DNA of 64,000 nt from Faecalibacterium duncaniae (GTDB lineage Bacteria > Bacillota > Clostridia > Oscillospirales > Ruminococcaceae). Both the position numbers and the translations under genes were made by a program. Location of the stretch: contig NZ_CP048437.1 in assembly GCF_010509575.1 (NCBI RefSeq), forward strand, positions 2,418,001 through 2,482,000, read 5' to 3'. The notes under the pieces are model-generated. The model saw only the letters and a program-made list of their open reading frames with translations. It ran no database searches and was not told where the DNA came from. Positions 1-64,000 of this stretch are shown piece after piece (position 1 is the first letter of the stretch; every line of letters starts with the position of its first letter).

Positions 1-1927
1 TTTCGATCAGCCCGATCATGGGTTTGCCGGGAGCAAGGGTGTTTACGGTGTTCATGCGGTGGGCGGCGTACACCTCCGGGATGCCGTCCGTCTGCCCCCG
101 CAGCGCGTAGTAATAGGCACAGATGGCATGGAACAGATTGCGCCATGCCATATTGTGCTGCCGGAGCAGCTCTTCCCGCCGTACTTCCAGCGGGACCCGG
201 GGCGTGTACGGCCCGCAGAGGGACAGCCGCCACGCCAGAAAATCACAGCAGAGGGTCATGTTGGTCTGACCGTTCCCCTCGATCTGTGCATAGGCACGCT
301 CCAGCAGGATCTGCGCATCATCGAACTGCCCCTGTTGCAGATCCGCTTCTGCCCGCATGATGGTCTCCGCCCCCATGCCGTGCCCGTTGGTGATCTTATA
401 ATAGTGGGGCATACACTCATCCATCTCCGCCAGCTCCCGGTCCAGCTGACCGGGCTGGCGATGAAACATCATCAGCACCGAGGGCGAACCGAAGGTCCAT
501 CCGCCGCTGTTCTGGATGCTGCTGGCCGGGTGGGACATCTGTGCACTGGCACTGCGGTGCAGGCGGCTCATGGCAGAGATATCGTTATACATGAGAAAGC
601 TCAGGATCAGGTCACACTCTCCCAGCAGGTTGCCTTTTTCCTCCTGAGACCACTCCGGATGCTCTGCCACCGTGGTCAGCAGAAGCTCCTTCAGCTCCAT
701 CATTTTGGGGATCTGCCGCCAGTTGAACATGCAGCGCATCAGCACCAGAATGGCAAACGGGTGCTGCTTGAGCGTTTCCACCGGGCAGCGCCCCAGCCGT
801 TCCAGCAGCTCTGCCGAACCAAGGGAGGTCAGCAGGATCCCCGCATCCCGCTCAATGACCTGCAATGCCGCATCGTAATCCCCGCACGCCTCGTAGGCAG
901 TCAGGGCGTGGAGATACTGCAGCTTTGCCTCATACCACGCCCCGTACCGCTTCCGGCAGGCATCCTGCTTCTCTGGTGCCAACCGGGCAAACAGCCGCTC
1001 GGCACACTCCTTGAGCATGTGATGGAACCGGAAGGTCTTTCCGTCCGGCAGACGGGTCACAAAGGCGTTCTGCTCGGTCAGGGTCCGCAGGATCTCCGCT
1101 GCGTCCGGCATTTCAGTCACGGCCTGTGCCATTTCCACAGTGAATTCATCCGCAAGCCCCATCATGGCAAGGAATTCCTGCATTTTGGGCGGCAGGTTTT
1201 CCAGCATCGCCGCCGCGAACATGGAATAAATGTCCGCGTCCTCACTCAGCAGGATGCCCCGTTCAGCCAGGGAGTGGAGGTTCAGGTAGATGGCGGAGAA
1301 CCACCCCTCGCAGGAGCGCAGAAGGCTATCCACCTGTGCTTCGGTCAGGTCCATGCCGCAGCGGTGGGCGTAGTGGGCAAGCTCGGTATGGTTGAGCCGC
1401 AGCTGTTCCTTGCCAATGCGGTGCAGGCGGTGCCCCAGCCGGAGGATCTCCTCTTTGGGCAGAAAGTTGTTCCGGCTTGCCACGATCAGGTGAACGTTCT
1501 CCGGCAGGCGATTTGCCAGTCCGCACAAAAACTTCGCCGCTTTTTCGTCCTTTAACAGGTGGAAATCATCCAGAAACAGGTAGCAGGGCCTGTCCCCCGC
1601 CAGCACCGTGCACAGGTCATCCATCAGCTGGGCCGCACTGCTGGCATCCTCCGGGTACTCGCAGCCCGCCAGTGCAGTCAGCCCCGCTGCTGCAAAGGCA
1701 TTCTGTACGCTTTTCCAGAAGATGGAGCGATTGTCAGAATAGATATTCACCCGCAGGATGACTGCATTTTCCGTCTGCTTGCGCTGGTTCAGAAACCAGT
1801 TGATGGCAGTGGTCTTGCCATAGCCCATGGGAGCCACCACCGCCGTCAGTGCACTGACTGAAACAGGGCGCAGGGTCTCCTGCACCCGCTCCGAAATATA
1901 GATCGCATTCAGGTCCAGTTTCCGCAT
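1..1927 (-). CDS. MalT/LuxR-type ATP-dependent transcriptional regulator (C-terminus beyond window)
   Basis: The 5' portion of about 642 codons is visible and open to the left edge, so the C-terminal part, where a LuxR-type helix-turn-helix would lie, is not seen. Near residue 35 there is a Walker A-like APMGYGKTT, typical of MalT-family STAND ATPases, followed about 85 residues later by a Walker B-like CYLFLDDFHLL. The rest is helical and repeat-like, as expected for the winged-helix and TPR-like sensor regions of MalT. The start is the ATG preceded by AAAGGAG. It points the same way as the transport/hydrolase operon at 2153-15160 and lies just downstream of it, so it may control it, but no operator shows this. 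Family assignment is good; the ligand is unknown. Confidence 0.8.
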   Translation of the reverse strand, partial: MRKLDLNAIYISERVQETLRPVSVSALTAVVAPMGYGKTTAINWFLNQRKQTENAVILRVNIYSDNRSIFWKSVQNAFAAAGLTALAGCEYPEDASSAAQLMDDLCTVLAGDRPCYLFLDDFHLLKDEKAAKFLCGLANRLPENVHLIVASRNNFLPKEEILRLGHRLHRIGKEQLRLNHTELAHYAHRCGMDLTEAQVDSLLRSCEGWFSAIYLNLHSLAERGILLSEDADIYSMFAAAMLENLPPKMQEFLAMMGLADEFTVEMAQAVTEMPDAAEILRTLTEQNAFVTRLPDGKTFRFHHMLKECAERLFARLAPEKQDACRKRYGAWYEAKLQYLHALTAYEACGDYDAALQVIERDAGILLTSLGSAELLERLGRCPVETLKQHPFAILVLMRCMFNWRQIPKMMELKELLLTTVAEHPEWSQEEKGNLLGECDLILSFLMYNDISAMSRLHRSASAQMSHPASSIQNSGGWTFGSPSVLMMFHRQPGQLDRELAEMDECMPHYYKITNGHGMGAETIMRAEADLQQGQFDDAQILLERAYAQIEGNGQTNMTLCCDFLAWRLSLCGPYTPRVPLEVRREELLRQHNMAWRNLFHAICAYYYALRGQTDGIPEVYAAHRMNTVNTLAPGKPMIGLIE

Positions 1928-1977
1928 CGTTTTTGCTCCTTTTCCCCATCCGGAGGATCCTGTGATCCGCTGTGTCA

Positions 1978-1983
1978 AGTATA
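1978..1983 (-). promoter_or_regulatory. candidate extended -10 element for the MalT/LuxR-type gene
   Basis: Read on the minus strand this is TGC-TATACT, an extended -10, about 50 bases upstream of the start codon. No convincing -35 hexamer lies 16-18 bases upstream, so this is a weak call. Confidence 0.3.
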
Positions 1984-2054
1984 GCATAAATGCGGAAAAG
2001 CTGCACGCTGTTTTTATCTAACTGAGCCATTCTCCCCCCATTCTTCTTCATCAT

Positions 2055-2113
2055 AGCAGAACAGGCATCCTGCCCGATACCGCCAAACGGTAACGCAGGA
2101 TGCCTGTTCTGCT
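2055..2113. repeat. perfect 19-bp inverted repeat with inner hairpin
   Basis: The arms 2055-2073 and 2095-2113 are exact reverse complements around a 21-base loop that itself contains TACCG/CGGTA. It lies between the end of the carboxylesterase gene and the MalT/LuxR-type gene. It probably folds in RNA and may end or protect the long upstream transcript. There is no T-run on the minus-strand side, so it is not a standard intrinsic terminator. Confidence 0.7.
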
Positions 2114-2152
2114 TTATGTTTCCCGGAATTCCCGCGTATTGAACGGCGCTTT

Positions 2153-3664
2153 TTAATGCTGGATCTGTCCGCCTGCCCGGGTCGCTTTTTTCATCCGTAA
2201 ATCTGTGAAGGGTGCCAATGCTTCGATCAGTGCGTGATCGTGGTTCTGCACCAGACGGCTTTGGGGGCCGAAAAGCATGGTCTGTTCCACATCCTCCGTA
2301 CTGGCAGCCCAGCCCGGCGCACCGGTACGGGCAAACTGCATCACAGCGCCAAAAATTTCCGTTTCCAGCTGCTTTGCTCCCTCAAAGGCACACACTGGCA
2401 CAAGCTCTGTGTTGTGGAACACAAATGGGATATCCGCACAGTGCCACGGGGTGCTTTTTCCCATCAGAGGGAAATCCTGATCAAACAGATAACTGTACAC
2501 CTTTCCGCCCGCCTTGGCACGCTCCCGGACATATTTGATCGTGGGGGCGCGGAAGCTGGTATCTGCCAGCAGCAGGTCTTCCTCCGGGCGGTGCGGGTAG
2601 GCAGTGCGGAACTGCTCCCGCAGGGTCTCTGCGGCAGACAGGCCCACTGCTTCCTCCGGGCCGACTCCTTTCAGTCCATCAAAGAAACCGTAGAACTCCG
2701 AATAAACCGTACCGATCAGCACCGGAACGTCTGCAGTCTCGGGCCGAAACCCACTGCCGTTATGGAGCGGATCTCCAAGATAGAAGCGGTTCGGGTGGGG
2801 ACTTTGGCCCACGTTCGCGCCTTTTGCTTTCAGAGCCGGGCTGACGTTCCGGTAAGCCTGCGCCAGTTGGTGGTAGGGCACAGTTTCCAGCTGCTGTGCT
2901 GTCTGCACGCCAAGCTCCTGCATCAGCGCCTGCACACAGTCCCTGCCGCTGCCGACACTGTCGTTCAGCAAACCTTCCAGCACACCACTCATTATCATCG
3001 CCCTGTGGTACAGGCCATCTGCTGCCGGGGTCTGCAGCAGCGTTGTCACTTTGGCTCCGCCGCCGGACTGGCCGAATACCGTCACGCAGCCGGGATCGCC
3101 GCCAAACGCTGCAATATTGTCCCGCACCCACTGCAGTGCCAGGATGATATCATCCCCACCCGCATTGCCGGAGTTTGCGTACTCCTCCCCAAAATCGGAG
3201 AGATCCAAGTAGCCCAGGATGTTCAACCGGTGGTTCAGTGACACCACCACGCAGTCCCCTTCCCGCGCCATGTTTCCGCCCTCGTAGGCCACCTGCTCAA
3301 TGGACGAGCCGGCAAAAAATCCGCCGCCATGGAGCCAGACCATCACCGGCCGCTTTTGGGCATCGCAGGCCGGGGTCCAGATGTTCAGGTTCAGGCAGTC
3401 CTCATCCTGCACCCAGTAGCGGTGGGGCACACGCAGTTCGCCGCTGGGCTTGTCGATGCTCAGCAGAGGGCAGACGCAGCCGTAACTGGAAGCGTCCAGC
3501 GGCTCTGCCCAAGGCTGGGGCGGCTGGGGTGCATGGAAGCGCACCGCCCGCCCATACGGGATGCCCTTGAAGCTGCTGATCTCCCGGAAGCGATATCCCC
3601 GCACCGGACCGTAATTTGTCTGAACCACCGGAAAATCCGGCGCACAGCAAAATGCCTTTTCCAT
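2153..3664 (-). CDS. type B carboxylesterase (para-nitrobenzyl esterase family)
   Basis: A 503-residue alpha/beta hydrolase of the carboxylesterase type B family. The oxyanion-hole motif VWLHGGGF lies near residue 112 and the nucleophile elbow FGQSGGGAK puts the catalytic Ser near 200; a DEDCLNLNIWTP block typical of the family lies near residue 90. There is no signal peptide, so it should act in the cytosol on imported esters. The chosen ATG has GGAGG eight bases upstream; a longer frame to 3712 has no ribosome site. It is the last gene of a co-directional cluster with a 6-phospho-beta-glucosidase and sugar kinase, which suggests removal of acyl groups from glycosides. The substrate is not determined. 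Confidence 0.88.
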   Translation of the reverse strand: MEKAFCCAPDFPVVQTNYGPVRGYRFREISSFKGIPYGRAVRFHAPQPPQPWAEPLDASSYGCVCPLLSIDKPSGELRVPHRYWVQDEDCLNLNIWTPACDAQKRPVMVWLHGGGFFAGSSIEQVAYEGGNMAREGDCVVVSLNHRLNILGYLDLSDFGEEYANSGNAGGDDIILALQWVRDNIAAFGGDPGCVTVFGQSGGGAKVTTLLQTPAADGLYHRAMIMSGVLEGLLNDSVGSGRDCVQALMQELGVQTAQQLETVPYHQLAQAYRNVSPALKAKGANVGQSPHPNRFYLGDPLHNGSGFRPETADVPVLIGTVYSEFYGFFDGLKGVGPEEAVGLSAAETLREQFRTAYPHRPEEDLLLADTSFRAPTIKYVRERAKAGGKVYSYLFDQDFPLMGKSTPWHCADIPFVFHNTELVPVCAFEGAKQLETEIFGAVMQFARTGAPGWAASTEDVEQTMLFGPQSRLVQNHDHALIEALAPFTDLRMKKATRAGGQIQH

Positions 3665-3734
3665 AAATGACCTCCTTCTTTCAAAAAGACAGACCCCCGG
3701 TACTGCAAACATGGCACCCGGAGGTCTGTTTTTG

Positions 3735-5180
<1,446 letters not shown>

Positions 5181-5206
5181 CTACTCCTATCCTATTTTGT
5201 TCTGGT

Positions 5207-6154
5207 TCAGGCGGGGTTCTGTTCAAAGAACAGCTTCAGGGCACCGATCAGGTTGGCATCGTTGCCATAGCGGCAGCGCACCAGCTCCGGCTTGACCGTC
5301 GGCATGACTGTGCAGCGCTCAAACAGCCAATCCAACTCGGCCTGAATCGCAGGCAGCAGAGCCTCCGCTGCGCTGATACCGCCGCCGATGGCCACCTTTT
5401 CCACATCCAGCACATTCTGCAGGCTCAGGATGCCAACGGCCACCCGCCGGGCAAAGATCTTGAGAGCCTTCTGCGCTTCCGGCTCCCCGGCATTGTAAGC
5501 CGCAAAGATTTCTTCCCCGGTGGGCATGGGGCTGCCCGTCGGCAGATGCTTCTGCCGGGCATACTCGAAGATCAGGCCACTTGCCGAGGCCATTCCCGCC
5601 CAGAGGGGTGCTTCGGAATACCGCTCTACCGAGGTCAGTTTGAAATCATCGTCGGTCATCTTTGAAATATCCGAGACAAGGCCGCTAACCTCGCCTGCGG
5701 CAGCGTGAGCGCCCATCAGCACCTTCCCGTTCAGGATGATACCGCCGCCGATGCCGGTGCCCAGCACCAGCACAAGGCCATTCTCCACACCGGCCAGTGC
5801 ACCGGTCCAACCCTCCGCTGCTGCGGCACACTTGCCATCGTTGGCGATGGTCACCGGCACGCCCAGCCGTGCCTCTACCTGCGCAGCAAAGGGCTGCTCC
5901 CACATAAAGGCACTGAGCATTCCACCGGTATGGGCGATGCCGTTTCTGGTATCGATGCGGCCCGGCATAGAGATGGCGCAGCCCACGAACTGTCCCTGAA
6001 GGGGAGCGGCAAAGCCCTCGATGGCCGCCAGAAGGTCATCCATATTCGTCAGCGGTGTCGGAACCTTTCCACCAGAGATTTTCCGGGCCTGTTCATCGGC
6101 CAGGCTGTACTTGATGAAGGTTCCGCCGATGTCGATCAAAAGATACTGTTTCAT
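5207..6154 (-). CDS. ROK-family sugar kinase (possible beta-glucoside kinase)
   Basis: The ATP-binding DIGGTFIKYSL at the N-terminus and VLGTGIGGGIILNG near residue 120 identify the ROK family; length is 315 residues. The ROK zinc motif CxCGxxGC is absent after GEVSG, so it belongs to the zinc-free branch. ATG at 6154 with AGGAG upstream fits better than a start at 6196. It lies next to a 6-phospho-beta-glucosidase in an operon without PTS genes, so a BglK-like role (phosphorylating imported beta-glucosides at C6) is a reasonable inference. Glucokinase or an N-acylhexosamine kinase are alternatives. Confidence 0.82.
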   Translation of the reverse strand: MKQYLLIDIGGTFIKYSLADEQARKISGGKVPTPLTNMDDLLAAIEGFAAPLQGQFVGCAISMPGRIDTRNGIAHTGGMLSAFMWEQPFAAQVEARLGVPVTIANDGKCAAAAEGWTGALAGVENGLVLVLGTGIGGGIILNGKVLMGAHAAAGEVSGLVSDISKMTDDDFKLTSVERYSEAPLWAGMASASGLIFEYARQKHLPTGSPMPTGEEIFAAYNAGEPEAQKALKIFARRVAVGILSLQNVLDVEKVAIGGGISAAEALLPAIQAELDWLFERCTVMPTVKPELVRCRYGNDANLIGALKLFFEQNPA

Positions 6155-6188
6155 CTTATCTCCTGCTTTCTGTTGGTTGTTTTCAGAC

Positions 6189-7109
6189 TCATGCAAAGCC
6201 CAATGCGGCAGCCAGGCTGAGCATCACCGGCAGCGTGATCAGTGACAGCAGAGTGCTCAGACAGACCATCTGCACAGCGTAGGAAGAATCCAGTCCCAGA
6301 CGCTGGGCATACACCGCGATGTTGCTGCCGATGGGGGCCGCATTCACAATGATGAGCACCGTGCCGATCTGCCACCATCCGGCTGGAAGAAGCATCAGAC
6401 AGACGATCGTCAGCAGTGGGATCACCACCAGCCGTACTGCCGAAAGGGCGTAGAGCCGGGGGCGGGTAAAGATGGCTTTGAGGTCGGTCCTGGCCAGATA
6501 GACACCCAGCACGATCATGGCAAGCGGAGCGTTCATGCCTGCAATGGCCCCCATGGGGGTGCGGAGGAACTGCGGCACCGGGATGCGGCAGAAGTAGATC
6601 ATCACACCGCCCAGCAGGGAGAGCACCAGCGGATTTTTGAGCACTGCCCCCAGTTGGATGTACTTTTTGTCCCCGGAAAGCTTTGCCTGGCCGTAGGTCC
6701 ACTGCAAAGCATTCAGCAGGGCCACAAAGCCTGCTGCATAGAACACAGCTTCTCCACCCAGCACTGCTGTGACCAGCGGAAATCCCATGAACCCGGCATT
6801 GGAAAAAGCCACACCGATCTGCGCCATGGGGTCTTTGCGGAAAAAGAGCCACGACACCGCCATGGAGATCAGCAGCACCCCGGCACCTGCCGCAATGCTG
6901 ACAGCCAATTCCACAGCTCCCTTTGCCGAATACTCAATACAGAATGATTTTAGCACAACACAGGGCAGCACACAATATAACAGCAGGTGAGCCAGTGCCT
7001 TGCTGCCCTCCTGGGTGATCAGTCCGGTACGGTAAAGCACATAGCCAATGATGAGATAGAGGAACATCAAAAGGATCTGCCCCAGAACAACACCAAAGAC
7101 TCCGGTCAT
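6189..7109 (-). CDS. AEC-family (auxin efflux carrier-like) membrane transporter
   Basis: A 306-residue, highly hydrophobic protein with about ten membrane segments in two halves. The central signature with GVAFSNAGFMGFP (about 90-105) and the C-terminal half with NAAPIGSN are typical of AEC carriers. Bacterial members studied so far often move small carboxylates such as malate or malonate. The start codon overlaps the stop of the SGNH hydrolase as ATGA, so the genes are translationally coupled. In this operon it could export a carboxylic acid freed by the esterases; that is inference from context. Confidence 0.85.
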   Translation of the reverse strand: MTGVFGVVLGQILLMFLYLIIGYVLYRTGLITQEGSKALAHLLLYCVLPCVVLKSFCIEYSAKGAVELAVSIAAGAGVLLISMAVSWLFFRKDPMAQIGVAFSNAGFMGFPLVTAVLGGEAVFYAAGFVALLNALQWTYGQAKLSGDKKYIQLGAVLKNPLVLSLLGGVMIYFCRIPVPQFLRTPMGAIAGMNAPLAMIVLGVYLARTDLKAIFTRPRLYALSAVRLVVIPLLTIVCLMLLPAGWWQIGTVLIIVNAAPIGSNIAVYAQRLGLDSSYAVQMVCLSTLLSLITLPVMLSLAAALGFA

Positions 7110-7813
7110 TGCTTTCCTCCCTGTTCTTCTCCGATTTTGCGCAGCAGCGGCAGCAGAGCATCCATCACAGGGCGGTAGCCGTTGGCATACAGGTGCATTC
7201 CCTCAATGGTGTACTCCGCTTTCAGATTTCCGGCAGCATCGCACAGGTCCTTGTTCAGGTCGAGGAATTCCGCCCCGTATTTCCGGGCCAATACCTGCAC
7301 GCCCTCGCTTGCCTCCCGGATGCGCTCATTGGTGCGCCAGTGGAAGCATTCGATCAGGCCCGGGTCTTCGGCCACGGTGGGGTTTACCGGATAATAGGCC
7401 AGCAGGTAGAGCTTTGTTTCAGGCAGTTTTTTCCGGATCTGCTGCACGATCTCCTCATACCGGCCCAGCATGGCGGCGCGGTCGTAGTCCGGGCCGTTCA
7501 GGTCATTGGTGCCGATGTTCAGGAACAGGTGCGCAGGCTGCAGCTCAAGGATGCACTCGTCCATAGCCTCCAGCAGCTCGGTGGTGGTAAAGCCGCCGAT
7601 GCCCCGGTTGTACAAGGTGCAGTGCAGATCATCGTCCTGCAAAAACTCATACAGCGGAAACTGTTCCATCAGGCTGGAACCGGCAAACACCACCGCTCCT
7701 TTCTTTGCATAAGGATTCAGACGACGGAACCGCTCCCGCTTGATCTGCTTTTCCCTCTGGCTCTCCTGTTGCCGCAGTTCGTTCAGAAGGACATTTCGTT
7801 CCTGTTCCGTCAT
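7106..7813 (-). CDS. SGNH/GDSL-type esterase, cytosolic
   Basis: A 235-residue SGNH hydrolase. VFAGSSLMEQ (block I Ser), NRGIGGFTT (block II Gly), NIGTNDLNG (block III Asn) and a C-terminal GMHLYANGY holding the catalytic His are all visible. A charged, coiled N-terminus of about 40 residues precedes the domain; there is no signal peptide. AAAGGA precedes the ATG. It follows the CocE-type gene by 18 bases and overlaps the AEC gene. Likely an acyl or acetyl esterase acting on a small imported substrate. Confidence 0.85.
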   Translation of the reverse strand: MTEQERNVLLNELRQQESQREKQIKRERFRRLNPYAKKGAVVFAGSSLMEQFPLYEFLQDDDLHCTLYNRGIGGFTTTELLEAMDECILELQPAHLFLNIGTNDLNGPDYDRAAMLGRYEEIVQQIRKKLPETKLYLLAYYPVNPTVAEDPGLIECFHWRTNERIREASEGVQVLARKYGAEFLDLNKDLCDAAGNLKAEYTIEGMHLYANGYRPVMDALLPLLRKIGEEQGGKQ

Positions 7814-7831
7814 GGTCTTGGTTCCTTTCTC

Positions 7832-9532
7832 TCAGTTCTCGTGCAGGGGCAGTTCTACAAAGCTGCCCTCCCCCAGCAAGATCTTCTGGTGGGCGATGCG
7901 GGTCTTTTCCTGTTCAGACCAGACTCCTGCGTAATTGCTGTGAACGGCGTACTGCGGGAAGTCGGAAGAAGAGACATCCAGCCGCAGGCAGCTGCCCGGC
8001 TGTACCGTCCAGTTCATATCCCACATCTCCACACAGACCTTTGCTGTCTGGCCGGGAGTATAGGTCTGCCCCTCCGGCAAATCTGCTGCAATGGTGGTGA
8101 TGCCGCCCCGGATGTTATAGGCCCTGCCATCCGGGAACACTTCCATCAGCTTGGCAGTGAAGGCAGTATCATCCACATCGGTCGAGACATTCAGGTGCAC
8201 CTTGATTTGTCCACAAATGGGCAATGCTTTTTCCAGCGGAGCGCTGACGAAGCTGACCACATCGGGCCGATAGTCCGGCTCCGGCTGCAGCAGGCTGCCT
8301 GCCTCTGCAATGGTGGTCAGAACGCTTTCTGCGCCATGGCTGGGCACGGGGTTCTCCGGGTCATACACAAAGGTGCGCTCCCCTTCTGCCGGCTCGGCAT
8401 TCAGAGTTGTTTCACCCAGATAAAGCTTTTCAGTCCGGCTCACGGGGGCGGGCCATGCCTCCAGCGTTTTCCAGCGGTCCTCCCGCATTACATAGGTGCG
8501 CACCCGCTTTTCCGGCTGTTTTTTCTGCTTCAGCAGCAGGTCGAACCATTCCAGCAGCCGGTGGGCGTCGCCGTTTTCCAGATTGTGCTGTTCGCCCCAC
8601 GCAATGCAGGGCTGGGACATATGATTCCAGCAGCCGATATCCAGCCAACTGTGCTCTTTGGTCTCAGGGGCCAGAGAGGCATAAGTGTTGATGGCACTGC
8701 CAAAATGGTGATCGTACCATGCATCGATGATATACACCGGAACCTTGGTATTTCCGGGCACATCGGCTAACAGCTTCCACCAGCCCTGCTGCCAGTAGGC
8801 ATCTGTGCGGCGGGTGGCGTGGATCCAGTCCTGATACCAGTCCAACTTTCCACCCCACAGCGCTTCATCCACCTTGTCGTGGGGACGGAAGCGGCAGCTT
8901 TCCAGATAGTCCGCTGTGACCGGATGGCCTGCATTCTGCATTGCCCAGCCAGTCAGCACGTCGTGGCGGAACAGCCCCTTTTCATAGGCCGATTTGAAAC
9001 GGTCGGTGCCATAGACCGTCAGCATCATTCCCTTGACCTTGGGTGGAACGATATCTGCAATGGCCCAGCCGGTCAGGGCCAGATAGCTGGCTCCGAAATA
9101 GCCGATGCTCTCTGCCCAGGGCTGATCGTTGAGCCACTGCAGGGTATCGCGGCCATCCGGGCGCTCATTGACGTTGGGTTCCCAATGTCCCTCGCTCTTG
9201 CCCGTACCGCGGCAGGTCTGGATCACATAGCCGTAGCCCCGGCGGGTCAGTTCTGCTCCGTTGATCTCATACAGCGGCTGCTGATTGGGATAGCAGCTGC
9301 GCTGGATCAGCACAGGGAACTGTGCAAGCCCCTCCGGTTTGAAGATCTCGGTATAGAGCTTCACTCCGTCCTGCATGGGCAGCATCAGCTCCTCCCGGCG
9401 GCAGCCATAGACCGGGCCGTCGTAGGGCATACTGGCATATTCCTGTCGGTAGCTCTCCTGCGCCTGCCGCATCATCTCTTCCATCTCACGCTGCTTCTGC
9501 TCGGCAGCGGCCTTTTTTTCTTCCTCTGTCAT
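7832..9532 (-). CDS. CocE/NonD-family hydrolase (peptidase S15 type)
   Basis: A 566-residue alpha/beta hydrolase with a C-terminal jelly-roll, the architecture of cocaine esterase, glutaryl-7-ACA acylase and X-Pro dipeptidyl-peptidase. The nucleophile motif GYFGASYLALTGW lies near residue 142; the early RGTGKSEG loop is also typical. The C-terminal part, with VQPGSCLRLDVSSSDFPQY, is the beta-sandwich domain. A helical charged N-terminus of about 35 residues replaces a signal peptide, so it is cytosolic. It follows the ABC ATPase genes by 24 bases, so it likely acts directly on what they import: an ester, amide or acyl-peptide. Confidence 0.87.
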   Translation of the reverse strand: MTEEEKKAAAEQKQREMEEMMRQAQESYRQEYASMPYDGPVYGCRREELMLPMQDGVKLYTEIFKPEGLAQFPVLIQRSCYPNQQPLYEINGAELTRRGYGYVIQTCRGTGKSEGHWEPNVNERPDGRDTLQWLNDQPWAESIGYFGASYLALTGWAIADIVPPKVKGMMLTVYGTDRFKSAYEKGLFRHDVLTGWAMQNAGHPVTADYLESCRFRPHDKVDEALWGGKLDWYQDWIHATRRTDAYWQQGWWKLLADVPGNTKVPVYIIDAWYDHHFGSAINTYASLAPETKEHSWLDIGCWNHMSQPCIAWGEQHNLENGDAHRLLEWFDLLLKQKKQPEKRVRTYVMREDRWKTLEAWPAPVSRTEKLYLGETTLNAEPAEGERTFVYDPENPVPSHGAESVLTTIAEAGSLLQPEPDYRPDVVSFVSAPLEKALPICGQIKVHLNVSTDVDDTAFTAKLMEVFPDGRAYNIRGGITTIAADLPEGQTYTPGQTAKVCVEMWDMNWTVQPGSCLRLDVSSSDFPQYAVHSNYAGVWSEQEKTRIAHQKILLGEGSFVELPLHEN

Positions 9533-9556
9533 TGATTTTCCCGCCTTTCCGTGTTC

Positions 9557-10513
9557 TCAAAAGCGTGTGCAGCTGACAAAGTGGCCAGGTTCCACTTCCT
9601 TCAAGGGGATATCCCTGCCGCGGCAGGCATCTGTTGCATAGGGGCAGCGGGCCGCAAAACGGCAGCCGGGAGCCGGGTCCACAGGGCTTGTCAGTTCGCC
9701 GCGCATGACCTCGGTGGAAAGCTTTTTGGCCTTCAGGCTGGGGATGGGCACAGCATCCAGCAGACCCTTGGTATAGGGGTGGAGCGGATTCTTGAACAGA
9801 TCCTCGGTCTTGGCATATTCCACACACTGGCCCAGATACATGACCATGATCTCGTGGCTGATGTGCTTGACCACGCTCAGATCGTGGGTGATAAAGACAT
9901 AGGTCAGCTTTTTCTCATCCTGCAGATCCATCAGCAGATTCAGGATCTGTGCCTGAATGGAAACGTCCAGTGCAGAGACCGGCTCGTCGCAGATGATGAA
10001 CTCCGGGTCCATGGCCAATGCGCGGCCGATGCCGATGCGCTGGCGGCGGCCGCCGTCCAGCTCGTGGCTGAAACTCTCTGCATAACGCTCATCCAGACCA
10101 ACGGTCTCCATGATTTCGGCGATGCGGGCATCGTATTCGTCACGGTTTTTGCAGGCTTTATAGATCTTCAGCGGTTCTCCGATCAGTTCCTTCACGCTCT
10201 TGCGGGGATCCAGCGAACCGGACGGATCCTGGAAGATCATCTGCATCCGGGCACGGATGGGCTTGAGTTCCTTGGCATTCAGTTTGGTGATGTCGGTGCC
10301 GTCGTAGATGATCTGACCATCGGTAACATCATAGAGCCGCAGCAGCAGGCGGCCCAGCGTGGACTTGCCGCAGCCGGACTCGCCCACCACGCCCAGTGTG
10401 GTGCCGCGCTTGATCTTGAAGTTCACGCCGTCCACCGCATGGAGCTGGCTGTTTGCGCCGACTTTGAAGTATTTTTTGAGGTTCTTTGCCTCGATCAAAA
10501 CCTTTTCTTCCAT
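9557..10513 (-). CDS. oligopeptide/dipeptide-type ABC importer ATPase (OppF/DppF-like)
   Basis: Walker A GESGCGKSTLG and Walker B IICDEPVSALD frame the nucleotide-binding domain. The C-terminal oligo_HPY region carries the Cys-rich PGCRFAARCPYAT loop that in homologues holds an Fe-S cluster. The ABC signature reads LDGGRRQR instead of LSGGQ. The second ATG (10513) is eight bases from GGAGG, the first only two, so the second is chosen. With the next three genes and the lipoprotein it forms a complete importer. Confidence 0.92.
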   Translation of the reverse strand: MEEKVLIEAKNLKKYFKVGANSQLHAVDGVNFKIKRGTTLGVVGESGCGKSTLGRLLLRLYDVTDGQIIYDGTDITKLNAKELKPIRARMQMIFQDPSGSLDPRKSVKELIGEPLKIYKACKNRDEYDARIAEIMETVGLDERYAESFSHELDGGRRQRIGIGRALAMDPEFIICDEPVSALDVSIQAQILNLLMDLQDEKKLTYVFITHDLSVVKHISHEIMVMYLGQCVEYAKTEDLFKNPLHPYTKGLLDAVPIPSLKAKKLSTEVMRGELTSPVDPAPGCRFAARCPYATDACRGRDIPLKEVEPGHFVSCTRF

Positions 10514-10530
10514 TGTCATTTCCTCCCGGC

Positions 10531-11514
10531 TCAGGTGTTGGACTGCGGCGGATCAAACCGGCAGCAGCGGATGAAGTGGCCCGGTGTGACCTCCCGCATC
10601 TTCTGGGCCTTTTTGCAGGCTGCAGTGGCATATTTGCAGCGGTCAGCAAAGCGGCAGCCCTCGATCTTCTGGGTGGGGTCAGCCATCATCCCCTCAATGG
10701 CCTCCAGACGCTTGGTGTTCTCATCCAGCTTGGGAATGGCGTTGAACAGCCCCTGGGTGTAGGGGTGGCGCTGCGTGGTCTCAAAGATATCCTCTGCTGT
10801 GCCGTACTCGATGGCCTCACCGGCGTACATGACCATGACCTTTTCGCAAGTCTGGGCCACAACACCCAGATCGTGGGTAATGAGGATCATGGCGGTGTTC
10901 AGCCGCTTCTGCAGTTCGTTGATCAGGCCCAGCATCTGGGCCTGAATGGTCACATCCAGTGCGGTGGTGGGTTCATCGGCAAGGATCAGCTTCGGCTCAC
11001 AGGCCAGCGCAATGGCAATGACGATGCGCTGCTTCATGCCGCCGGAAAACTGATGGGGGTACTCCACCTTGCGCTTTGCAGGGATGCCCACCAACTCCAT
11101 CATCTCGTCCACACGGGCTTCCAGTTGAGCAGTGCTCTGCTCCGGATGATGGATCTTCAGTACCTCCATGATCTGGGCTCCCACGGTCATCACCGGGTTC
11201 AGGGCAGACATGGGATCCTGGAAGATCATGGATACTACACTGCCGCGCATGGCACGGATCTTTTCCTCGGGAGCATTCAGCATATCCACACCGTCCAGCT
11301 TGATGGAGCCGTCGGTCACAAAACCGATGCCTTCCGGCAGAAGCTGGATGACGCTCAGGGCTGTGGTGGTCTTACCGGCACCGGTCTCACCCACCAGACC
11401 CAGCGTCTCGCCGTAGTTCAGATCTAGGTCCAGACCATTGACGGCGTAGACGGTGGAAATTTCGGTATCATATTCAACGCTCAGGTTTTTGACTTCCAGC
11501 AGCTTGTCGCTCAT
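10531..11514 (-). CDS. oligopeptide/dipeptide-type ABC importer ATPase (OppD/DppD-like)
   Basis: A 327-residue ATPase with Walker A GETGAGKTTT, a canonical-type signature FSGGMKQRIVIAIAL, Walker [13 protein letters not shown] and the C-terminal GCRFADRCKYAT oligo_HPY loop. The GMKQR signature is usual for the D subunit, which pairs with the F subunit downstream. The start is one base after the stop of the permease gene. It powers uptake of a peptide-like or oligosaccharide ligand. Confidence 0.93.
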   Translation of the reverse strand: MSDKLLEVKNLSVEYDTEISTVYAVNGLDLDLNYGETLGLVGETGAGKTTTALSVIQLLPEGIGFVTDGSIKLDGVDMLNAPEEKIRAMRGSVVSMIFQDPMSALNPVMTVGAQIMEVLKIHHPEQSTAQLEARVDEMMELVGIPAKRKVEYPHQFSGGMKQRIVIAIALACEPKLILADEPTTALDVTIQAQMLGLINELQKRLNTAMILITHDLGVVAQTCEKVMVMYAGEAIEYGTAEDIFETTQRHPYTQGLFNAIPKLDENTKRLEAIEGMMADPTQKIEGCRFADRCKYATAACKKAQKMREVTPGHFIRCCRFDPPQSNT

Positions 11515-11515
11515 T

Positions 11516-12454
11516 TCAGGCCACCTCTTTCACATTCTTGGTGCGCTTTGCGCGCTTGGTCTTTTTGCCGCTGCCCAATGTGCCGCGCAGCTTCGGGTCG
11601 AGGGCATCGCGCAGAGCGTCGCCGCACATATTGAAGCAGAGCACCACGATGATGATCGCAATGCCGGGAGCAATGGCAATGATGGGCTGGGTGGACAGGT
11701 ACTTATAGCCGCCGCTGACCATTGCGCCCCAGCTGGGAGTCGGGGGCGTGATGCCCATGCCCAGGAAGCTCAGGTTCGCTTCGGCCAGAATGGCACCGCC
11801 CAGGCTGGCGGTCATGCTGACGATGTTGACGGACAGGCAGTTGGGGAACACATGCACCAGCGTGTTGCGGATCCGGGATGCACCGCACAGGGTACCGGCG
11901 GTGACATAATCGGCATTGCGGACGCTCAGCACCTGACCGCGGGTGACACGGGCGTAGCCGGGCACCATCGAGATGCCGATGGCCAGGCAGACATTGCCCA
12001 GGCCCTGACCCAGGATCGCGCCCAGAAACATAGCCAGGATCAGCATGGGCACGGCCATCATGGCATCCATGACACGCATGATGAAGGCATCCACCACGCC
12101 GCCTGCCATGCCGGCGATCAGGCCCAGTGCCATGCCGATGACGCTGGAAATGACCACGGCCACGATACCGACCGTAAAGGAGATGCGGGCACCATAGATG
12201 ATGCGGCTCAGAACATCACGGCCATTGGAGTCAGTGCCCAGCCAGTGCTCGGCAGAGCAGCCCTTCAGAACATTGTAAAGATCATCCTTGTTGGGATCAT
12301 AGGGAGCAATCACCGGAGCAAAGATGGCGATGAGCACCATGATGAGAAGCAAAATTGCGCAGACCACGATGATCTTGCGGCTGAACATGACCCGGAACAC
12401 GCGGGAGGACGTGATACGCTCCAGCAGACCCTTCTTTTTTGTCTTGTTTTCCAC
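11516..12454 (-). CDS. ABC importer permease (OppC/DppC-like)
   Basis: A 312-residue permease with an N-terminal membrane helix, a periplasm-type loop with GTDSNGRDVLSRI typical of the C subunit, then five further helices with an EAA loop (GASRIRNTLVHVFPN). A Lys/Arg-rich tail ends the protein. The start is GTG, eight bases after AAGGAGG; a nearby ATG is in another frame. It follows DppB by 15 bases. Confidence 0.92.
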   Translation of the reverse strand: MENKTKKKGLLERITSSRVFRVMFSRKIIVVCAILLLIMVLIAIFAPVIAPYDPNKDDLYNVLKGCSAEHWLGTDSNGRDVLSRIIYGARISFTVGIVAVVISSVIGMALGLIAGMAGGVVDAFIMRVMDAMMAVPMLILAMFLGAILGQGLGNVCLAIGISMVPGYARVTRGQVLSVRNADYVTAGTLCGASRIRNTLVHVFPNCLSVNIVSMTASLGGAILAEANLSFLGMGITPPTPSWGAMVSGGYKYLSTQPIIAIAPGIAIIIVVLCFNMCGDALRDALDPKLRGTLGSGKKTKRAKRTKNVKEVA

Positions 12455-12469
12455 AGTTCATTCCTCCTT

Positions 12470-13423
12470 TTAGCGGGTGCGGGGATCGATGATGCCGTAC
12501 AGGATATCGACCACGAGGTTGCAGATGGCAACAAAGATGGAGATGATGAGCACGCCGTTCGCCACCAGCATGAAGTCACGGTTGCTGATGCCGTTCATCA
12601 TCACGCTGCCAAGGCCGGGGATGACGAACAGGCTCTCGATCAGGACGGTGGAGCCCACCATGGAGCCCAGGCGCATACCCATGGTGGTGACGATGGGGAT
12701 CATGGAGTTGCGCAGCTGGTGCCTGAAGGTAACATCCTTCTTGGAAACGCCCTTGGCACGGGCGGTGGTCACATAATCCTGCCGCATGACTTCCAGCATG
12801 GAAGAGCGGGTCAGACGGACAAAACCAGCGTTGACACCCAGACTCAGCACAATGATGGGCATGATCATATGGCTGAGCCAGCCGCCAAAATCACGGGTGA
12901 TGGGAACATAGCCGGAACTGGGCAGGACTCGCAGTTTGAGGGCAAACACCAGCATCCCCATCATACCCAGCCAGAACATGGGCATCGAAACGCCGATGTT
13001 GGCAAAGAAGGAGATCACACTGTCAATGGTCTTGCCGCGGTTCTTGGCAGCAATGATGCCGAACAGGATACCGGTGATCGTACCAATGATAAAGGCGGGG
13101 ATCACCATGGTCAGGGTTGTTCCCAGACGGGGCAGGATGATGTCAGCGATCTCAGACTGATAGCTGATGGACTGGCCCATGGTGCCCCGGAACAGGCCGC
13201 CGATCCAGCTGAGATACTGGACGATGACCGGACGATCGAAACCATAAAGGTGGCGGTAATAGGTGATCTGCTCTTCGGTAGCGGTTGCACCCAGATAGTT
13301 GGCTACGGGGTCGCCCGGAACCATCTGGATGAGGGCAAAGACGAACAGAGTGACAAGCAGGATGGTGATGCAGGATTGCACCACACGCTTGCCGATCATT
13401 TTGGCAAGGTTGTTCGATTTCAT
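12470..13423 (-). CDS. ABC importer permease (OppB/DppB-like)
   Basis: Six predicted membrane segments. The N-terminal block ending in FALIQMVPGDPV and the EAA loop with TARAKGVSKKDVTFRHQLRN are diagnostic of the B subunit of peptide/nickel-type importers. The ATG at 13423 has GGAG seven bases away, better than the upstream in-frame ATG at 13435. It is the first permease gene after the binding-protein gene and its hairpin. Confidence 0.92.
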   Translation of the reverse strand: MKSNNLAKMIGKRVVQSCITILLVTLFVFALIQMVPGDPVANYLGATATEEQITYYRHLYGFDRPVIVQYLSWIGGLFRGTMGQSISYQSEIADIILPRLGTTLTMVIPAFIIGTITGILFGIIAAKNRGKTIDSVISFFANIGVSMPMFWLGMMGMLVFALKLRVLPSSGYVPITRDFGGWLSHMIMPIIVLSLGVNAGFVRLTRSSMLEVMRQDYVTTARAKGVSKKDVTFRHQLRNSMIPIVTTMGMRLGSMVGSTVLIESLFVIPGLGSVMMNGISNRDFMLVANGVLIISIFVAICNLVVDILYGIIDPRTR

Positions 13424-13468
13424 AGTTCGCTCCATTTCCTGCGGAACCTTTCTCCCCTTCTAAAACAA

Positions 13469-13496
13469 ATCCCGGCGCAGATCACTGCGCCGGGAT
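13469..13496 (-). terminator. intercistronic hairpin between binding-protein and permease genes
   Basis: A perfect 12-bp stem (13469-13480 with 13485-13496, loop of 4) is followed on the minus strand by TTTGTTTT. It is probably a leaky terminator or 3' stabiliser that lets the binding protein be made in excess over the membrane subunits. Confidence 0.75.
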
Positions 13497-13549
13497 CTGC
13501 CGAAATAAGGAGAAATATATTCCGGTCGTGATACTCTAAAGTTGGTTGC

Positions 13550-15160
13550 TTACTTGTTCAGCCAGCAGGCGGACAGATCCCAACAAGCAGTGAAGGCTTC
13601 GGTTGCGTGATCGTCGATGACGTAATCGTACTTGTACATGGAGGACTTATTCACGTACAGCACGCGGCCAAACAGGCAGGAGCCATCCTCGGCATCGTAG
13701 ATTGCTGCCTGCAGCTCCTTTTCCAGCTTGTGCTTCTCATCGGGATCCATGCAGCGGCGGATCTCCTCCAGCAACTCCATTTCCTTGTCGGGATGCTGGA
13801 TGCCCTTGGCGTAGTAAGCGCCGTTCTTGTCCAGATGACGACCCATGTACAGGCCCAGATCAGGAGCGATGGTTGCAAAGTGGAGCATCAGGCCCTCCCA
13901 GGTGCCATCCTTCATGTACTGGTTGTTGGTTGCGCTGTCCACCTGCTGGATGTTGCAGTGGATGCCCACCTCGTCCAGCATGTTGGCAATGGCCGTCAGC
14001 ATATCGGACATGCCGCTGATGGTGATAATGTTGGTGGTAAAACCATCGGCATAACCAGCCTCTGCCAGCAGGGACTTTGCCTTCTCCGGATCATAGGTAA
14101 AATGATTCAGGCTGTCGTTGTAGGTAGCGGAACCGGGAACTGCCCACTGGTCAGTCATCTGTGCCATGCCCATCAGGAATGCGGCGTTAATGGCATCCAC
14201 ATCGATGGCGTAGCACAGGGCGCGGCGGACACGGGCATCGGCCCAGGGGCCGTCAATGGCACTGTTGGGGATCAGACCCAGACTCTCGACACCCATGCCG
14301 TTCTGGTTATCTTCCTTGACGTAGATGCCTGCACCGTCCAGCTGCTGCAGGATGGTGGGATTGGCCAGACCTACCCAGTACATATCGTACTCGTTGGCCT
14401 GGAAAGCAGTGTTTGCGGTGCTGGACTCAGTGACAAGGGTCACCTCCACGGAATCCAGATAGGGCAGGCCCTCCTTCCAGTAATTCTCGTTCTTGGTGTA
14501 GATGGCGTAGGCGTTGTTCTCGAACTCGCTCAGCTGGAAGGGGCCGGTGCCGCAGGTGGCGGCATCCAGGCTGCTGGGGTTCTCCAGTGCCTTGGGGCTC
14601 ATGTAGTAGACGAAGAAGCCCACAGATTCCAGCGTGGAGGAGTTGGGCTCTGCCATCATCATCTTGATGTGGGTGTCATCAATGACCTCACAGGAAGCGA
14701 TGTTTGCGGTCTCGGTACGGTTGTTGGCCTGATACTCCTCGATGTTGCGCTTGACGGCCTCTGCATTGAAAGGCTCACCGTCGGCGAAATTGACGCCCTC
14801 CCGCAGAGTCCAGGTAATGCTCAGCTCATCGGTGTTCACATCCCACTCCGTTGCCAGATTGGGGATCATATTGCCCTCGGCATCATAGCTGGTCAGGCTT
14901 TCATAAGAAAGCGTCAGGTAGTAAATGGCCGCGTTGCCGGTGGCACGGGGGGTGTAACCGGGGGTGGCAATGGGGCTGGAATAGCACAGGCGCAGGGTAC
15001 CGCCTGCCTTGGGCTCACCGGTTGCTACTGCACTGGCAGCAGTGGAGCCAGCCGTGCCGGCTGCGGTGGAACTGGAAGAGCCGCCGCACGCGGCCAGTGT
15101 CAGGGCCGTTGCAGAAATGCCCATAGCCTTGAGGAAGTTCCGACGAGAGATACGTTTCAT
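13550..15160 (-). CDS. ABC importer substrate-binding lipoprotein, SBP family 5 (Opp/Dpp type)
   Basis: A 536-residue family 5 binding protein. The N-terminus has a twin-arginine-like SRRNFLKA followed by a hydrophobic stretch and lipobox LAAC near residue 24, then an Ala/Ser/Thr-rich linker. The mature part has family 5 features such as WTLREGVNFADGEPFNAEAV and the ARVRRALCYAIDV block. GGAG precedes the ATG. It is the first gene of the long minus-strand operon, so its ligand is probably what the downstream hydrolases process. Family 5 proteins bind peptides, but some bind oligosaccharides or glycosides, which the downstream GH1 and ROK genes would suit. Confidence 0.92.
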   Translation of the reverse strand: MKRISRRNFLKAMGISATALTLAACGGSSSSTAAGTAGSTAASAVATGEPKAGGTLRLCYSSPIATPGYTPRATGNAAIYYLTLSYESLTSYDAEGNMIPNLATEWDVNTDELSITWTLREGVNFADGEPFNAEAVKRNIEEYQANNRTETANIASCEVIDDTHIKMMMAEPNSSTLESVGFFVYYMSPKALENPSSLDAATCGTGPFQLSEFENNAYAIYTKNENYWKEGLPYLDSVEVTLVTESSTANTAFQANEYDMYWVGLANPTILQQLDGAGIYVKEDNQNGMGVESLGLIPNSAIDGPWADARVRRALCYAIDVDAINAAFLMGMAQMTDQWAVPGSATYNDSLNHFTYDPEKAKSLLAEAGYADGFTTNIITISGMSDMLTAIANMLDEVGIHCNIQQVDSATNNQYMKDGTWEGLMLHFATIAPDLGLYMGRHLDKNGAYYAKGIQHPDKEMELLEEIRRCMDPDEKHKLEKELQAAIYDAEDGSCLFGRVLYVNKSSMYKYDYVIDDHATEAFTACWDLSACWLNK

Positions 15161-15375
15161 AGTGGTTTCTCCTTCTTGTCCTTCTTATTCTTACGTTCAT
15201 CTGCACGGTTCTGTGTCTGCCGTGCTTTTGTTGTATTTAGTTTAACGCACCGGAAGCTTTTCCAGCTACCAAAAAACCGAAACTAATTTTTCATTTTCCG
15301 TGTTCCTGTTCCGAGAGCTGCAGCATTTTTTCAAGTTTCCGACCTCTGTTTTTCATTTTCAGAGGTTTCTTCTGT
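15161..15375. other. AT-rich control region upstream of the ABC importer operon
   Basis: No gene is seen. The sequence TTTTTCATTTTC occurs twice, at 15287-15298 and 15349-15360, and an imperfect palindrome (CCGGAAGCTTTTCCAG) lies at 15250-15265. On the minus strand a possible -10 TAAACT lies near 15240. These could be binding sites for the AraC-type response regulator encoded at 16795-18366, but the match is by position only. Confidence 0.35.
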
Positions 15376-15415
15376 CCGAAAAAACGAAAACAGGGCCGGT
15401 CTCCCAGCCCTGCCT
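15376..15415 (-). terminator. intrinsic terminator after the binding-lipoprotein gene
   Basis: On the minus strand CAGGGC pairs with GCCCTG (15391-15396 with 15407-15412), extended by AACAGG/CCTGTT, and runs into TTTTCGTTTTTT. It ends the kinase-regulator-lipoprotein transcript. Confidence 0.75.
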
Positions 15416-15418
15416 GTT

Positions 15419-16798
15419 TCAGTGCGATGCGTTCAGCCAGTTATCCAATGCGCTTTGTTTTGCCTGAAGGATCTCCTGTATTCCGGCCTGTTCCAGTTTT
15501 TCCAAAAACTCCGGGAGTGCCTCTTCCGAATCCAGATAGCCGCACATCAGCCCATTGTGATAGCTATTCTTCAGTGCCCGGCAGGCATCCAGCTTTGCGG
15601 CAACTGCACTGTTGTTGAAGCTGAACCCATAGGCCGGAGAGACCCATTGCGGCTGCTCGTCTGTTTCCGGCAGCAGTCCGCTGGCGTTGAGATACAGATT
15701 CTGCCACGGATGGAACTGCTCCTCTTTCCCATCTCCGTTCGCAAAGAGATCGTAGCAGGATGCATCTGTGTACAACAGTTCAAGAAGCGCCAGTGCCTCC
15801 CTGCGGTGGCTGTTGGTCACCGGCAGGCACCAGCTCTCCGCCGGGATAGAGCCGTTCTGAATGGTCGGCCCCAGCGGGATGGCAGTCAGCTCTGTGCCAC
15901 AGGCCCGGGTGTAGCAGTCCAGTGAATCCCGGTTGAGTCGTGCAAAAAAGCCGAAGCTGTTGCCCAGCCGCATCCGATCGGTGGCCGGTTCATCCCTCAG
16001 GCTGGCATTCCGCAGGATCAATCCTTCCTGATACCACTGATGCATCGTTCTGCAAAGTCTGCTGTAAGCATCCGCGGCATACCAGTTGACAACGGTGGTG
16101 CCGCTTTCTTCGGTCAGAACACCAAAGGTATCTCCCAGAGGATCCAGTTCCGGAAAAGGAAAAACCTGTCCATTATCCGGCAGGACCCCCTCTGCATTGG
16201 GCCGACGCTGCCTGACCTGCATCAGCAGGTCGTGCAGAGCATCCAGATCCGTGATCTTCTCCGGCTTGGCCCCCAGCTCCCGCATCCAGTCGACCCGGGC
16301 CAGAAAGCCGATCTGATACATCGAGACTGCCCGTGCCGGGACCGCATAGATACGGCGGTAATAGGTTCTACTCGCCCACTGCTGCTCTGAGAACAGAGCT
16401 TTCAGCCCGGGATATTCTTCCAGAAGCGCACTCAGGGGCAGGATGCAGTTCTGATTCAGGTAAACATCCAGCGGCTGATTCTCTGTGAGGAAAAACAGAT
16501 CCGGCATGGTCTGGCAGACCATCCGTTTCCACAGCTCTTCAGAGTAATTGGTGGGTGCCACCTGCTCGATGGAAACGCTGAAGCCCAGCTTCTGCTTTGT
16601 GACTTCGCTCAGCGCCGCCGAAATGCGGACACAGGCAGTTTCATCCGATTGGCCCGGCATCAGCACTGTGACCATGGGCCCTGTTCCGCTTTCTGCCGCC
16701 GATTCCGCCCGCTCCCCGCAGCCGGCAAGCAGAGCTGCTCCGGCTGCAGCACCAGTCAGCTGTAAAAATGTCCTGCGAGCCATCCTTGTTTCTCTCAT
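15419..16798 (-). CDS. extracellular solute-binding lipoprotein coupled to a two-component system
   Basis: A 459-residue family 1-like binding protein. The N-terminus has MARRTFLQLTGAAAG and a lipobox LLAGC near residue 26. The mature part has the features of sugar-type binding proteins of Firmicutes, such as PDLFFLTENQPLDVYLNQ. Its ATG overlaps the response-regulator stop as ATGA and no permease genes adjoin it. In YesM/YesN-type systems an orphan binding protein often presents the ligand to the sensor kinase; that role is likely here but unproven. Confidence 0.82.
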   Translation of the reverse strand: MRETRMARRTFLQLTGAAAGAALLAGCGERAESAAESGTGPMVTVLMPGQSDETACVRISAALSEVTKQKLGFSVSIEQVAPTNYSEELWKRMVCQTMPDLFFLTENQPLDVYLNQNCILPLSALLEEYPGLKALFSEQQWASRTYYRRIYAVPARAVSMYQIGFLARVDWMRELGAKPEKITDLDALHDLLMQVRQRRPNAEGVLPDNGQVFPFPELDPLGDTFGVLTEESGTTVVNWYAADAYSRLCRTMHQWYQEGLILRNASLRDEPATDRMRLGNSFGFFARLNRDSLDCYTRACGTELTAIPLGPTIQNGSIPAESWCLPVTNSHRREALALLELLYTDASCYDLFANGDGKEEQFHPWQNLYLNASGLLPETDEQPQWVSPAYGFSFNNSAVAAKLDACRALKNSYHNGLMCGYLDSEEALPEFLEKLEQAGIQEILQAKQSALDNWLNASH

Positions 16799-18366
16799 AA
16801 TGCTGCGCTGCGCTCCTCCTGTGGGGTCTTGTGATAGAACTTCTTATACGAAGTGGAGAAATGCCCGAAATTCGTATACCCGACCTTGGCCGCGATCAGG
16901 CTGATGGGCAGATTGGTGGTGCAGAGCAGGCTCTGGGCCTCCTGCATTTTCTGCTGAATGATATAATCCTTCAGGTTCATGCCGGTCTCTTTCTTAAAAA
17001 GCCGGGCCATGTAATCCGGATTCAGGTGGACAGCCTCGGCCAGTTCTTCCCGGCGCAGCTCGTTTTCCAGATGCTCGGCAATATAAGCCATAATGATCTC
17101 CACGGTGCTCTGGCTGCTTTCTTCCGTTTCGCTATCCCAGACCGAGGCCACATAATGGACCAACGCCTTCATATCCGGCACGGTCTTCATGCCGTTGCGG
17201 TAAAGTTCCAACGCTTCAGGCTCCCGGAACATATCGTCCTGCCGTTTCTTTTCCGGCAAGGAGAAGAGCATCTGCATAAAATCCTGATAAAAATACCGCA
17301 AGGTCTGGCTGTTCAGCTGATTGTTGGCCGTCAGCTTGTCCAACAGCTGGCAGGCTTCCTGCTCCATTGCCTGCGCACATCCCGCCTGCAGCAGCTTCTG
17401 CCATGCACCGATCTGCGGAATACGGAACACTTCCGGCGCTTTTTCCGCTGGGCGGCCCAGCAGAACACCGCTTTTCAGGGCCACGTTCTCGCTCCGTTGC
17501 TGCAGCAGCTTCTGGTAGATCTCCGGTACCTGTTCAAAGGGCTGCGGCCCCTCCGGATAAAAGGCCGCTTCACAGTGGATATACTGCGCACACGCACTTT
17601 GCAGATAATTCAGCTGCCGGGTGATATAGTCTGCCTCCAGCGGCTCCCCCACCCGGCTTTGCAGCACCAGAACGAGACACTGCTCCGCAGGGATCGCCAC
17701 CGTTACACTGAGCACCTGCAGCGGCGTGAACACCTCGCTGCTCATATTCCCCACTGCCGTGCTCAGCAGGCTCAGCTCCCACGGCTCCTCGCCTTGCTTC
17801 CAGCGCAGCGGCTGCATCAGGGCAACCCAGCATTCCCGCTCCCGCCGGGGCACAAGGCTCAGTTCTTCAAACGCGGTCAGGCTGCTTCCCGGTGCGTTGC
17901 CCAACAGAAAGCCCCGCAGCATAGTCTCCACGATCTCCTTTTTCTGGTCGTCAAAAACAGCGCCCCTGCTCTGCAGTTCCAGCGCCGCCCATTCCTCCTT
18001 TACATTATCCAGCGCACGGCTCACTGCATCCACCACCTGCTCGTAAGGGGCGGGCTGCATGATATAGTCAAAACCGCCCAGCCGCAGTGCCTCCTGTGCA
18101 TATTTGAACTCAGCATGGGCTGTCAGGAAGATGCAGCGGGTGGTCATCCCTCGCTGCCGGAGCCAGTCCAACAGATCCAGCCCGCTTTCCATGGGCATTT
18201 CAATATCGCAGAGCATGACTTCGGCCTCCTGCCGCAGCAGGCTGGCCTTGGCATCCACAGCGTTCAGAGCCGTATCCACCACAGTAAATCCCATTGCTGC
18301 CCAGTTGGTGCAGTGCAAAAGCCCCTGCACCACGGTGCTTTGATCGTCTACGATCAGCAGTTTCAT
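16795..18366 (-). CDS. response regulator with AraC-type DNA-binding domain (YesN-like)
   Basis: A 523-residue regulator. The receiver domain starts MKLLIVDDQSTVV with the phospho-acceptor Asp in MLCDIEMP (about residue 54) and a Lys in the last loop. A long middle segment of about 270 residues follows, then two AraC helix-turn-helix motifs at the C-terminus, with LAEAVHLNPDYMARLFKKETG and the final GYTNFGHFSTSYKKFYHKTP. Start and stop both overlap neighbours as ATGA, so kinase, regulator and lipoprotein are translationally coupled. Its targets may include the importer operon at 13550-15160. Confidence 0.92.
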   Translation of the reverse strand: MKLLIVDDQSTVVQGLLHCTNWAAMGFTVVDTALNAVDAKASLLRQEAEVMLCDIEMPMESGLDLLDWLRQRGMTTRCIFLTAHAEFKYAQEALRLGGFDYIMQPAPYEQVVDAVSRALDNVKEEWAALELQSRGAVFDDQKKEIVETMLRGFLLGNAPGSSLTAFEELSLVPRRERECWVALMQPLRWKQGEEPWELSLLSTAVGNMSSEVFTPLQVLSVTVAIPAEQCLVLVLQSRVGEPLEADYITRQLNYLQSACAQYIHCEAAFYPEGPQPFEQVPEIYQKLLQQRSENVALKSGVLLGRPAEKAPEVFRIPQIGAWQKLLQAGCAQAMEQEACQLLDKLTANNQLNSQTLRYFYQDFMQMLFSLPEKKRQDDMFREPEALELYRNGMKTVPDMKALVHYVASVWDSETEESSQSTVEIIMAYIAEHLENELRREELAEAVHLNPDYMARLFKKETGMNLKDYIIQQKMQEAQSLLCTTNLPISLIAAKVGYTNFGHFSTSYKKFYHKTPQEERSAAL

Positions 18367-20084
18367 GCTGTTTCTCCTTCCTTCTTCTGTAAGACCGGAT
18401 CTATCGGCAGGAACAGCTCCACCCTGGCACCGCCGCCCCGGCGGTTATTGGTAAAGGCGATGGCTGCCTGCTCCCCATAGAGCAGCTGCAGCCGCCGTAC
18501 CACATTGAACAGCCCGACGTGCTGTCCATTCTCCTCCTGCGGGGCTGCACTGTTCAGCTGCTTCAGATCCCCTGCCGTAAAGCCTGTGCCATTGTCCGCC
18601 ACCGAAAGATCCGCCATGCAGCCCTCTTCCGTTTCGAGGAGCTTTGCAGTGATCGTGATCTTCAGCGTTTTGCCGATCATCTTGCCGTGCTTGACGCTGT
18701 TCTCCACCAGCGTCAGCAGCGAGACCGGCGGCAAGGGCAATTCGCTGAGCTCCGGGTCGATCTCGCATACTACCTCCACGGGATCGTTCTGCCCCACGCT
18801 GGAAAGTTCCGCATAATTGCAGCACTGCTCGATCTCAGTGTGCAAAGGCGTTGTGGTCGCTGTAAAAGAGAGGATATAGCGCAGATACCGGCTCAGCAGC
18901 AGGATCAGCTGCTGGGCATCCTCGCGGCTGCCGGTCTGCACCATGGCATAGACACTTTTCAGGCAGTTGAGCACAAAGTGGGGCCGGATCTGCAGCTTAA
19001 GGGCGGTCATCTCGTTGCGGCGGGCTTCCAGCTCCTTTTCGTAACCGTCGATCTTCAGCTGGGTGATCTGGTCGATCATCCGGTTGAAGGTCTCGTTCAC
19101 CTGCGTAAACTCAGCGTTGCGATAATCCACACTGGAGCGCACCGAAAGTTCACCGCGGCCGATTCTGTCCATGGTGCTCACCAACGCCGTCATAGGGGCA
19201 AAGATCTCCTGCTTCATATAGAACAGGAGGAACGGGATCGCCAGCAGAACAAAAACAGCGCCCATCACCAGCAAGATCTGATACGGCGCAAAGTCCACCC
19301 CGAAATGCTGGTAGGGAACCAGATACAATACCGTCAGCGCTTTGACCTGTTTGCGCACCACCAGTCGGCTGTCCCTGCCCACCTTTGTCAGGCAATACCC
19401 TGCGCTGTTCCATTCCATCTTTGTGGGCAGAAGGTTGGCATCCCCTACCAACACATTGCCGCTGTCGTTCATCACAATGACCCGGCCGTCCAGCCCATAG
19501 TCTTTCACCAGTTCTTCAAACACCAGCCGCAGATCCACCGCAGCGGTCAGGCTGGCTTTCTGGTAGAAAACACTGCGCAGCAGGTAAAGCCGCTGGCCGA
19601 TGGTGCGCAGATACCATCCCTTTGTCACCATTTTATTGGTCTGGCCCGGCTGGCCGAGATACGCTTCCAGATTCAGTTTCTGCTTGAGCTGCTGGGCAGC
19701 TGCACCGTAGCGCCCCACATACAGGTTGCCTGAGCCGCTGCGCAGCACCACACCCATCAGGACATCGTTGGCAGCCAATACCGCCGGAAACCCCTGTGCG
19801 ATCTCATAAGCATCCAGGTAGGCGCGGGTGCGGTCGGTCTGTTCGCTCAGGCTGCGAAAGGTCGCATCGTTCAGTGACAGATTGAGCAGGTAGTTTTCCA
19901 CCGAATCTAGCTGATTCTCAAAATTTGTGGTAAACATATCAAGGCCACCGGATGCCGCAGCTGCCAGCCGATTGCGGTTATAAAGCCCTGAAAAAAAGAG
20001 CAGCAGCCCCAGCAGAATACCAATGGGAATGGCGATTCCCAGAAAGATCATTACAAGCTGCCTGCGTAATGATGGTCGTTCCAT
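18363..20084 (-). CDS. sensor histidine kinase, YesM-like (HPK7 class)
   Basis: A 573-residue membrane kinase. An N-terminal helix (about 10-35), an extracellular sensing region of roughly 235 residues and a second helix near 275-295 precede a HAMP domain with RIGRGELSVRSS. The phospho-acceptor His sits in QIRPHFVLNCLK and the ATP-binding domain has VENSVKHGK and DNGTGF. This is the His_kinase/HATPase arrangement of YesM/LytS-type sensors. AGGAGG is 12 bases before the ATG. It senses an extracellular solute, perhaps through the coupled lipoprotein. Confidence 0.92.
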   Translation of the reverse strand: MERPSLRRQLVMIFLGIAIPIGILLGLLLFFSGLYNRNRLAAAASGGLDMFTTNFENQLDSVENYLLNLSLNDATFRSLSEQTDRTRAYLDAYEIAQGFPAVLAANDVLMGVVLRSGSGNLYVGRYGAAAQQLKQKLNLEAYLGQPGQTNKMVTKGWYLRTIGQRLYLLRSVFYQKASLTAAVDLRLVFEELVKDYGLDGRVIVMNDSGNVLVGDANLLPTKMEWNSAGYCLTKVGRDSRLVVRKQVKALTVLYLVPYQHFGVDFAPYQILLVMGAVFVLLAIPFLLFYMKQEIFAPMTALVSTMDRIGRGELSVRSSVDYRNAEFTQVNETFNRMIDQITQLKIDGYEKELEARRNEMTALKLQIRPHFVLNCLKSVYAMVQTGSREDAQQLILLLSRYLRYILSFTATTTPLHTEIEQCCNYAELSSVGQNDPVEVVCEIDPELSELPLPPVSLLTLVENSVKHGKMIGKTLKITITAKLLETEEGCMADLSVADNGTGFTAGDLKQLNSAAPQEENGQHVGLFNVVRRLQLLYGEQAAIAFTNNRRGGGARVELFLPIDPVLQKKEGETA

Positions 20085-20106
20085 TTATTTTCAAACCTCC
20101 TGCTGC

Positions 20107-20135
20107 TTGCATCCTGCGGAAAATGCGATTATAAT
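20107..20135 (+). promoter_or_regulatory. promoter of the thioesterase gene, overlapping a divergent -10
   Basis: TTGCAT (20107-20112), 17-base spacer, TATAAT (20130-20135). On the minus strand a second TATAAT is formed by 20128-20133, so the divergent kinase operon probably starts from an overlapping promoter, though its -35 is poor. Confidence 0.75.
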
Positions 20136-20156
20136 AAAAACCGTCCAAGTCATTCC

Positions 20157-20170
20157 GTACAACGTTGTAC
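20157..20170. promoter_or_regulatory. LacI-type operator (perfect palindrome)
   Basis: GTACAACGTTGTAC is a perfect 14-base palindrome with a central CG, the usual form of LacI-family operators. It lies between the thioesterase promoter and its start codon, where bound repressor would block elongation. A 12-of-14 match lies in the promoter of the atuA operon at 21876-21889. The LacI-family gene at 20645-21685 lies between the two. Confidence 0.72.
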
Positions 20171-20195
20171 CACAATCAAAAAGAAGAGGCTCCTT

Positions 20196-20591
20196 ATGCA
20201 GGAACAGAACATTGCACAAATGCTTGAAAATCCATTCATGCAGTACAATCACATCGAGATCGTATCGGTAACGTCGGACAGCGCCGTCATGTCGCTGGAC
20301 ATCCGGCGGGACACCACCAACATCTACGGTTATGTGCACGGCGGCGCATTTTTCACCATGGCCGACTGCTGTGCCGGGCTGACTGCCCGCTCTGACGGGC
20401 GGCAGTATGTCACCCAGAATGCTTCGGTCAATTTCATCCACAACGTCAAAGCCGGTCACCTGACAGCCCGCGGCCGGACGGTCAGCCGCCGCCGACACAT
20501 CTGTGTGGTGGCTGTGGAGATCACAGACGAGACCGACACCCTGTTATTTTCCAGCACCTTTTCCATGTACTGTATCAGCGCCGAGGGCTGA
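20196..20591 (+). CDS. PaaI-family hotdog-fold thioesterase
   Basis: A 131-residue single hotdog-fold protein of the PaaI/YbgC-like group. VHGGAFFTMADCCAGLTAR (about 48-66) is the signature helix region with its conserved HGG, and the C-terminal strands fit the family. It should hydrolyse a small or aromatic acyl-CoA in the cytosol. The gene lies on the other side of the LacI regulator from a CoA-transferase operon and shares its operator motif. It may therefore serve the same pathway, releasing CoA from a product or a stalled intermediate. The substrate is unknown. Confidence 0.87.
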   Translation: MQEQNIAQMLENPFMQYNHIEIVSVTSDSAVMSLDIRRDTTNIYGYVHGGAFFTMADCCAGLTARSDGRQYVTQNASVNFIHNVKAGHLTARGRTVSRRRHICVVAVEITDETDTLLFSSTFSMYCISAEG

Positions 20592-20603
20592 CTGCTCTTT
20601 CTT

Positions 20604-20646
20604 CCCCGCACTGCGCACGTTTTGCGTGCCGGTGCGGGGCTTTTTT
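20604..20646 (+). terminator. intrinsic terminator of the thioesterase gene
   Basis: CCCCGCAC (20604-20611) pairs with GTGCGGGG (20632-20639); an inner GCACG/CGTGC extends the stem, and a run of T follows at 20641-20646. Confidence 0.88.
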
Positions 20647-21685
20647 ATTGTGCGGCGTATTCTGTCAGCGGCCCGCAGCTCTCCCTGGGAACATACTCGA
20701 TCGGCAGCAGTCGGCTTTCCGGCGTGGCAATCCGACCGTCCAGCTGCCCCAGCACCAGCTGGATACACTCCCGCGCCATATCCTCCATGGGCAGATAGAC
20801 CACGCTCAGGCTCGGGATCGAAAAAGCATCGGATTCCTCCGGGCCGTTGCCTACAGCGATCAGCCGGGGCAGCTTTTCGCCGATATATCCGGCCTCACAA
20901 AAAGCCCGCAACGCACCATGCGCAATGGCCGAGGAACCGCAGAACACTGCGTCCGGCAGCTGCTGCTTCCACTCATGCCGCAGCCGATGCGAAACCGCCT
21001 CGTAACCGCCTCGTATGCTGTTATCACAATACCGGTTGGCCAGGATCGTCAACCCGTGTTGCTCCCCTTCCAGCCGGAACCCATGCATCCGGTTTTCCAT
21101 CCCCTCAAAGACCGGGCTGCTCGTCAGAACTGCCGCCGTCTTGCATCCCTGATCGGCAAAAGCCCGCGCCGCCAGAGCACCCATCTTCAGATCATCCACA
21201 TTGACGCTGCAATACCCATTGCAAACACGGTTGTACAGTACCACCGGGATTGGCAGCTGCGTGTCCTCCAAAAACTGCAGGTCCGCATAGGACGCATTGC
21301 AGATGATGGCCGCATGGCAGTTTGCGCCACTGGTCAGTGCCTCGCTTTCCTTCAGGTGGTCGTTGACATACGGATAGATGACCAGCCGCACCGGACGTGC
21401 TGTTTTTTCGATCTCGGCCCGCAGACCATCCCAGAAGCGGAGCATCATGCTGGCTCGGAAATCCTGTGCCCAGAACATGGCCACCACCAGCTCATTGGCA
21501 CCGCTGCCGCCCCGCAGACTCCGGGCGGCCATATTGGGCTGGTAGCCAAGCCGTGCCGCCGCCGCAAAAATTTTTTCCTGCGTGGCCGTGCTGATCTTCC
21601 GCTCTGCCGCCTTGCCGCCCAAAACAATGCTGACCGTACTGGACGAGATCCCGACCTCCTGCGCGATCTGCTTGATCGTAACCAT
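20645..21685 (-). CDS. LacI-family transcriptional regulator
   Basis: A 346-residue LacI-family protein. The N-terminal helix-turn-helix and hinge read VTIKQIAQEVGISSSTVS and GYQPNMAARSL, and the rest is a periplasmic-binding-protein-like ligand domain. The ATG at 21685 has GGGGA eight bases upstream; a GTG four codons earlier lacks a site. It is divergent from the atuA-type operon and convergent with the thioesterase gene. A matching palindrome sits at each of those two promoters, so it probably represses both and responds to a pathway compound. Confidence 0.92.
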   Translation of the reverse strand: MVTIKQIAQEVGISSSTVSIVLGGKAAERKISTATQEKIFAAAARLGYQPNMAARSLRGGSGANELVVAMFWAQDFRASMMLRFWDGLRAEIEKTARPVRLVIYPYVNDHLKESEALTSGANCHAAIICNASYADLQFLEDTQLPIPVVLYNRVCNGYCSVNVDDLKMGALAARAFADQGCKTAAVLTSSPVFEGMENRMHGFRLEGEQHGLTILANRYCDNSIRGGYEAVSHRLRHEWKQQLPDAVFCGSSAIAHGALRAFCEAGYIGEKLPRLIAVGNGPEESDAFSIPSLSVVYLPMEDMARECIQLVLGQLDGRIATPESRLLPIEYVPRESCGPLTEYAAQ

Positions 21686-21717
21686 GCTCTTCCCCACCTT
21701 TTTCTGATATCAGGTTT

Positions 21718-21746
21718 ATTGTACCCGTTTCCCCGTATCTTGACAA
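21718..21746 (-). promoter_or_regulatory. promoter of the lacI-family gene
   Basis: On the minus strand TTGTCA (21741-21746), 17-base spacer, TACAAT (21718-21723), about 30 bases before the start codon. Confidence 0.75.
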
Positions 21747-21866
21747 GCCAAAAAAGCCTCTCCAATCTCAAACCAGCCGTTTTTGTGCACTCTGTATATT
21801 TTTCTTTTTTCTTTTTAGCCGTTTCAACAAAGTTGCATTTCTTTTCCTCCAAACTTCGTTTTTTTC

Positions 21867-21895
21867 TTGACATTAGTAAATCGTTGTACTACACT
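21867..21895 (+). promoter_or_regulatory. promoter of the atuA-CoA-transferase-transporter operon
   Basis: Consensus TTGACA (21867-21872), 17-base spacer, TACACT (21890-21895). The spacer is occupied by a LacI-type operator. Predicted transcript start is about 21902, giving a leader of about 70 bases. Confidence 0.85.
21876..21889. promoter_or_regulatory. LacI-type operator inside promoter spacer
   Basis: GTAAATCGTTGTAC matches the perfect palindrome at 20157-20170 in 12 of 14 positions and fills the space between -35 and -10. It also forms part of a longer imperfect repeat, AATCGTTGTACT with AGTACGACGATT (21879-21908, 11 of 12 complementary), so a second half-site may lie over the transcript start. 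Confidence 0.7.
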
Positions 21896-21910
21896 CAGTA
21901 CGACGATTGA

Positions 21911-21935
21911 GTCAAACGTTATACTGATGTTTGAC
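21911..21935. promoter_or_regulatory. inverted repeat in the atuA leader
   Basis: GTCAAAC (21911-21917) and GTTTGAC (21929-21935) are exact reverse complements 11 bases apart, just downstream of the predicted transcript start. It is either a second operator or a leader hairpin. Confidence 0.45.
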
Positions 21936-21972
21936 GCTGATATCACCTTTCCATTTATAAGGAGGCTATCGA

Positions 21973-23343
21973 ATGAAGAAAGTTGCAATCGGCGGTGGCC
22001 AGGGCTTCTGGGGCGACAGCCCGGACGCGGCCATCCACATGATCCGCAATGCCGATATCCAGTATATGGGCTGTGATTATCTGGCAGAGCTGACCCTTTC
22101 CATCATGGCAAAGCAGCAGCTCAAGGACCCCACCAAGGGCTTTGCGCCCGACTTCACCACCCGCATCCTGAAGGAGGCCGGCAAGGAAGCCTGGGACAAG
22201 CACATCAAGATCTGCACCAACGCAGGCGGCATGAACATCAATGGCTGCGTGGACGGCATCCGCCAGTGGGCAGAAGGCAACAGCATGAGCGGTTATAAGA
22301 TCGGTTATGTGACCGGCGATAACATCAAGGATAAGATCCCGCAGCTGCTGAAGGATGGCTGGACCTTCCCCAACTTCGACTACGACGGCAATTTCAACGA
22401 TATTCTGGACAAGATCTACAACTGCAATGTCTACATCGGCCATGAGGGCATTGAGGGATGCCTGGCAGAGGGTGCCGATGTGGTCATCACCGGCCGTGCG
22501 GCTGACAGCGCCCTGTTCCTGGCTCCGCTGAAGTACGAATTTGGCTGGGCTGCTGACGATTGGGACAATCTGGCCCGCGGCATCATGGCAGGCCATCTGC
22601 TGGAGTGCGGCGGTCAGGGTGCCGGCGGCAACTATATGTACGACTGGCGCAATGTCCCCCGCATGGACGAGCTGGGCTTCCCCATCGCAGAGCTGACCGA
22701 TGATACCTTTGAGATCACCAAGGCTCCCGACTGCGGCGGCATCATCTGCGAACAGAGCTGCAAGGAGCAGTTCCTGTACGAGGTCCACGATCCCGCCAAC
22801 TACCTGACCCCGGATGTCAACGTGGATATCAGCCATGCTACCATCACTCAGGTGGGTGACAACCGTGTCCGCATCGGCGGTGTCAAGGGCAAGCCCCGCC
22901 CCGACACGCTCAAGCTCTGCGTGGGTTACCACAAGGGCTGGAAGACTGTTTCCATGCTGAGCTTTGCATGGCCTGATGCCTACGAAAAGGCTCAGTACTG
23001 CGCCGAGGTCATCATGAAGAAGATGCAGCGCCGCGGCATGAAGGCCGACGACATCCACATCAGCTACATCGGCCTGAACAGCCTGCATCTGGGCGTGGCC
23101 GATATGAGCGAAGAGGCACTGAAGAACCTGAACGAGTGCGTGCTGCGCATTGCTGTGTTCAGTGAGGACAAGAGCGAGTGCGCCAAGATCATTCCCGAGA
23201 TCAGCCCTCTGCAGCTGAACGGCCCTCCGGGTGCCTCCTTCTTCGGCGGCCGTGCCCGCGTGCAGGAAGTGATGGCACTGTGGCCCACCACCGTGCCCCG
23301 CGATGCCGTACAGGTTGAAAGTCACATTCTGGAGGTGAAGTAA
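21973..23343 (+). CDS. AtuA-family protein (DUF1446; acyclic terpene utilisation type)
   Basis: A 456-residue cytosolic protein recognised as the DUF1446/AtuA family from its start VAIGGGQGFWGDSPDA and motifs such as CTNAGGMN, VVITGRAADSALFL and LLECGGQGAGGNYMYDW. The family is named for Pseudomonas citronellol/geranyl catabolism, but no enzymatic activity is firmly established. In many homologues a ferredoxin-fold C-terminal domain is fused; here it is the next gene. AAGGAGG lies eight bases before the ATG. It opens a LacI-controlled operon with a CoA-transferase and a carboxylate transporter, so it probably acts on an acyl-CoA or hydroxy acid. Confidence 0.85.
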   Translation: MKKVAIGGGQGFWGDSPDAAIHMIRNADIQYMGCDYLAELTLSIMAKQQLKDPTKGFAPDFTTRILKEAGKEAWDKHIKICTNAGGMNINGCVDGIRQWAEGNSMSGYKIGYVTGDNIKDKIPQLLKDGWTFPNFDYDGNFNDILDKIYNCNVYIGHEGIEGCLAEGADVVITGRAADSALFLAPLKYEFGWAADDWDNLARGIMAGHLLECGGQGAGGNYMYDWRNVPRMDELGFPIAELTDDTFEITKAPDCGGIICEQSCKEQFLYEVHDPANYLTPDVNVDISHATITQVGDNRVRIGGVKGKPRPDTLKLCVGYHKGWKTVSMLSFAWPDAYEKAQYCAEVIMKKMQRRGMKADDIHISYIGLNSLHLGVADMSEEALKNLNECVLRIAVFSEDKSECAKIIPEISPLQLNGPPGASFFGGRARVQEVMALWPTTVPRDAVQVESHILEVK

Positions 23344-23344
23344 G

Positions 23345-23674
23345 ATGGCAGAGATCTATCTGAACGATATTGCTCACGGCCGCTCCGGCGACAAGGGTGA
23401 TACCAGCAATGTCTGTGTGTATGCACGCAAACCGGAATACTATAAGATCATTGAGCGCGAGGTGACCCCCGAAAAACTCAAAGCCTACTTTGGCGACATG
23501 GTCAAGGGCGAGATCACCCGCTACGATGTGCCCAGCCTGAACGGCTTCAACTTTGTTATGAAGCACGCTCTGGGCGGCGGTGCCACCATGAGCCTGCGTC
23601 TGGACAGCCTGGGCAAATCCATGGGCAGTGCCGTGATGCGCATGAAGATCCACGTTGAGGATGGAGAGCTGTAA
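23345..23674 (+). CDS. AtuA C-terminal-like (ferredoxin-fold) small subunit
   Basis: A 109-residue protein whose N-terminus IAHGRSGDKGDTSNV is the hallmark of the domain found at the C-terminus of AtuA-type proteins. It ends with GGGATMSLRLDSLGKS. The start lies one base after the stop of the DUF1446 gene, so the two products probably form one complex equivalent to the fused protein. Its activity is unknown. Confidence 0.83.
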   Translation: MAEIYLNDIAHGRSGDKGDTSNVCVYARKPEYYKIIEREVTPEKLKAYFGDMVKGEITRYDVPSLNGFNFVMKHALGGGATMSLRLDSLGKSMGSAVMRMKIHVEDGEL

Positions 23675-23675
23675 C

Positions 23676-24890
23676 ATGAGTGAACATATGGCATTGGAGA
23701 ACCTGACGGTTCTCGACCTGACCCGTGTGCTTGCCGGCCCCTTCTGCACCATGATGCTGGCTGACATGGGCGCAAACGTCATCAAGATCGAGGTCCCCAA
23801 AGGCGGTGACGACACCCGCACCTATCCCCCCTTCCGTGCCAAAAATCTGAATGGTGAGCGGGAAAGCGTCTATTTTGCCAACATCAACCGCAACAAAAAG
23901 GGGATCACCCTGAACCTGAAGGCCCCTGAGGGCAAGGAGATCTTCAAGGAGCTTGTCAAAAAAGCGGATATCGTGGTGGAAAACTACCGCCCCGGCGTGA
24001 TGGACAAGCTGGGACTGGGCTATGATGTCCTGAAGGAGATCAATCCCCGCATCATCTATGCGGCGGTCTCCGGCTTCGGCTGCTACGGTCCCTACCACCT
24101 GCGTCCTGGCTATGATATTCTGGCTCAGGCCATGGGCGGTATGATGTCCATCACCGGTTCCAAGGGCGGAGAGCCCACCCGTGCCGGTTCGGCGCTGGGT
24201 GATATTCTGGGCGGACTTCATGTAACCATCGGCATCCTTGCCGCAGTCAACGCCCGCACCATTACCGGCAAAGGGCAGCGGGTGGACGTGAGTCTGATGG
24301 ATAGCATGATTGCTGCCACTGAGAACACTGCCCTGAAGTACATCGAGACCGGCAACATCCCGGCCCCCATGGGCAACCGTTATGCCGCTGTTTCCCCCTA
24401 CGACAGCTTCACCTGCAAGGGCGGCAAGGTCATCATCGCGGCAGGCAACCAGAAGCTGTACGAAAAGCTCTGCAATGAGGTGTTGGAACGCCCGGACATG
24501 ATCACCGATCCCCGGTTCGTGGATATGCCGGGCCGTCTGGCCAATCAGGATGCCATTGCCGAGGTCATTGAGGAGCGGATCAAAGATCTGACCCCCAACG
24601 AGGCCGCCGAGCTGGTACTGGCCCACGGCATCCCCGCAGGCCCCATTATGAACATCAAGGAGATCCTGGACGATCCCCATGTCAAGGAGCGCGAGATGTT
24701 CGTGGAAATGGATCATCCCACCCTGGGCAAGGTCACCGTGAACGGCTGTGCCATCAAACTGATGGACACCAAGCCCTCTGTGCGCACTCCCGCTCCCCAG
24801 CTGGGGCAGAACAACCGGGATATCTTTGAGGGTGTTCTGGGCATGACCGAAGAGCAGTTCAACGCTCTGCACGAGAAACAGGTGTTCTGA
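23676..24890 (+). CDS. class III (CaiB/BaiF-type) CoA-transferase
   Basis: A 404-residue family III CoA-transferase. It shows the N-terminal LDLTRVLAGPFCTMMLADMG, the VVENYRPGVMDKLG and ISGF-like AVSGFGCYGP motifs, and GKGQRVDVSLMDSM, where the catalytic Asp of the family lies (about 200-215). The chosen ATG (23676) has GGAGAG upstream and overlaps nothing. It should move CoA between carboxylic acids, here probably activating the acid brought in by the next gene's transporter or recycling CoA from a product. Confidence 0.92.
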   Translation: MSEHMALENLTVLDLTRVLAGPFCTMMLADMGANVIKIEVPKGGDDTRTYPPFRAKNLNGERESVYFANINRNKKGITLNLKAPEGKEIFKELVKKADIVVENYRPGVMDKLGLGYDVLKEINPRIIYAAVSGFGCYGPYHLRPGYDILAQAMGGMMSITGSKGGEPTRAGSALGDILGGLHVTIGILAAVNARTITGKGQRVDVSLMDSMIAATENTALKYIETGNIPAPMGNRYAAVSPYDSFTCKGGKVIIAAGNQKLYEKLCNEVLERPDMITDPRFVDMPGRLANQDAIAEVIEERIKDLTPNEAAELVLAHGIPAGPIMNIKEILDDPHVKEREMFVEMDHPTLGKVTVNGCAIKLMDTKPSVRTPAPQLGQNNRDIFEGVLGMTEEQFNALHEKQVF

Positions 24891-24930
24891 TCTCTGACCA
24901 CCTTTACACACATTATTGAGGAGAAATCAC

Positions 24931-26364
24931 ATGCTGGCAGTATTAGGGTTCGTCACCATTCTGCTGGTGCTGGCACTGATCATGAGCAAGAAGGTCTCTA
25001 CCCTTGTAGCTTTGATCTTTGTTCCCGCCATCACCGGCTTCATCGCAGCATTCATCAACGCCCCCAATGTCATCATCCAAGCCGCACAGGCTGCTGCTGA
25101 AAAGGCCGGAACTGCTTATGTTGAGCCGGTCATCACGTTCGGCACCCGCTTTACCAAGGCACTTTCCATCCTCAGCGCAGATTATATGGGCAAGGGCCTG
25201 AGCAGCATTGTTGCCACCGGTGTCATGTTCATCTTTGCCATCCTGTTTTTCAGTACCTGCTCGGATGCCGGTGTCTTTGATCCTATCATCAACCGCATCC
25301 TGAAGTTTACCGGCGAAGACCCCGTCAAGGTCTGTATCGGCACCTTCCTCATCGGCTGCATCTGCCATCTGGATGGCTCCGGTGCCACCACCTTCCTGAT
25401 TGCCATCCCCGCCTGTATGCCCCTGTTCCAGAAGCTGAAAATGAACCTCTGGGTAGAGGCTACCATCGTGGCACTGGCCGCCGGTATCATGAATGTTATG
25501 CCCTGGGGCGGCCCCACGGTCCGTGCAGCCGCAGCCATGTCCGGCCTGGGCTATGAAGTCACCGGCAGTGAGCTGTGGGTGGGCATCATGCCCGCCTGGA
25601 TCGCAGGCTTGGTGACCTGTCTGCTCGTCGCGGCTTTCCTGGGCAAAAAGGAAGCCAAGCGCATTGCTGCAGGCATCCCCGCGCAGGAGGTCACTGGTCT
25701 GACCGAAGCAAAGACCACCAACACCTCCAACGAACTGGCCCGCTCCGGCTGGCGCTGGTACTTCAATGTGGCACTGATCCTGGTCATCCTGTACATCCTC
25801 GTTACCAACCGCCTCAGCCCGGCTGTCACCTTTATGATCGGCTACTGCGTCCTGCTCATCGTCAACTACCCCAGTGTGGATCTGCAGCACAAGATCATCA
25901 ACAGTCACGCACAGGCCGCATTCCTGATGGTCTCCATCGTCTTTGCCGCAGGCGCATTCACCGGTGTGGTCAAAAATTCCGGTATGCTGGCTGCCATGAC
26001 CGACGCTCTGGTCTCCATCATCCCCACCAGCATGGGCACCTTCATTGCCCCCATCGTCGGCCTGTTCAGCGTTCCGCTGAGCCTGCTGTTTGACCCAGAC
26101 TCCTACTACTACGGTGTTATGCCTGTCATCGCCAACGCTGTTTCCGCCATGGGCGGCAACGCACTGGCTGTGGCAAAGGCTTCCATCATGGGCCAGATGA
26201 CGCTGGGCTTCCCGCTCAGTCCCCTGACGGGTGCCACCTTCCTGCTGCTGGGCCTTTCCGGCCAGGACCTGGGCGACCACCAGAAGCACACCCTCCCCTA
26301 CGCATGGGCTGCATCTGCTATTATGGTCGCTGTGGGCTGCGTAGCCTGTGGGCTGCTGTTCTGA
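24931..26364 (+). CDS. CitMHS-type citrate/carboxylate:cation symporter
   Basis: A 477-residue membrane protein with about 12 hydrophobic segments. Conserved parts of the CitMHS family are visible: ILFFSTCSDAGVFDPII, CHLDGSGATTFLI and MPWGGPTVRAAAA in the first half, and DPDSYYYGVMPVI and FPLSPLTGATFLL in the second. GAGGAG precedes the ATG. Characterised members carry citrate, often complexed with a divalent metal; other tricarboxylates are possible. As last gene of this operon it is the likely entry point for the pathway. Confidence 0.9.
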   Translation: MLAVLGFVTILLVLALIMSKKVSTLVALIFVPAITGFIAAFINAPNVIIQAAQAAAEKAGTAYVEPVITFGTRFTKALSILSADYMGKGLSSIVATGVMFIFAILFFSTCSDAGVFDPIINRILKFTGEDPVKVCIGTFLIGCICHLDGSGATTFLIAIPACMPLFQKLKMNLWVEATIVALAAGIMNVMPWGGPTVRAAAAMSGLGYEVTGSELWVGIMPAWIAGLVTCLLVAAFLGKKEAKRIAAGIPAQEVTGLTEAKTTNTSNELARSGWRWYFNVALILVILYILVTNRLSPAVTFMIGYCVLLIVNYPSVDLQHKIINSHAQAAFLMVSIVFAAGAFTGVVKNSGMLAAMTDALVSIIPTSMGTFIAPIVGLFSVPLSLLFDPDSYYYGVMPVIANAVSAMGGNALAVAKASIMGQMTLGFPLSPLTGATFLLLGLSGQDLGDHQKHTLPYAWAASAIMVAVGCVACGLLF

Positions 26365-26451
26365 GGTCTCACCAAAAGAAACACCTTCCTCCTTTTTCAC
26401 CCATTCCTTCATTCTGATTCCGAAACGTCTGCCGGGCGGAGTACCCGCAGC

Positions 26452-26524
26452 ACGCCACGGAATGCGTGCAAACCAGCAGACTTCCACCCGGTGCTCCGGG
26501 TGGTGTCGGCTGGTTTTGCCGTTT
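26452..26524 (+). terminator. multi-hairpin terminator-like structure
   Basis: AAACCAGC (26470-26477) pairs with GCTGGTTT (26509-26516), enclosing a perfect 8-bp hairpin (26484-26491 with 26496-26503, loop TGCT); TTTTGCCGTTTTT follows. A small GCACGC/GCGTGC hairpin precedes it. It most likely ends the transporter operon; no clear promoter is seen between here and the next gene at 26571, so some read-through may feed it. Confidence 0.65.
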
Positions 26525-26570
26525 TTGAAGGATACCACCCTGCCCTTGGGGCAGAAAGGAGTTTTCTCTT

Positions 26571-28049
26571 ATGCCCGAGCCCATCCAGACTCCTGTTCCT
26601 GCGGCGGACGAACTGGCCGCACAGGTGCTGCTGCTGGCACAGAGTCGGTTGACTGCCGACCTGCGTTTTTTATCCTCCGCTCTGGAACAGCTGAAGCCGA
26701 TTCCCGTCCCTGCGCTGGACACCCTGTTTGCCGGGGATGGCCGCTGCTTATACTATTGCCCCGAGACGCTGCTCCGCACATTCCGGGCACAGCAGTCTGT
26801 GCCCACACGCGCCCTGCTGCATGTCACCCTGCACTTTCTTCTGGGGCATCCCTTTCAACGGCAGGAAATGGATCACCGCCTATGGAACCTTGCCTGCGAC
26901 ATTGCCGCAGAGGAAGTCATCCGGGAACTGGAGATCCCCTCCTGCGCCCTGCCGGATGATGCTATGCAGGACAGCTGGCGCAGCCGCCTGCAGGATGCCT
27001 GCCCTCACCTGACGGCAGAAGCCATCTATAATTTTCTGCTGGAACGGCAGTACCCCGCCGATGTTCTGGCGGAATTGACCCAGCTTTTTTCCCGGGACAG
27101 CCATGCGCTCTGGTATGCTGCGCCACGGCCCTGCTCTCGTCCGGCCCCCAACGGACAACTGCTGCCCGCCGGGGAGGATGAGGATATCACCAACGAGATC
27201 GAACTGCGCAAAGCCGACACCCGGGACGAAACGCTGCAGCAGATGCAGCAGCGGCAGAAGGAAGCCCTGCGCAGACAATGGAAGCAGCTGGCCCGCCAGG
27301 CCAAGACTGATCTGGAGACCTTCAGCCGCCGTCACGGCAAGCGTGCCGGAGCATTGATGGATGGGTTAGAGCCTGTGACCTTTGAGGAATGCGACTATAC
27401 CGACTTTCTTCGCCGGTTCGGGGCACAAAACGAGGTGCTGCAGCTTTCCGAGGACGAATTTGACCTCATCTATTACACTTACGGTCTGCGCACCTACGGC
27501 AACATTCCCCTGGTCGAGCCGCTGGAATACCGGGACGACAAGCGCATCCGGGAATTTGTGATTGCCATCGACACCTCCGGCAGTGTGCAGGGCGATATCG
27601 TTCAGAGCTTTTTGCAGCGCACCTGCGATGTTCTGCGGCAGAGCGGTTCCTTCACCGAGCGGGTAGATATCTATCTCATCCAATGCGATGCCGAGGTGCA
27701 GAGCGTGGAGCGGCTGACCAGTCTGGACCAGCTGCATGAGCTGATCCCCCGGCTGAAGCTCCGGGGCTTCGGCGGTACCGACTTCCGGCCGGTGTTCGCC
27801 TATGTAGACAGGCTGCTGGAAGAGAAAAAGCTGACGAACCTCAACGGCCTGCTCTATTTTACCGACGGCGTGGGCACCTACCCAGAAAAATCCCCTGCCT
27901 ACAAGACTGCCTTCATCTTTAACCGTGACGACCACATCAGCCCCCACGTTCCCAGCTGGGCCATCCGGGCTGTACTTACCACTGACAACATCCGCCTGCT
28001 TGAACCGCAGAAGACCCGAACCGAGGAGGACACCGAACCATGGATATAG
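26571..28049 (+). CDS. VWA-like protein with N-terminal putative metallopeptidase domain (DUF2201 type)
   Basis: A 492-residue cytosolic protein. The N-terminal half carries an HxxxH in LLHVTLHFLLGHP (about 82-94) and a downstream AAEEVI helix, as in the DUF2201 putative metallopeptidase family. The C-terminal half is a von Willebrand A domain with the MIDAS motif FVIAIDTSGSVQ (about 325) and a later GFGGTDFRPVFAY. AAAGGAG precedes the ATG. It overlaps the MoxR-type ATPase gene by 10 bases. VWA/MoxR pairs act as chaperone or metal-insertion machines in characterised cases; the client here is unknown. Confidence 0.85.
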   Translation: MPEPIQTPVPAADELAAQVLLLAQSRLTADLRFLSSALEQLKPIPVPALDTLFAGDGRCLYYCPETLLRTFRAQQSVPTRALLHVTLHFLLGHPFQRQEMDHRLWNLACDIAAEEVIRELEIPSCALPDDAMQDSWRSRLQDACPHLTAEAIYNFLLERQYPADVLAELTQLFSRDSHALWYAAPRPCSRPAPNGQLLPAGEDEDITNEIELRKADTRDETLQQMQQRQKEALRRQWKQLARQAKTDLETFSRRHGKRAGALMDGLEPVTFEECDYTDFLRRFGAQNEVLQLSEDEFDLIYYTYGLRTYGNIPLVEPLEYRDDKRIREFVIAIDTSGSVQGDIVQSFLQRTCDVLRQSGSFTERVDIYLIQCDAEVQSVERLTSLDQLHELIPRLKLRGFGGTDFRPVFAYVDRLLEEKKLTNLNGLLYFTDGVGTYPEKSPAYKTAFIFNRDDHISPHVPSWAIRAVLTTDNIRLLEPQKTRTEEDTEPWI

Positions 28050-29515
28050 CAAGTGCAAAGCAACAGATCAAAAATACCGTACAGATCTACCTACAGAAGG
28101 ATGCTCTGGGCCGCTACCGACTTCCGCTGGTGCACCAGCGGCCCATCTTCCTGCTGGGTGCGCCAGGTCTGGGCAAGACTGCCATTATGCAGCAGGTCGC
28201 TGATGAGATGGGGCTTGGCCTTGTGAGCTATTCCATGACCCACCACACCCGCCAGAGCGCACTGGGTCTGCCTGTGATCGTAGAAAAGGAATACGGCGGC
28301 AAGCACTATCAGGTCAGCGAATACACCATGAGCGAGATCATCGCCAGCGTCTACGACTGTATGCGCACCACCGGCAAAACGCAGGGCATCCTGTTTCTGG
28401 ACGAGATCAACTGCGTCTCCGAGACTCTTTCCCCTGCCATGCTGCTGTTTCTGCAATACAAAGTCTTTGGTGGGCATCAGATCCCCGAGGGCTGGGTGGT
28501 GGTCACCGCCGGCAACCCGCCCCGCTTCAACAAAAGCGTCCGGGAGTTCGACGCTGCCACCCGTGACCGCCTGAAGGTGATCGAAGTTGAGCCAAGTTAT
28601 GAAGCATGGAAGGCCTATGCGCTGGAACACGGTGTCAGCCGCAGCGTCATCAGCTATCTGGATATCCGTCCCGAAGATTTTTACAAGGTCGAGACCACTG
28701 TGGACGGTCTGACCGTGGTAACGCCCCGTGCCTGGGAGGACCTTTCCGAGATTCTGCAGTATCACGAGGAGCTGGGCCTTGCAGTCGGCGAGGAGCTGAC
28801 TACCCAGTATCTGCAAAACAAGCAGGTCGCCCGGGATTTTGCCATCTACTACGAACTCTATCAGAAATATCGTCAGGCCTACAATATTGATGCCATCCTG
28901 CAGGGTGTGTGGGATGAGGATGTCCTCACGCAGGCACGCAGCGCCAAGATGGACGAGCGGATGAGCCTTGTCAGCCTGCTGCTGGAAGCCGTGTTCCTGC
29001 AGATGGAACGCTGTACCCTGCGCCACGATGCGCTGCGCCTTATCGTGGCCGCCCTCAAAGCCCAGCGCGGGACGCTGGATGTTCCCGGCGATGCCCTGAC
29101 CGCCCTCGCCGGGCTGGAGGACAACTGGCGCGCCGAAGCCAACAAAGCCCCCTCTGCCCGGCAGAAGGTCTATCTCGATCTGCTGTCGCTGACTGCCCAA
29201 TGGCACGGAGAACTTTCCGGCTCCACCCCTTTTTCTGCCCTCAAGGCCTGCTATCAGCGCTCGGTCGCCGACCTGCAGGCTGAGGTCGCTGAAACGCAGA
29301 AGAAGCTTGGCAATCTGCTCCGTTTTTTACAGGAAGCCTTCGGTAAGGGAACGGAGCTGAGCATGGCGGTAAACGATCTGACCGTAGCCCCCGTGGCCAC
29401 CGCATTTCTGGGGCAGTTTCTCAGCACCGATTACTTTGCAGCCAGCCGGGATCTGCTGCTGCACCGGCAATCGGAGCAGCTGCTGCACCAGATCGATCTG
29501 ACAGGACTGGTGTAA
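28040..29515 (+). CDS. MoxR-type AAA+ ATPase
   Basis: A 491-residue AAA+ protein. Walker A GAPGLGKTAIM lies near residue 36, Walker B GILFLDEINCV near 115 and a sensor-1 VVVTAGNPPRFNKS near 155; an Arg-containing TRDRLKVIEV follows. The C-terminal 200 residues are helical and not shared with the shortest MoxR proteins. It overlaps the VWA gene and is separated from the LRR gene by one base, so the three are made together. It probably remodels a target bound by the VWA partner. Confidence 0.88.
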   Translation: MDIASAKQQIKNTVQIYLQKDALGRYRLPLVHQRPIFLLGAPGLGKTAIMQQVADEMGLGLVSYSMTHHTRQSALGLPVIVEKEYGGKHYQVSEYTMSEIIASVYDCMRTTGKTQGILFLDEINCVSETLSPAMLLFLQYKVFGGHQIPEGWVVVTAGNPPRFNKSVREFDAATRDRLKVIEVEPSYEAWKAYALEHGVSRSVISYLDIRPEDFYKVETTVDGLTVVTPRAWEDLSEILQYHEELGLAVGEELTTQYLQNKQVARDFAIYYELYQKYRQAYNIDAILQGVWDEDVLTQARSAKMDERMSLVSLLLEAVFLQMERCTLRHDALRLIVAALKAQRGTLDVPGDALTALAGLEDNWRAEANKAPSARQKVYLDLLSLTAQWHGELSGSTPFSALKACYQRSVADLQAEVAETQKKLGNLLRFLQEAFGKGTELSMAVNDLTVAPVATAFLGQFLSTDYFAASRDLLLHRQSEQLLHQIDLTGLV

Positions 29516-29516
29516 A

Positions 29517-30899
29517 ATGGAACTGCTGCAATTTGAAGTAACCAACGCCGGAACGCTGGGCAGCCGCTGGACCCCCCCCGCCCCGGAAACAAAAAAGGCC
29601 TCCTCCCTGCCCGGAGCCGCACTGGCAGCTCTCTTGCAGGAGGAGGATGACGAGGATGATTGGGGCGGTGATGCTCCCGACATGAGCGCAGAGTTTGCAC
29701 GGCTCGGCCATCTGAACGAAGAGGCCGACACCGATGCCCTGCCCCTGACAGCCGATTTTGCCCCTCTGCCGGATGGCTCTCTGGCGCTGGTGCGCTGGCC
29801 CCGGCTGGCACGGCCTGCTGTGGTACCCGACACTGTAGAAGGCCGCACTGTCACCGCCATTGCCGCTACCGCCTTTGCTGCCAGCCATCTGGATGAGAGC
29901 TGCTTTGCGCAGTTCGGGCAATCGCCTATCAGTTTCAGCATATTTTGTATGCGAATGGGCCGCGCAGTCACCACCGAAACGCTGGACGAAGGCGGGCCGA
30001 CTTCCGTCACACTGCCGGACAGCATCACTCACATTGGTCCCTACGCGTTCTACCACTGCACAAATCTGACTTCCATCACCCTGCCGGATGCCATTTCCGC
30101 CCTGCCTGCCGGTGTATTCGGTGACTGCAGCCGCCTTACCAGCGTCCATCTGCCAGAGCAGCTGCAGGCTCTGGGCTATCTGCCCCGCCCCACGGATCAG
30201 ATCATGCCGGATGTGGGCACGTTTGCCGGGTGTCATGCTCTGAAACAGCTGACGCTGCCCCCACAGCTTAAAATGCTGGGCGCTCACAGCTTCAACAGTT
30301 CCGGTCTGGCGACCCTGACCGCTCGGGATGCTGGGTGTGAAAATTGGAGTCGTACTGTCACTGTGGCTGTGTCTGCATTTGACCACACTGCCGCACTGCT
30401 CTGGCTGGAAAAGGCCGATGTTTCCGGCCATGTGGTGGCGCGGCTGGGTCTACCCGTGGCCCGGGATAAAATTCTGGCAGGCGATGCCAAATTCGGAGCC
30501 ATCCTGCGGGTACCGGTGCTGTTCTTCACCCAGCCGATTCCCTACTTTGACCAACTGGCCCGGGACGCGTTCCGGCTGGATTTCTCGGCTCGTATGGCGC
30601 TGGCTCGGCTGGAAGCCTCTGCAGGGCTTTCCCCCGCCGACCGCCAGTGGTATTGTGCAGTTCTGGTGCAGTATTTCGACCGGGCTCCACAGTTCATGCC
30701 CTGCCCGCCTCAACAGGCTTACGCAGAGCTGTTCCGCTTTCTCTGCCGCACAGACCTGCTCACCGCATCTGATGTCAGCACCCTGCTTCGGATGGCCGGA
30801 GCACTCGCCCTTCCCGCCGAACTCATCAGCGAGATGATGGAGGTGCGCACCCGCCGGTTTGAAACAGTCACCGGCTTTGAGGATCTGGAGTTGGATTGA
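29517..30899 (+). CDS. cytosolic BspA-type leucine-rich-repeat protein
   Basis: A 460-residue protein with no signal peptide. A low-complexity acidic stretch (EEDDEDDW, about residues 42-49) is followed by BspA/LRR_5-type repeats around residues 160-260 (TSVTLPDSITHIGPYAFYHC, TSITLPDAISALPAGVFGDC and a third). The C-terminal 180 residues are helical with no recognised motif. BspA-type repeats are usually on surface proteins, so a cytosolic copy tied to a VWA/MoxR pair is unusual and suggests a substrate-recognition or scaffold subunit. The start is one base after the ATPase stop. Confidence 0.78.
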   Translation: MELLQFEVTNAGTLGSRWTPPAPETKKASSLPGAALAALLQEEDDEDDWGGDAPDMSAEFARLGHLNEEADTDALPLTADFAPLPDGSLALVRWPRLARPAVVPDTVEGRTVTAIAATAFAASHLDESCFAQFGQSPISFSIFCMRMGRAVTTETLDEGGPTSVTLPDSITHIGPYAFYHCTNLTSITLPDAISALPAGVFGDCSRLTSVHLPEQLQALGYLPRPTDQIMPDVGTFAGCHALKQLTLPPQLKMLGAHSFNSSGLATLTARDAGCENWSRTVTVAVSAFDHTAALLWLEKADVSGHVVARLGLPVARDKILAGDAKFGAILRVPVLFFTQPIPYFDQLARDAFRLDFSARMALARLEASAGLSPADRQWYCAVLVQYFDRAPQFMPCPPQQAYAELFRFLCRTDLLTASDVSTLLRMAGALALPAELISEMMEVRTRRFETVTGFEDLELD

Positions 30900-30943
30900 T
30901 CAGAACAACAGACATTGCGTAGAAAGATGCTCAGTTAGTACAG

Positions 30944-31102
30944 TCACTCCCAGTTCTTCCTCCCGTAGCGGGTGGTCAGCTGGCAGATCTCCTTGGTGTA
31001 AACACTGAAGGCGTTTGTTTCCCAGGTCTGCCAATTGTAGTTCAGGGTGGTCGTGTCAATGGGCTCCGGCTTGCGCATGACCACATAGGGCAGGCACGAA
31101 CT
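30944..31102 (-). pseudogene. 3' remnant of an unrecognised gene
   Basis: An open frame of 53 codons ends in a stop at 30944; the last residues read TRYGRKNWE and the start reads SSCLPYVVMRKPEP. There is no start codon or ribosome site, and the frame meets an opposite-strand gene fragment at its 5' end. The parent family is not recognised. Confidence 0.35.
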
Positions 31103-31230
31103 ACCGCATCCTGTGCGAAGCAACCACGGTTTATCCGGGTGCTGAGATGTACTATGCCGTCGTGAACGTGTATGAAAGTCTGGAAGGCAATGCCAACATC
31201 ATCAGCGTGACCGATGGATATGTGAGCTGA
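31090..31230 (+). pseudogene. 3' remnant with cystatin-like motif
   Basis: An open stretch of 46 codons ending in TGA reads AGTNYRILCEATTVYPG near its start and ends in SVTDGYVS. AGTNY followed by a beta-rich segment resembles the QxVxGxNY region of cystatin-fold proteins, but upstream sequence does not continue the fold and no start is present. The fragment abuts the opposite-strand remnant at 30944-31102, so both ends are broken. Confidence 0.35.
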
Positions 31231-31303
31231 GGGAGAGTTTTTGATTCAGAAGGTCCTCCGCTGCACCTTGGGTATATTCAGCGGAAACATTTATTTTGAT
31301 ATT

Positions 31304-31339
31304 GCAAACAAGCCAGACCCGCGGGTCTGGCTTGTTTGC
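31304..31339 (-). terminator. 36-base perfect palindrome, probable terminator
   Basis: An exact 18+18 palindrome (GCAAACAAGCCAGACCCG and its complement) is located downstream of the dctP-type gene that ends at 31431. On the minus strand the T-tract is short (TTTGC), so it may act as terminator or as a 3' end stabiliser. Confidence 0.6.
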
Positions 31340-31430
31340 TGTTCCACGGAGTGGGCGTGGAGGAAAAGTGCTCCGCAGCATAACCTCAAAGCTGTGAGCC
31401 TTTTTATTTGACTCGTCCCTTTCTCTGTTG

Positions 31431-32417
31431 TCACTCTGCCTGTATCTCCTCCACCAGCGGCAGATAGTCGGCACAGTATTTCCGGTATAGCGGCTGCACC
31501 AGTTGCCGGAAGTTCTGCATTTCTTCTTCGGGCAGCGGCAGTTCCCGGCACCCGCCAGCCAATGCCGCTTTTCGGGCGGCGGTTTCCTCCTGTGCCCAGA
31601 GCTGGCGCTCATACTGCGCCGATGCCCGGGCGCATGCCTGCAGGATCTGCCGGTATTCCTCCGGCAGTGCATCCCATGTGCGGCCGGAAGCCAACTGCAC
31701 CTCCGGTACGCGGCTGTGCTCATCGGCCATGTAGTACCGTGCCACCTTGTAGTGCTCCATGGAATAGTAGGCCGGCCAGTTGTTTTCGGCGGCATCGATC
31801 TGCCCGGTCTCAAGCGCCGAGTAGACGTCGCTGTACGCCGTGGTCTCCGGCACTGCACCCAGCAGGCGGATCATGTCGATCACGATCTGCGAATTCTGCA
31901 CGCGGATGGTCTTGCCCTGTAAATCGTTCAGGCTGCGCACCGGCTGACGGGCATAAAACGAGCGGGCACCCGCGTCGTACCAGCTCAGGCCTACCCGTCC
32001 CTGTGCGGTAAAGTCCTGCAAAAACTCAGCCCCGATGCTGCCGTCCAGCACACGCCACATGTGGTCGGCATCCCGGTAGAGATACGGCAGCAGCAGTACG
32101 TTGAGCCGGGGCAGATCGTCCGTGACCACCGAGAGCGACACACGGGCAAAATCTACGCCGCCAATGGCAAGCTGTTCCCACACCTGCTGTTCCGAGCCGT
32201 ACTCGCCGTTCGCCTTGACCTGAATGACCACCTTGCCCCCGGTCTGCTGCTGCACAAGGTCCGCAAAATACTGCGCGCCCTGCGTGGTGGGGTATCCGGC
32301 GGGCTGGTTGTCGGCATAGGTCAGCACATAGTCCGGTGTAGTCTGCAGCTTTGCAGCACAGCCTGCCAGCTGCAAGGCTGCAAAGCCCAGCCCGGCTAAA
32401 AAAGTCCGTCTGCGCAT
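31431..32417 (-). CDS. TRAP transporter solute-binding lipoprotein (DctP type), second copy
   Basis: A 328-residue DctP-family protein. The N-terminus has MRRRTFLAGLG and a lipobox LAGC near residue 19. Family features are VWEQLAIGGVDFA, the conserved Arg region GKTIRVQNS (about 170) and DAAENNWPAYYSMEHY. It has its own promoter and lies downstream of the dctM terminator, so it is expressed apart from the DctPQM operon. It may offer the same permease a second ligand. No other TRAP permease is in the window. Confidence 0.9.
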   Translation of the reverse strand: MRRRTFLAGLGFAALQLAGCAAKLQTTPDYVLTYADNQPAGYPTTQGAQYFADLVQQQTGGKVVIQVKANGEYGSEQQVWEQLAIGGVDFARVSLSVVTDDLPRLNVLLLPYLYRDADHMWRVLDGSIGAEFLQDFTAQGRVGLSWYDAGARSFYARQPVRSLNDLQGKTIRVQNSQIVIDMIRLLGAVPETTAYSDVYSALETGQIDAAENNWPAYYSMEHYKVARYYMADEHSRVPEVQLASGRTWDALPEEYRQILQACARASAQYERQLWAQEETAARKAALAGGCRELPLPEEEMQNFRQLVQPLYRKYCADYLPLVEEIQAE

Positions 32418-32440
32418 GGTGTCTCCCTCCCTTTGCAGAT

Positions 32441-32470
32441 AGTATAGCGCACAAGACTGCCTTTGTGCAA
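32441..32470 (-). promoter_or_regulatory. promoter of the second dctP-type gene
   Basis: On the minus strand TTGCAC (32465-32470), 18-base spacer, TATACT (32441-32446), ahead of GGGAGGGAG and the start codon. Confidence 0.75.
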
Positions 32471-32478
32471 GAGACAGG

Positions 32479-32518
32479 AAAAGGCAGTACCCGCCGCAAA
32501 GCAGGTACCGCCTTTTTT
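32479..32518. terminator. bidirectional-looking terminator after dctM
   Basis: GGCAGTACC (32483-32491) and GGTACCGCC (32504-32512) form a stem flanked by A-run and T-run, so it can act on either strand; it ends the minus-strand TRAP operon. Confidence 0.75.
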
Positions 32519-32541
32519 AGGAGAAGAAGGGAACGTCTCAG

Positions 32542-33843
32542 TTACATCAGGCCCATTGCCTGCGGCAGTGCGGTAGACACCGCCGGGATAAAGGTGACCA
32601 GCAGCAGGCCGCCGATGATGGCCACATAGTACATAAGCATGTACGGCATGACCTTGGAAAGCGAGGTGCGGCCCACCTTGATGCCCACGAACAGTGCGTT
32701 GCCCACAGGCGGGGTGATGTTGCCGATGCACAGGTTATACACGAGGATCAGACCGAACTGGATGGTGCTCATGCCAAAGCTCTGGCAGATGGGCAGGAAC
32801 AGCGGGGTGAAGATGAGGATGGCCGGGGTCACATCCATAAAGGTGCCGGACACCAGCAGGATCACGTTCATGATGAGCAGGATGATGTACTTGTTGCTGG
32901 TCAGGCTCAGCAGGGCTGCCGCCACAGCATCCGGGATCTGCAAAAAGGCCATGACCCAGCCCAGAATGTTGGAAACGCCCACAAGGAACACCACCATGCC
33001 GGACATCTTGGCAGAGTCCACGATGATCTTCCACAGGCTCTTCAGGTTGATGGAGCGGTAGCAGAAAGCCAGCACCAGCGCATAGACGACCGCGATGGCA
33101 GAGCCTTCGGTGGCAGAGAACACACCGCCGATGATGCCGCCGATGACCACGATGATCAGGGAGAGCGAAGGCAGGGCGCGCAGGGTGCAGACGCCGAGGT
33201 TTTTCCAGTCAAATTTGCCGGGGGTGCCTTTATAGCCCAGCTTGACCGCCAGCAGTACGCCCACCACGCAGCAGCACAGCGCCCAGATGATGCCGGGAAT
33301 GTAACCGGCCATGAACAGCGCAGCCACAGAGGTGCCGCCGGATGCCAGCGAGTAGGTGATCAAGGCGTTGGACGGCGGGATCAGCAAACCGGAGCAGGAG
33401 GAAGCGGCGTTGGTGGCAGCGGTCACGGCGGGGTCGTAGCCCTGCTCGTCGGCACCGTCGCGGATCATGGAGCCAACAGCAGCAGCCGCGGCAGATGCAG
33501 AGCCGGAGATGGCACCGAACAGGGCGTTGGTGCCGATGTTGGTCACCAGCAGTGCGCCGGGCATCTTGCCCAGAATGGCCATGACGAAATCCACCAGACG
33601 CTTGGCGATGCCGCCCTGATTCATGATGTTGCCGGCCAGAATAAAGAACGGGATAGCGGTCAGGCTGAACTTGCTCATGCCCACAAAGGTGCGCTGGGCA
33701 GCGGTCAGCACGGCCACATTCAGGTCAATGGAAGAAAGGATGGCAGTCAGGGAAGAGACTGCAATGGCGTACGAGATGGGCACGCCGAGGAACAGCAGCA
33801 CCAGCAGCACTGCCAGAATTACGAGTAACGCTTGAATTGCCAC
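32542..33843 (-). CDS. TRAP transporter large permease (DctM)
   Basis: A 433-residue membrane protein with about 12 segments. It has the DctM features FFILAGNIMNQGGIAKRL, GSASAAAAAVGSMI, PPSNALITY and GTFMDVTPAILIFTPLF. The start is GTG, with AAGGAGG supplied by the end of the DctQ gene three bases upstream. It uses an ion gradient to import the ligand delivered by DctP, usually a C4-dicarboxylate, sugar acid or similar acid. Confidence 0.94.
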   Translation of the reverse strand: MAIQALLVILAVLLVLLFLGVPISYAIAVSSLTAILSSIDLNVAVLTAAQRTFVGMSKFSLTAIPFFILAGNIMNQGGIAKRLVDFVMAILGKMPGALLVTNIGTNALFGAISGSASAAAAAVGSMIRDGADEQGYDPAVTAATNAASSCSGLLIPPSNALITYSLASGGTSVAALFMAGYIPGIIWALCCCVVGVLLAVKLGYKGTPGKFDWKNLGVCTLRALPSLSLIIVVIGGIIGGVFSATEGSAIAVVYALVLAFCYRSINLKSLWKIIVDSAKMSGMVVFLVGVSNILGWVMAFLQIPDAVAAALLSLTSNKYIILLIMNVILLVSGTFMDVTPAILIFTPLFLPICQSFGMSTIQFGLILVYNLCIGNITPPVGNALFVGIKVGRTSLSKVMPYMLMYYVAIIGGLLLVTFIPAVSTALPQAMGLM

Positions 33844-33846
33844 AGC

Positions 33847-34401
33847 TTAGTCCTCCTTATTTTCCTTGTCGGCATCGGCAGCCATTTCGGCTTCCACCTT
33901 TGCAAAGTCTGCATCCTCCGGGGTATCCAGACAGATGGAGCCGTTTGCAATGCCGATAATGTTCAGCACGGAATACACCAGAATGATCACGCCGCAGATG
34001 GGCATGACCCAGTAGAACACGCCCACGGCAACGCCCAGCGAGGAGGTCTGCTGTCCCATAGCCAGCTGGGACACCTGAAAGCCGCCGAACACCAGAATGG
34101 TAGCAGAGAAGAGGAAGGCGATGACCTCGGCAAAGATGTGGAACGCCTTGCGCATGGTGGGGTTGAACCGGTCCACCAGCACGGGAATGTTCATGTGGCC
34201 GCGCTCGCCGGAGACGATGGTGGCACCCAGCATGGTGCTCCAGCCGAACAGATAACCCACCAGTTCCTCCGACCATGTGGAGGGAGAGTTGAAGATATAA
34301 CGTACGATGACCTGATAGGTGGTCAGCACCACCATGACCGTCATGCTCAGACCTGCCAGCAGGTTGAGCACCTTGTTCAGGGTATTTCTCAGTTTTTCCA
34401 T
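33847..34401 (-). CDS. TRAP transporter small permease (DctQ)
   Basis: A 184-residue protein with four membrane segments and the DctQ-type STWSEELVGYLFGW motif near residue 57. It has an acidic C-terminal tail rich in Asp, Glu and Lys. It stands between DctP and DctM, with GAGGAGG before the ATG. Confidence 0.92.
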   Translation of the reverse strand: MEKLRNTLNKVLNLLAGLSMTVMVVLTTYQVIVRYIFNSPSTWSEELVGYLFGWSTMLGATIVSGERGHMNIPVLVDRFNPTMRKAFHIFAEVIAFLFSATILVFGGFQVSQLAMGQQTSSLGVAVGVFYWVMPICGVIILVYSVLNIIGIANGSICLDTPEDADFAKVEAEMAADADKENKED

Positions 34402-34412
34402 GATGCTCCTCC

Positions 34413-35438
34413 TCAGTCCGCAGTATGGGCAGCGTTGTGCTGCTGGATCAGGTCATAAATGGGCTGCAATTCCGGGTTTGCTGCCAGCACGGAATCGTGC
34501 AGGGGAGCCATAGCCTCCTGAAACGGTGCAGTGTCCGGGTAAATAAAGTTGACGTGCTGCTCATTCTCGGCCTTATCTTTCGCCTCAGCCACAGCATCCT
34601 CCCAAGCATCCTGCTCGGTGCGCTTCACGATCTGGAAACCCTCTTCAAAGATCGCGCGTTCCTCGTCGCTGAGTTCGTTCAGGAAGGCGTAGTTTGCCAC
34701 CAGCAGATCCGGCACCATCTGGTGCATATCGTAGGAGTAATACTTGCAGATATCGCCGTGACCGTTATCAGTCAGAGCCAGCTCGTTGTTCTCGGCACCA
34801 TCCAGAATACCGGCCTGCAGTGCGGTATACACATCGCCGAAGCCCATGGGGGTCGCCGTGCCGCCCAGCAGACGCATCATTTCCACGTTGGTGGGCGACT
34901 GCTGCACGCGGATCTTCAGACCCTTCAGGTCGGAGGGCTGGTTGATGGGGGTCTTGATGGTGTAGAAGTTGCGGGTGCCGGCATCCAGCCATGCCACCGT
35001 TTCCAGACCGGCCTTGGAAGTGGTCTTGAAAATGGGGTCCGTCACCTCGGGGTCGTCCATCGCCTCGTGGTAGGCTTCTACGCTGGAGAACAGGTAAGGC
35101 AGGTTGAAGATTTGGTATTTGGCACTGAAGGTCTCCATGATGGCAGTGGATGCCACCACAAAGTCGATGGCACCGGTCTGGGTCAGCTGCACCATTTCGG
35201 TCTGGGAGCCCAGCAACTCGCTGGGGTACACCTCCACACGGTACTTGTCGCCCAGCTTCTCGTTGATGTAGTTGGCAAAGGCTTCCAGTCCCAGATGATC
35301 CGGGTGGGTCTGGGACTGCACATGGCCGATGCGCACGATCTTGCGGTCGTCACCGGAGCCGGCACCGCAGCCGGTAAGCATCATGCTGCTGGTCAGTGCC
35401 GCTGCGCCCATCAGCGACAGAAACGTTCTTCTCTTCAT
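34413..35438 (-). CDS. TRAP transporter solute-binding lipoprotein (DctP)
   Basis: A 341-residue DctP-family protein with signal MKRRTFLSLMGAAAL and lipobox LTGC near residue 23. The conserved SDLKGLKIRVQQSPTN holds the ligand-carboxylate Arg, and DGAENNELALT follows. The second in-frame ATG (35438) has GAGAGG nine bases upstream, the first has none, so the second is chosen. It is the first gene of dctP-dctQ-dctM. Direct repeats over its promoter and the adjacent two-component genes suggest ligand-induced expression. Confidence 0.92.
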   Translation of the reverse strand: MKRRTFLSLMGAAALTSSMMLTGCGAGSGDDRKIVRIGHVQSQTHPDHLGLEAFANYINEKLGDKYRVEVYPSELLGSQTEMVQLTQTGAIDFVVASTAIMETFSAKYQIFNLPYLFSSVEAYHEAMDDPEVTDPIFKTTSKAGLETVAWLDAGTRNFYTIKTPINQPSDLKGLKIRVQQSPTNVEMMRLLGGTATPMGFGDVYTALQAGILDGAENNELALTDNGHGDICKYYSYDMHQMVPDLLVANYAFLNELSDEERAIFEEGFQIVKRTEQDAWEDAVAEAKDKAENEQHVNFIYPDTAPFQEAMAPLHDSVLAANPELQPIYDLIQQHNAAHTAD

Positions 35439-35477
35439 GAATGGCATCCTCTCTTTTCGCGTTTTTTCTATGATTTT

Positions 35478-35525
35478 ATTTTAACAACTCGTTCATTTTT
35501 GTGAAACCGGATTATTTTGTGAAAC
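35478..35525 (-). promoter_or_regulatory. dctP promoter with two direct repeats (response-regulator sites)
   Basis: On the minus strand GTTTCACAAAA occurs twice (35515-35525 and 35497-35507), 18 bases apart. The inner copy overlaps a weak -35 (TTCACA, 35500-35505), 16 bases from TAAAAT (35478-35483). Tandem sites abutting -35 are typical of AraC-type activators, and an AraC-type response regulator is encoded next door. Confidence 0.65.
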
Positions 35526-35594
35526 GCAGCACGATTTTGTCTTTGTTGTATCCAAGTACAATTTTTGTGTTTTTCGGACGAAAGAAACTGGCAA

Positions 35595-35644
35595 AAATAA
35601 AAAAGCACTCGTTCCTCTCCTGCTGACAGGCAGGAAAGAACGAG
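35595..35644 (-). terminator. intrinsic terminator of the kinase-regulator operon
   Basis: On the minus strand CTCGTTC/GAACGAG (35608-35614, 35638-35644) with an inner CCTGC/GCAGG stem, followed by a T-rich tract (35595-35604). Confidence 0.85.
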
Positions 35645-35663
35645 AGCTTCTTTTGGATTCGAT

Positions 35664-36455
35664 TTATCCTTGTGCCGCTTTTTCCGCTGCGGCTACGCGG
35701 TATTCCGAAGGGGTCTGGCCGGTCAGGCGCTTGAACACCCTTGTAAAATAGTTGGCGTCGCTGTAACCCACAGCAGCACCGATATCCTTCAGGCTCAGGC
35801 GCGGGTCCAAAATCAGCTGGCGCGCCTTGTTCACCCGGTATTCGTTCAGGTAGGCCGAAAAGTTTACCTTAAAGCACTGCTTGAACAGCTTGCAGAAGTA
35901 GGCGTCCGAGTAGCGCAGCGCAGCGGCGGCATCCTGCATGGAGATATCCTCCCTATAATGGGCGTCGATGAAGCGGCTGATCTCGGCACGGATGATGGCG
36001 GTACGCATATCCTCGTCCTCTTCCCGGCGGACAGGCTGTTCAGGCGCAGGGGGCTGTACCGGGTGGGCAGGCAGCGGCACCGACACCTGCCGGATGGCAT
36101 CCTCCACCGCGAATACCAGTTCCTGCTCGTTGTAAGGCTTGAGCAGATAGTCCATCGCCCGTACAGAGATCGCCTGCCGTGCATAGTCGAACTTATCAAA
36201 GCCGGTCAGGAACAGGATGGCGCAATTTCTGTCTGTTTCTCGGATCTTGCGCGCCACCTCCAGCCCGGTGAGACCCGGCATTTCAATGTCCAGCACAGCC
36301 ACCTGCGGCGCTTCGCGGGCAAAAATTTCCAGAGCCTCTCTGCCGTTTTTGGCTTCATACAGACAGATCAGGTCTCCCAGATACTTCTGCAAAGTCCGGC
36401 ACAGCACCTTGCGCTCGATCAATTCATCCTCTGCCACCAGCAATTTGCACTTCAC
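35664..36455 (-). CDS. response regulator with AraC-type DNA-binding domain, TRAP-linked
   Basis: A 263-residue regulator. The receiver has KLLVAEDELIER at the start, the phospho-Asp in VAVLDIEMPGLTG (about 54) and the final MDYLLKPYNE. A short linker leads to an AraC domain with YSDAYFCKLFKQCFKVNF and a last helix GYSDANYFTRVFKRLTGQTP. The GTG start overlaps the kinase stop as GTGA. It lies between the kinase and the TRAP operon, whose promoter carries tandem repeats. Confidence 0.93.
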   Translation of the reverse strand: MKCKLLVAEDELIERKVLCRTLQKYLGDLICLYEAKNGREALEIFAREAPQVAVLDIEMPGLTGLEVARKIRETDRNCAILFLTGFDKFDYARQAISVRAMDYLLKPYNEQELVFAVEDAIRQVSVPLPAHPVQPPAPEQPVRREEDEDMRTAIIRAEISRFIDAHYREDISMQDAAAALRYSDAYFCKLFKQCFKVNFSAYLNEYRVNKARQLILDPRLSLKDIGAAVGYSDANYFTRVFKRLTGQTPSEYRVAAAEKAAQG

Positions 36456-37939
36456 GAGAGCGTCTCCTCCTTTTCTTCCGGCTGCTGCGTCTGCGGGAGC
36501 TCAAACCGCACCACAGTACCGCAGTCTGCGCGGCTGTATATCTGCATTTTTCCGCCCGGATACAGCATCCCGATGCGGCGGGAAATATTGCCAAGGCCAA
36601 TGCTGCGTCCGGTCTGCTCGCTCTGCGCAATTTTAGTTTGCACAGCGTCCAGTTCCTCTGGGGTCATTCCCTTGCCGTTGTCCGCGACCGTGAGCACCAG
36701 CACCTTGCCCTGCATCCATGCCCGCAGCAGGATGCGTCCGCCTTCCTCGCAGGACTTGAGCCCATGCGAGTAAGCGTTTTCCACCACCGGCTGCAGCATA
36801 AAGGACGGCACCAAAACCGCCGCAGGCTGCACCCGGATGCTTTTTTCTACGGTAATGCGTCCATCGAACCGCATCTGCTGCAAATAAATGTAATCCTCCA
36901 GCCCGTCCAGTTCCTCCTCCAGCGTGATCTGCTGGCGCTTGGTGCGCAGGTTGTGCCGGAACAAACTGCCCAGATGCACGATCATCTGGTCGGTGGTGGC
37001 AGCATCCTCCAGCCGCGCCATGCAGGAGATCATGTTCAGGGTGTTGAACAGAAAATGCGGATTCACCTGACTTTTAAGCACCTCCAGCCGGGTGTGCTCC
37101 AGATCTTTTTCCAGTGCAAGGTTCCGCACCTCTTCCCGGTGCAAGGCCTGCTGGGTGGTCAGTTGCTGCGCCATGGCGTGCTTCATCTGGTTAAAGGTCC
37201 CCGTCAGCCGCCCCACCTCGTCGTTGCTTTTCACCGGAAGATCTGGACTTGAAAGATCCCCCTCGGCAATGCTGCGGGAGGCCTGTGCCAACCGCAGCAG
37301 CGGACGCACCACCGCGCGGCTCAGCACCCGGATGAGCAGCAGCATCAGCGCGGCTGCCGTCAGGAACAGCCCCAGATACAGCCACGGCAGATGCCGGATG
37401 TGAGCCGCCGTGCTGCTGTAAAGGGCGTTTTCCTGTTCCAGCGTGGCCTGCGTCAGCCGCAGCGCATACTCGGCAAGGTAGTCTTGCAGCGCCATCACAT
37501 GGTACATCTGTCCAATGTAGGTATCTGCCGAGGGGGAAAGCTGCAAAAAGGCATCCCGCTCCTGCCGGTACCCCGCGTACCCTTGCAAAAGGTTCCATGT
37601 ACGGGCATAGCGCTCTTCACCGATGCGGGCATAATCGAGGGGCAGGGCCGCAAGGCTCTGCTCGGAAGCGGTGCAGGCGGCGGTATAGGCCTGTTCCGTT
37701 TCAGAAGTAGGCTGACGCACATAGCGTGCAAAGGCCTGTGCTTCGTCCTTGAGGGCGTTCTGCACCGTGTAGCAGACGGCATTGTCGGCCAGCAGCGTAT
37801 CAAAGGAGCGCACCGTCCATTGACCTGCCATGGTAGCAATGCCGGTGGAAAGCATGGTGACCAGCAAAATCGCGGCAAGCCATGCCGTGACCTTGCGGCG
37901 CAGGGATATACCGCCCTGTGCGGTTTTGTTCCGTGCCAT
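36452..37939 (-). CDS. sensor histidine kinase, YesM/LytS-like, TRAP-linked
   Basis: A 495-residue kinase. Two membrane helices (about 18-40 and 185-205) enclose a helical extracellular sensor of roughly 145 residues. A HAMP domain with SIAEGDLSSPD follows, then the phospho-acceptor His in SQVNPHFLFNTLN and the ATPase motifs VENAYSHGLK and DNGKGM. ATG at 37939 has GGAGG eight bases away. It probably senses the TRAP ligand or ligand-loaded DctP. Confidence 0.92.
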   Translation of the reverse strand: MARNKTAQGGISLRRKVTAWLAAILLVTMLSTGIATMAGQWTVRSFDTLLADNAVCYTVQNALKDEAQAFARYVRQPTSETEQAYTAACTASEQSLAALPLDYARIGEERYARTWNLLQGYAGYRQERDAFLQLSPSADTYIGQMYHVMALQDYLAEYALRLTQATLEQENALYSSTAAHIRHLPWLYLGLFLTAAALMLLLIRVLSRAVVRPLLRLAQASRSIAEGDLSSPDLPVKSNDEVGRLTGTFNQMKHAMAQQLTTQQALHREEVRNLALEKDLEHTRLEVLKSQVNPHFLFNTLNMISCMARLEDAATTDQMIVHLGSLFRHNLRTKRQQITLEEELDGLEDYIYLQQMRFDGRITVEKSIRVQPAAVLVPSFMLQPVVENAYSHGLKSCEEGGRILLRAWMQGKVLVLTVADNGKGMTPEELDAVQTKIAQSEQTGRSIGLGNISRRIGMLYPGGKMQIYSRADCGTVVRFELPQTQQPEEKEETLS

Positions 37940-37980
37940 ACGCTTTCCCTCCTGTCCTTGCAGCACCCGGCCTTTTTATA

Positions 37981-38009
37981 AGTATAATAATCTCCCGGGG
38001 AAAGTGCAA
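37981..38009 (-). promoter_or_regulatory. promoter of the TRAP-linked kinase-regulator operon
   Basis: On the minus strand TTGCAC (38004-38009), 17-base spacer, TATACT (37981-37986). Confidence 0.75.
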
Positions 38010-38013
38010 CTGC

Positions 38014-38050
38014 AAAAAAAGCACCGGTTTTCGCAAGGGAGCCGGTGCTT
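38014..38050 (-). terminator. intrinsic terminator of the Crp/Fnr gene
   Basis: On the minus strand AGCACCGG pairs with CCGGTGCT and is followed by TTTTTTT (38014-38020). Confidence 0.88.
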
Positions 38051-38070
38051 GCAGGCAATGTGCCAGGCTG

Positions 38071-38736
38071 TCAGCGGGTCAACAACTGAAAATGATTCCG
38101 TTTGGTGACCAGCAGCCCTTCCTTTTGCAGCTTGGAAAGTTCTGCCGACATGGCGGCGCGTTCCACGCAGAGAAAATCCGCCAACTGCTGACGGTCAAAG
38201 GGAATGTCAAAGGAAAGGGAGGACTGCCGGATGGACTCGGCAGACAGGTAGGACAGCAGTTTTTCCCGGGTGGTGCGCTTGCTGACATGGGTGATCTTAT
38301 CGTTAAAAAGCAGTATTTTGTTTGCCAGAACGCTGACCAGATTGCGGATGAGTTTCTGGTGATGGTCGCAGGCGGTGGGGCAGGCGGTGAGCAGCCGCTT
38401 GACGTTCAGCAGCAGGATCTCGCAATCCTCCTCTGCCACCACGCTGATATTCAGGATGGCACCGGGAGTGGCGGCGTAAGGTTCGCCGAAAAAGTCTCCG
38501 GTATTGCACTTGGACAGGATATTGCGGTGTCCCCAAAGATCCTCCTGTATCACAAGGGTGGAGCCGGACAGCATAAGCCCCATGACCTCCGTGGAATCTC
38601 CGGCACGGAAAATGTAGGAGCCCCGGGGCCGGGTGATCTTCGCTGCACTGACACAGTGCAGGATGGACAAAATCTCATCGTCGGTAAGCCCGGTAAAAAA
38701 GGGGCAGTTCCGTAGAACAGGCAGATATTTTTGCAT
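38071..38736 (-). CDS. Crp/Fnr-family transcriptional regulator (HcpR-like context)
   Basis: A 221-residue regulator with an N-terminal cyclic-nucleotide-binding-type barrel (SYIFRAGDSTEVMGLMLSG; TGDFFGEPYA) and a C-terminal winged helix (FDRQQLADFLCVERAAMSAELSKL). No N-terminal Cys cluster of true Fnr is present. It is divergent from a ferredoxin gene, an arrangement seen in clostridia for HcpR-type nitrosative-stress regulators. No hcp gene adjoins it, so the signal is uncertain. AAGGAGG precedes the ATG, and a palindrome just upstream suggests autoregulation. Confidence 0.87.
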   Translation of the reverse strand: MQKYLPVLRNCPFFTGLTDDEILSILHCVSAAKITRPRGSYIFRAGDSTEVMGLMLSGSTLVIQEDLWGHRNILSKCNTGDFFGEPYAATPGAILNISVVAEEDCEILLLNVKRLLTACPTACDHHQKLIRNLVSVLANKILLFNDKITHVSKRTTREKLLSYLSAESIRQSSLSFDIPFDRQQLADFLCVERAAMSAELSKLQKEGLLVTKRNHFQLLTR

Positions 38737-38748
38737 AAAAACCCTCCT

Positions 38749-38791
38749 TGTTGGAATTCAAACATACAAGTTGCCTTTAGTATACTATAAT
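38749..38791 (+). promoter_or_regulatory. ferredoxin promoter with Crp/Fnr-type site at -41.5
   Basis: The palindrome TGTTGGAATTCAAACA (38749-38764; 14 of 16 positions symmetric) is centred at 38756.5. TATAAT lies at 38786-38791 and there is no -35 hexamer. With a start near 38798 the centre falls at -41.5, the class II activator position. The site also sits directly upstream of the regulator's own ribosome site. Confidence 0.65.
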
Positions 38792-38835
38792 AAGGATGCA
38801 AATGCAAAAAACATCCACAACAGGAGAGTATAGAT

Positions 38836-39555
38836 ATGATTCGGAAGATCATCCATATTGACGAAGAAAAATGCAACGGCTGCGGGCTGTGCGCAACCGC
38901 CTGCCACGAGGGAGCCATTGACATCATCAACGGAAAGGCAAAGCTGGTGCGGGAGAATTTCTGCGATGGCTTTGGCGACTGCCTGCCGGGCTGCCCCACC
39001 GGTGCTATCACCTTTGAGGAGCGGGAAGCCCCTGCCTACGACGAGGCAGCGGTGCAGGAGAACAAAAAGAAAAAGGAGCTGCAGGAGAAGATGAAGCACC
39101 TGCACGAGGGCGGCTGCCCCGGCTCCCGGATGCGGATGCTGGAACAGCCGGAGGCTGCCGAAAGCGCAGCTGCTGCCTCTGTGCAGCCGGTTTCCCGCCT
39201 GCGCAACTGGCCGGTGCAGATCAAGCTGGCACCCGTCCATGCGCCCTACTTTGAGGGCGCAAAGCTTTTGATCGCCGCGGACTGCACGGCCTATGCCTAC
39301 GCCAATTTCCATCAGGAATTTATGCGCGGCAAGGTGACCCTCATCGGCTGCCCGAAGCTGGACGCTGTGGATTACAGCGAAAAGCTCACCGAGATCCTGC
39401 GCAGCAACGACATCCAGAGCGTGACCATCCTTCGTATGGAGGTGCCCTGCTGCGGCGGCTTGGAGATGGCAGCGAAAAAGGCACTGCAGACCAGCGGAAA
39501 GTTCATTCCCTGGCAGGTGGTCACCATCTCCATTGACGGAAAAATTCTGGATTAA
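38836..39555 (+). CDS. 4Fe-4S ferredoxin-domain protein with C-terminal CCGG motif
   Basis: A 239-residue protein. The N-terminal ferredoxin part has a classic CNGCGLCATAC cluster (about 14-24) and a second set, FCDGFGDCLPGCP. A Lys/Glu-rich linker (about 75-95) leads to a C-terminal domain with CTAYAYANFHQ, LIGCPKLD and VPCCGG, which add further Cys ligands. It is probably a cytosolic electron carrier or sensor-like redox protein. Its promoter carries the site for the divergent Crp/Fnr regulator, so it is likely the main target. Confidence 0.88.
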   Translation: MIRKIIHIDEEKCNGCGLCATACHEGAIDIINGKAKLVRENFCDGFGDCLPGCPTGAITFEEREAPAYDEAAVQENKKKKELQEKMKHLHEGGCPGSRMRMLEQPEAAESAAAASVQPVSRLRNWPVQIKLAPVHAPYFEGAKLLIAADCTAYAYANFHQEFMRGKVTLIGCPKLDAVDYSEKLTEILRSNDIQSVTILRMEVPCCGGLEMAAKKALQTSGKFIPWQVVTISIDGKILD

Positions 39556-39575
39556 AAGTACAGGGCAAACGATAT

Positions 39576-39596
39576 GTACCCAGTTTTCTGGACACT
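39576..39596. repeat. terminal inverted-repeat-like end of an IS3-family element
   Basis: GTACCCAGTTTTCTGGACACT resembles the ends of IS3/IS150-type elements (TGTCCAGAAAACTGGGTAC on the other strand). The region up to 39721 holds no gene, only a perfect 9-bp inverted repeat at 39651-39659/39682-39690. The other end of the element was not found. Confidence 0.55.
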
Positions 39597-39721
39597 GAAT
39601 CAAAATTGAATCATTAAGAATCCATCATGGATGCTTCTCTGAATTTATAGCAATTCAACTTTTCAATGCAACAGCAACAACGTTGAATTGCATATCGCAA
39701 ATATGCTGTTTGAACGTTGCG

Positions 39722-39812
39722 CTAATTTCTTGACTTGCGATAGAGGGGAGGCATCCATTTTGTTTTTGCTTGGATTCTGCTGTTATTGTAATAGTCAATA
39801 TACTCGGCAATC
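39722..39812 (-). pseudogene. C-terminal remnant of an IS3-family transposase
   Basis: Thirty codons on the minus strand read AIAEYIDYYNNSRIQAKTK and WMPP, the usual C-terminus of IS3-family OrfB integrases (EYI.YYNN.RIQ.K.KW.PP). The rest of the transposase is missing. The fragment stops where the opposite-strand tyrosine recombinase begins, so the IS relic truncates that gene's 5' end. Confidence 0.75.
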
Positions 39813-40072
39813 GCCTTGGAGAAGGCTTGAAATGGGATTCCATTGACTTTGAGAACAAGAAAATCAGCATTCAGCATACGGTTGTGACCGCAAAGGTCAA
39901 CGGAACGGTAACGGAAATCGCACGAGATAAGACAAAAACAAAGTCGAGCTGCCGGACACTTCCTCTTATCCCTGCCTGTGAGCAGATGCTCAAAAAGATG
40001 AAAAAGGAGCAGGAGCTTAACCGGAAGTTCTGCGGCAAAAGCTATTGCACCGATTATCTTGACTATATCTAT
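39809..40072 (+). pseudogene. tyrosine recombinase (integrase), central part, interrupted
   Basis: About 88 codons encode the core catalytic domain from NRLGEGLKWDSIDFENK, including the first catalytic Arg, to YCTDYLDYIY. It resembles Tn916/ICE-type integrases. The N-terminal arm- and core-binding domains are missing, replaced by an IS3 relic, and the frame breaks at 40072 where the fic segment enters. The sequence resumes in the same protein at 41231. Confidence 0.82.
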
Positions 40073-40074
40073 AA

Positions 40075-41049
40075 TCAATCTGCCAATCTATATGCCCAAT
40101 AGCGGCCATTTCGCACTTTGGCGAGCTTTCCTTCTTTTGTCAAAGTATTCAAGACTCGACTTGCAGTGGCAGGAGAAACATTGAGAAGATTCTGAACATC
40201 GACGTTCTGGATAATATGGTTCGTGCGGAGAAAAGCTGCAATCTTCATCCAACGCACTTCTTCCTTACTCTGTGCAACAGGCTGTTCGTTGATTGCTTCG
40301 GTCAAAGCCTCTTTGATAATTCCCAGCATAAACTCGATAAAAACAGTTCCTTCCCCCTGTGCGTTAGACTGATTGATTGCTGCGTAATACTCGGCCTGAT
40401 GGTCGTGAATGATGGATTCGATGGGAAGCCATGCAAACAAGGGGTTCCACTTTGACAGCAGAAGTGTGTGCCAGAGCCGCCCAATACGACCGTTGCCATC
40501 CGCAAATGGATGGATCACCTCAAATTCATAATGGAAGACGCAGCTCTTAATTAAAAGCGGTAAAGGACTGTTTTCTGTCCACTGAATCAGTTCCTCCATC
40601 AAAGAGGGAACATACTGCGGCAGGGTGCCGAAATGGAGGACATTACCCTTGCTGTCTACTACGCCGACAGGACGAGAGCGAAACTCGCCAGCCTCCCGGA
40701 CAAGACCCTGCATCATCGTCCGATGTGCAAGCAGAAGATCATTCATCGAATATGGATTCAACTCTGCGAGATGGTCGTAGATTTCGTAGGCGTTTTTTAC
40801 TTCTGCAATGTCTTTTGGAGGGGCAAGCACACGTTTTCCAGACAGAACAGCCGTCACCTGCTCCAAAGAAAGTGTGTTCTGCTCGATAGCCAGAGAAGAA
40901 TAAATCGTTCGGATGCGATTCTGGCGGCGCAGAATCGGACTTGTGGAAAGATTCTGGGTGGAACTGATTTTGCCTACCAGTTCGCTGATTTCCATAGCCT
41001 CTGAAAGAGCTGCTTCTGTGATTTCAAATGGCGGTTTCTTGTTTCGCAC
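40075..41049 (-). CDS. Fic-family protein with C-terminal winged helix
   Basis: A 324-residue Fic protein. The active-site loop is HPFADGNGRIGR (about 195-206), complete for AMP transfer. An N-terminal SSLAIEQN resembles the inhibitory (S/T)xxxE(G/N) helix found before the Fic core. The last 70 residues form a winged helix (VQNLLNVSPATASRVLNTL). GGGAGG is eight bases before a GTG at 41049, preferred over the ATG at 41082. The gene splits an integrase. Its codon use is more AT-rich than its neighbours', a sign of transfer. The target protein is unknown. Confidence 0.9.
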   Translation of the reverse strand: MRNKKPPFEITEAALSEAMEISELVGKISSTQNLSTSPILRRQNRIRTIYSSLAIEQNTLSLEQVTAVLSGKRVLAPPKDIAEVKNAYEIYDHLAELNPYSMNDLLLAHRTMMQGLVREAGEFRSRPVGVVDSKGNVLHFGTLPQYVPSLMEELIQWTENSPLPLLIKSCVFHYEFEVIHPFADGNGRIGRLWHTLLLSKWNPLFAWLPIESIIHDHQAEYYAAINQSNAQGEGTVFIEFMLGIIKEALTEAINEQPVAQSKEEVRWMKIAAFLRTNHIIQNVDVQNLLNVSPATASRVLNTLTKEGKLAKVRNGRYWAYRLAD

Positions 41050-41077
41050 GGTGTATACCTCCCATATCATTTCTTTT

Positions 41078-41138
41078 ATCATATCATTTCATCTATCATT
41101 CATCAATCAAAAATTTGAAAAAATGATAGATGAAATGA
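41078..41138 (-). promoter_or_regulatory. fic promoter overlaid by a 17-bp perfect inverted repeat
   Basis: On the minus strand TTGATG (41101-41106), 17-base spacer, TATGAT (41078-41083). The spacer (41084-41100) is one arm of an exact inverted repeat whose other arm is 41122-41138. Such an arrangement suggests repression by a DNA-binding protein, possibly the Fic protein's own winged helix. Confidence 0.72.
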
Positions 41139-41230
41139 GGTCATTGTTCCATACGGCGGCTTGAGCAGCAAAGGAAAGCCCTCTGCGGTTTGCAGTTTTA
41201 TTGAATGTCCGTGCTCCAAGCTGTGTTTTT

Positions 41231-41515
41231 TATGTAGACCCGATGGGAAAGCGGATTCGGCCCGATTTCCTGAGCCAGCATTTCCCGGATTTTCTGGTAG
41301 CACACCAGATGAAGCGTATCCGTTTCCACGACCTGCGCCATAGCTGCGCCAGCCTGCTCTATGCCAATGGCGTGAGCCTGAAGGAAATCCAAGAGTGGCT
41401 CGGTCACAGCGGCATCAGCACAACAAGCAACATTTATATACATCTGGATTTCTCCAGTAAGGTATCTTCTGCCAATGCCATCGTCTGGATCTTCCCGGAG
41501 GAGACAAAAGTGTGA
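41231..41515 (+). pseudogene. tyrosine recombinase (integrase), C-terminal part
   Basis: About 94 codons continue the integrase at YVDPMGKRIRPDFLSQHF and carry the catalytic HDLRHSCASLL, WLGHSG and the final Tyr region NIYIHLD. The normal junction with the first part is DYIY-VDPMG, so the insertion of 1.16 kb is nearly clean. The 3' end is 70 bases from the 3' end of tRNA-Leu, the usual place for an integrase of a tRNA-integrated element. Confidence 0.85.
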
Positions 41516-41534
41516 GAATGAGCCGGATGCGGGG

Positions 41535-41583
41535 GATAAAAAAGAAAAGCAGCCTAAAATCTTACGATTCTAAGCTACTTTTC
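41535..41583 (-). terminator. tRNA-Leu terminator
   Basis: On the minus strand AAAAGTAGCTTAGAATC, loop GTAA, then GATTTTAGGCTGCTTTT and TCTTTTTT. Confidence 0.82.
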
Positions 41584-41585
41584 AA

Positions 41586-41669
41586 TGCCGGTGGTGGGGG
41601 TCGAACCCACACGTGTTATTAGCACAAGGGATTTTGAGTCCCCCTCGTCTGCCATTCCGACACACCGGC
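41586..41669 (-). tRNA. tRNA-Leu (anticodon CAA)
   Basis: The minus strand gives an 84-base class II tRNA. The acceptor GCCGGTG pairs with CACCGGC, the anticodon loop is CTCAAAA with anticodon CAA, the variable arm is long and the T-loop is GGTTCGACC. The CCA end is not encoded. Integrase remnants lie directly beyond its 3' end. Confidence 0.95.
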
Positions 41670-41811
41670 GTATGTAGAACAGTACTATTATAGCGGATTT
41701 TCCGTCCAAAATCAAGACGCTATTCCCTTTTGCAGAAAAAAGAATTTTTCGCCTTCCCTTTCCGGGGATTCCGTGGTATCCTTACAGCAAAAAAAGAGCC
41801 TGGAGGTTCCT

Positions 41812-42291
41812 ATGAATCACACGTTTTCTGCTCCCGTTACCGCTGCACAGCGTCAGCGGGACACTCTGCTGGGCGCGCTGGTGGGGCTGGCGCGCTCCAC
41901 GGTCAATGAATCCAAAACGGAGGACACTGACCGCATACTGGCTGCCGGTCTGCGGCTGGCGGCTGACCCCAAGGCCGCCGAGAGCGCGCTGCTCCGGCTG
42001 ACTGACATCGTTGAAGCCGAGAAGCACCGGGTGGCTCCCAACTGCGCTGCCTGTGCCATGCCCTGCGGAAACACCAGCAATTATGACCTTGCCCGTTTGT
42101 GGGGCGCACCCGCAGAAATTTGTGCCCTGAAAGTTCGACTGCTTTCTGCGGTCTGCGTCCTTGCCGGACAAAAAACGACGGCACAAATCCAGAAGGAGAT
42201 CTGCGATGATCTATTTGTGCTGGCAGAGGACTGGGATGCTGAACTGCTGCTGTCCATCGTCACACGGGCCGAGGGACTGTGCACCCAGTAA
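41812..42291 (+). CDS. hypothetical protein with CxxCxxxC motif
   Basis: A 159-residue, mostly helical cytosolic protein that I do not recognise. The only striking feature is NCAACAMPCGNTSNYDL near residue 80, three closely spaced Cys followed by an Asn/Asp-rich turn; further Cys occur near 104 and 115 and at the end. This suggests metal or Fe-S binding. TGGAGG lies at good distance before the ATG. It stands alone beside tRNA-Leu, with its own short upstream region. Confidence 0.7.
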   Translation: MNHTFSAPVTAAQRQRDTLLGALVGLARSTVNESKTEDTDRILAAGLRLAADPKAAESALLRLTDIVEAEKHRVAPNCAACAMPCGNTSNYDLARLWGAPAEICALKVRLLSAVCVLAGQKTTAQIQKEICDDLFVLAEDWDAELLLSIVTRAEGLCTQ

Positions 42292-42476
42292 CTTTTCCAG
42301 AAACAAAAAAGCATTTCCTGCCTGAAAACGAACCTTTTTTCACAAAACCTCTTTACAAATGCGCCGCAAAAAACTATTATATAGTTATATGCTGCTGTTT
42401 GATGCAAAGTTTTTCTACCGGTGCATTCCGGTATTATTCCCACACGCAAAACTATATGAGAAAGAAGGTAGAATCC

Positions 42477-42809
42477 ATGTCAGTGAAAAAGCCTGTCGTT
42501 CCTGCCGCTGCAGAAGCTCCCGCAGCCGAGGCAAAGCCCGCACGCAAGACCGCAAAGTCCGCTGTCAAAACGGAGAAAGCCCCCAAAACGGAAAAGACCG
42601 CCCACAAGGGCCGTCCCCCGCTTTCCCCTGAGATCTACGTTGAATTTGCCGGCAAGCAGTATAACATCACCGATCTTGTGGACCGCGCCAAGGCCGATTA
42701 CCGCCTGACCCACAAGGTGGGCGTGCAGTCCTGCAAGATCTACGTCAAGCCTGAGGAAGAGGCCGCCTACTATGTCGTCAACAAGGTCGGCGGCAAGCTG
42801 CCTCTGTAA
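42477..42809 (+). CDS. DUF6465-like protein with basic Ala/Lys-rich N-terminus
   Basis: A 110-residue protein. Residues 1-50 are an Ala/Pro/Lys-rich basic tail (repeats of APAAE, ARKTAKSAVK). The folded part has IYVEFAGKQYNITDLVDRAK and ends in YYVVNKVGGKLPL. This pattern matches the DUF6465 family of gut clostridia as I remember it. Its function is unknown; the basic tail may bind nucleic acid. AAGG nine bases before the ATG supports this start over in-frame ATGs upstream. Confidence 0.72.
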   Translation: MSVKKPVVPAAAEAPAAEAKPARKTAKSAVKTEKAPKTEKTAHKGRPPLSPEIYVEFAGKQYNITDLVDRAKADYRLTHKVGVQSCKIYVKPEEEAAYYVVNKVGGKLPL

Positions 42810-42839
42810 AGGCTGTGTTTCTGTTTTTCACCGCACAGA

Positions 42840-42887
42840 AAAAGACCAGAGCTGTTCTGCCAAGTGGCAGTTCAGTTCTGGTCTTTT
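42840..42887. terminator. bidirectional terminator between convergent genes
   Basis: AAAAGACCAGA pairs with TCTGGTCTTTT around a CTGCCA/TGGCAG inner stem, with A-run and T-run on the two sides. Confidence 0.9.
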
Positions 42888-42940
42888 GTTTTACAATGTT
42901 ACAAACCCATACGCTCTTCCCTGACGCGGAACGCGGGGTC

Positions 42941-43540
42941 TTACTTCAGGAACTTATGCACGGCGCGGGCCACGATGCCGCCCAGGATGCCGGAGACGAG
43001 GAACTCAGCCACGCCCTGGACACCAACCAGCAGCACAACGAACATCAGGGGGTTGGCAGCGCCCTTAACGGACACCAGGTTCTGGACATAGTCGCAGTTG
43101 TAGAACGCCAGCACGATATAGCCCATGAAGAACAGAGTGTTCAGGGCCGGAGCGCACATGGCGCTGACGATATAGCTCCAGGTGCGGCTCTTATCCAGCT
43201 TGCTCAGGCCGTTGAAGATCAGGCCCACACACACGCCCATCAGCACACGCATGCCCACGCAGAGGATAAAGGTGTTGACAGGGCTGACCTGGAACAGAGC
43301 GCCGGTCATAGCGGAAGCACCGGTAATGGCATCATAGAAGCTCACCGCGCCGAACACGCCGCCCAGCACAGCACCGGCCACAGGGCCCATGGTGATGGCA
43401 CCCACCGCAATGGGCAGGGTCAGGAAGCTCATGTAAAGCGGGCCCATGGGCACACTGCCCAGGCCGATGGCCTTCATTACAAGCTCGATGGCGACCAGCA
43501 GTGCCAGTCGGGTGAGAGTGCGAAGATCGTTGTTTTTCAT
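42941..43540 (-). CDS. ECF transporter S component, possibly for pantothenate
   Basis: A 199-residue membrane protein with six predicted segments and no ATP-binding part, as in substrate-specific ECF S components. It shows the MGPLYMSFLTLPIAVGAITMGP and GAVLGGVFG regions found in that fold. ECF modules share an energising unit encoded elsewhere. The next minus-strand genes include coaX, and coaBC is just beyond, so a pantothenate (PanT-like) substrate is a reasonable guess. It does not itself show ligand specificity. Confidence 0.8.
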   Translation of the reverse strand: MKNNDLRTLTRLALLVAIELVMKAIGLGSVPMGPLYMSFLTLPIAVGAITMGPVAGAVLGGVFGAVSFYDAITGASAMTGALFQVSPVNTFILCVGMRVLMGVCVGLIFNGLSKLDKSRTWSYIVSAMCAPALNTLFFMGYIVLAFYNCDYVQNLVSVKGAANPLMFVVLLVGVQGVAEFLVSGILGGIVARAVHKFLK

Positions 43541-43642
43541 AATTCAGTTTTCCTCCTGCTGCCGTTCCGCCCTATACGTCGGATACGGCGCAAATCTGGT
43601 TTTTTCTGTCAGGGAATCTATAAATAAGCGGGCAAGCCCACC

Positions 43643-44626
43643 TTATTTATCACAGGGAAATTTGATGTCGGCGCTCCGCCGGGCCACGGTCAGCACACGG
43701 CTGACGGCCACGGAGGTATCCAGCATCCGGCTGCACAGCTCCTGGTCACCGCCCTCGATGGCCCTGGCAAAGGCGTGGAACTCCGCCGCCTGCCGGGGTC
43801 TGCCGCCGTTCAGGTTGAAGTGCTCTTCCTTGCCCTGATTGGGGTGGAAGGTCACGCCACCGCACCAGTTGGCCGTGGATTTCTGCAGGATATAGCCCTT
43901 TGTGCCCTGGATGACATACCGGGCAGGCGCACCGCAGTCCTTGGCGGCCATGCTGACTGCCTTGAAGCTGTTGTACTCCATGGTCAGGATACCACTGGTG
44001 TCGATGCCGCGCTCCATGTTGGCCAGGTAGTGCACCTGGTTCGGCTCACCGAACAGGCCCACGATATAGCTGATGTTGTAGACGTTCAGATCCATCAGGG
44101 CACCGCCCGCACACTCCGGGTCAAAGGAGACCGGCGTTTCCCCGGCACAGAAGGCATCGTAGCGGCTGGAATACTGGCTGAAATTGCACTGCACCAGCTT
44201 CACCCTGCCAATGCGGGGCAGCAGCTCCCGGATCTTGTTGTAGTTTTCGAGGTACTGGGTGGTCATGGCCTCAAACAGGAACACCTTTTTGCGGCGGGCC
44301 AACGCCGCCAGCTCCTCGGTCTGGGCAGCGGTGCAGGCCATGGGCTTTTCCACAATGACATGCTTCCCCGCTTCCAGCGCCACCTTGGCATAGCGGTAAT
44401 GCTGCAGGTTGGGCACGGCCAGATAGATCACGTCCACCCACTGCAATAATTCAAAATAGTTCGTGGTGTGCTGGGGAATGCCGTACTGTTCGCACATCTC
44501 GTCGGCCACCGGCGCACTGCGCTGGGTGCTGCAGAGCGCCTGCACCGTAAAGGGGCAGTCCGGCCCTGCCAGCCAGGGCAGAAACTCCCGCACGATCATC
44601 CCCGTGCCCAGGATCCCTAGTTTCAT
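43643..44626 (-). CDS. Gfo/Idh/MocA-family NAD(P)-dependent oxidoreductase
   Basis: A 327-residue enzyme. The Rossmann motif GILGTGMIVREFLP starts the protein, and the EKPMACTAAQ motif (about 92) holds the catalytic Lys of the family. It includes the DLNVYNISYIVGLFGEP helix common to the trans-dihydrodiol/xylose dehydrogenase group. ATG at 44626 has GGAGA upstream. It sits between coaX and an ECF gene; a link to CoA metabolism is not evident. It probably oxidises a sugar or polyol. Confidence 0.9.
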   Translation of the reverse strand: MKLGILGTGMIVREFLPWLAGPDCPFTVQALCSTQRSAPVADEMCEQYGIPQHTTNYFELLQWVDVIYLAVPNLQHYRYAKVALEAGKHVIVEKPMACTAAQTEELAALARRKKVFLFEAMTTQYLENYNKIRELLPRIGRVKLVQCNFSQYSSRYDAFCAGETPVSFDPECAGGALMDLNVYNISYIVGLFGEPNQVHYLANMERGIDTSGILTMEYNSFKAVSMAAKDCGAPARYVIQGTKGYILQKSTANWCGGVTFHPNQGKEEHFNLNGGRPRQAAEFHAFARAIEGGDQELCSRMLDTSVAVSRVLTVARRSADIKFPCDK

Positions 44627-44650
44627 TGTTCTCTCCATCCTGTTTCGTCG

Positions 44651-45538
44651 TCAGCCGTTTTTGTTCTTCTCCTCGCGGCGTTCCCGGCGCTGGGAGCGGG
44701 GACGGCGGCCCCGGCGGAAATTGTTGTTCGGGTTCCGCCGCCTGCCCCCGGCGGCATAGTGCGGCTGAGGTGCGTTCATCTGGTACAGCAGTGCCAGCCC
44801 CTTCAGCAGCAGCTCCGGGTCGTAGGTCAGCGGATGGCGGCAGAGCGGCGTGACATACTTTGCCAGCCCGCCCGTGACCACCAGGGTGGCCGGACGGCCC
44901 AGCTCTTCCTCAATGCGCTGGGTGATGCCGTCCAGCAGGACTGCCGTGCCCAGCACAGAGCCCGAAAGCATACAGCTCTCAGTGTTCACACCAATGGCTG
45001 CTTTGGGGGAGCTCAGCCGCACCTGCGGCAGCTGGGCACAGCGCTCCCCCAGAGCCCGCAGGCCGGTGGAAAGCCCCGGGCAGATCACACCACCCCGGAA
45101 TACCCGGTTCTCATCCACAACATTAAATGTAGTGGCAGTGCCCAGATCCACAGTGATGACCGGCAGCGGGAAGTTCGCCGCGGCGTAAGCGGCATCCACC
45201 AGCCGGTCCTTGCCCACGGCATGGGGGTCAGGCACCCCCATGGTCAGGCCTGTGCGGATCTCCGGCGAAACGATGACCGGCTTTTTGCCGGTGTAATAGC
45301 GGGCGCACTCAGCCAGTGCCCCGGTGATCTGGGGCACTACGCTGGTCAGCACCGCGCCCTCGAACCGGATGGGCTTTTCCGGGTGGCGGCGGTGAGCAAA
45401 CACCTTTTCCATTTCAATGCGGTATTCCGCGGCGGTACGGGTGCGCACCGTATCCATGTGGGCCACAAAGCATACACGTCCGTCCTTGATGCCGCCCAGG
45501 GCGACGGTGGTGTTGCCTATATCAATGGCTAAGATCAT
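44651..45538 (-). CDS. coaX: type III pantothenate kinase with basic C-terminal extension
   Basis: The first 255 residues form a normal type III enzyme. They show the ASKHA start LAIDIGNTTVALGGI, the GVPDPHAVGKDRLVDAAYA block, VDLGTATTFNVVD and GGVICPGLSTGLRAL. It phosphorylates pantothenate in the first step of CoA synthesis, probably using a monovalent cation. The last 35 residues are strongly basic (GGRRRNPNNNFRRGRRP and SQRRERREEKN) and not part of the usual fold. A cloverleaf repeat lies directly upstream. Confidence 0.93.
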   Translation of the reverse strand: MILAIDIGNTTVALGGIKDGRVCFVAHMDTVRTRTAAEYRIEMEKVFAHRRHPEKPIRFEGAVLTSVVPQITGALAECARYYTGKKPVIVSPEIRTGLTMGVPDPHAVGKDRLVDAAYAAANFPLPVITVDLGTATTFNVVDENRVFRGGVICPGLSTGLRALGERCAQLPQVRLSSPKAAIGVNTESCMLSGSVLGTAVLLDGITQRIEEELGRPATLVVTGGLAKYVTPLCRHPLTYDPELLLKGLALLYQMNAPQPHYAAGGRRRNPNNNFRRGRRPRSQRRERREEKNKNG

Positions 45539-45554
45539 ATTTTACCTTTCCTGC

Positions 45555-45661
45555 AAAACCTCTCAGGCGCTTTGCTCCGGCTCCCCTGCCAGAGGAGCCG
45601 GTTGGCCTGCCTCTCCCGGCAGGAGAGGCGGCAAAGACGCAGACCTTGACGGAGAGGTTTT
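45555..45661. repeat. cloverleaf-like intergenic repeat, copy 1
   Basis: Outer arms AAAACCTCTC (45555-45564) and GAGAGGTTTT (45652-45661) enclose two perfect hairpins, CCGGCTCC/GGAGCCGG and GCCTCTCC/GGAGAGGC. The ends and size match the repeats at 54265-54389 and 62573-62700, though the inner hairpins differ. Confidence 0.75.
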
Positions 45662-45725
45662 ATTCTAAGTCAAGCTATTTTACCGCATTTTTGCGCTGGA
45701 TACAAGACCCAACCGAAAGATTTTG

Positions 45726-45754
45726 TTGTGCTGGCGGTGATTTTGGATTATACT
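45726..45754 (+). promoter_or_regulatory. coaBC promoter
   Basis: TTGTGC (45726-45731), 17-base spacer, TATACT (45749-45754), about 35 bases before the start codon. Confidence 0.7.
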
Positions 45755-45789
45755 AAAGAGGCAAACCCGCAAAACAGGAGGTTTTTTGG

Positions 45790-46986
45790 ATGGATCTGCA
45801 GGGCAAATGCGTCCTTTTGGGCGTTACCGGCGGTATTGCCGCCTATAAAATGGCAAATGTGGCCAGCGCACTCAAAAAGCTGGGGGCGGACGTGGAGGTC
45901 ATTATGACTGAGAACGCCACCCATTTCATCACCCCTCTCGTCTTTGAAACGCTGACCGGCCACAAGTGCATGGTGGACACCTTCGACCGCGATTTCAAGT
46001 TCGAGGTCACCCACATCTCGCTGGCCAAAAAGGCAGATGTCGTTCTGGTGGCACCGGCCACGGCCAACGTCATTGCCAAAATGGCCCACGGCATTGCCGA
46101 TGATATGCTCACCACCGTGGTGCTTGCGGCCAAGTGCCCCAAGTTGGTCAGCCCAGCCATGAACACCGGGATGCTGGAAAACCCCATCACGCAGGACAAC
46201 CTCAGAACGCTGGAGCACTACGGCTTCACGGTCATCCCCTCTGAGAGCGGGGTGCTGGCCTGCAAGGATGTGGGCAGCGGCCGCCTGCCCAAGGAGGATG
46301 TGCTCATCGAGTACATCCTGCACACCATCGCCCGGCCCAAGGATCTGGCCGGTGTCCGCATCGCTGTGACCGCCGGGCCCACGCAGGAGCCGCTGGACCC
46401 CGTGCGCTACCTGACCAACCACTCCACCGGCAAGATGGGCTATGCCATCGCCCGGGCCGCCGCCATGCGGGGAGCAGAGGTCACCCTCATCCACGGCCAC
46501 ACCGACCTGCCGCCGGTCCGCTTCACCACCGATGTTCCCATTACCACGGCGCAGGATATGTACGATGCCGTGACCAGCCGCTTTGAGGAGATGGACGTGC
46601 TGGTGATGGCTGCCGCCGTGGCAGACTACCGCCCCGTGACGGTGGCAAGTGACAAGATCAAGAAAAAGGACGGCGACCTCTCCATCCCTGTGGAGCGCAC
46701 CGCCGACATTCTGGGTACCATCGGCCCGAAAAAGACCCACCAGTTCCTCTGCGGTTTTTCCATGGAGACCCGGGATATGGTGGAAAACTCCACGGCCAAG
46801 CTGACCCGGAAGAATCTGGACATGGTGGTGGCCAACAACCTGAAGGTCGCCGGGGCCGGTTTTGGGGTGGACACCAACGTGGTCACCTTCATCACCCCCG
46901 ACGGCACCCGGGAGCTGCCCCTGATGAGCAAGGCCGATGTGGCCGATGCCATTCTGGATGAGATTTTGAAGCGCAGAGGTTTATAA
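45790..46986 (+). CDS. coaBC: bifunctional phosphopantothenoylcysteine synthetase/decarboxylase
   Basis: A 398-residue fused enzyme making 4'-phosphopantetheine from 4'-phosphopantothenate and Cys. The N-terminal flavin-dependent decarboxylase has GVTGGIAAYKMANV, the catalytic His in VTHISLAKKAD (about 75) and the substrate clamp PAMNTGM. The C-terminal synthetase has VTAGPTQEPLDPVRYLTN and AAVADYRP, and the KIKKK loop. AGGAGG is eight bases before the ATG. With coaX on the other strand it gives two steps of CoA synthesis within 2.3 kb. Confidence 0.95.
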   Translation: MDLQGKCVLLGVTGGIAAYKMANVASALKKLGADVEVIMTENATHFITPLVFETLTGHKCMVDTFDRDFKFEVTHISLAKKADVVLVAPATANVIAKMAHGIADDMLTTVVLAAKCPKLVSPAMNTGMLENPITQDNLRTLEHYGFTVIPSESGVLACKDVGSGRLPKEDVLIEYILHTIARPKDLAGVRIAVTAGPTQEPLDPVRYLTNHSTGKMGYAIARAAAMRGAEVTLIHGHTDLPPVRFTTDVPITTAQDMYDAVTSRFEEMDVLVMAAAVADYRPVTVASDKIKKKDGDLSIPVERTADILGTIGPKKTHQFLCGFSMETRDMVENSTAKLTRKNLDMVVANNLKVAGAGFGVDTNVVTFITPDGTRELPLMSKADVADAILDEILKRRGL

Positions 46987-46996
46987 AAACTTTTAT

Positions 46997-47032
46997 CCCT
47001 CTCCGTCAACCCGGCGGAGAGGGTTGTTTTTG
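46997..47032 (+). terminator. coaBC terminator
   Basis: CCCTCTCCG (46997-47005) pairs with CGGAGAGGG (47015-47023), followed by TTGTTTTTG. Confidence 0.85.
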
Positions 47033-47193
47033 TAAGAAAAAACGTTCACTTTACCCTGCTTTTACAAAAACATTTTTCAAAATCCGGGCAAATCACTTTC
47101 CAAAAGTGCAATTTTGATGTATTCTATTCCTATCCGCTGTTCAGGACCACTGTCCGCGGAGGAACCACAAACGAAAGAGGGGTGCGCACAGAT

Positions 47194-48135
47194 ATGCTGA
47201 AATATCTGGCAAAACGCATCGGGCGTTCCATCCTGACGCTGTTCGTCATTGTAACGCTCGTGTTCTGCCTGCTGCGGCTGATGCCGGTGGAAGGCTACTT
47301 TGCAAACTACGAAAAAATGACCGAGGCCCAGATCCAGGCGGGCCTGCAGTCCATGGGCCTGCTGGACCCGCTGCCGGTGCAGATCGGCCGCTTCTGGTGG
47401 AATGCCCTCCACGGCGACCTGGGCGTGAGCCATATTTATAAGGTAAACGCCTCGGTCACCGGCATCCTGGCCAAAAAGCTGCCCATCTCCATCCAGATGG
47501 GCGTGTTTGCCATGCTGCTGAGCCTGGTCATCGGCATTCCCATGGGCCTGCTGATGGGCCGGTTCAAGAACCGCTGGCCGGATAAGATCGGCACCGCCAT
47601 CATCGTGCTCATTCAGGCCGTGCCTGCCGCCGTGTATTACCTTTATATTCAGATGTACGGCACCACCGCCCTGGGCGTGGGCCTGCTGTTTGATGCCTCC
47701 GACTGGCGGTACTGGGTGCTGCCGGTCTGCTCCATGAGCCTGGGCAACGTGGCATTCTACGCCATGTGGCTGCGCCGCTACATGGTGGACGAGAGCAACA
47801 AGGATTACGTCCGGCTGGCACTGGCCAAGGGCGTGAGCGAGAGCAACATCGCCCTTCGCCACATCTTCCGCAACGCCATGGTGCCGCTGGTGCAGTATAT
47901 TCCCTCTGCCTTCCTGAACACTGTGGTCGGCTCCATCTACATCGAGAGCCTGTATTCCATCCCCGGCATGGGCGGCCTGCTGGTCACCTGCGTACAGCGC
48001 CACGACAACACCATGGTGCAGGGCATCGTGCTGCTGTACGCCTGCGTGGGCATCATCGGCCTGATCCTGGGCGATCTGCTCATGGTGCTCATCGATCCCC
48101 GCATCAGCTTTGGCAAGAAAGAAGGTGGCCGATAA
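47194..48135 (+). CDS. ABC importer permease (OppB/DppB-like), second system
   Basis: A 313-residue permease with six membrane segments. The start MLKYLAKRIGRSILTLFVIV and the EAA loop LAKGVSESNIALRHIFRNAM are typical of the B subunit. GAGGGG lies 11 bases before the ATG; a GTG at 47182 has no room for a ribosome site. Upstream (46987-47193) a small operator-like CACTTT/AAAGTG repeat (47094-47108) overlaps a weak promoter. No binding-protein gene adjoins this system. Confidence 0.92.
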   Translation: MLKYLAKRIGRSILTLFVIVTLVFCLLRLMPVEGYFANYEKMTEAQIQAGLQSMGLLDPLPVQIGRFWWNALHGDLGVSHIYKVNASVTGILAKKLPISIQMGVFAMLLSLVIGIPMGLLMGRFKNRWPDKIGTAIIVLIQAVPAAVYYLYIQMYGTTALGVGLLFDASDWRYWVLPVCSMSLGNVAFYAMWLRRYMVDESNKDYVRLALAKGVSESNIALRHIFRNAMVPLVQYIPSAFLNTVVGSIYIESLYSIPGMGGLLVTCVQRHDNTMVQGIVLLYACVGIIGLILGDLLMVLIDPRISFGKKEGGR

Positions 48136-49166
48136 TGTTGTTCCACATGAAAGATCACAAGGCAGCTGTTCTGGAAAACGACCTGAACAAGCTGCAGAAG
48201 GACGGCCCCGCCGCTTGGGCCGACCTGCCCGAGGACGAGCTGTTCACCCCCGCCGGGTTCAGCGAGGAGCGTGCCGAGGCCACCTCCTACTCCAATTACA
48301 GCTATTGGGGCAGCACCTTCCGTGCTTTCTTCAAGAATAAGATCGCCGTGGCCCTGCTCATTGCACTGGTGTTCGTGGTGGGCTTTGCCTTTTTGCAGCC
48401 CTATCTGCCCGGTCAGGCAGATCCCAATCTCTGCCAGGTAGACTCTACCACCGGCATCCAGTTCCGCAATATCGCCCCCGGGGAAGAGGGCTTTATCTGG
48501 GGCTCCAACGCCATCGGCCAGGACCTGTGGGCCCGCATCTGGGCCGGTGCACGCACCAGTCTGACCATCGCTTTCTTCGTGGCCCTCATCGAGGCCGTGG
48601 TGGGCATCACGGTGGGCGTGCTCTGGGGCTATGTCCGCCAGCTCGATTTCTTCTTCACCGAGCTGTACAACATCTGCGATAACATCCCTTCCACCATCAT
48701 CCTGATCCTGATCTCCTATGTCGCATCCCCCAGCATCCAGACCCTGATCCTGGGCATGTCCATCACGGGCTGGATCGCCATGGCGCGCTTTATCCGCAAC
48801 CAGATCCTGATCATCCGCGACCGTGATTACAACGTGGCTTCCCGCTGCATCGGCACCCCCATCCGCCGCATCGTGCTGCGCAACCTGCTGCCCTATCTGG
48901 TATCGGTCATCATGCTGCGCATGGCCCTGACCATCCCCGCCGCCATCGGCAGCGAGGTGTTCATCACCTATATCGGCCTGGGCCTTTCTGTGGAAACGCC
49001 CTCTCTGGGCAACCTGATCAACGACGGCCGCAAGGTGATGATGCAGGCGGGCCTGCGGTACCAGCTGCTCTACCCCACCATCATCCTGAGCTTTGTCACC
49101 ATTGCGTTCTACCTCATCGGCAACGCCTTCTCGGACGCTGCTGACCCGAAGAACCACCTGCAGTAA
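48135..49166 (+). CDS. ABC importer permease (OppC/DppC-like), second system
   Basis: A 343-residue permease. A hydrophilic N-terminal segment of about 65 residues, longer than usual, precedes the first membrane helix. The extracytosolic loop has IWGSNAIGQDLWARIW and the EAA loop reads IGTPIRRIVLRNLLPYL. Its start overlaps the OppB-like stop as TAATG, so translation is coupled. Confidence 0.92.
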   Translation: MLFHMKDHKAAVLENDLNKLQKDGPAAWADLPEDELFTPAGFSEERAEATSYSNYSYWGSTFRAFFKNKIAVALLIALVFVVGFAFLQPYLPGQADPNLCQVDSTTGIQFRNIAPGEEGFIWGSNAIGQDLWARIWAGARTSLTIAFFVALIEAVVGITVGVLWGYVRQLDFFFTELYNICDNIPSTIILILISYVASPSIQTLILGMSITGWIAMARFIRNQILIIRDRDYNVASRCIGTPIRRIVLRNLLPYLVSVIMLRMALTIPAAIGSEVFITYIGLGLSVETPSLGNLINDGRKVMMQAGLRYQLLYPTIILSFVTIAFYLIGNAFSDAADPKNHLQ

Positions 49167-49179
49167 GGAGGGACAGAAG

Positions 49180-50233
49180 ATGGAAAAAAATCAGCTCATC
49201 CTTTCTGTAAAGGACCTCAACATCAAATTCAACCTGCGCGGCAAGGTGCTGCATGCCATCCGCGGCATCGACCTGGACATCTACCACGGCGAAGTCCTTG
49301 CCATCGTGGGCGAATCCGGCTCCGGCAAGAGCGTGTTCACCAAGAGCTTCATGGGCCTGCTGGATGCCAACGGCTCCATCACCTCGGGCACCATTGATTA
49401 TTACGGCGCCGATGACGGCAAGCCCATCCGCCTTTCCGACCTGAAAAAGGAGAAGGACTGGCTGAAGGTCCGGGGCCATGAGATCGCCATGATCATGCAG
49501 GACCCCATGACCAGCCTGAACCCCCTGAAGACCATCGGCGACCAGATCATGGAAGCCGTGGAGCTGCACCAGCATCTCAAGGGCAAGGCCGCCCGGGAAA
49601 AAACCCTTGAATACCTGCGGGACGTGGGCATTGCTGACCCCGAGGTGCGCTTTGCGCAGTATCCCCACGAGTTTTCGGGCGGTATGCGCCAGCGCGTCGT
49701 CATTGCCATTGCGGTGGCCTGCAACCCGCAGATCCTGATCTGCGACGAGCCCACCACCGCACTGGATGTGACCATTCAGGCCCAGATCCTGCAGCTGCTC
49801 AAGGAGATGCAGGTCAAGTACAACCTGACCATCGTCCTCATCACCCACGATCTGGGTGTGGTGGCCAACATCGCCGACCGGGTGGCCGTCATGTACGCAG
49901 GTGACATCGTGGAGATCGGCACCTCCGATGAGATCTACTACGACCCCCGCCACCCCTACACCTGGGCGCTGCTGTCCAGTATGCCCCAGATGGGCATCAA
50001 GGGCGAGGATCTGTTCAACATTCAGGGTACACCCCCGAACCTGTTCACCGAGATCCACGGCGATGCCTTTGCGCCCCGCAACCCCCAGGCGCTGAAGATC
50101 GACTTTGTCAAGCGCCCGCCCTACTTTGCGGTCAGCCCCACCCACAAGGCCAAGACCTGGCTGCTGGACCCCCGGGCCCCCAAGGTGGAGCCGCCTGCCG
50201 CCGTCAAACTGTTGAAAGAGGAGGGGATGCAGG

Positions 50234-50241
<8 letters not shown>
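49180..50241 (+). CDS. ABC importer ATPase (OppD-like), second system
   Basis: A 353-residue ATPase with Walker [13 protein letters not shown], signature [15 protein letters not shown] and Walker [13 protein letters not shown]. The usual Cys-rich oligo_HPY loop is altered: the region reads [19 protein letters not shown], without the Cys ligands seen in the first system. AAGGAGGG precedes the ATG. Confidence 0.92.
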
Positions 50242-51259
<1,018 letters not shown>

Positions 51260-51300
51260 ACTTTCTCTTGCGTTTTTTGACAAAGTTCGCCCTTTGTTTC

Positions 51301-51329
51301 TTGACATTTCCACCCTGCTCTACTACAAT
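51301..51329 (+). promoter_or_regulatory. promoter of the acyl-CoA/AMP ligase gene
   Basis: Consensus TTGACA (51301-51306), 17-base spacer, TACAAT (51324-51329). The predicted leader is about 105 bases. Confidence 0.85.
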
Positions 51330-51442
51330 AGCTCTTGTACGTATTGTGTTGTTTTTAACAAACGGACGAAATTTAAGACCCCATTGAATCTGGCTGCCCC
51401 GGCTGCGGGTGCAGTGACTGCTCAAAGGACAAAGGACAATTT

Positions 51443-53176
51443 ATGACAACATCCAACACCCCGATCTATGCTTCCCAGGCACGTCCCTGGCTGAAATTCT
51501 ACGATCAGAAGTACATTGACCAGACCATGCCCGCCTGCACGGCGTTTGAGCTCGTCTGCCGGCAGAACAAGAACCGGCTGGGCGAGACTGCACTGGAATA
51601 CTATGGCCGCAAGTTCACCTACGCTGATTTTATCGTCAACGTCAAAAAGACAGCTGCCGCCCTGCGGGCCGCGGGCCTGAAAAAGGGCGATATCGCCACT
51701 GTGGTCAGCGTGATGACCCCGGAGATCATCTTTGCGTTCTATGCCGCCGACATGATCGGCGCGACTCTGAACCTGGTGGATCCCCGTTACAGTGTGGAGG
51801 GCATCCGCGAGTACATTGAAGAGGTAGATTCCCACCTGCTGATCTGCCTGAATGTGGTGTATGAGCGCTGCCATCAGGCTGCCAAGCGCACCCATGTGGA
51901 GCATGTGGTGGTGCTCTCCCCGGCCGACTCCCTGCCGCTGCCTCTGGCGCTGGGCTACAAGGTCAAGAATCTCGACAAGAACAAGTACCATTCCAACGTC
52001 GTCCACTGGAAGCAGTTCCTTGCTGCCGGGAAGGACGAGAGCATTGCCGCGGAGCCCTATGACCCGGAGCACGCCTGCGTGGTGGTGCACACCGGCGGCA
52101 CCACTGGCTCTCCCAAGGGCGTGATGCTGACCGATAACAACTTCAACGGCATTGCCATGCAGTTCTCCGCCTGCGACACGTTGTTTTCCAAGGGTCAGTC
52201 CCTGCTGAACATCATGCCCCCCTTCATTGCCTACGGCTTTGCCTGCGGCGTACATCTGCCGCTGACGCTGGGCATCAAGGTGGTCATCATCCCCAACCTC
52301 GACTCCAATAAGCTGGGCAGCCTGATCTGGAAGTACAAGCCCGAACACATGTTCGGCGTTCCCTCCCACTACCAGCAGCTGGCTGTTGACCCCAAGCTGC
52401 AGAACAAGGATCTTTCCTTCATCCGCAACTATGCCGCGGGCGGCGATGCCATTGCCCGGGGTGCCGAACAGACGGTCAACGACTTCCTGGCCGCCCACAA
52501 CGTGGAATTCCCCATCGCCAAGGGCTACGGCATGACCGAGGCATCCTCTGCTGCCACCGCTGCTGCTGGTCGGAACAACAAGCCCGGCAGCGTGGGCCTG
52601 CCACTGGTCAGCACGCTGGTGTCCGCCTTTGATCCGGGCACCGACACGGAGCTGCCCATCGGTCAGCGGGGTGAGCTGTGCATCTCCGGCCCCGGCGTTA
52701 TGAAGGGCTACTACAACAAGCCTGCCGAGACCGCCGCCATCCTGCGCACCCATGCAGATGGCCGGGTCTGGGTGCATACCGGTGACATCGGCTATCTGGA
52801 CGAGGACGGCTTTGTCTATCTGGACAGCCGGATCAAGCGGCTCATCATCCGTCACGATGGCTTCAAGGTGTTCCCCTCCATGATCGAAAATGTGGTCAGC
52901 CAGCATCCCGCCGTGCATCAGTGCTCTGTGGTGGGCTGCGCCGACAAGGAGCATGTGCAGGGCCGTCTGCCTTTTGTCTATCTGGTGCTTGACCCTGCGG
53001 TTCCCGCCGCCAAGCGCAAGCAGATCATCAAGGAACTGCGCCAGCTCTGCATTGAGGAGCTGCCCGAATATGTCCAGCCTGTGGGGTACAAGATCATCCC
53101 CGAAATGCCCCTGACACTGGCCGCTAAATTTGATTATCGCAAGCTGGAAGAAGAGATCACTTCCCGCGATTATTAA
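51443..53176 (+). CDS. AMP-dependent acyl-CoA synthetase/ligase family enzyme
   Basis: A 577-residue adenylate-forming enzyme of the ANL superfamily. Core motifs are HTGGTTGSPKGVM (P-loop, about 220), KGYGMTEASSA (about 360), VHTGDIGYLDEDGF and the hinge SRIKRLIIRHDGFKV. The C-terminal catalytic Lys is probably in LAAKFDYRKLEEE. No carrier-protein domain follows, so it most likely makes an acyl-CoA or loads a separate carrier. The acid is unknown. A secreted SGNH hydrolase gene follows by 40 bases, perhaps in the same transcript. Confidence 0.9.
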   Translation: MTTSNTPIYASQARPWLKFYDQKYIDQTMPACTAFELVCRQNKNRLGETALEYYGRKFTYADFIVNVKKTAAALRAAGLKKGDIATVVSVMTPEIIFAFYAADMIGATLNLVDPRYSVEGIREYIEEVDSHLLICLNVVYERCHQAAKRTHVEHVVVLSPADSLPLPLALGYKVKNLDKNKYHSNVVHWKQFLAAGKDESIAAEPYDPEHACVVVHTGGTTGSPKGVMLTDNNFNGIAMQFSACDTLFSKGQSLLNIMPPFIAYGFACGVHLPLTLGIKVVIIPNLDSNKLGSLIWKYKPEHMFGVPSHYQQLAVDPKLQNKDLSFIRNYAAGGDAIARGAEQTVNDFLAAHNVEFPIAKGYGMTEASSAATAAAGRNNKPGSVGLPLVSTLVSAFDPGTDTELPIGQRGELCISGPGVMKGYYNKPAETAAILRTHADGRVWVHTGDIGYLDEDGFVYLDSRIKRLIIRHDGFKVFPSMIENVVSQHPAVHQCSVVGCADKEHVQGRLPFVYLVLDPAVPAAKRKQIIKELRQLCIEELPEYVQPVGYKIIPEMPLTLAAKFDYRKLEEEITSRDY

Positions 53177-53215
53177 GCAGAATAATACACATTGGAAAGG
53201 ATTCGTGACGATACC

Positions 53216-54247
53216 ATGAAAAAGAAACTGATTGGTCTGGCCCTCTCGGCCGCCATGCTGTTCTCTGTCCTGAGCGTTCCGGCCTTTGCAGCCGCCCCGG
53301 AAGAGAGCGCAGACCCCGCTCTGACCACTGAACAGACCGCTGCAGAGGAGGAGAACTGTTTCTTCACTTCCAGCAGCACCGAAGAAGAGAAGGAGCCCAA
53401 CTCCATCACCTATGTCGCCCTGGGCGACAGCATCTGCGCCGGTATCGGCCTGACTACCGTTCAATATGCACATAACTTGATGGGCGTGGACGTTTCCTTC
53501 AACTTCAAGGGTTACCCCGAGGCCTGCTATGTGGGTCAGGTGGGCAAAATCCTGAATCTCGACCGGGATCATGCCATCAACCTTGGCCTGCCCGGCGTGA
53601 TGAGCAAGGATATGGTGGAGCTGGTCAAGACCGGCACCATGGCCGAGATGAACACCCTCTCCGGCTGCCAGTACAATTACCCCGAGTTTGTAGATTACAT
53701 CAAAAGTGCCGATGTTATCTCCATCCAGCTGGGCTCCAATGATGCTTTTGTGCCCACCGTGGTCTCTTTTGGTGAGGCCACTAACTGGAAAAGTGAAGAC
53801 CTGGCTTCCATCGTGCTCAGCGGCAACCTGCGCGGCAGCAGCAAGGAAACCGAGGACGCACTGAACGAGAGCCTGAAAAAGCTCAGCCTGACCCGCAGCG
53901 AGAAGGATGCCGTCTGGAACCTGTTCTTCTCCGGCATGAACAAGATCTGCGAGAACGCTTATCCCGAAAGCAGCAGCAACCTGCGCCAGATCGTGGCGAC
54001 TGTCAAGGAGCTGAACCCTGATGCCCAGATCCTGATCATCGGTGCTACCAACCCCGTGCCCCTGCTGCCCAGCTGGAGCGACTACTTCAGCAAGCTGAAC
54101 AACTACGAAAAGCAGCTGGCCGATGTTTACGGTGCCACCTACGTTTCCATCCCCTTTGCTCAGACTGAGCTGGATGGCCACCCCACCGTCTCCGGCCACA
54201 AGTACATCGCCGACAAGATCGTCAAGGCAATCGAGGCCCAGCAGTAA
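53216..54247 (+). CDS. secreted SGNH/GDSL hydrolase
   Basis: A 343-residue protein. The signal peptide (MKKKLIGLALSAAMLF, cleavage after AFA near residue 25) is followed by a 40-residue acidic, Thr/Ser-rich linker. Catalytic motifs are YVALGDSICAG (block I Ser, about 73), IQLGSNDAF (block III Asn) and DGHPTVSGH at the C-terminus with the catalytic Asp/His. It should act outside the cell as an esterase or lipase. The nearest ribosome site (GGAAAGG) is 14 bases from the ATG, longer than usual. Confidence 0.88.
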   Translation: MKKKLIGLALSAAMLFSVLSVPAFAAAPEESADPALTTEQTAAEEENCFFTSSSTEEEKEPNSITYVALGDSICAGIGLTTVQYAHNLMGVDVSFNFKGYPEACYVGQVGKILNLDRDHAINLGLPGVMSKDMVELVKTGTMAEMNTLSGCQYNYPEFVDYIKSADVISIQLGSNDAFVPTVVSFGEATNWKSEDLASIVLSGNLRGSSKETEDALNESLKKLSLTRSEKDAVWNLFFSGMNKICENAYPESSSNLRQIVATVKELNPDAQILIIGATNPVPLLPSWSDYFSKLNNYEKQLADVYGATYVSIPFAQTELDGHPTVSGHKYIADKIVKAIEAQQ

Positions 54248-54264
54248 AATGAAAGAGGAACAAT

Positions 54265-54389
54265 CCTCTCAGTCAAAGCCTGCGGCTTTGCCAGCTCCCC
54301 CGAAAGGGGGAGCTTTTTTGATGCCGTAAAGTACAGCACCAAACCTCTCCCCTCGGGAGAGGTGGCATTGCGAAGCAATGACGGAGAGG
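54265..54389. repeat. cloverleaf-like intergenic repeat, copy 2 (also terminator)
   Basis: Outer arms CCTCTCAGTC and GACGGAGAGG enclose four hairpins: AAAGC/GCTTT, AGCTCCCCC/GGGGGAGCT with TTTTTT after it, CCTCTCCC/GGGAGAGG and CATTGC/GCAATG. The second hairpin with its T-run would terminate the SGNH hydrolase transcript. The right 47 bases match copy 3 at 46 positions in the reverse direction. Confidence 0.82.
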
Positions 54390-54414
54390 GTCGTCCCTCT
54401 CGATGAAAAAAATA

Positions 54415-55443
54415 TTACTTTTCGTAACTCTGGGGCAGCTCGTTCTTGGGGTCACGGTCCATCAGGGAGCGCACCGCCTCGGCGGCGCTCATTCCCTTGT
54501 TCACAACAGCGTTCACGGTCTGGACGATGGGCATTTCCACCTGATACTTGGCGGCAAGTTCCAGCGCGGCAGGCAGGGCGTTCATGCCCTCAACCACCAT
54601 GCCCACCTCCTTCACGGCCTGCTCCGGGGTCTCACCCTTGCCGATGAGGATGCCGGCCCGGTTGTTGCGGCTGTGCATACTGGTGGCGGTCACGATCAGG
54701 TCACCGATGCCGGCCAGACCGGCAAAGGTGTGGACATTGCAGCCCATGGCCACGCCCAGCCGGGCAAGCTCGGCAATGCCGCGGGTGATGAGGGCGGCAC
54801 GGGCGTTGTCGCCATAGCCCAGGCCGGTGGAGATGCCCACGCCCAGCGCAATGACGTTCTTCATGGCACCGCTGAGTTCCACGCCCTTGATGTCCTCATT
54901 GGTATACACACGCATGACGTTGTTGGTGAACACCGTCTGCACGAATCTGGCCGCTGCCATATCCTTGCTGGCCGAAACGATGGTGGTGGGCAGGTCGATT
55001 GCCACCTCCTCGGCGTGGGTGGGGCCGCTCAGGGCCACCAGACGCACCCCCTTGGGGCCGCCCTCTTTGCCCAGCTCATCGGCCAGGATCTCCGTCATGG
55101 TGAACAGGGTATCCTTTTCAATGCCCTTGGCAACGTCCACAATGATCTGACCGTCCGGCACAAAGGGCCGGGCCTTGGCTGCGGTGGAGCGCACGAACAC
55201 CGACGGCACCGCGAACAGCAGGATCTCCTTGTCCGTGCACACCTCTTCCACGCTCTTGGTGAACTTCATCTCTGCCGGAATGGTCATGCCGGGCAGATTG
55301 GGGTGGACCCGGGTGGTGGAAAGGTTGTCGATCTCCTGTTCCAGCGCCGACCACACGGTCACGTCATTGCCGCTCACCGTCAGCATCCGCGCCAGAGCCA
55401 TGCCCCAGGTGCCTGCACCCAGAATACCAATTTTATGCTTCAT
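54415..55443 (-). CDS. gpsA: NAD(P)-dependent glycerol-3-phosphate dehydrogenase
   Basis: A 342-residue enzyme making sn-glycerol 3-phosphate for phospholipids. The Rossmann motif is KIGILGAGTWGMALARML. The catalytic Lys lies in the GAMKNVIALGVGISTGLG block (about 185-205). RNNRAGILIGKGE is also conserved. ATG at 55443 has GGAGG ten bases upstream and replaces a longer unsupported frame. It stands as a single gene, convergent with the SGNH gene over repeat copy 2. Confidence 0.94.
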   Translation of the reverse strand: MKHKIGILGAGTWGMALARMLTVSGNDVTVWSALEQEIDNLSTTRVHPNLPGMTIPAEMKFTKSVEEVCTDKEILLFAVPSVFVRSTAAKARPFVPDGQIIVDVAKGIEKDTLFTMTEILADELGKEGGPKGVRLVALSGPTHAEEVAIDLPTTIVSASKDMAAARFVQTVFTNNVMRVYTNEDIKGVELSGAMKNVIALGVGISTGLGYGDNARAALITRGIAELARLGVAMGCNVHTFAGLAGIGDLIVTATSMHSRNNRAGILIGKGETPEQAVKEVGMVVEGMNALPAALELAAKYQVEMPIVQTVNAVVNKGMSAAEAVRSLMDRDPKNELPQSYEK

Positions 55444-55631
55444 TGTGTTTTGTCCTCCGTATGCGCCGGGCTGCTTGTGTGCCCGGCCTGTTCCCCGCGC
55501 TTCCTGCACGGGGCCTGTCTGATTCCATTTTACACGAAACATCGTACCGCGTCAACTCCTTGCCAGTCTGCACAAAGTTAACCTGTGTTTTCTTTTGTTT
55601 TTGGCCAGAGTGAAAGATTTTCGCCAATGGA

Positions 55632-55660
55632 TTGCACTTGTCTCCATTTCATGCTATAGT
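55632..55660 (+). promoter_or_regulatory. upstream promoter of the amino-acid importer operon
   Basis: TTGCAC (55632-55637), 17-base spacer, TATAGT (55655-55660). The region 55444-55759 otherwise holds no gene. Confidence 0.65.
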
Positions 55661-55688
55661 ATTTTGGTAGGAATTGTAGGATATGCTC

Positions 55689-55719
55689 TTGACCTGAACC
55701 ATAGTTTAAGGTGTATCCT
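55689..55719 (+). promoter_or_regulatory. MerR-type promoter with 19-base spacer
   Basis: TTGACC (55689-55694), 19-base spacer, TATCCT (55714-55719). The spacer holds an imperfect dyad starting ACCT and ending AGGT (55692-55712), and the whole is flanked by TAGGATA/TATCCTA. The long spacer with a centred dyad is the hallmark of MerR-family targets; no MerR gene is in the window. Confidence 0.5.
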
Positions 55720-55759
55720 AAAGATATTCCACCGTTTTTTATCAATAAGGAAGAAAAAT

Positions 55760-56443
55760 ATGTTTGAAGCACTTCTTACCAACCGCACGGTCAGCGTGCT
55801 GTGGGAGGCCCTGCCCCGCATCCTGACGGCAGGCCTGACCATGACCATTCCCCTGACCCTGATCTCCTTCAGCCTTGCCATGGTCATTGCAGTGGCTGTT
55901 GCGCTGGTGCAGTACGCCAATGTTCCGGTGCTGCGCCAGATCGCCCGGTTCTACATCTGGGTCATCCGGGGCACGCCGCTGCTGGTGCAGCTGTTCATCA
56001 TCTTCTACGGCCTGCCCAGCCTGGGCATCATGCTGGATGCTTTTCCGGCAGCCGTCATCGCCTTTGCTTTCAACGAGGGTGCCTACTGCGCCGAGACCAT
56101 GCGCGGCGCGCTGGAAAGCGTGCCCCAGGGCCAGCTGGAGGCCGGTTCCTGCGTGGGCATGACCTGGTGGCAGATCATGCGCCGCATCGTTCTGCCGCAG
56201 GCCCTGCGCACCGCCGTGCCCTCCCTGTCCAACTCCCTCATCAGCATGATCAAGGACACCTCTCTGGCCTCCAACATCACGGTGGCAGAGTTGTTCATGG
56301 CAGGCCAGCGTGTGGCAGCCCGCACCTACATTTTCCTGCCCATCTACTGCGAGGTGGCTGTGGTCTACCTGCTGTTCTGCACCATCATCACCAAGCTGCA
56401 GGCACTGGTGGAGCGGCAGCTGAACGCACACGGCTTCCAGTGA
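55760..56443 (+). CDS. polar amino-acid ABC importer permease (HisMQ family)
   Basis: A 227-residue permease with about five membrane segments. It has the RFYIWVIRGTPLLVQLFIIFYG and EAGSCVGMTWWQIMRRIVLPQA (EAA) motifs of amino-acid importers. AAGGAAG precedes the ATG. It is the first gene of permease-ATPase-binding protein; a single permease suggests a homodimer. Confidence 0.93.
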   Translation: MFEALLTNRTVSVLWEALPRILTAGLTMTIPLTLISFSLAMVIAVAVALVQYANVPVLRQIARFYIWVIRGTPLLVQLFIIFYGLPSLGIMLDAFPAAVIAFAFNEGAYCAETMRGALESVPQGQLEAGSCVGMTWWQIMRRIVLPQALRTAVPSLSNSLISMIKDTSLASNITVAELFMAGQRVAARTYIFLPIYCEVAVVYLLFCTIITKLQALVERQLNAHGFQ

Positions 56444-56459
56444 GAAAGGGGTGGACGGT

Positions 56460-57275
56460 ATGGCCATGTTAGAGATCAAAGACATCCACAAAACATTTTA
56501 CACCTATGATGATAAGCCCCGCTTCCACATCGGGCCTTTCCCGCGCGGCAATGCCCGCCGGGTGCGCAGCGCACTGCACGTCCTGAACGGCGTGGACCTG
56601 AGTGTGGAAAAGGGAGATGTTGTTGCCATTCTGGGCCCTTCCGGCTCCGGCAAGACCACCCTGCTGCGCTGCCTGAACTTTCTGGAGACCGCTGACAGCG
56701 GCACTCTGGTGTTCGACGGCGAATCCTTCGATCTTGGCAGGATCTCCCGGGCCGACATTGCCCGCCTGCGCAAAAAAACGGCCTTTGTATTCCAGAACTA
56801 CAACCTGTTCCGGAACAAGACCGCCCTGCAGAATGTGACCGAGGGCCTGATCGTTGCCCGCAGGATGCCCAAAGAGCAGGCGGATGAGATCGGCAGACGG
56901 ATGCTGGAAAAGGTCGGTCTGGCCGACCGGGCCGACTACTATCCCCGCCAGCTTTCCGGCGGACAGCAGCAGCGCGTTGCCATTGCCCGCGCCCTTGCCA
57001 CCGACCCGGAGATCATTTACTTTGACGAACCCACCAGTGCCCTTGACCCAGAGTTGACCGGTGAGGTGCTCTCGGTCATGCGAAATCTGGCCGAGGAGGG
57101 CATGACCATGCTGGTGGTCACCCACGAGATGGGCTTTGCCCGCAACGTCTCCTCCAAGACGGTATTCATGGAGAACGGCGTGGTGGTGGAGCAGGCCCCT
57201 TCCCACGAATTCTTTGCCCACCCCCGCGAGGAGCGGACCCGGGAGTTCCTGCGGAAGATCGAGCACACAGCATAA
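56460..57275 (+). CDS. polar amino-acid ABC importer ATPase (GlnQ/HisP-like) with N-terminal insertion
   Basis: A 271-residue ATPase with Walker A GPSGSGKTTLL, QNYNLFRNKTALQNV (Q-loop), signature LSGGQQQRVAIARAL and Walker B IIYFDEPTSALD. Between the first strand (IKDIHKTF) and the usual VLNGVDL there are about 25 extra residues (including KPRFHIGPFPRGNARR) not found in most members. AAGGGG lies ahead of ATG 56460. Confidence 0.92.
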   Translation: MAMLEIKDIHKTFYTYDDKPRFHIGPFPRGNARRVRSALHVLNGVDLSVEKGDVVAILGPSGSGKTTLLRCLNFLETADSGTLVFDGESFDLGRISRADIARLRKKTAFVFQNYNLFRNKTALQNVTEGLIVARRMPKEQADEIGRRMLEKVGLADRADYYPRQLSGGQQQRVAIARALATDPEIIYFDEPTSALDPELTGEVLSVMRNLAEEGMTMLVVTHEMGFARNVSSKTVFMENGVVVEQAPSHEFFAHPREERTREFLRKIEHTA

Positions 57276-57280
57276 GGGAT

Positions 57281-57396
57281 GGCCGACGGGGAGCTTTCCA
57301 CGCAAATGCTTCGGGCCATTCCATCGCCCGCCCTATTGCCTGCGGCAACAGGGTCCCACCCCAGCGGAACATTTGCTTAGGAAACTCCCCGCCGTC
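57281..57396. repeat. long imperfect inverted repeat between ATPase and binding-protein genes
   Basis: Arms 57281-57308 and 57370-57396 are nearly complementary (GACGGGGAG, TTTCC and GCAAATG shared), enclosing a TTGCC/GGCAA hairpin. In RNA this forms a hairpin of about 115 bases inside the operon, which may stabilise the downstream message or attenuate reading. It could also be a small palindromic mobile element. Confidence 0.65.
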
Positions 57397-57432
57397 CTCT
57401 TGATACAGCTTTTTCTATGAAAGGACTTAACT

Positions 57433-58281
57433 ATGAAGCGCAGAACTTTTATTTCGATGATGAGTGTCATGGCCGCTGCCGGCGTTCTGACCCTGTCCGG
57501 CTGCTCCAACAGCAGCACATCCACCGCCGCAAGCTCCGGTGCATCCTCTGCTGCCGGTTCCTCTGCTGACCAGTTGGCTGCCATTCAGGCCAGTGGCAAG
57601 CTGATTGTTGCGTTGGAGGGCGCATGGCAGCCCTGGAGCTACCATGACGAGAGCGACACTCTGGTGGGCTATGATGTCGAGGTCTCCCGCGCCATTGCCG
57701 AAAAGCTGGGCGTGGAGCCGGAGTATGTGGAGAGCGATTGGGACAGCCTGTTCGCCGGTCTGGACGCTGGACGCTTTGACATGGTCTGCAACGGCGTGGA
57801 GGTCACCGACGAGCGCGCCCTGACTTATGATTTCACCACCCCCTACGGTTACATCCACACCGCTCTGGCCGTCCGCAAGGACAACGACGAGATCAAGACC
57901 TTCGAGGATCTGAAGGGCAAGACCACTGCCAACAGCCTGGCTTCCACCTACATGGAGCTGGCTGAGAGCTACGGTGCCACCGTGCAGGGCATCGACACCC
58001 TGGAGGAAACCATCCAGCTGCTGGCTGCCGGACGCATTGACGCGACCCTGAATGCGGATGTCTCTTTCTACGATTACCTGAACGTCCATCCGGATGCCGA
58101 CTTCAAGATCGTGGCCCAGACTGAGGATGCCTCCCACGTTGCCATCCCCCTGCGCAAGGGCGACAACAGCGCCACCCTGCTGGAAGCCGTCAACAACGCC
58201 ATCGATGAGCTGCGCGCCGACGGCACCCTGAAGGAGCTGAGCGAGAAGTACTTCGGTCAGGATATCTCCTCCGAGAATTGA
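57433..58281 (+). CDS. polar amino-acid-binding lipoprotein (family 3)
   Basis: A 282-residue binding protein. The signal with lipobox LSGC (about residue 23) is followed by a Ser/Ala-rich linker. The ligand domain has VALEGAWQPWSYHD, LVGYDVEVSRAIAEKLG and the GRFDMVCNGVEVTDERA region that contacts the amino-acid backbone. Its sequence is nearer cystine/polar amino-acid binders than glutamine-specific ones, but this is by impression. It is the last gene of the importer. Confidence 0.92.
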   Translation: MKRRTFISMMSVMAAAGVLTLSGCSNSSTSTAASSGASSAAGSSADQLAAIQASGKLIVALEGAWQPWSYHDESDTLVGYDVEVSRAIAEKLGVEPEYVESDWDSLFAGLDAGRFDMVCNGVEVTDERALTYDFTTPYGYIHTALAVRKDNDEIKTFEDLKGKTTANSLASTYMELAESYGATVQGIDTLEETIQLLAAGRIDATLNADVSFYDYLNVHPDADFKIVAQTEDASHVAIPLRKGDNSATLLEAVNNAIDELRADGTLKELSEKYFGQDISSEN

Positions 58282-58300
58282 TTTTTCCCTGAATACGCCA

Positions 58301-58334
58301 GGAGGGCGGCTGCTGATGCAGCCGCCCTCCTTTT
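58301..58334 (+). terminator. intrinsic terminator of the amino-acid importer operon
   Basis: A perfect 13-bp stem (58301-58313 with 58318-58330, loop TGAT) followed by TTTTG. Confidence 0.92.
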
Positions 58335-58335
58335 G

Positions 58336-60183
58336 TTATGCGTGAAAATAATCATAGATGGTCTGTGCCAGCTGGGGGCCAACGCCGGGGGTATTTTCCA
58401 GCTGGTCGGGGGTGGCCTCCCGCACAGCACCCACGCTCTTGAACTGTGTCATCAGGGCCTTGGCCGTTTTGGGGCCCACCCCGGGCACCTCGGTCAGGGT
58501 GGAGGAATAGCTCTTCTTCCGCATCTGCTGCTTGCGGTAGGCATTGGCAAAGCGGTGGGTCTCGTCCTGGATGGCCGTGATAAAGGTGAAAGTCCCCCGG
58601 TTCATATTGATGGCGATCTCCCGGCCCTCACTGTCCACGATGGCGCGGGTACGGTGATGGTCATCCTTGACCATGCCGTAAAGGGGCACATCGGCCAGCG
58701 AAGTTCCTGCCAGTGCCGCCTTGGCCGCGCTGACCTGTCCCCGGCCGCCATCCATCAGCAGCAGGTCCGGCTTCTGCCCGAAATAATTGTCGCTGCCCTG
58801 CCCCTGTGCGGCCAGCGCGGCGTATTTCTCATACTCTGCCGCCCGCCGGGAAACCGTCTCGGCCAGCGAAGCATAGTCGTCCGTCCCCAGCACGGTCTTC
58901 ATCCGGAACTTCCGATATCCGGCTTTGTAGGGCTTGCCATCCCGGAAGGTGACCATGCCGCAGACGCTGGTGCCATCACCCCAGTTGGAGATATCGTAGC
59001 TCTCAATGGTGCGCGGCGGCTTGGAAAGCCCCAGCACCTGCGCCATCTCATCCAGCAGCTTCTCCTCACGGGCGTAGCGGCCGCTCTCCCGGGCCAGCCG
59101 TTCCACCGCATTGGTGTGGGCCATCTCCACCAGATGGGCCTTATCGCCCCGCTGGGGCACATAGAGCTGTACCTCACTGCCCCGCTTTTCGTTCAGGGCC
59201 TGCTGCAGCGCCTCGCTGTCCGGCGGCAGCTCGTCCACGGCAATGATCTTTGGGATCTGCTCATCGTCCAGATAATACCGGGGCAGAAACTCCTCCCGCA
59301 CGGCGGCAATATCTGCCGTATCGTGGAAAAGGAACTCCCGCTTATCGGTCAGCCGCCCCTCCCGGAAGCGCAGGACTGCCGCGCAGACACTGCTGGGGGT
59401 ACCGGCCAACGCCACCACATCCATCTCCACCTCCGGGTCCACCACGACCTTCTGGCCCGCTGTCACCTTGGTGATGGCGTTGATCTGGTCCCGGAGGAGG
59501 GCCGCTGTCTCAAATTCCAGCCGGTCAGAGGCTTCCAGCATCCGCTCGTTCAGGATCTTGAGAATGTCCTTTTTGCCGTACCGGATCAGATGCACCGCAT
59601 TTTTCACGGCCTGATTGTAGTTCTCGCAGCTGATCTTGCCGCTGCACACGGCCATGCACTTGCCGATATGGGCATTCAGGCAGGGCCGCCCCTTGCCGAT
59701 ATCCTGGGGGAACCGCTTGCTGCACCGGGGCAGCAAAAAGGCATCCAGCGCGGTCTCGGCCATCTGCCGGGCCGCAAAGGACGAGGTATAGGGGCCGATG
59801 TATTCAGCATCGTCCTCCTCCTTTTGCAGCACGAAGGAAAGGCGGGGCCAGGCTTCCCGGGTCACCTTGATATAGCTGTAACCCTTGTCATCCTTCAGCA
59901 GGATATTGTACTTGGGGGTGTGCGCCTTGATCTGGCTGGCTTCCAGCACCAGCGCCTCGAACTCGCTCTGGCAGACGATGACATCAAACGCATAGGCGTG
60001 AGCGATCATCTGGCTGACCTTGTTGTCGTGGGGCACACCCTCGCGGAAATACTGGCTCACCCGGATGCGCAAACGCTTGGCTTTGCCGATATAAATGATG
60101 GTATCGCTTTTGTCCCGGATGATATACACACCGGGCAAAAGCGGCAGCATACAGGCTTTCTGATACAGTTCTGCTTTGGTCAT
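58336..60183 (-). CDS. uvrC: excinuclease ABC subunit C
   Basis: A 615-residue UvrC. The N-terminal GIY-YIG nuclease reads PGVYIIRDKSDTIIYIGKAK. The Cys-rich middle CLNAHIGKCMAVC, a UvrB-binding UVR segment with LEFETAALLRDQI, the RNase H-like C-terminal nuclease with ESYDISNWGD and LLLMDGGRGQ, and the terminal helix-hairpin-helix pair (VPGVGPKTAKAL; TPGVGPQLAQTI) are all present. It makes the incisions of nucleotide-excision repair. ATG at 60183 with AAGGAG is chosen. Confidence 0.96.
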   Translation of the reverse strand: MTKAELYQKACMLPLLPGVYIIRDKSDTIIYIGKAKRLRIRVSQYFREGVPHDNKVSQMIAHAYAFDVIVCQSEFEALVLEASQIKAHTPKYNILLKDDKGYSYIKVTREAWPRLSFVLQKEEDDAEYIGPYTSSFAARQMAETALDAFLLPRCSKRFPQDIGKGRPCLNAHIGKCMAVCSGKISCENYNQAVKNAVHLIRYGKKDILKILNERMLEASDRLEFETAALLRDQINAITKVTAGQKVVVDPEVEMDVVALAGTPSSVCAAVLRFREGRLTDKREFLFHDTADIAAVREEFLPRYYLDDEQIPKIIAVDELPPDSEALQQALNEKRGSEVQLYVPQRGDKAHLVEMAHTNAVERLARESGRYAREEKLLDEMAQVLGLSKPPRTIESYDISNWGDGTSVCGMVTFRDGKPYKAGYRKFRMKTVLGTDDYASLAETVSRRAAEYEKYAALAAQGQGSDNYFGQKPDLLLMDGGRGQVSAAKAALAGTSLADVPLYGMVKDDHHRTRAIVDSEGREIAINMNRGTFTFITAIQDETHRFANAYRKQQMRKKSYSSTLTEVPGVGPKTAKALMTQFKSVGAVREATPDQLENTPGVGPQLAQTIYDYFHA

Positions 60184-60250
60184 GGCAGCTCCTTGGTAAA
60201 ACAAAAAGCGGCAGGAAACATCCCGCCGCCTCAAAAATCAAAGGCTCGAA

Positions 60251-60514
60251 TTACTCTGCAAAGCCAGACTCGACCAGCTTGATCAGGCCATCAACAGCAG
60301 CCTGCTCGTCTGCGCCGTCAGCGATGATGCGGATGGTGGTGCCGCCCACGATGCCCAGAGACAGAACGCCCAGCAGGCTCTTAGCGTTCACGCGGCGCTC
60401 TTCCTTCTCGACCCAGATGGAAGACTTGAACTCGTTAGCCTTCTGGATAAAGAAGGTAGCCGGACGAGCGTGCAGACCAACCTGATTTTCAACGGTAACT
60501 TCTTTGACGTACAT
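60251..60514 (-). CDS. ptsH: phosphocarrier protein HPr
   Basis: An 87-residue HPr with the phospho-acceptor His15 in GLHARPAT and regulatory Ser46 in NAKSLLGVLSLGI, the substrate of HPr kinase in Firmicutes. A site that can receive phosphate at both positions supports CcpA-type control. It is a single gene next to uvrC, without ptsI. Confidence 0.95.
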   Translation of the reverse strand: MYVKEVTVENQVGLHARPATFFIQKANEFKSSIWVEKEERRVNAKSLLGVLSLGIVGGTTIRIIADGADEQAAVDGLIKLVESGFAE

Positions 60515-60582
60515 AGTAAAACGCTCCTATCTATTATCGTTCTCGGGAATTCGATTTGTTTCTTGCCTGTTGCGTTGTACCT

Positions 60583-60611
60583 ATTTTAGCGCAAGCCGAA
60601 ACCAATGTACA
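60583..60611 (-). promoter_or_regulatory. candidate ptsH promoter
   Basis: On the minus strand TGTACA (60606-60611), 17-base spacer, TAAAAT (60583-60588). The -35 is poor. The stretch 60612-60774 is AT-rich with no gene and no clear terminator for trmD. Confidence 0.4.
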
Positions 60612-60774
60612 GCCCCAGAACGCATTTTTGGCGGTTTTCCCAATGATGAGGGGGGTCTTTTTCGCCTTTTATACAAAGATAACAAAATTATTCCCCCAGT
60701 GTTGGCCGGGTAATACAAAAGTTTTCAACATTTTTTCGACCTTCGACAGTTTCCCGGCCCGTTCGACCCTGTTT

Positions 60775-62007
60775 TCAGCCCTGATAGCGCATTTCCAGCA
60801 CCTGACTGGGGCGCACCACCAGCGGGTCTTTGGCCGGGTCGAATTTCTCCTTTGCGCCCACTACCTGCCAGCCCATGCGGCGGTAAAGAGCCAGTGCCCG
60901 GGTGTTGGTGTTCAGCACCGTAAGCACCGGGTGCTCATGCTCCGGCAGCTTCTTCCGGGCGAAATCCAGCATCTTCTGGCCGATGCCCCTGCCCCGGGCG
61001 CTCTCCGTCACAAAAAGATGCTCCACCTGCCCGGTCTTGTGGTGTACGCTGACCGTGGCATCCGGCACATCCTTGGTATAGTGGAGGTAGCAGACCCAGC
61101 CTTCCTGCTTTTCCTGCTGCAGCTGCGGCAGGAACATCTCCGGGGTCAGGGCATCCAGGGCTTCCTGCACCCAGCCCCCGGCACAAATGCTCCGGCGGCC
61201 CTCCGCAAACAGCTTTGCGGCAGCCTCCATCTGCTCGGCGGTCTTGACCAGCCGGACATTCTCGCCCCGCTTCCACTTGGGGATCTCGGTCAGGGGATGG
61301 GTCTCACACCACTGCTCGTAGAGCTCCGGGCGGCGCAGACGGGTGCGCTCCCGGCTCTGCTGCCCCCGCCAGGCATCGATCTTTTGGTGGTTGCCCTCCA
61401 GCAGGACAGGCGGCACAGCACGGCCCTCCCAGACCTCGGGCCGGGTGTACTGGGGGTACTCCAGCAGGCCGTCCCAGTAGCTTTCCTCTTCGTAGCCCTT
61501 CTGCTCGGCCAGAACGCCGGGCTTCAGGCGGAGGACGCTGTCTGCCACCACCAGGCTGGCCAGCTCGCCGCCGGTGAGGATATAATCGCCGATGGAGATC
61601 TCCTCGTCTGCAAAGGCATCGATCACGCGCTCATCAATGCCCTCGTAGTGGCCGCAGACCAGGGTCAGGTTGTCATACTGGGCCAGCCGCCGGGCGTGCT
61701 CCTCGGTATAGCGCTGCCCACCTGCCGTCAGGAATACTATATGCGGCGCAGGCCGTCCCTGTTCCTGCACTTCCTTCTGGACTGCCCGCAGGCAGTCGGC
61801 AATGGGCTGGGCATAGAGCACCATGCCGCAGCCGCCGCCATAGGGATAGTCGTCAGTCTGCTTCTGTTTATTCAGGGTGTAGTCCCGGATCTGGTGGCAG
61901 TGGGTCTCAATATATCCCTTTTTGGCAGCGCGGCCGATGATGCTGGAATCCAGCACCTGCTGGCACATCTCCGGGAAAAGGGTCACAATGTCCACACGCA
62001 TCCCCAT
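60775..62007 (-). CDS. trmD: tRNA (guanine37-N1)-methyltransferase fused to a GNAT acetyltransferase
   Basis: A single open frame of 410 residues. Residues 1-240 are a full TrmD: MRVDIVTLFPEM, GGGCGMVLYAQP, VCGHYEGIDERVI and SIGDYILTGGELA (SAM-binding trefoil knot), ending in RRPELYEQW. Residues about 250-410 form a GNAT domain with VEHLFVTESARGRGIGQ (acetyl-CoA loop) and LYRRMGWQV. TrmD alone is about 240 residues. GAGGAG precedes ATG 62007, four bases from the rimM stop. The acetyl acceptor is unknown. Confidence 0.93.
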   Translation of the reverse strand: MGMRVDIVTLFPEMCQQVLDSSIIGRAAKKGYIETHCHQIRDYTLNKQKQTDDYPYGGGCGMVLYAQPIADCLRAVQKEVQEQGRPAPHIVFLTAGGQRYTEEHARRLAQYDNLTLVCGHYEGIDERVIDAFADEEISIGDYILTGGELASLVVADSVLRLKPGVLAEQKGYEEESYWDGLLEYPQYTRPEVWEGRAVPPVLLEGNHQKIDAWRGQQSRERTRLRRPELYEQWCETHPLTEIPKWKRGENVRLVKTAEQMEAAAKLFAEGRRSICAGGWVQEALDALTPEMFLPQLQQEKQEGWVCYLHYTKDVPDATVSVHHKTGQVEHLFVTESARGRGIGQKMLDFARKKLPEHEHPVLTVLNTNTRALALYRRMGWQVVGAKEKFDPAKDPLVVRPSQVLEMRYQG

Positions 62008-62010
62008 GGC

Positions 62011-62547
62011 TCACTCCTCCTCCCGCTCACTGTCAAAATCGTCATCCAGCAGGCCCGGGATGGGGGTGACAAGGAGATAGCCCTCCGGCGGGTTGCGCTC
62101 TTTCAAAAAGGCATCCACCCCGGGGAACATATATTCCTTGCCGCTGGGGGCCTTGACGGTGTAGATATCCTGTGCGCCGGGGTGATCCACGCTGGTCACC
62201 ACGCCGTACACCTTGCCGGTATCGGCATCCCGCACTTCACACCCGATGAGGTCGGCCACATACCACTTGCCCGCAGGCAGGGTGGCATCGTCACGGTCAA
62301 AGTAGAACACCTGCCCCCGCAGGGCACGGGCGGCATCCATATCGCTGACCCCTTCCAGCTGGAGCAGGGCCATCTGCCCCTGGGGGCGGATGGAGGTGAT
62401 CTTGTAGCACCTGCCGCCCTGGGGGGTGGTGTACAGGCGGCCCACCTTTTTCAGAAAGGCCACGCCGTCACACCACAGCTCCAGCTTCATCTCGCCGCGC
62501 ACACCGTGGGTGGTCACCACCTTGCCGGCTTCCAAGTATTTCTGCAT
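62011..62547 (-). CDS. rimM: 16S rRNA processing protein RimM
   Basis: A 178-residue RimM with the N-terminal VVTTHGVRGEMKLELW and LEGVSDMDAARALRGQVFY, and the PRC-barrel C-terminal YVADLIGCEVRDADTG and PGVDAFLKERN. It helps 30S maturation near ribosomal protein S19. AAAGGAG precedes the ATG. It is followed by trmD as in most Firmicutes, but a repeat and a terminator separate it from khpA. Confidence 0.95.
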   Translation of the reverse strand: MQKYLEAGKVVTTHGVRGEMKLELWCDGVAFLKKVGRLYTTPQGGRCYKITSIRPQGQMALLQLEGVSDMDAARALRGQVFYFDRDDATLPAGKWYVADLIGCEVRDADTGKVYGVVTSVDHPGAQDIYTVKAPSGKEYMFPGVDAFLKERNPPEGYLLVTPIPGLLDDDFDSEREEE

Positions 62548-62572
62548 TGCTTTTACTCCTTTAGCATCCTCA

Positions 62573-62700
62573 CCCTCTCCGTCATTGCTACGCAATGCCA
62601 CCTCTCCCGAGGGGAGAGGCCTTGGCAGTCACCACAAAGTTTCTGGTTTTGCCAAGGGCTCCCCCTTTGGGGAAGCTGGACGCGAAGCGGCCTGAGAGGG
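62573..62700. repeat. cloverleaf-like intergenic repeat, copy 3
   Basis: It carries CCTCTCCGTC at the left, CATTGC/GCAATG and CCTCTCCC/GGGGAGAGG hairpins, a CTTGGC/GCCAAG stem, CCCCC/GGGG and CTGAGAGGG at the right. It is copy 2 in reverse orientation: 46 of 47 bases agree over its left part. Confidence 0.82.
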
Positions 62701-62715
62701 CGAGCTGCCTAATAA

Positions 62716-62750
62716 TACAAAAAGGCCCCTTGCCTTGCGGCAAAGGGCCC
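62716..62750 (-). terminator. intrinsic terminator after khpA
   Basis: On the minus strand GGCCCTTTGCC pairs with GGCAAGGGGCC around GCAA and is followed by TTTTTGTATT. Confidence 0.88.
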
Positions 62751-62759
62751 GTAGGGTGC

Positions 62760-62993
62760 TCAGTCGATCTCAACAAGGACCTTTTCATCGACCCGCACAG
62801 CAGCCGCGCGCATCACCACACGAATGGCTTTTGCGATCCGGCCCTGCTTGCCGATGACACGGCCCATATCTCCCTCTGCCACGCTCAGGTGGTAGACGAT
62901 GGTGCCGTCCTCGCGGGGCTCGTCCACCGTGACCTTGACGGCTTCCTTGTCCTCCACGAGACCGCGGGCAACTGCCAGCAACAGCTCCTGCAT
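62760..62993 (-). CDS. khpA: KH-domain RNA-binding protein (KhpA)
   Basis: A 77-residue type II KH protein with GRVIGKQGRIAKAIR holding the GxxG loop. In Firmicutes KhpA partners KhpB/EloR and affects cell elongation and RNA binding. It has its usual position between rpsP and rimM, and its RBS is GGAGGG. Confidence 0.93.
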   Translation of the reverse strand: MQELLLAVARGLVEDKEAVKVTVDEPREDGTIVYHLSVAEGDMGRVIGKQGRIAKAIRVVMRAAAVRVDEKVLVEID

Positions 62994-63009
62994 GAGTCAG
63001 CCCTCCTAC

Positions 63010-63252
63010 TTACAGAATGTTGGACTTCTTCAGCAGAACGCGGACGGTATCGGTGGGCTGTGCGCCGTTGGCGATCCAAGCCTTGGCCTTCTCAGCGTCG
63101 ATCTTCACCTCAGAGGGCTCCTGGTTGGGATCGTAGGTGCCGATCTCCTCGATGAAACGGCCGTCGCGGGGGAAGCGGCTGTCAGCAACAACAACACGAT
63201 AGAAGGGAGCCTTCTTGGCGCCAACGCGGCGCAGACGAATCTTAACTGCCAT
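63010..63252 (-). CDS. rpsP: 30S ribosomal protein S16
   Basis: An 80-residue S16: [36 protein letters not shown] and [14 protein letters not shown] are all diagnostic. GGAGG lies nine bases before the ATG. It lies between ffh and khpA, the standard order. Confidence 0.97.
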
Positions 63253-63337
63253 GGTAAATATCCTCCAAAAATGTTTGTGCCCCGTTTGGGGTTTGATTAA
63301 ATCTATCTGTACAACCCCTGCGGGGTGTATACCATTG

Positions 63338-64000
63338 TTATTTGAAGCCGCGGAAGGCATTGGGGTTGCCCATCATGCCGCCCAGTCGGCGGGCAAAGCC
63401 CTTGGGGCTCTTCTTGAACTGCTTCATCATCTTCTGCATCATCTCAAACTGCTTGAGCAGCTTGTTGACATCCTCCACCCGGGTGCCGCTGCCCGCTGCA
63501 ATGCGGCGCTTGCGCTTGGGGTTGATGATGGAGGGCTTTTCACGCTCTTCCTTGGTCATGGAATAGATCATGGCCTCGATGCGGTCAAAGGCTTTCTCGT
63601 CGATCTGGCTGGCATCAATGCCGGACATGCCGGGCATCATGCTCAGCATGGCACCTGCACCGCCCATCTTGCGGATCTGCGCAAACTGGGCCAGCATGTC
63701 GTTCATATCGAACTTGTTTTCCATCATCCGCCGGGCGGTCTCTTCTGCGGCCTTTTCATCGGCGGCATCCTGCGCCTTCTCAATGAGGCTCAGCACATCG
63801 CCCATGCCCAGGATGCGGCTGGCCATGCGGGAGGGATGGAACACTTCCAGATCGTCCAGCTTTTCGCCGGTGCCCTGGAACTTGATGGGCTTGCCGGTGA
63901 CGCTCAGCACCGAAAGTGCCGCGCCACCGCGGGTATCACCATCGGTCTTGGTCAGGATGATGCCGTCGATGCCCACCGTCTCGTTGAAGGTCTTGGCAAC
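63338..64000 (-). CDS. ffh: signal recognition particle protein Ffh (5' end beyond window)
   Basis: The C-terminal 220 residues of Ffh are visible and open to the right edge. The GTPase end has [17 protein letters not shown] and [15 protein letters not shown]. The M domain has the Met-rich MLSMMPGM, the RNA-binding motif [20 protein letters not shown] and [11 protein letters not shown]. It targets membrane proteins to the translocase. It is first of the ffh-rpsP-khpA group. Confidence 0.97.

Follow-up and report, generated by a model that had tools for sequence, protein, structure and literature searches.

An AtuA-type operon of Faecalibacterium duncaniae as a candidate module for the catabolism of 3-hydroxy-3-methylglutarate

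In Pseudomonas and Thauera, AtuA is linked to an acetate-releasing cut of 3-hydroxy-3-alkylglutaryl-CoA, and the Pseudomonas enzyme is assigned to an analogue of 3-hydroxy-3-methylglutaryl-CoA (HMG-CoA) whose side chain is longer (PMC4847356). The Thauera protein has a length of 615 amino acids, is therefore probably one fused chain and has a carboxylase and a hydratase as partners (PMC4847356), whereas the locus of Faecalibacterium duncaniae described here encodes a split AtuA pair together with a CoA-transferase and a symporter. The products of HMG-CoA lyase (MvaB/LiuE, PF00682) are given as acetyl-CoA and acetoacetate (PMC6941031). A relative of AtuA with a solved structure is the citramalate lyase CmlAB of E. 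coli O157 (PDB 9erq/9evf), which consists of the AtuA-family large subunit CmlA and the small subunit CmlB. The initial annotation of the locus had called AtuA activity not established; in view of this citramalate lyase, that statement can no longer be extended to every member of the family, though the relative is a distant one. To our knowledge, no enzyme of the AtuA clade discussed here has been assayed so far.

The stretch of DNA analyzed, called the window, comprises 64,000 nucleotides of the F. duncaniae genome, and the gene set and gene names proposed for it were confirmed. Four genes on the forward strand, with intergenic gaps of 1, 1, and 40 nt, form a tight operon. These are atuA (21973..23343; PF07287, 428.1 bits, cut-off 22.8), whose product we predict to be the large subunit of an enzyme that cleaves HMG-CoA, the gene of the AtuA-C (AtuA_ferredoxin) small subunit (23345..23674; PF23544, 100.3 bits, cut-off 27), a gene for a class III CoA-transferase, predicted to act on HMG (23676..24890; PF02515 CoA_transf_3, 442 bits), and a gene for a CitMHS-family symporter, the predicted HMG importer (24931..26364; Pfam CitMHS, 91.7 bits). 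The symporter also exceeds the cut-off of the citrate:proton symporter model TIGR00784 (342.1 vs. 259.7 bits), its substrate being predicted. The longest ORFs of the CoA-transferase and the symporter start with TTG at 23655 and 24916, but the ATG starts at 23676 and 24931 suit the gene spacing better. A LacI-family regulator gene (20645..21697, reverse strand; Pfam LacI and Peripla_BP_3) is divergent from the operon, and a hotdog (4HBT) thioesterase gene (20196..20591, forward strand; Pfam 54.8 bits) is convergent with it and lies off the atuA transcript.

3-Hydroxy-3-methylglutarate (HMG), a small acid that occurs in the metabolism of host and plants, differs from citrate in having a methyl group in place of one carboxyl group. 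With a probability that we place barely above even, the operon serves to break down this acid. CitMHS would import HMG, the class III CoA-transferase would form HMG-CoA using a cellular CoA donor, and AtuA together with AtuA-C would perform a retro-aldol cut of HMG-CoA beside its free carboxyl group, yielding acetate and acetoacetyl-CoA, of which the latter would pass to the thiolase and butyrate genes of the genome. HMG as the substrate, the products and the specificity of transport are what we infer from the evidence below. HMG-CoA lyase shares the predicted substrate, but differs in its products and is unrelated by profile, as the AtuA protein matched PF07287 alone in the Pfam scan, without a match to PF00682 (HMGL-like).

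The predicted fold of AtuA matches one solved enzyme, CmlA, and among the matches listed every other fold was aligned to the AtuA model over about 100 residues at most. As citramalate and HMG share the unit HO-C(CH3)-CH2-COO-, this match favors HMG, and the cut made by CmlA, by its PDB name a citramalate lyase, would be analogous to the predicted one. The two proteins are 25% identical over 239 residues, and CmlA stands on a very long branch in a quick AtuA tree. HMG is also favored by the assignment of the Pseudomonas AtuA to the longer analogue of HMG-CoA (PMC4847356). CmlB is the counterpart of AtuA-C in 9erq, but its gene product matches only PF14330 (DUF4387), whereas the small subunit of the window matches only PF23544. 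While the window operon contains a CoA-transferase gene, the E. coli stretch that was fetched has none annotated, the cluster being cut off at its end. Since 9evf is a complex of the lyase with ADP and pyruvate, a nucleotide may take part in the AtuA reaction; such a role would be left unexplained by a simple retro-aldol mechanism, a point against the HMG model.

The best solved matches of the CoA-transferase are the class III enzyme succinate-hydroxymethylglutarate CoA-transferase (SUGCT, PDB 9br7; 297.4 bits, matched over query residues 6-391), for which we know of no lyase partner, and, tied with it, formyl-CoA transferase (10uh; 296.0 bits). SUGCT as the top solved relative points to HMG; the likeness is not exclusive, the HMG specificity of the window enzyme being predicted, and the tie counts against the HMG model and lowers its probability slightly. 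An Asp of the window enzyme is aligned to the SUGCT Asp ('salgdilgg' vs. 'amtdlatg'), a residue with a catalytic role. The protein scores below every curated NCBIfam cut-off, the best model being succinyl-CoA:mesaconate CoA-transferase (349.5 bits, cut-off 700), which also counts against HMG. Of the seven NCBIfam models that it matches, none describes an acetoacetate transferase.

For comparison, 55 loci were fetched, giving 56 with the window; an AtuA gene was called in the window and in 51 of the 55, thus in 52 loci. Within six genes of AtuA these 52 contain AtuA-C in 48, the CoA-transferase in 42, a LacI gene in 27 and CitMHS in 7 cases, a recurrence which argues that the grouping is not due to chance. 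L102 and L103, two genomes at a greater distance, also contain the four-gene core, their AtuA proteins being 48 and 47% identical. The 90% cluster of the window AtuA comprises 2,675 sequences, and at least 7,777 of the 8,000 candidates scored match AtuA at E ≤ 1e-10, a span that exceeds the clade of the window. In 11 of the 52 loci a thiolase gene follows directly, ten times after the CoA-transferase and once after AtuA-C, which supports the HMG reading, and the one thiolase tested against models (L016) matched best with acetyl-CoA C-acetyltransferases. The absence of a thiolase near AtuA in the remaining 41, window included, counts against it. The one thiolase gene of the F. duncaniae genome belongs to a crt-hbd-bcd-etf run; the genome also has two PF00682 genes, by eye LeuA-like and decarboxylase-like. 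No HMG-CoA lyase gene was seen in the genome, neither of the two resembling one. Both the single thiolase in this run and the missing lyase-like PF00682 gene are in favor of HMG.

HMG-CoA reductase handles HMG-CoA. In one of the 56 loci (L042), such a gene (TIGR00532, degradative model; 494 bits, cut-off 260) adjoins the AtuA pair together with a permease gene, and no CoA-transferase was called within the 21 kb of this locus, which thus appears to have swapped its source of HMG-CoA and supports the HMG reading. Its AtuA is 67% identical to that of the window and is nested in the same clade in a quick tree (sister L040, SH-aLRT 98; clade of 18 rows, 100). The neighborhood was found again in the haloarchaea Halalkalicoccus (reductase 435 bits) and Salinigranum, where the reductase and AtuA genes overlap by 4 nt, which is further support. 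Among 37 plasmid records, of which 6 had their flanks read, AtuA overlaps the reductase match in 2. Three other haloarchaeal records with a reductase have no AtuA annotated within 6 kb. Six of 398 Firmicutes genomes searched contain TIGR00532, none of them with AtuA in the 1.5 kb flanks, and one (G274) with AtuA genes elsewhere in the genome. The rarity of this adjacency counts against HMG. TIGR00532 also covers reductases beside mevalonate biosynthesis genes (L060 and L061, by eye), so that the direction of the reductase in L042 and the archaea is presumed. Reductases of the TIGR00532 type also occur beside or near an HMG-CoA lyase gene in L058 (341 bits, cut-off 246) and L057 (179 bits, below cut-off), and in Rhizobium (L130) an annotated lyase gene lies about 2 kb from the reductase.

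Acyl-CoA carboxylase and enoyl-CoA hydratase genes are located near AtuA in L095, L100, and L101 (hydratase of L101 by eye) and, by annotation, in L110, L111, L113, and L131, while L098 has the carboxylase without a hydratase. Such neighbors are expected for routes making 3-hydroxy-3-alkylglutaryl-CoA and thereby support an HMG-type substrate. For these carboxylases, methylcrotonyl-CoA carboxylase is only a candidate identity, and that of L100 is closest to propionyl-CoA carboxylases; both points count against HMG. Leucine degradation was rejected for Natrinema (L131), where the match of the E1 protein to a pyruvate dehydrogenase model stays below cut-off and no isovaleryl-CoA dehydrogenase model is among the matches listed for the acyl-CoA dehydrogenase, so that this locus counts only as carboxylase and hydratase context. 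Acetyl phosphate as a product was suggested by a phosphotransacetylase-like gene overlapping AtuA in Rhodococcus gordoniae and stays a mere idea, since a search of 81 loci gave no relative of this protein in any of the other 80.

The LacI protein carries the DNA-binding domain PF00356 and the ligand domain PF13377. A LacI-type operator with the exact core GTACAACGTTGTAC is located upstream of the thioesterase gene (20156..20171) and is the sole exact copy of this 14-mer in the 3.1 Mb genome; the palindrome recurs upstream of atuA in relatives. In the window, a site with 2 mismatches to AGTACAACGTTGTACT (21875..21890) lies inside the atuA promoter, and a second operator-like site with 3 mismatches follows at 21910..21925. 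The promoter-like sequence TTGACA-17-TACACT (21867..21895, forward strand) matches the consensus in 10 of 12 positions, its pattern being found 8 times vs. 3.3 expected in shuffles. The palindromic operator at the promoter and the two domains point to a LacI-family repressor system, in line with the LacI control initially proposed. LacI would repress the operon, probably also the thioesterase gene, until a presumed inducer is present. A five-gene regulon is better supported because of the exact palindrome copy, and the thioesterase gene is thus a probable member. The one homologue of this gene among the 55 other loci (L006) has a 2-mismatch operator site close upstream, at 4789. Its proposed role in CoA release is not needed, since the predicted acetoacetyl-CoA can enter the butyrate genes. 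A terminator-like hairpin (20619..20640, forward strand) lies between the thioesterase and LacI genes; this pattern was found 9 times in 20050-26700 vs. 5.0 expected in shuffles.

Downstream of the operon, the forward strand encodes a VWA-like DUF2201 protein (26571..28049) and a MoxR-like AAA ATPase (28040..29515), each near AtuA in 11 of the 52 loci, and a BspA-type LRR protein (29517..30899; 10 of 52). On the reverse strand, a CocE/NonD-type hydrolase gene (7832..9532; TIGR00976, 294 bits; 70% identity to L022_6) has homologues no more than six genes from AtuA in 22 of the 52 loci. It is adjoined by two dipeptide-type ABC ATPase genes (9557-10519, by model match, and 10531-11514), both 74-85% identical to their six best matches in AtuA loci, e.g., L015, L016, and L025, two ABC permease genes (11516-12454 and 12470-13435; 61-71% identical to the best matches in AtuA loci), and a gene for a peptide/nickel-type substrate-binding protein (13550..15160; by model and AtuA-locus gene comparison). 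The region 2153..7813, also on the reverse strand, encodes a carboxylesterase, a GH1 6-phospho-beta-glucosidase, a ROK kinase, a Mem_trans (auxin efflux carrier family) permease, and a GDSL esterase. These genes possibly supply an esterified substrate; the carboxylesterase is 52-54% identical to the genes that immediately follow the CoA-transferase gene in L041 and L052. Carboxylase, hydratase, and acyl-CoA dehydrogenase genes of the Atu pathway were not found among the window genes profile-scanned (part of 2153-41082), and the Pseudomonas terpene route, already considered unlikely in the initial annotation, was set aside.

The structural evidence also permits a reading which we regard as unlikely, though the most credible of the alternatives, namely that the pair, like CmlAB, is a lyase for citramalate, or else for citramalyl-CoA, the CoA-transferase activating citramalate or mesaconate and the products being pyruvate and acetate or acetyl-CoA. 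Citramalate lyase is the sole strong structural match of AtuA, the best NCBIfam model of the CoA-transferase is the mesaconate enzyme, albeit below cut-off, and in L028 a MaoC-type hydratase gene precedes the CoA-transferase. However, the identity to CmlA is low, the CmlA branch is long, the small subunits belong to different families, and neither the HMG-CoA reductase neighbors nor the thiolase are accounted for.

Still less likely is a different substrate from plants or host, either a further 3-hydroxy-3-substituted glutarate, e.g., one with a longer side chain, or a tricarboxylate such as citrate itself. This would fit the citrate-family symporter and the assignment of the Pseudomonas AtuA to the longer analogue (PMC4847356). 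A related acid is kept in play by L013, in which the CoA-transferase is followed by an aconitase X pair and by a permease of the CitMHS/DASS type. On the other side, the reductase handles HMG-CoA and the AtuA linked to it in L042 falls inside the clade of the window; models specific for citrate, aconitate, itaconate, or methylcitrate were set aside, as nothing seen in the related loci favors any of them over HMG. The least likely of the three is a cut of free HMG to acetate and acetoacetate, the latter being activated to acetoacetyl-CoA by the CoA-transferase. It fits the thiolase placement equally well, and CmlAB by its name acts on free citramalate, with no CoA-transferase annotated in the truncated E. 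coli stretch, but relatives beside HMG-CoA reductase or beside acyl-CoA carboxylase and hydratase would be presented with CoA esters, and acetoacetate transferases are missing from the seven models. Overall, the interpretation given in the initial annotation is partly supported. Its reading of the parts as uptake of a carboxylate, activation with CoA, and conversion by the AtuA pair is upheld, but HMG fits better than any of the substrates it proposed (citrate, aconitates, itaconate, citramalate, methylcitrate); citramalate remains a rival, and the list probably omits the best candidate, HMG.

Among the open-licence papers listed, none names HMG as an AtuA substrate in its title or abstract opening. 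The bee symbiont Snodgrassella alvi is reported to consume HMG and to form acetate from it by a route whose first two steps are not annotated (PMC11343714), and an AtuA-type pair with a CoA-transferase is a candidate for these steps. An extended reading, which we consider doubtful as a whole, is that AtuA and AtuA-C constitute, in Bacteria and Archaea, a second enzyme for cleaving HMG-CoA that has a separate evolutionary origin, forming acetate and acetoacetyl-CoA, that gut Faecalibacterium turns HMG, partly freed from HMG-acylated plant glucosides by the neighboring esterases and beta-glucoside genes, into acetate and butyrate (HMG + 4[H] = acetate + butyrate + H2O), that a dedicated MoxR-VWA pair may mature this enzyme, and that relatives supply the two missing Snodgrassella enzymes. 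F. duncaniae is a butyrate-making gut bacterium. If the HMG reading is true, a gene clade now labeled terpene utilization or DUF1446 would receive a concrete function, HMG would be a growth substrate feeding butyrate in the gut, and there would be a second, unrelated way in nature of cutting HMG-CoA.

The atuA gene (21973-23343), identified by sequence and family profiles, is the first gene of an operon which continues with atuA-C (23345-23674) and a CoA-transferase gene (23676-24890), each separated by 1 nt from the preceding gene, and, after a further 40 nt, with citMHS (24931-26364). A LacI gene (20645-21697) is located divergently from this operon, and a thioesterase gene (20196-20591) points towards it, the two being separated by a terminator-like hairpin. 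The whole single-contig genome of 3.10 Mb contains one PF07287 gene. The closest loci among those compared (L numbers) are from Faecalibacterium (L002, 95%; F. gallinarum L006, 92%), so that the host presumably belongs in or near this genus. The invariant columns of the AtuA alignment A1 include E39, D116, R175, D178, E211, C212, E270, and K314.

Three kinds of neighbours of the AtuA pair (AtuA and AtuA-C) point to the CoA ester of 3-hydroxy-3-methylglutarate (HMG) as its substrate. The first one is HMG-CoA reductase. In L042, whose AtuA is nested in the clade of the window in the tree, the AtuA pair is joined to a reductase of the degradative model (TIGR00532) in place of the CoA-transferase, and the run reductase, AtuA, AtuA-C was also found on two haloarchaeal plasmids. 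The same reductase model adjoins an HMG-CoA lyase gene in L058, with L057 as a weaker case, and is located near, rather than beside, such a gene in Rhizobium. Since the reductase is found elsewhere beside or near a lyase gene, the AtuA pair occupies the place expected of a lyase. The second one is a thiolase gene directly 3′ of the CoA-transferase or atuA-C gene in 11 of 52 loci, a neighbour to be expected should acetoacetyl-CoA be the product. Finally, more distant AtuA pairs adjoin an acyl-CoA carboxylase gene, mostly together with an enoyl-CoA hydratase gene (L095, L098, L100, L101, L110, L111, L113, and L131), a gene context like that of pathways producing 3-hydroxy-3-alkylglutaryl-CoA.

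The operon is predicted to be an HMG catabolic module in which the AtuA pair cuts HMG-CoA, a reading towards which the balance tips only slightly, because the reductase pairing is rare, the carboxylases are ambiguous and the CoA-transferase matches are tied or below cut-off. The reductase is paired with AtuA in one of 56 loci, and AtuA was found within 1.5 kb of the reductase in none of the six reductase-bearing genomes among 398 Firmicutes genomes searched. Two of 37 plasmid records, with flanks inspected for 6, carry AtuA overlapping the reductase match, and three haloarchaeal records contain the reductase without annotated AtuA within 6 kb. TIGR00532 also matches reductases beside mevalonate biosynthesis genes, as judged by eye. 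The L100 carboxylase most resembles propionyl-CoA carboxylases, and the L100 dehydrogenase most resembles the short-chain and acryloyl-CoA types. For the CoA-transferase of the window, the best solved match is succinate-hydroxymethylglutarate CoA-transferase, level with a formyl-CoA transferase, and the best NCBIfam model is mesaconate CoA-transferase, below every cut-off.

One TIGR01930 thiolase gene is present in the genome. Judged by eye from the translations, it sits in a run of crotonase, 3-hydroxybutyryl-CoA dehydrogenase, acyl-CoA dehydrogenase and Etf genes, close to a CoA-transferase-like gene. No HMG-CoA lyase was seen by eye among the two PF00682 genes of the genome, as both read as other enzymes, one LeuA-like (567 aa) and one of the pyruvate/oxaloacetate decarboxylase type (470 aa). 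By arithmetic, the HMG route would amount to HMG + 4[H] → acetate + butyrate + H2O, and HMG would be an electron sink if the model is right.

The palindrome AGTACAACGTTGTACT is a recurrent element 5′ of atuA among the relatives. It was found with up to 3 mismatches within 300 bp upstream of atuA in 27 of 51 loci (the window and the other AtuA loci with 150 bp or more of upstream sequence) and exactly in 6, whereby the loci from whose sites the consensus was built count by construction. The 19 loci with a divergent LacI gene show it with up to 3 mismatches in 13 cases, with 4 in two and with 5 in four. Eight further loci (L019, L020, L021, L022, L023, L024, L025, and L044) have sites with up to 3 mismatches farther upstream, mostly 5′ of a run-opening ABC importer or CocE gene. 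In the window, two operator-like sites with 2 and 3 mismatches are located in and just past the promoter-like sequence TTGACA-17-TACACT (21867-21895) of atuA. The 14-bp operator core 5′ of the thioesterase gene occurs nowhere else in the genome without a mismatch; when up to 2 mismatches are allowed, five places match it, among them the atuA promoter (reversed control pattern: one). The thioesterase homologue of L006 has a 2-mismatch site close 5′, though it lies ~3.4 kb from the LacI gene. With operator-like sites at atuA and the thioesterase gene in the window and at the thioesterase homologue in L006, the five-gene LacI regulon proposed in the initial annotation is supported for Faecalibacterium. 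The thioesterase is outside the conserved core of the module, since a homologue was found in only one of 55 other loci, namely L006.

In several Lachnospiraceae loci the AtuA operon additionally encodes a hydrolase of the CocE/NonD type and an ABC importer of the dipeptide type. The window homologues of these two, with identities of 53-85% among the best matches, are located outside the atuA operon on the minus strand (7832-15160), where no operator site was found near 15160 at up to 4 mismatches. They are followed by genes for a GDSL esterase, a Mem_trans permease, a ROK kinase, a GH1 6-phospho-beta-glucosidase and a carboxylesterase (2153-7813). The entire run (2153-15160), with its importer, three esterase-type hydrolases, kinase and 6-phospho-beta-glucosidase, looks like one for acylated beta-glucoside use. 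Relatives of the carboxylesterase are found immediately 3′ of the CoA-transferase gene in L041 and L052, and a ROK kinase and a GH1 relative downstream of the AtuA operon in L006; together this suggests that HMG or a similar acid may be freed from esters, e.g., acylated beta-glucosides.

Downstream of citMHS, the window encodes a VWA protein (DUF2201), a MoxR-type AAA ATPase and a BspA-type LRR protein (26571-30899). Such genes occur in the neighbourhood of AtuA in 10-11 of 52 loci and sit between atuA-C and the CoA-transferase gene in L030 and L044. MoxR-VWA pairs frequently mature enzymes. The window further contains TRAP transporter genes, two of whose products are DctP proteins, together with a two-component system (31431-37966), as well as a Fic/DOC-family gene (40075-41082) near a tRNA-Leu (41586-41669).

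Among other AtuA relatives, AtuA, AtuA-C and the CoA-transferase of L013 are followed by aconitase X genes in split form and by a permease gene of the CitMHS/DASS type (3345-6390). A protein related to aconitase X acts in archaea on mevalonate phosphate. The AtuA of L092 (7749-10782) belongs to a sister clade at 35% identity and is accompanied by CitMHS and AtuA-C; the window CoA-transferase finds no match in this stretch, and the L092 AtuA is perhaps a free-acid lyase. In L110 (5958-7004; Rhodococcus gordoniae) a phosphotransacetylase-like gene overlaps AtuA, which, together with the ADP present in PDB 9evf (E. coli citramalate lyase CmlAB), gives a hint that a nucleotide or acetyl phosphate takes part in the AtuA reaction. 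In L105, from a Firmicutes genome, a gene distantly related to AtuA is followed by a DUF4387 gene (10445-10753): CmlAB-like pairs occur beyond E. coli.

For Snodgrassella alvi in culture, a published study describes uptake of HMG and formation of acetate from it, with the first two steps of the route given without annotation (PMC11343714). The CoA-transferase and the AtuA pair would provide exactly two such steps and are candidates for them.
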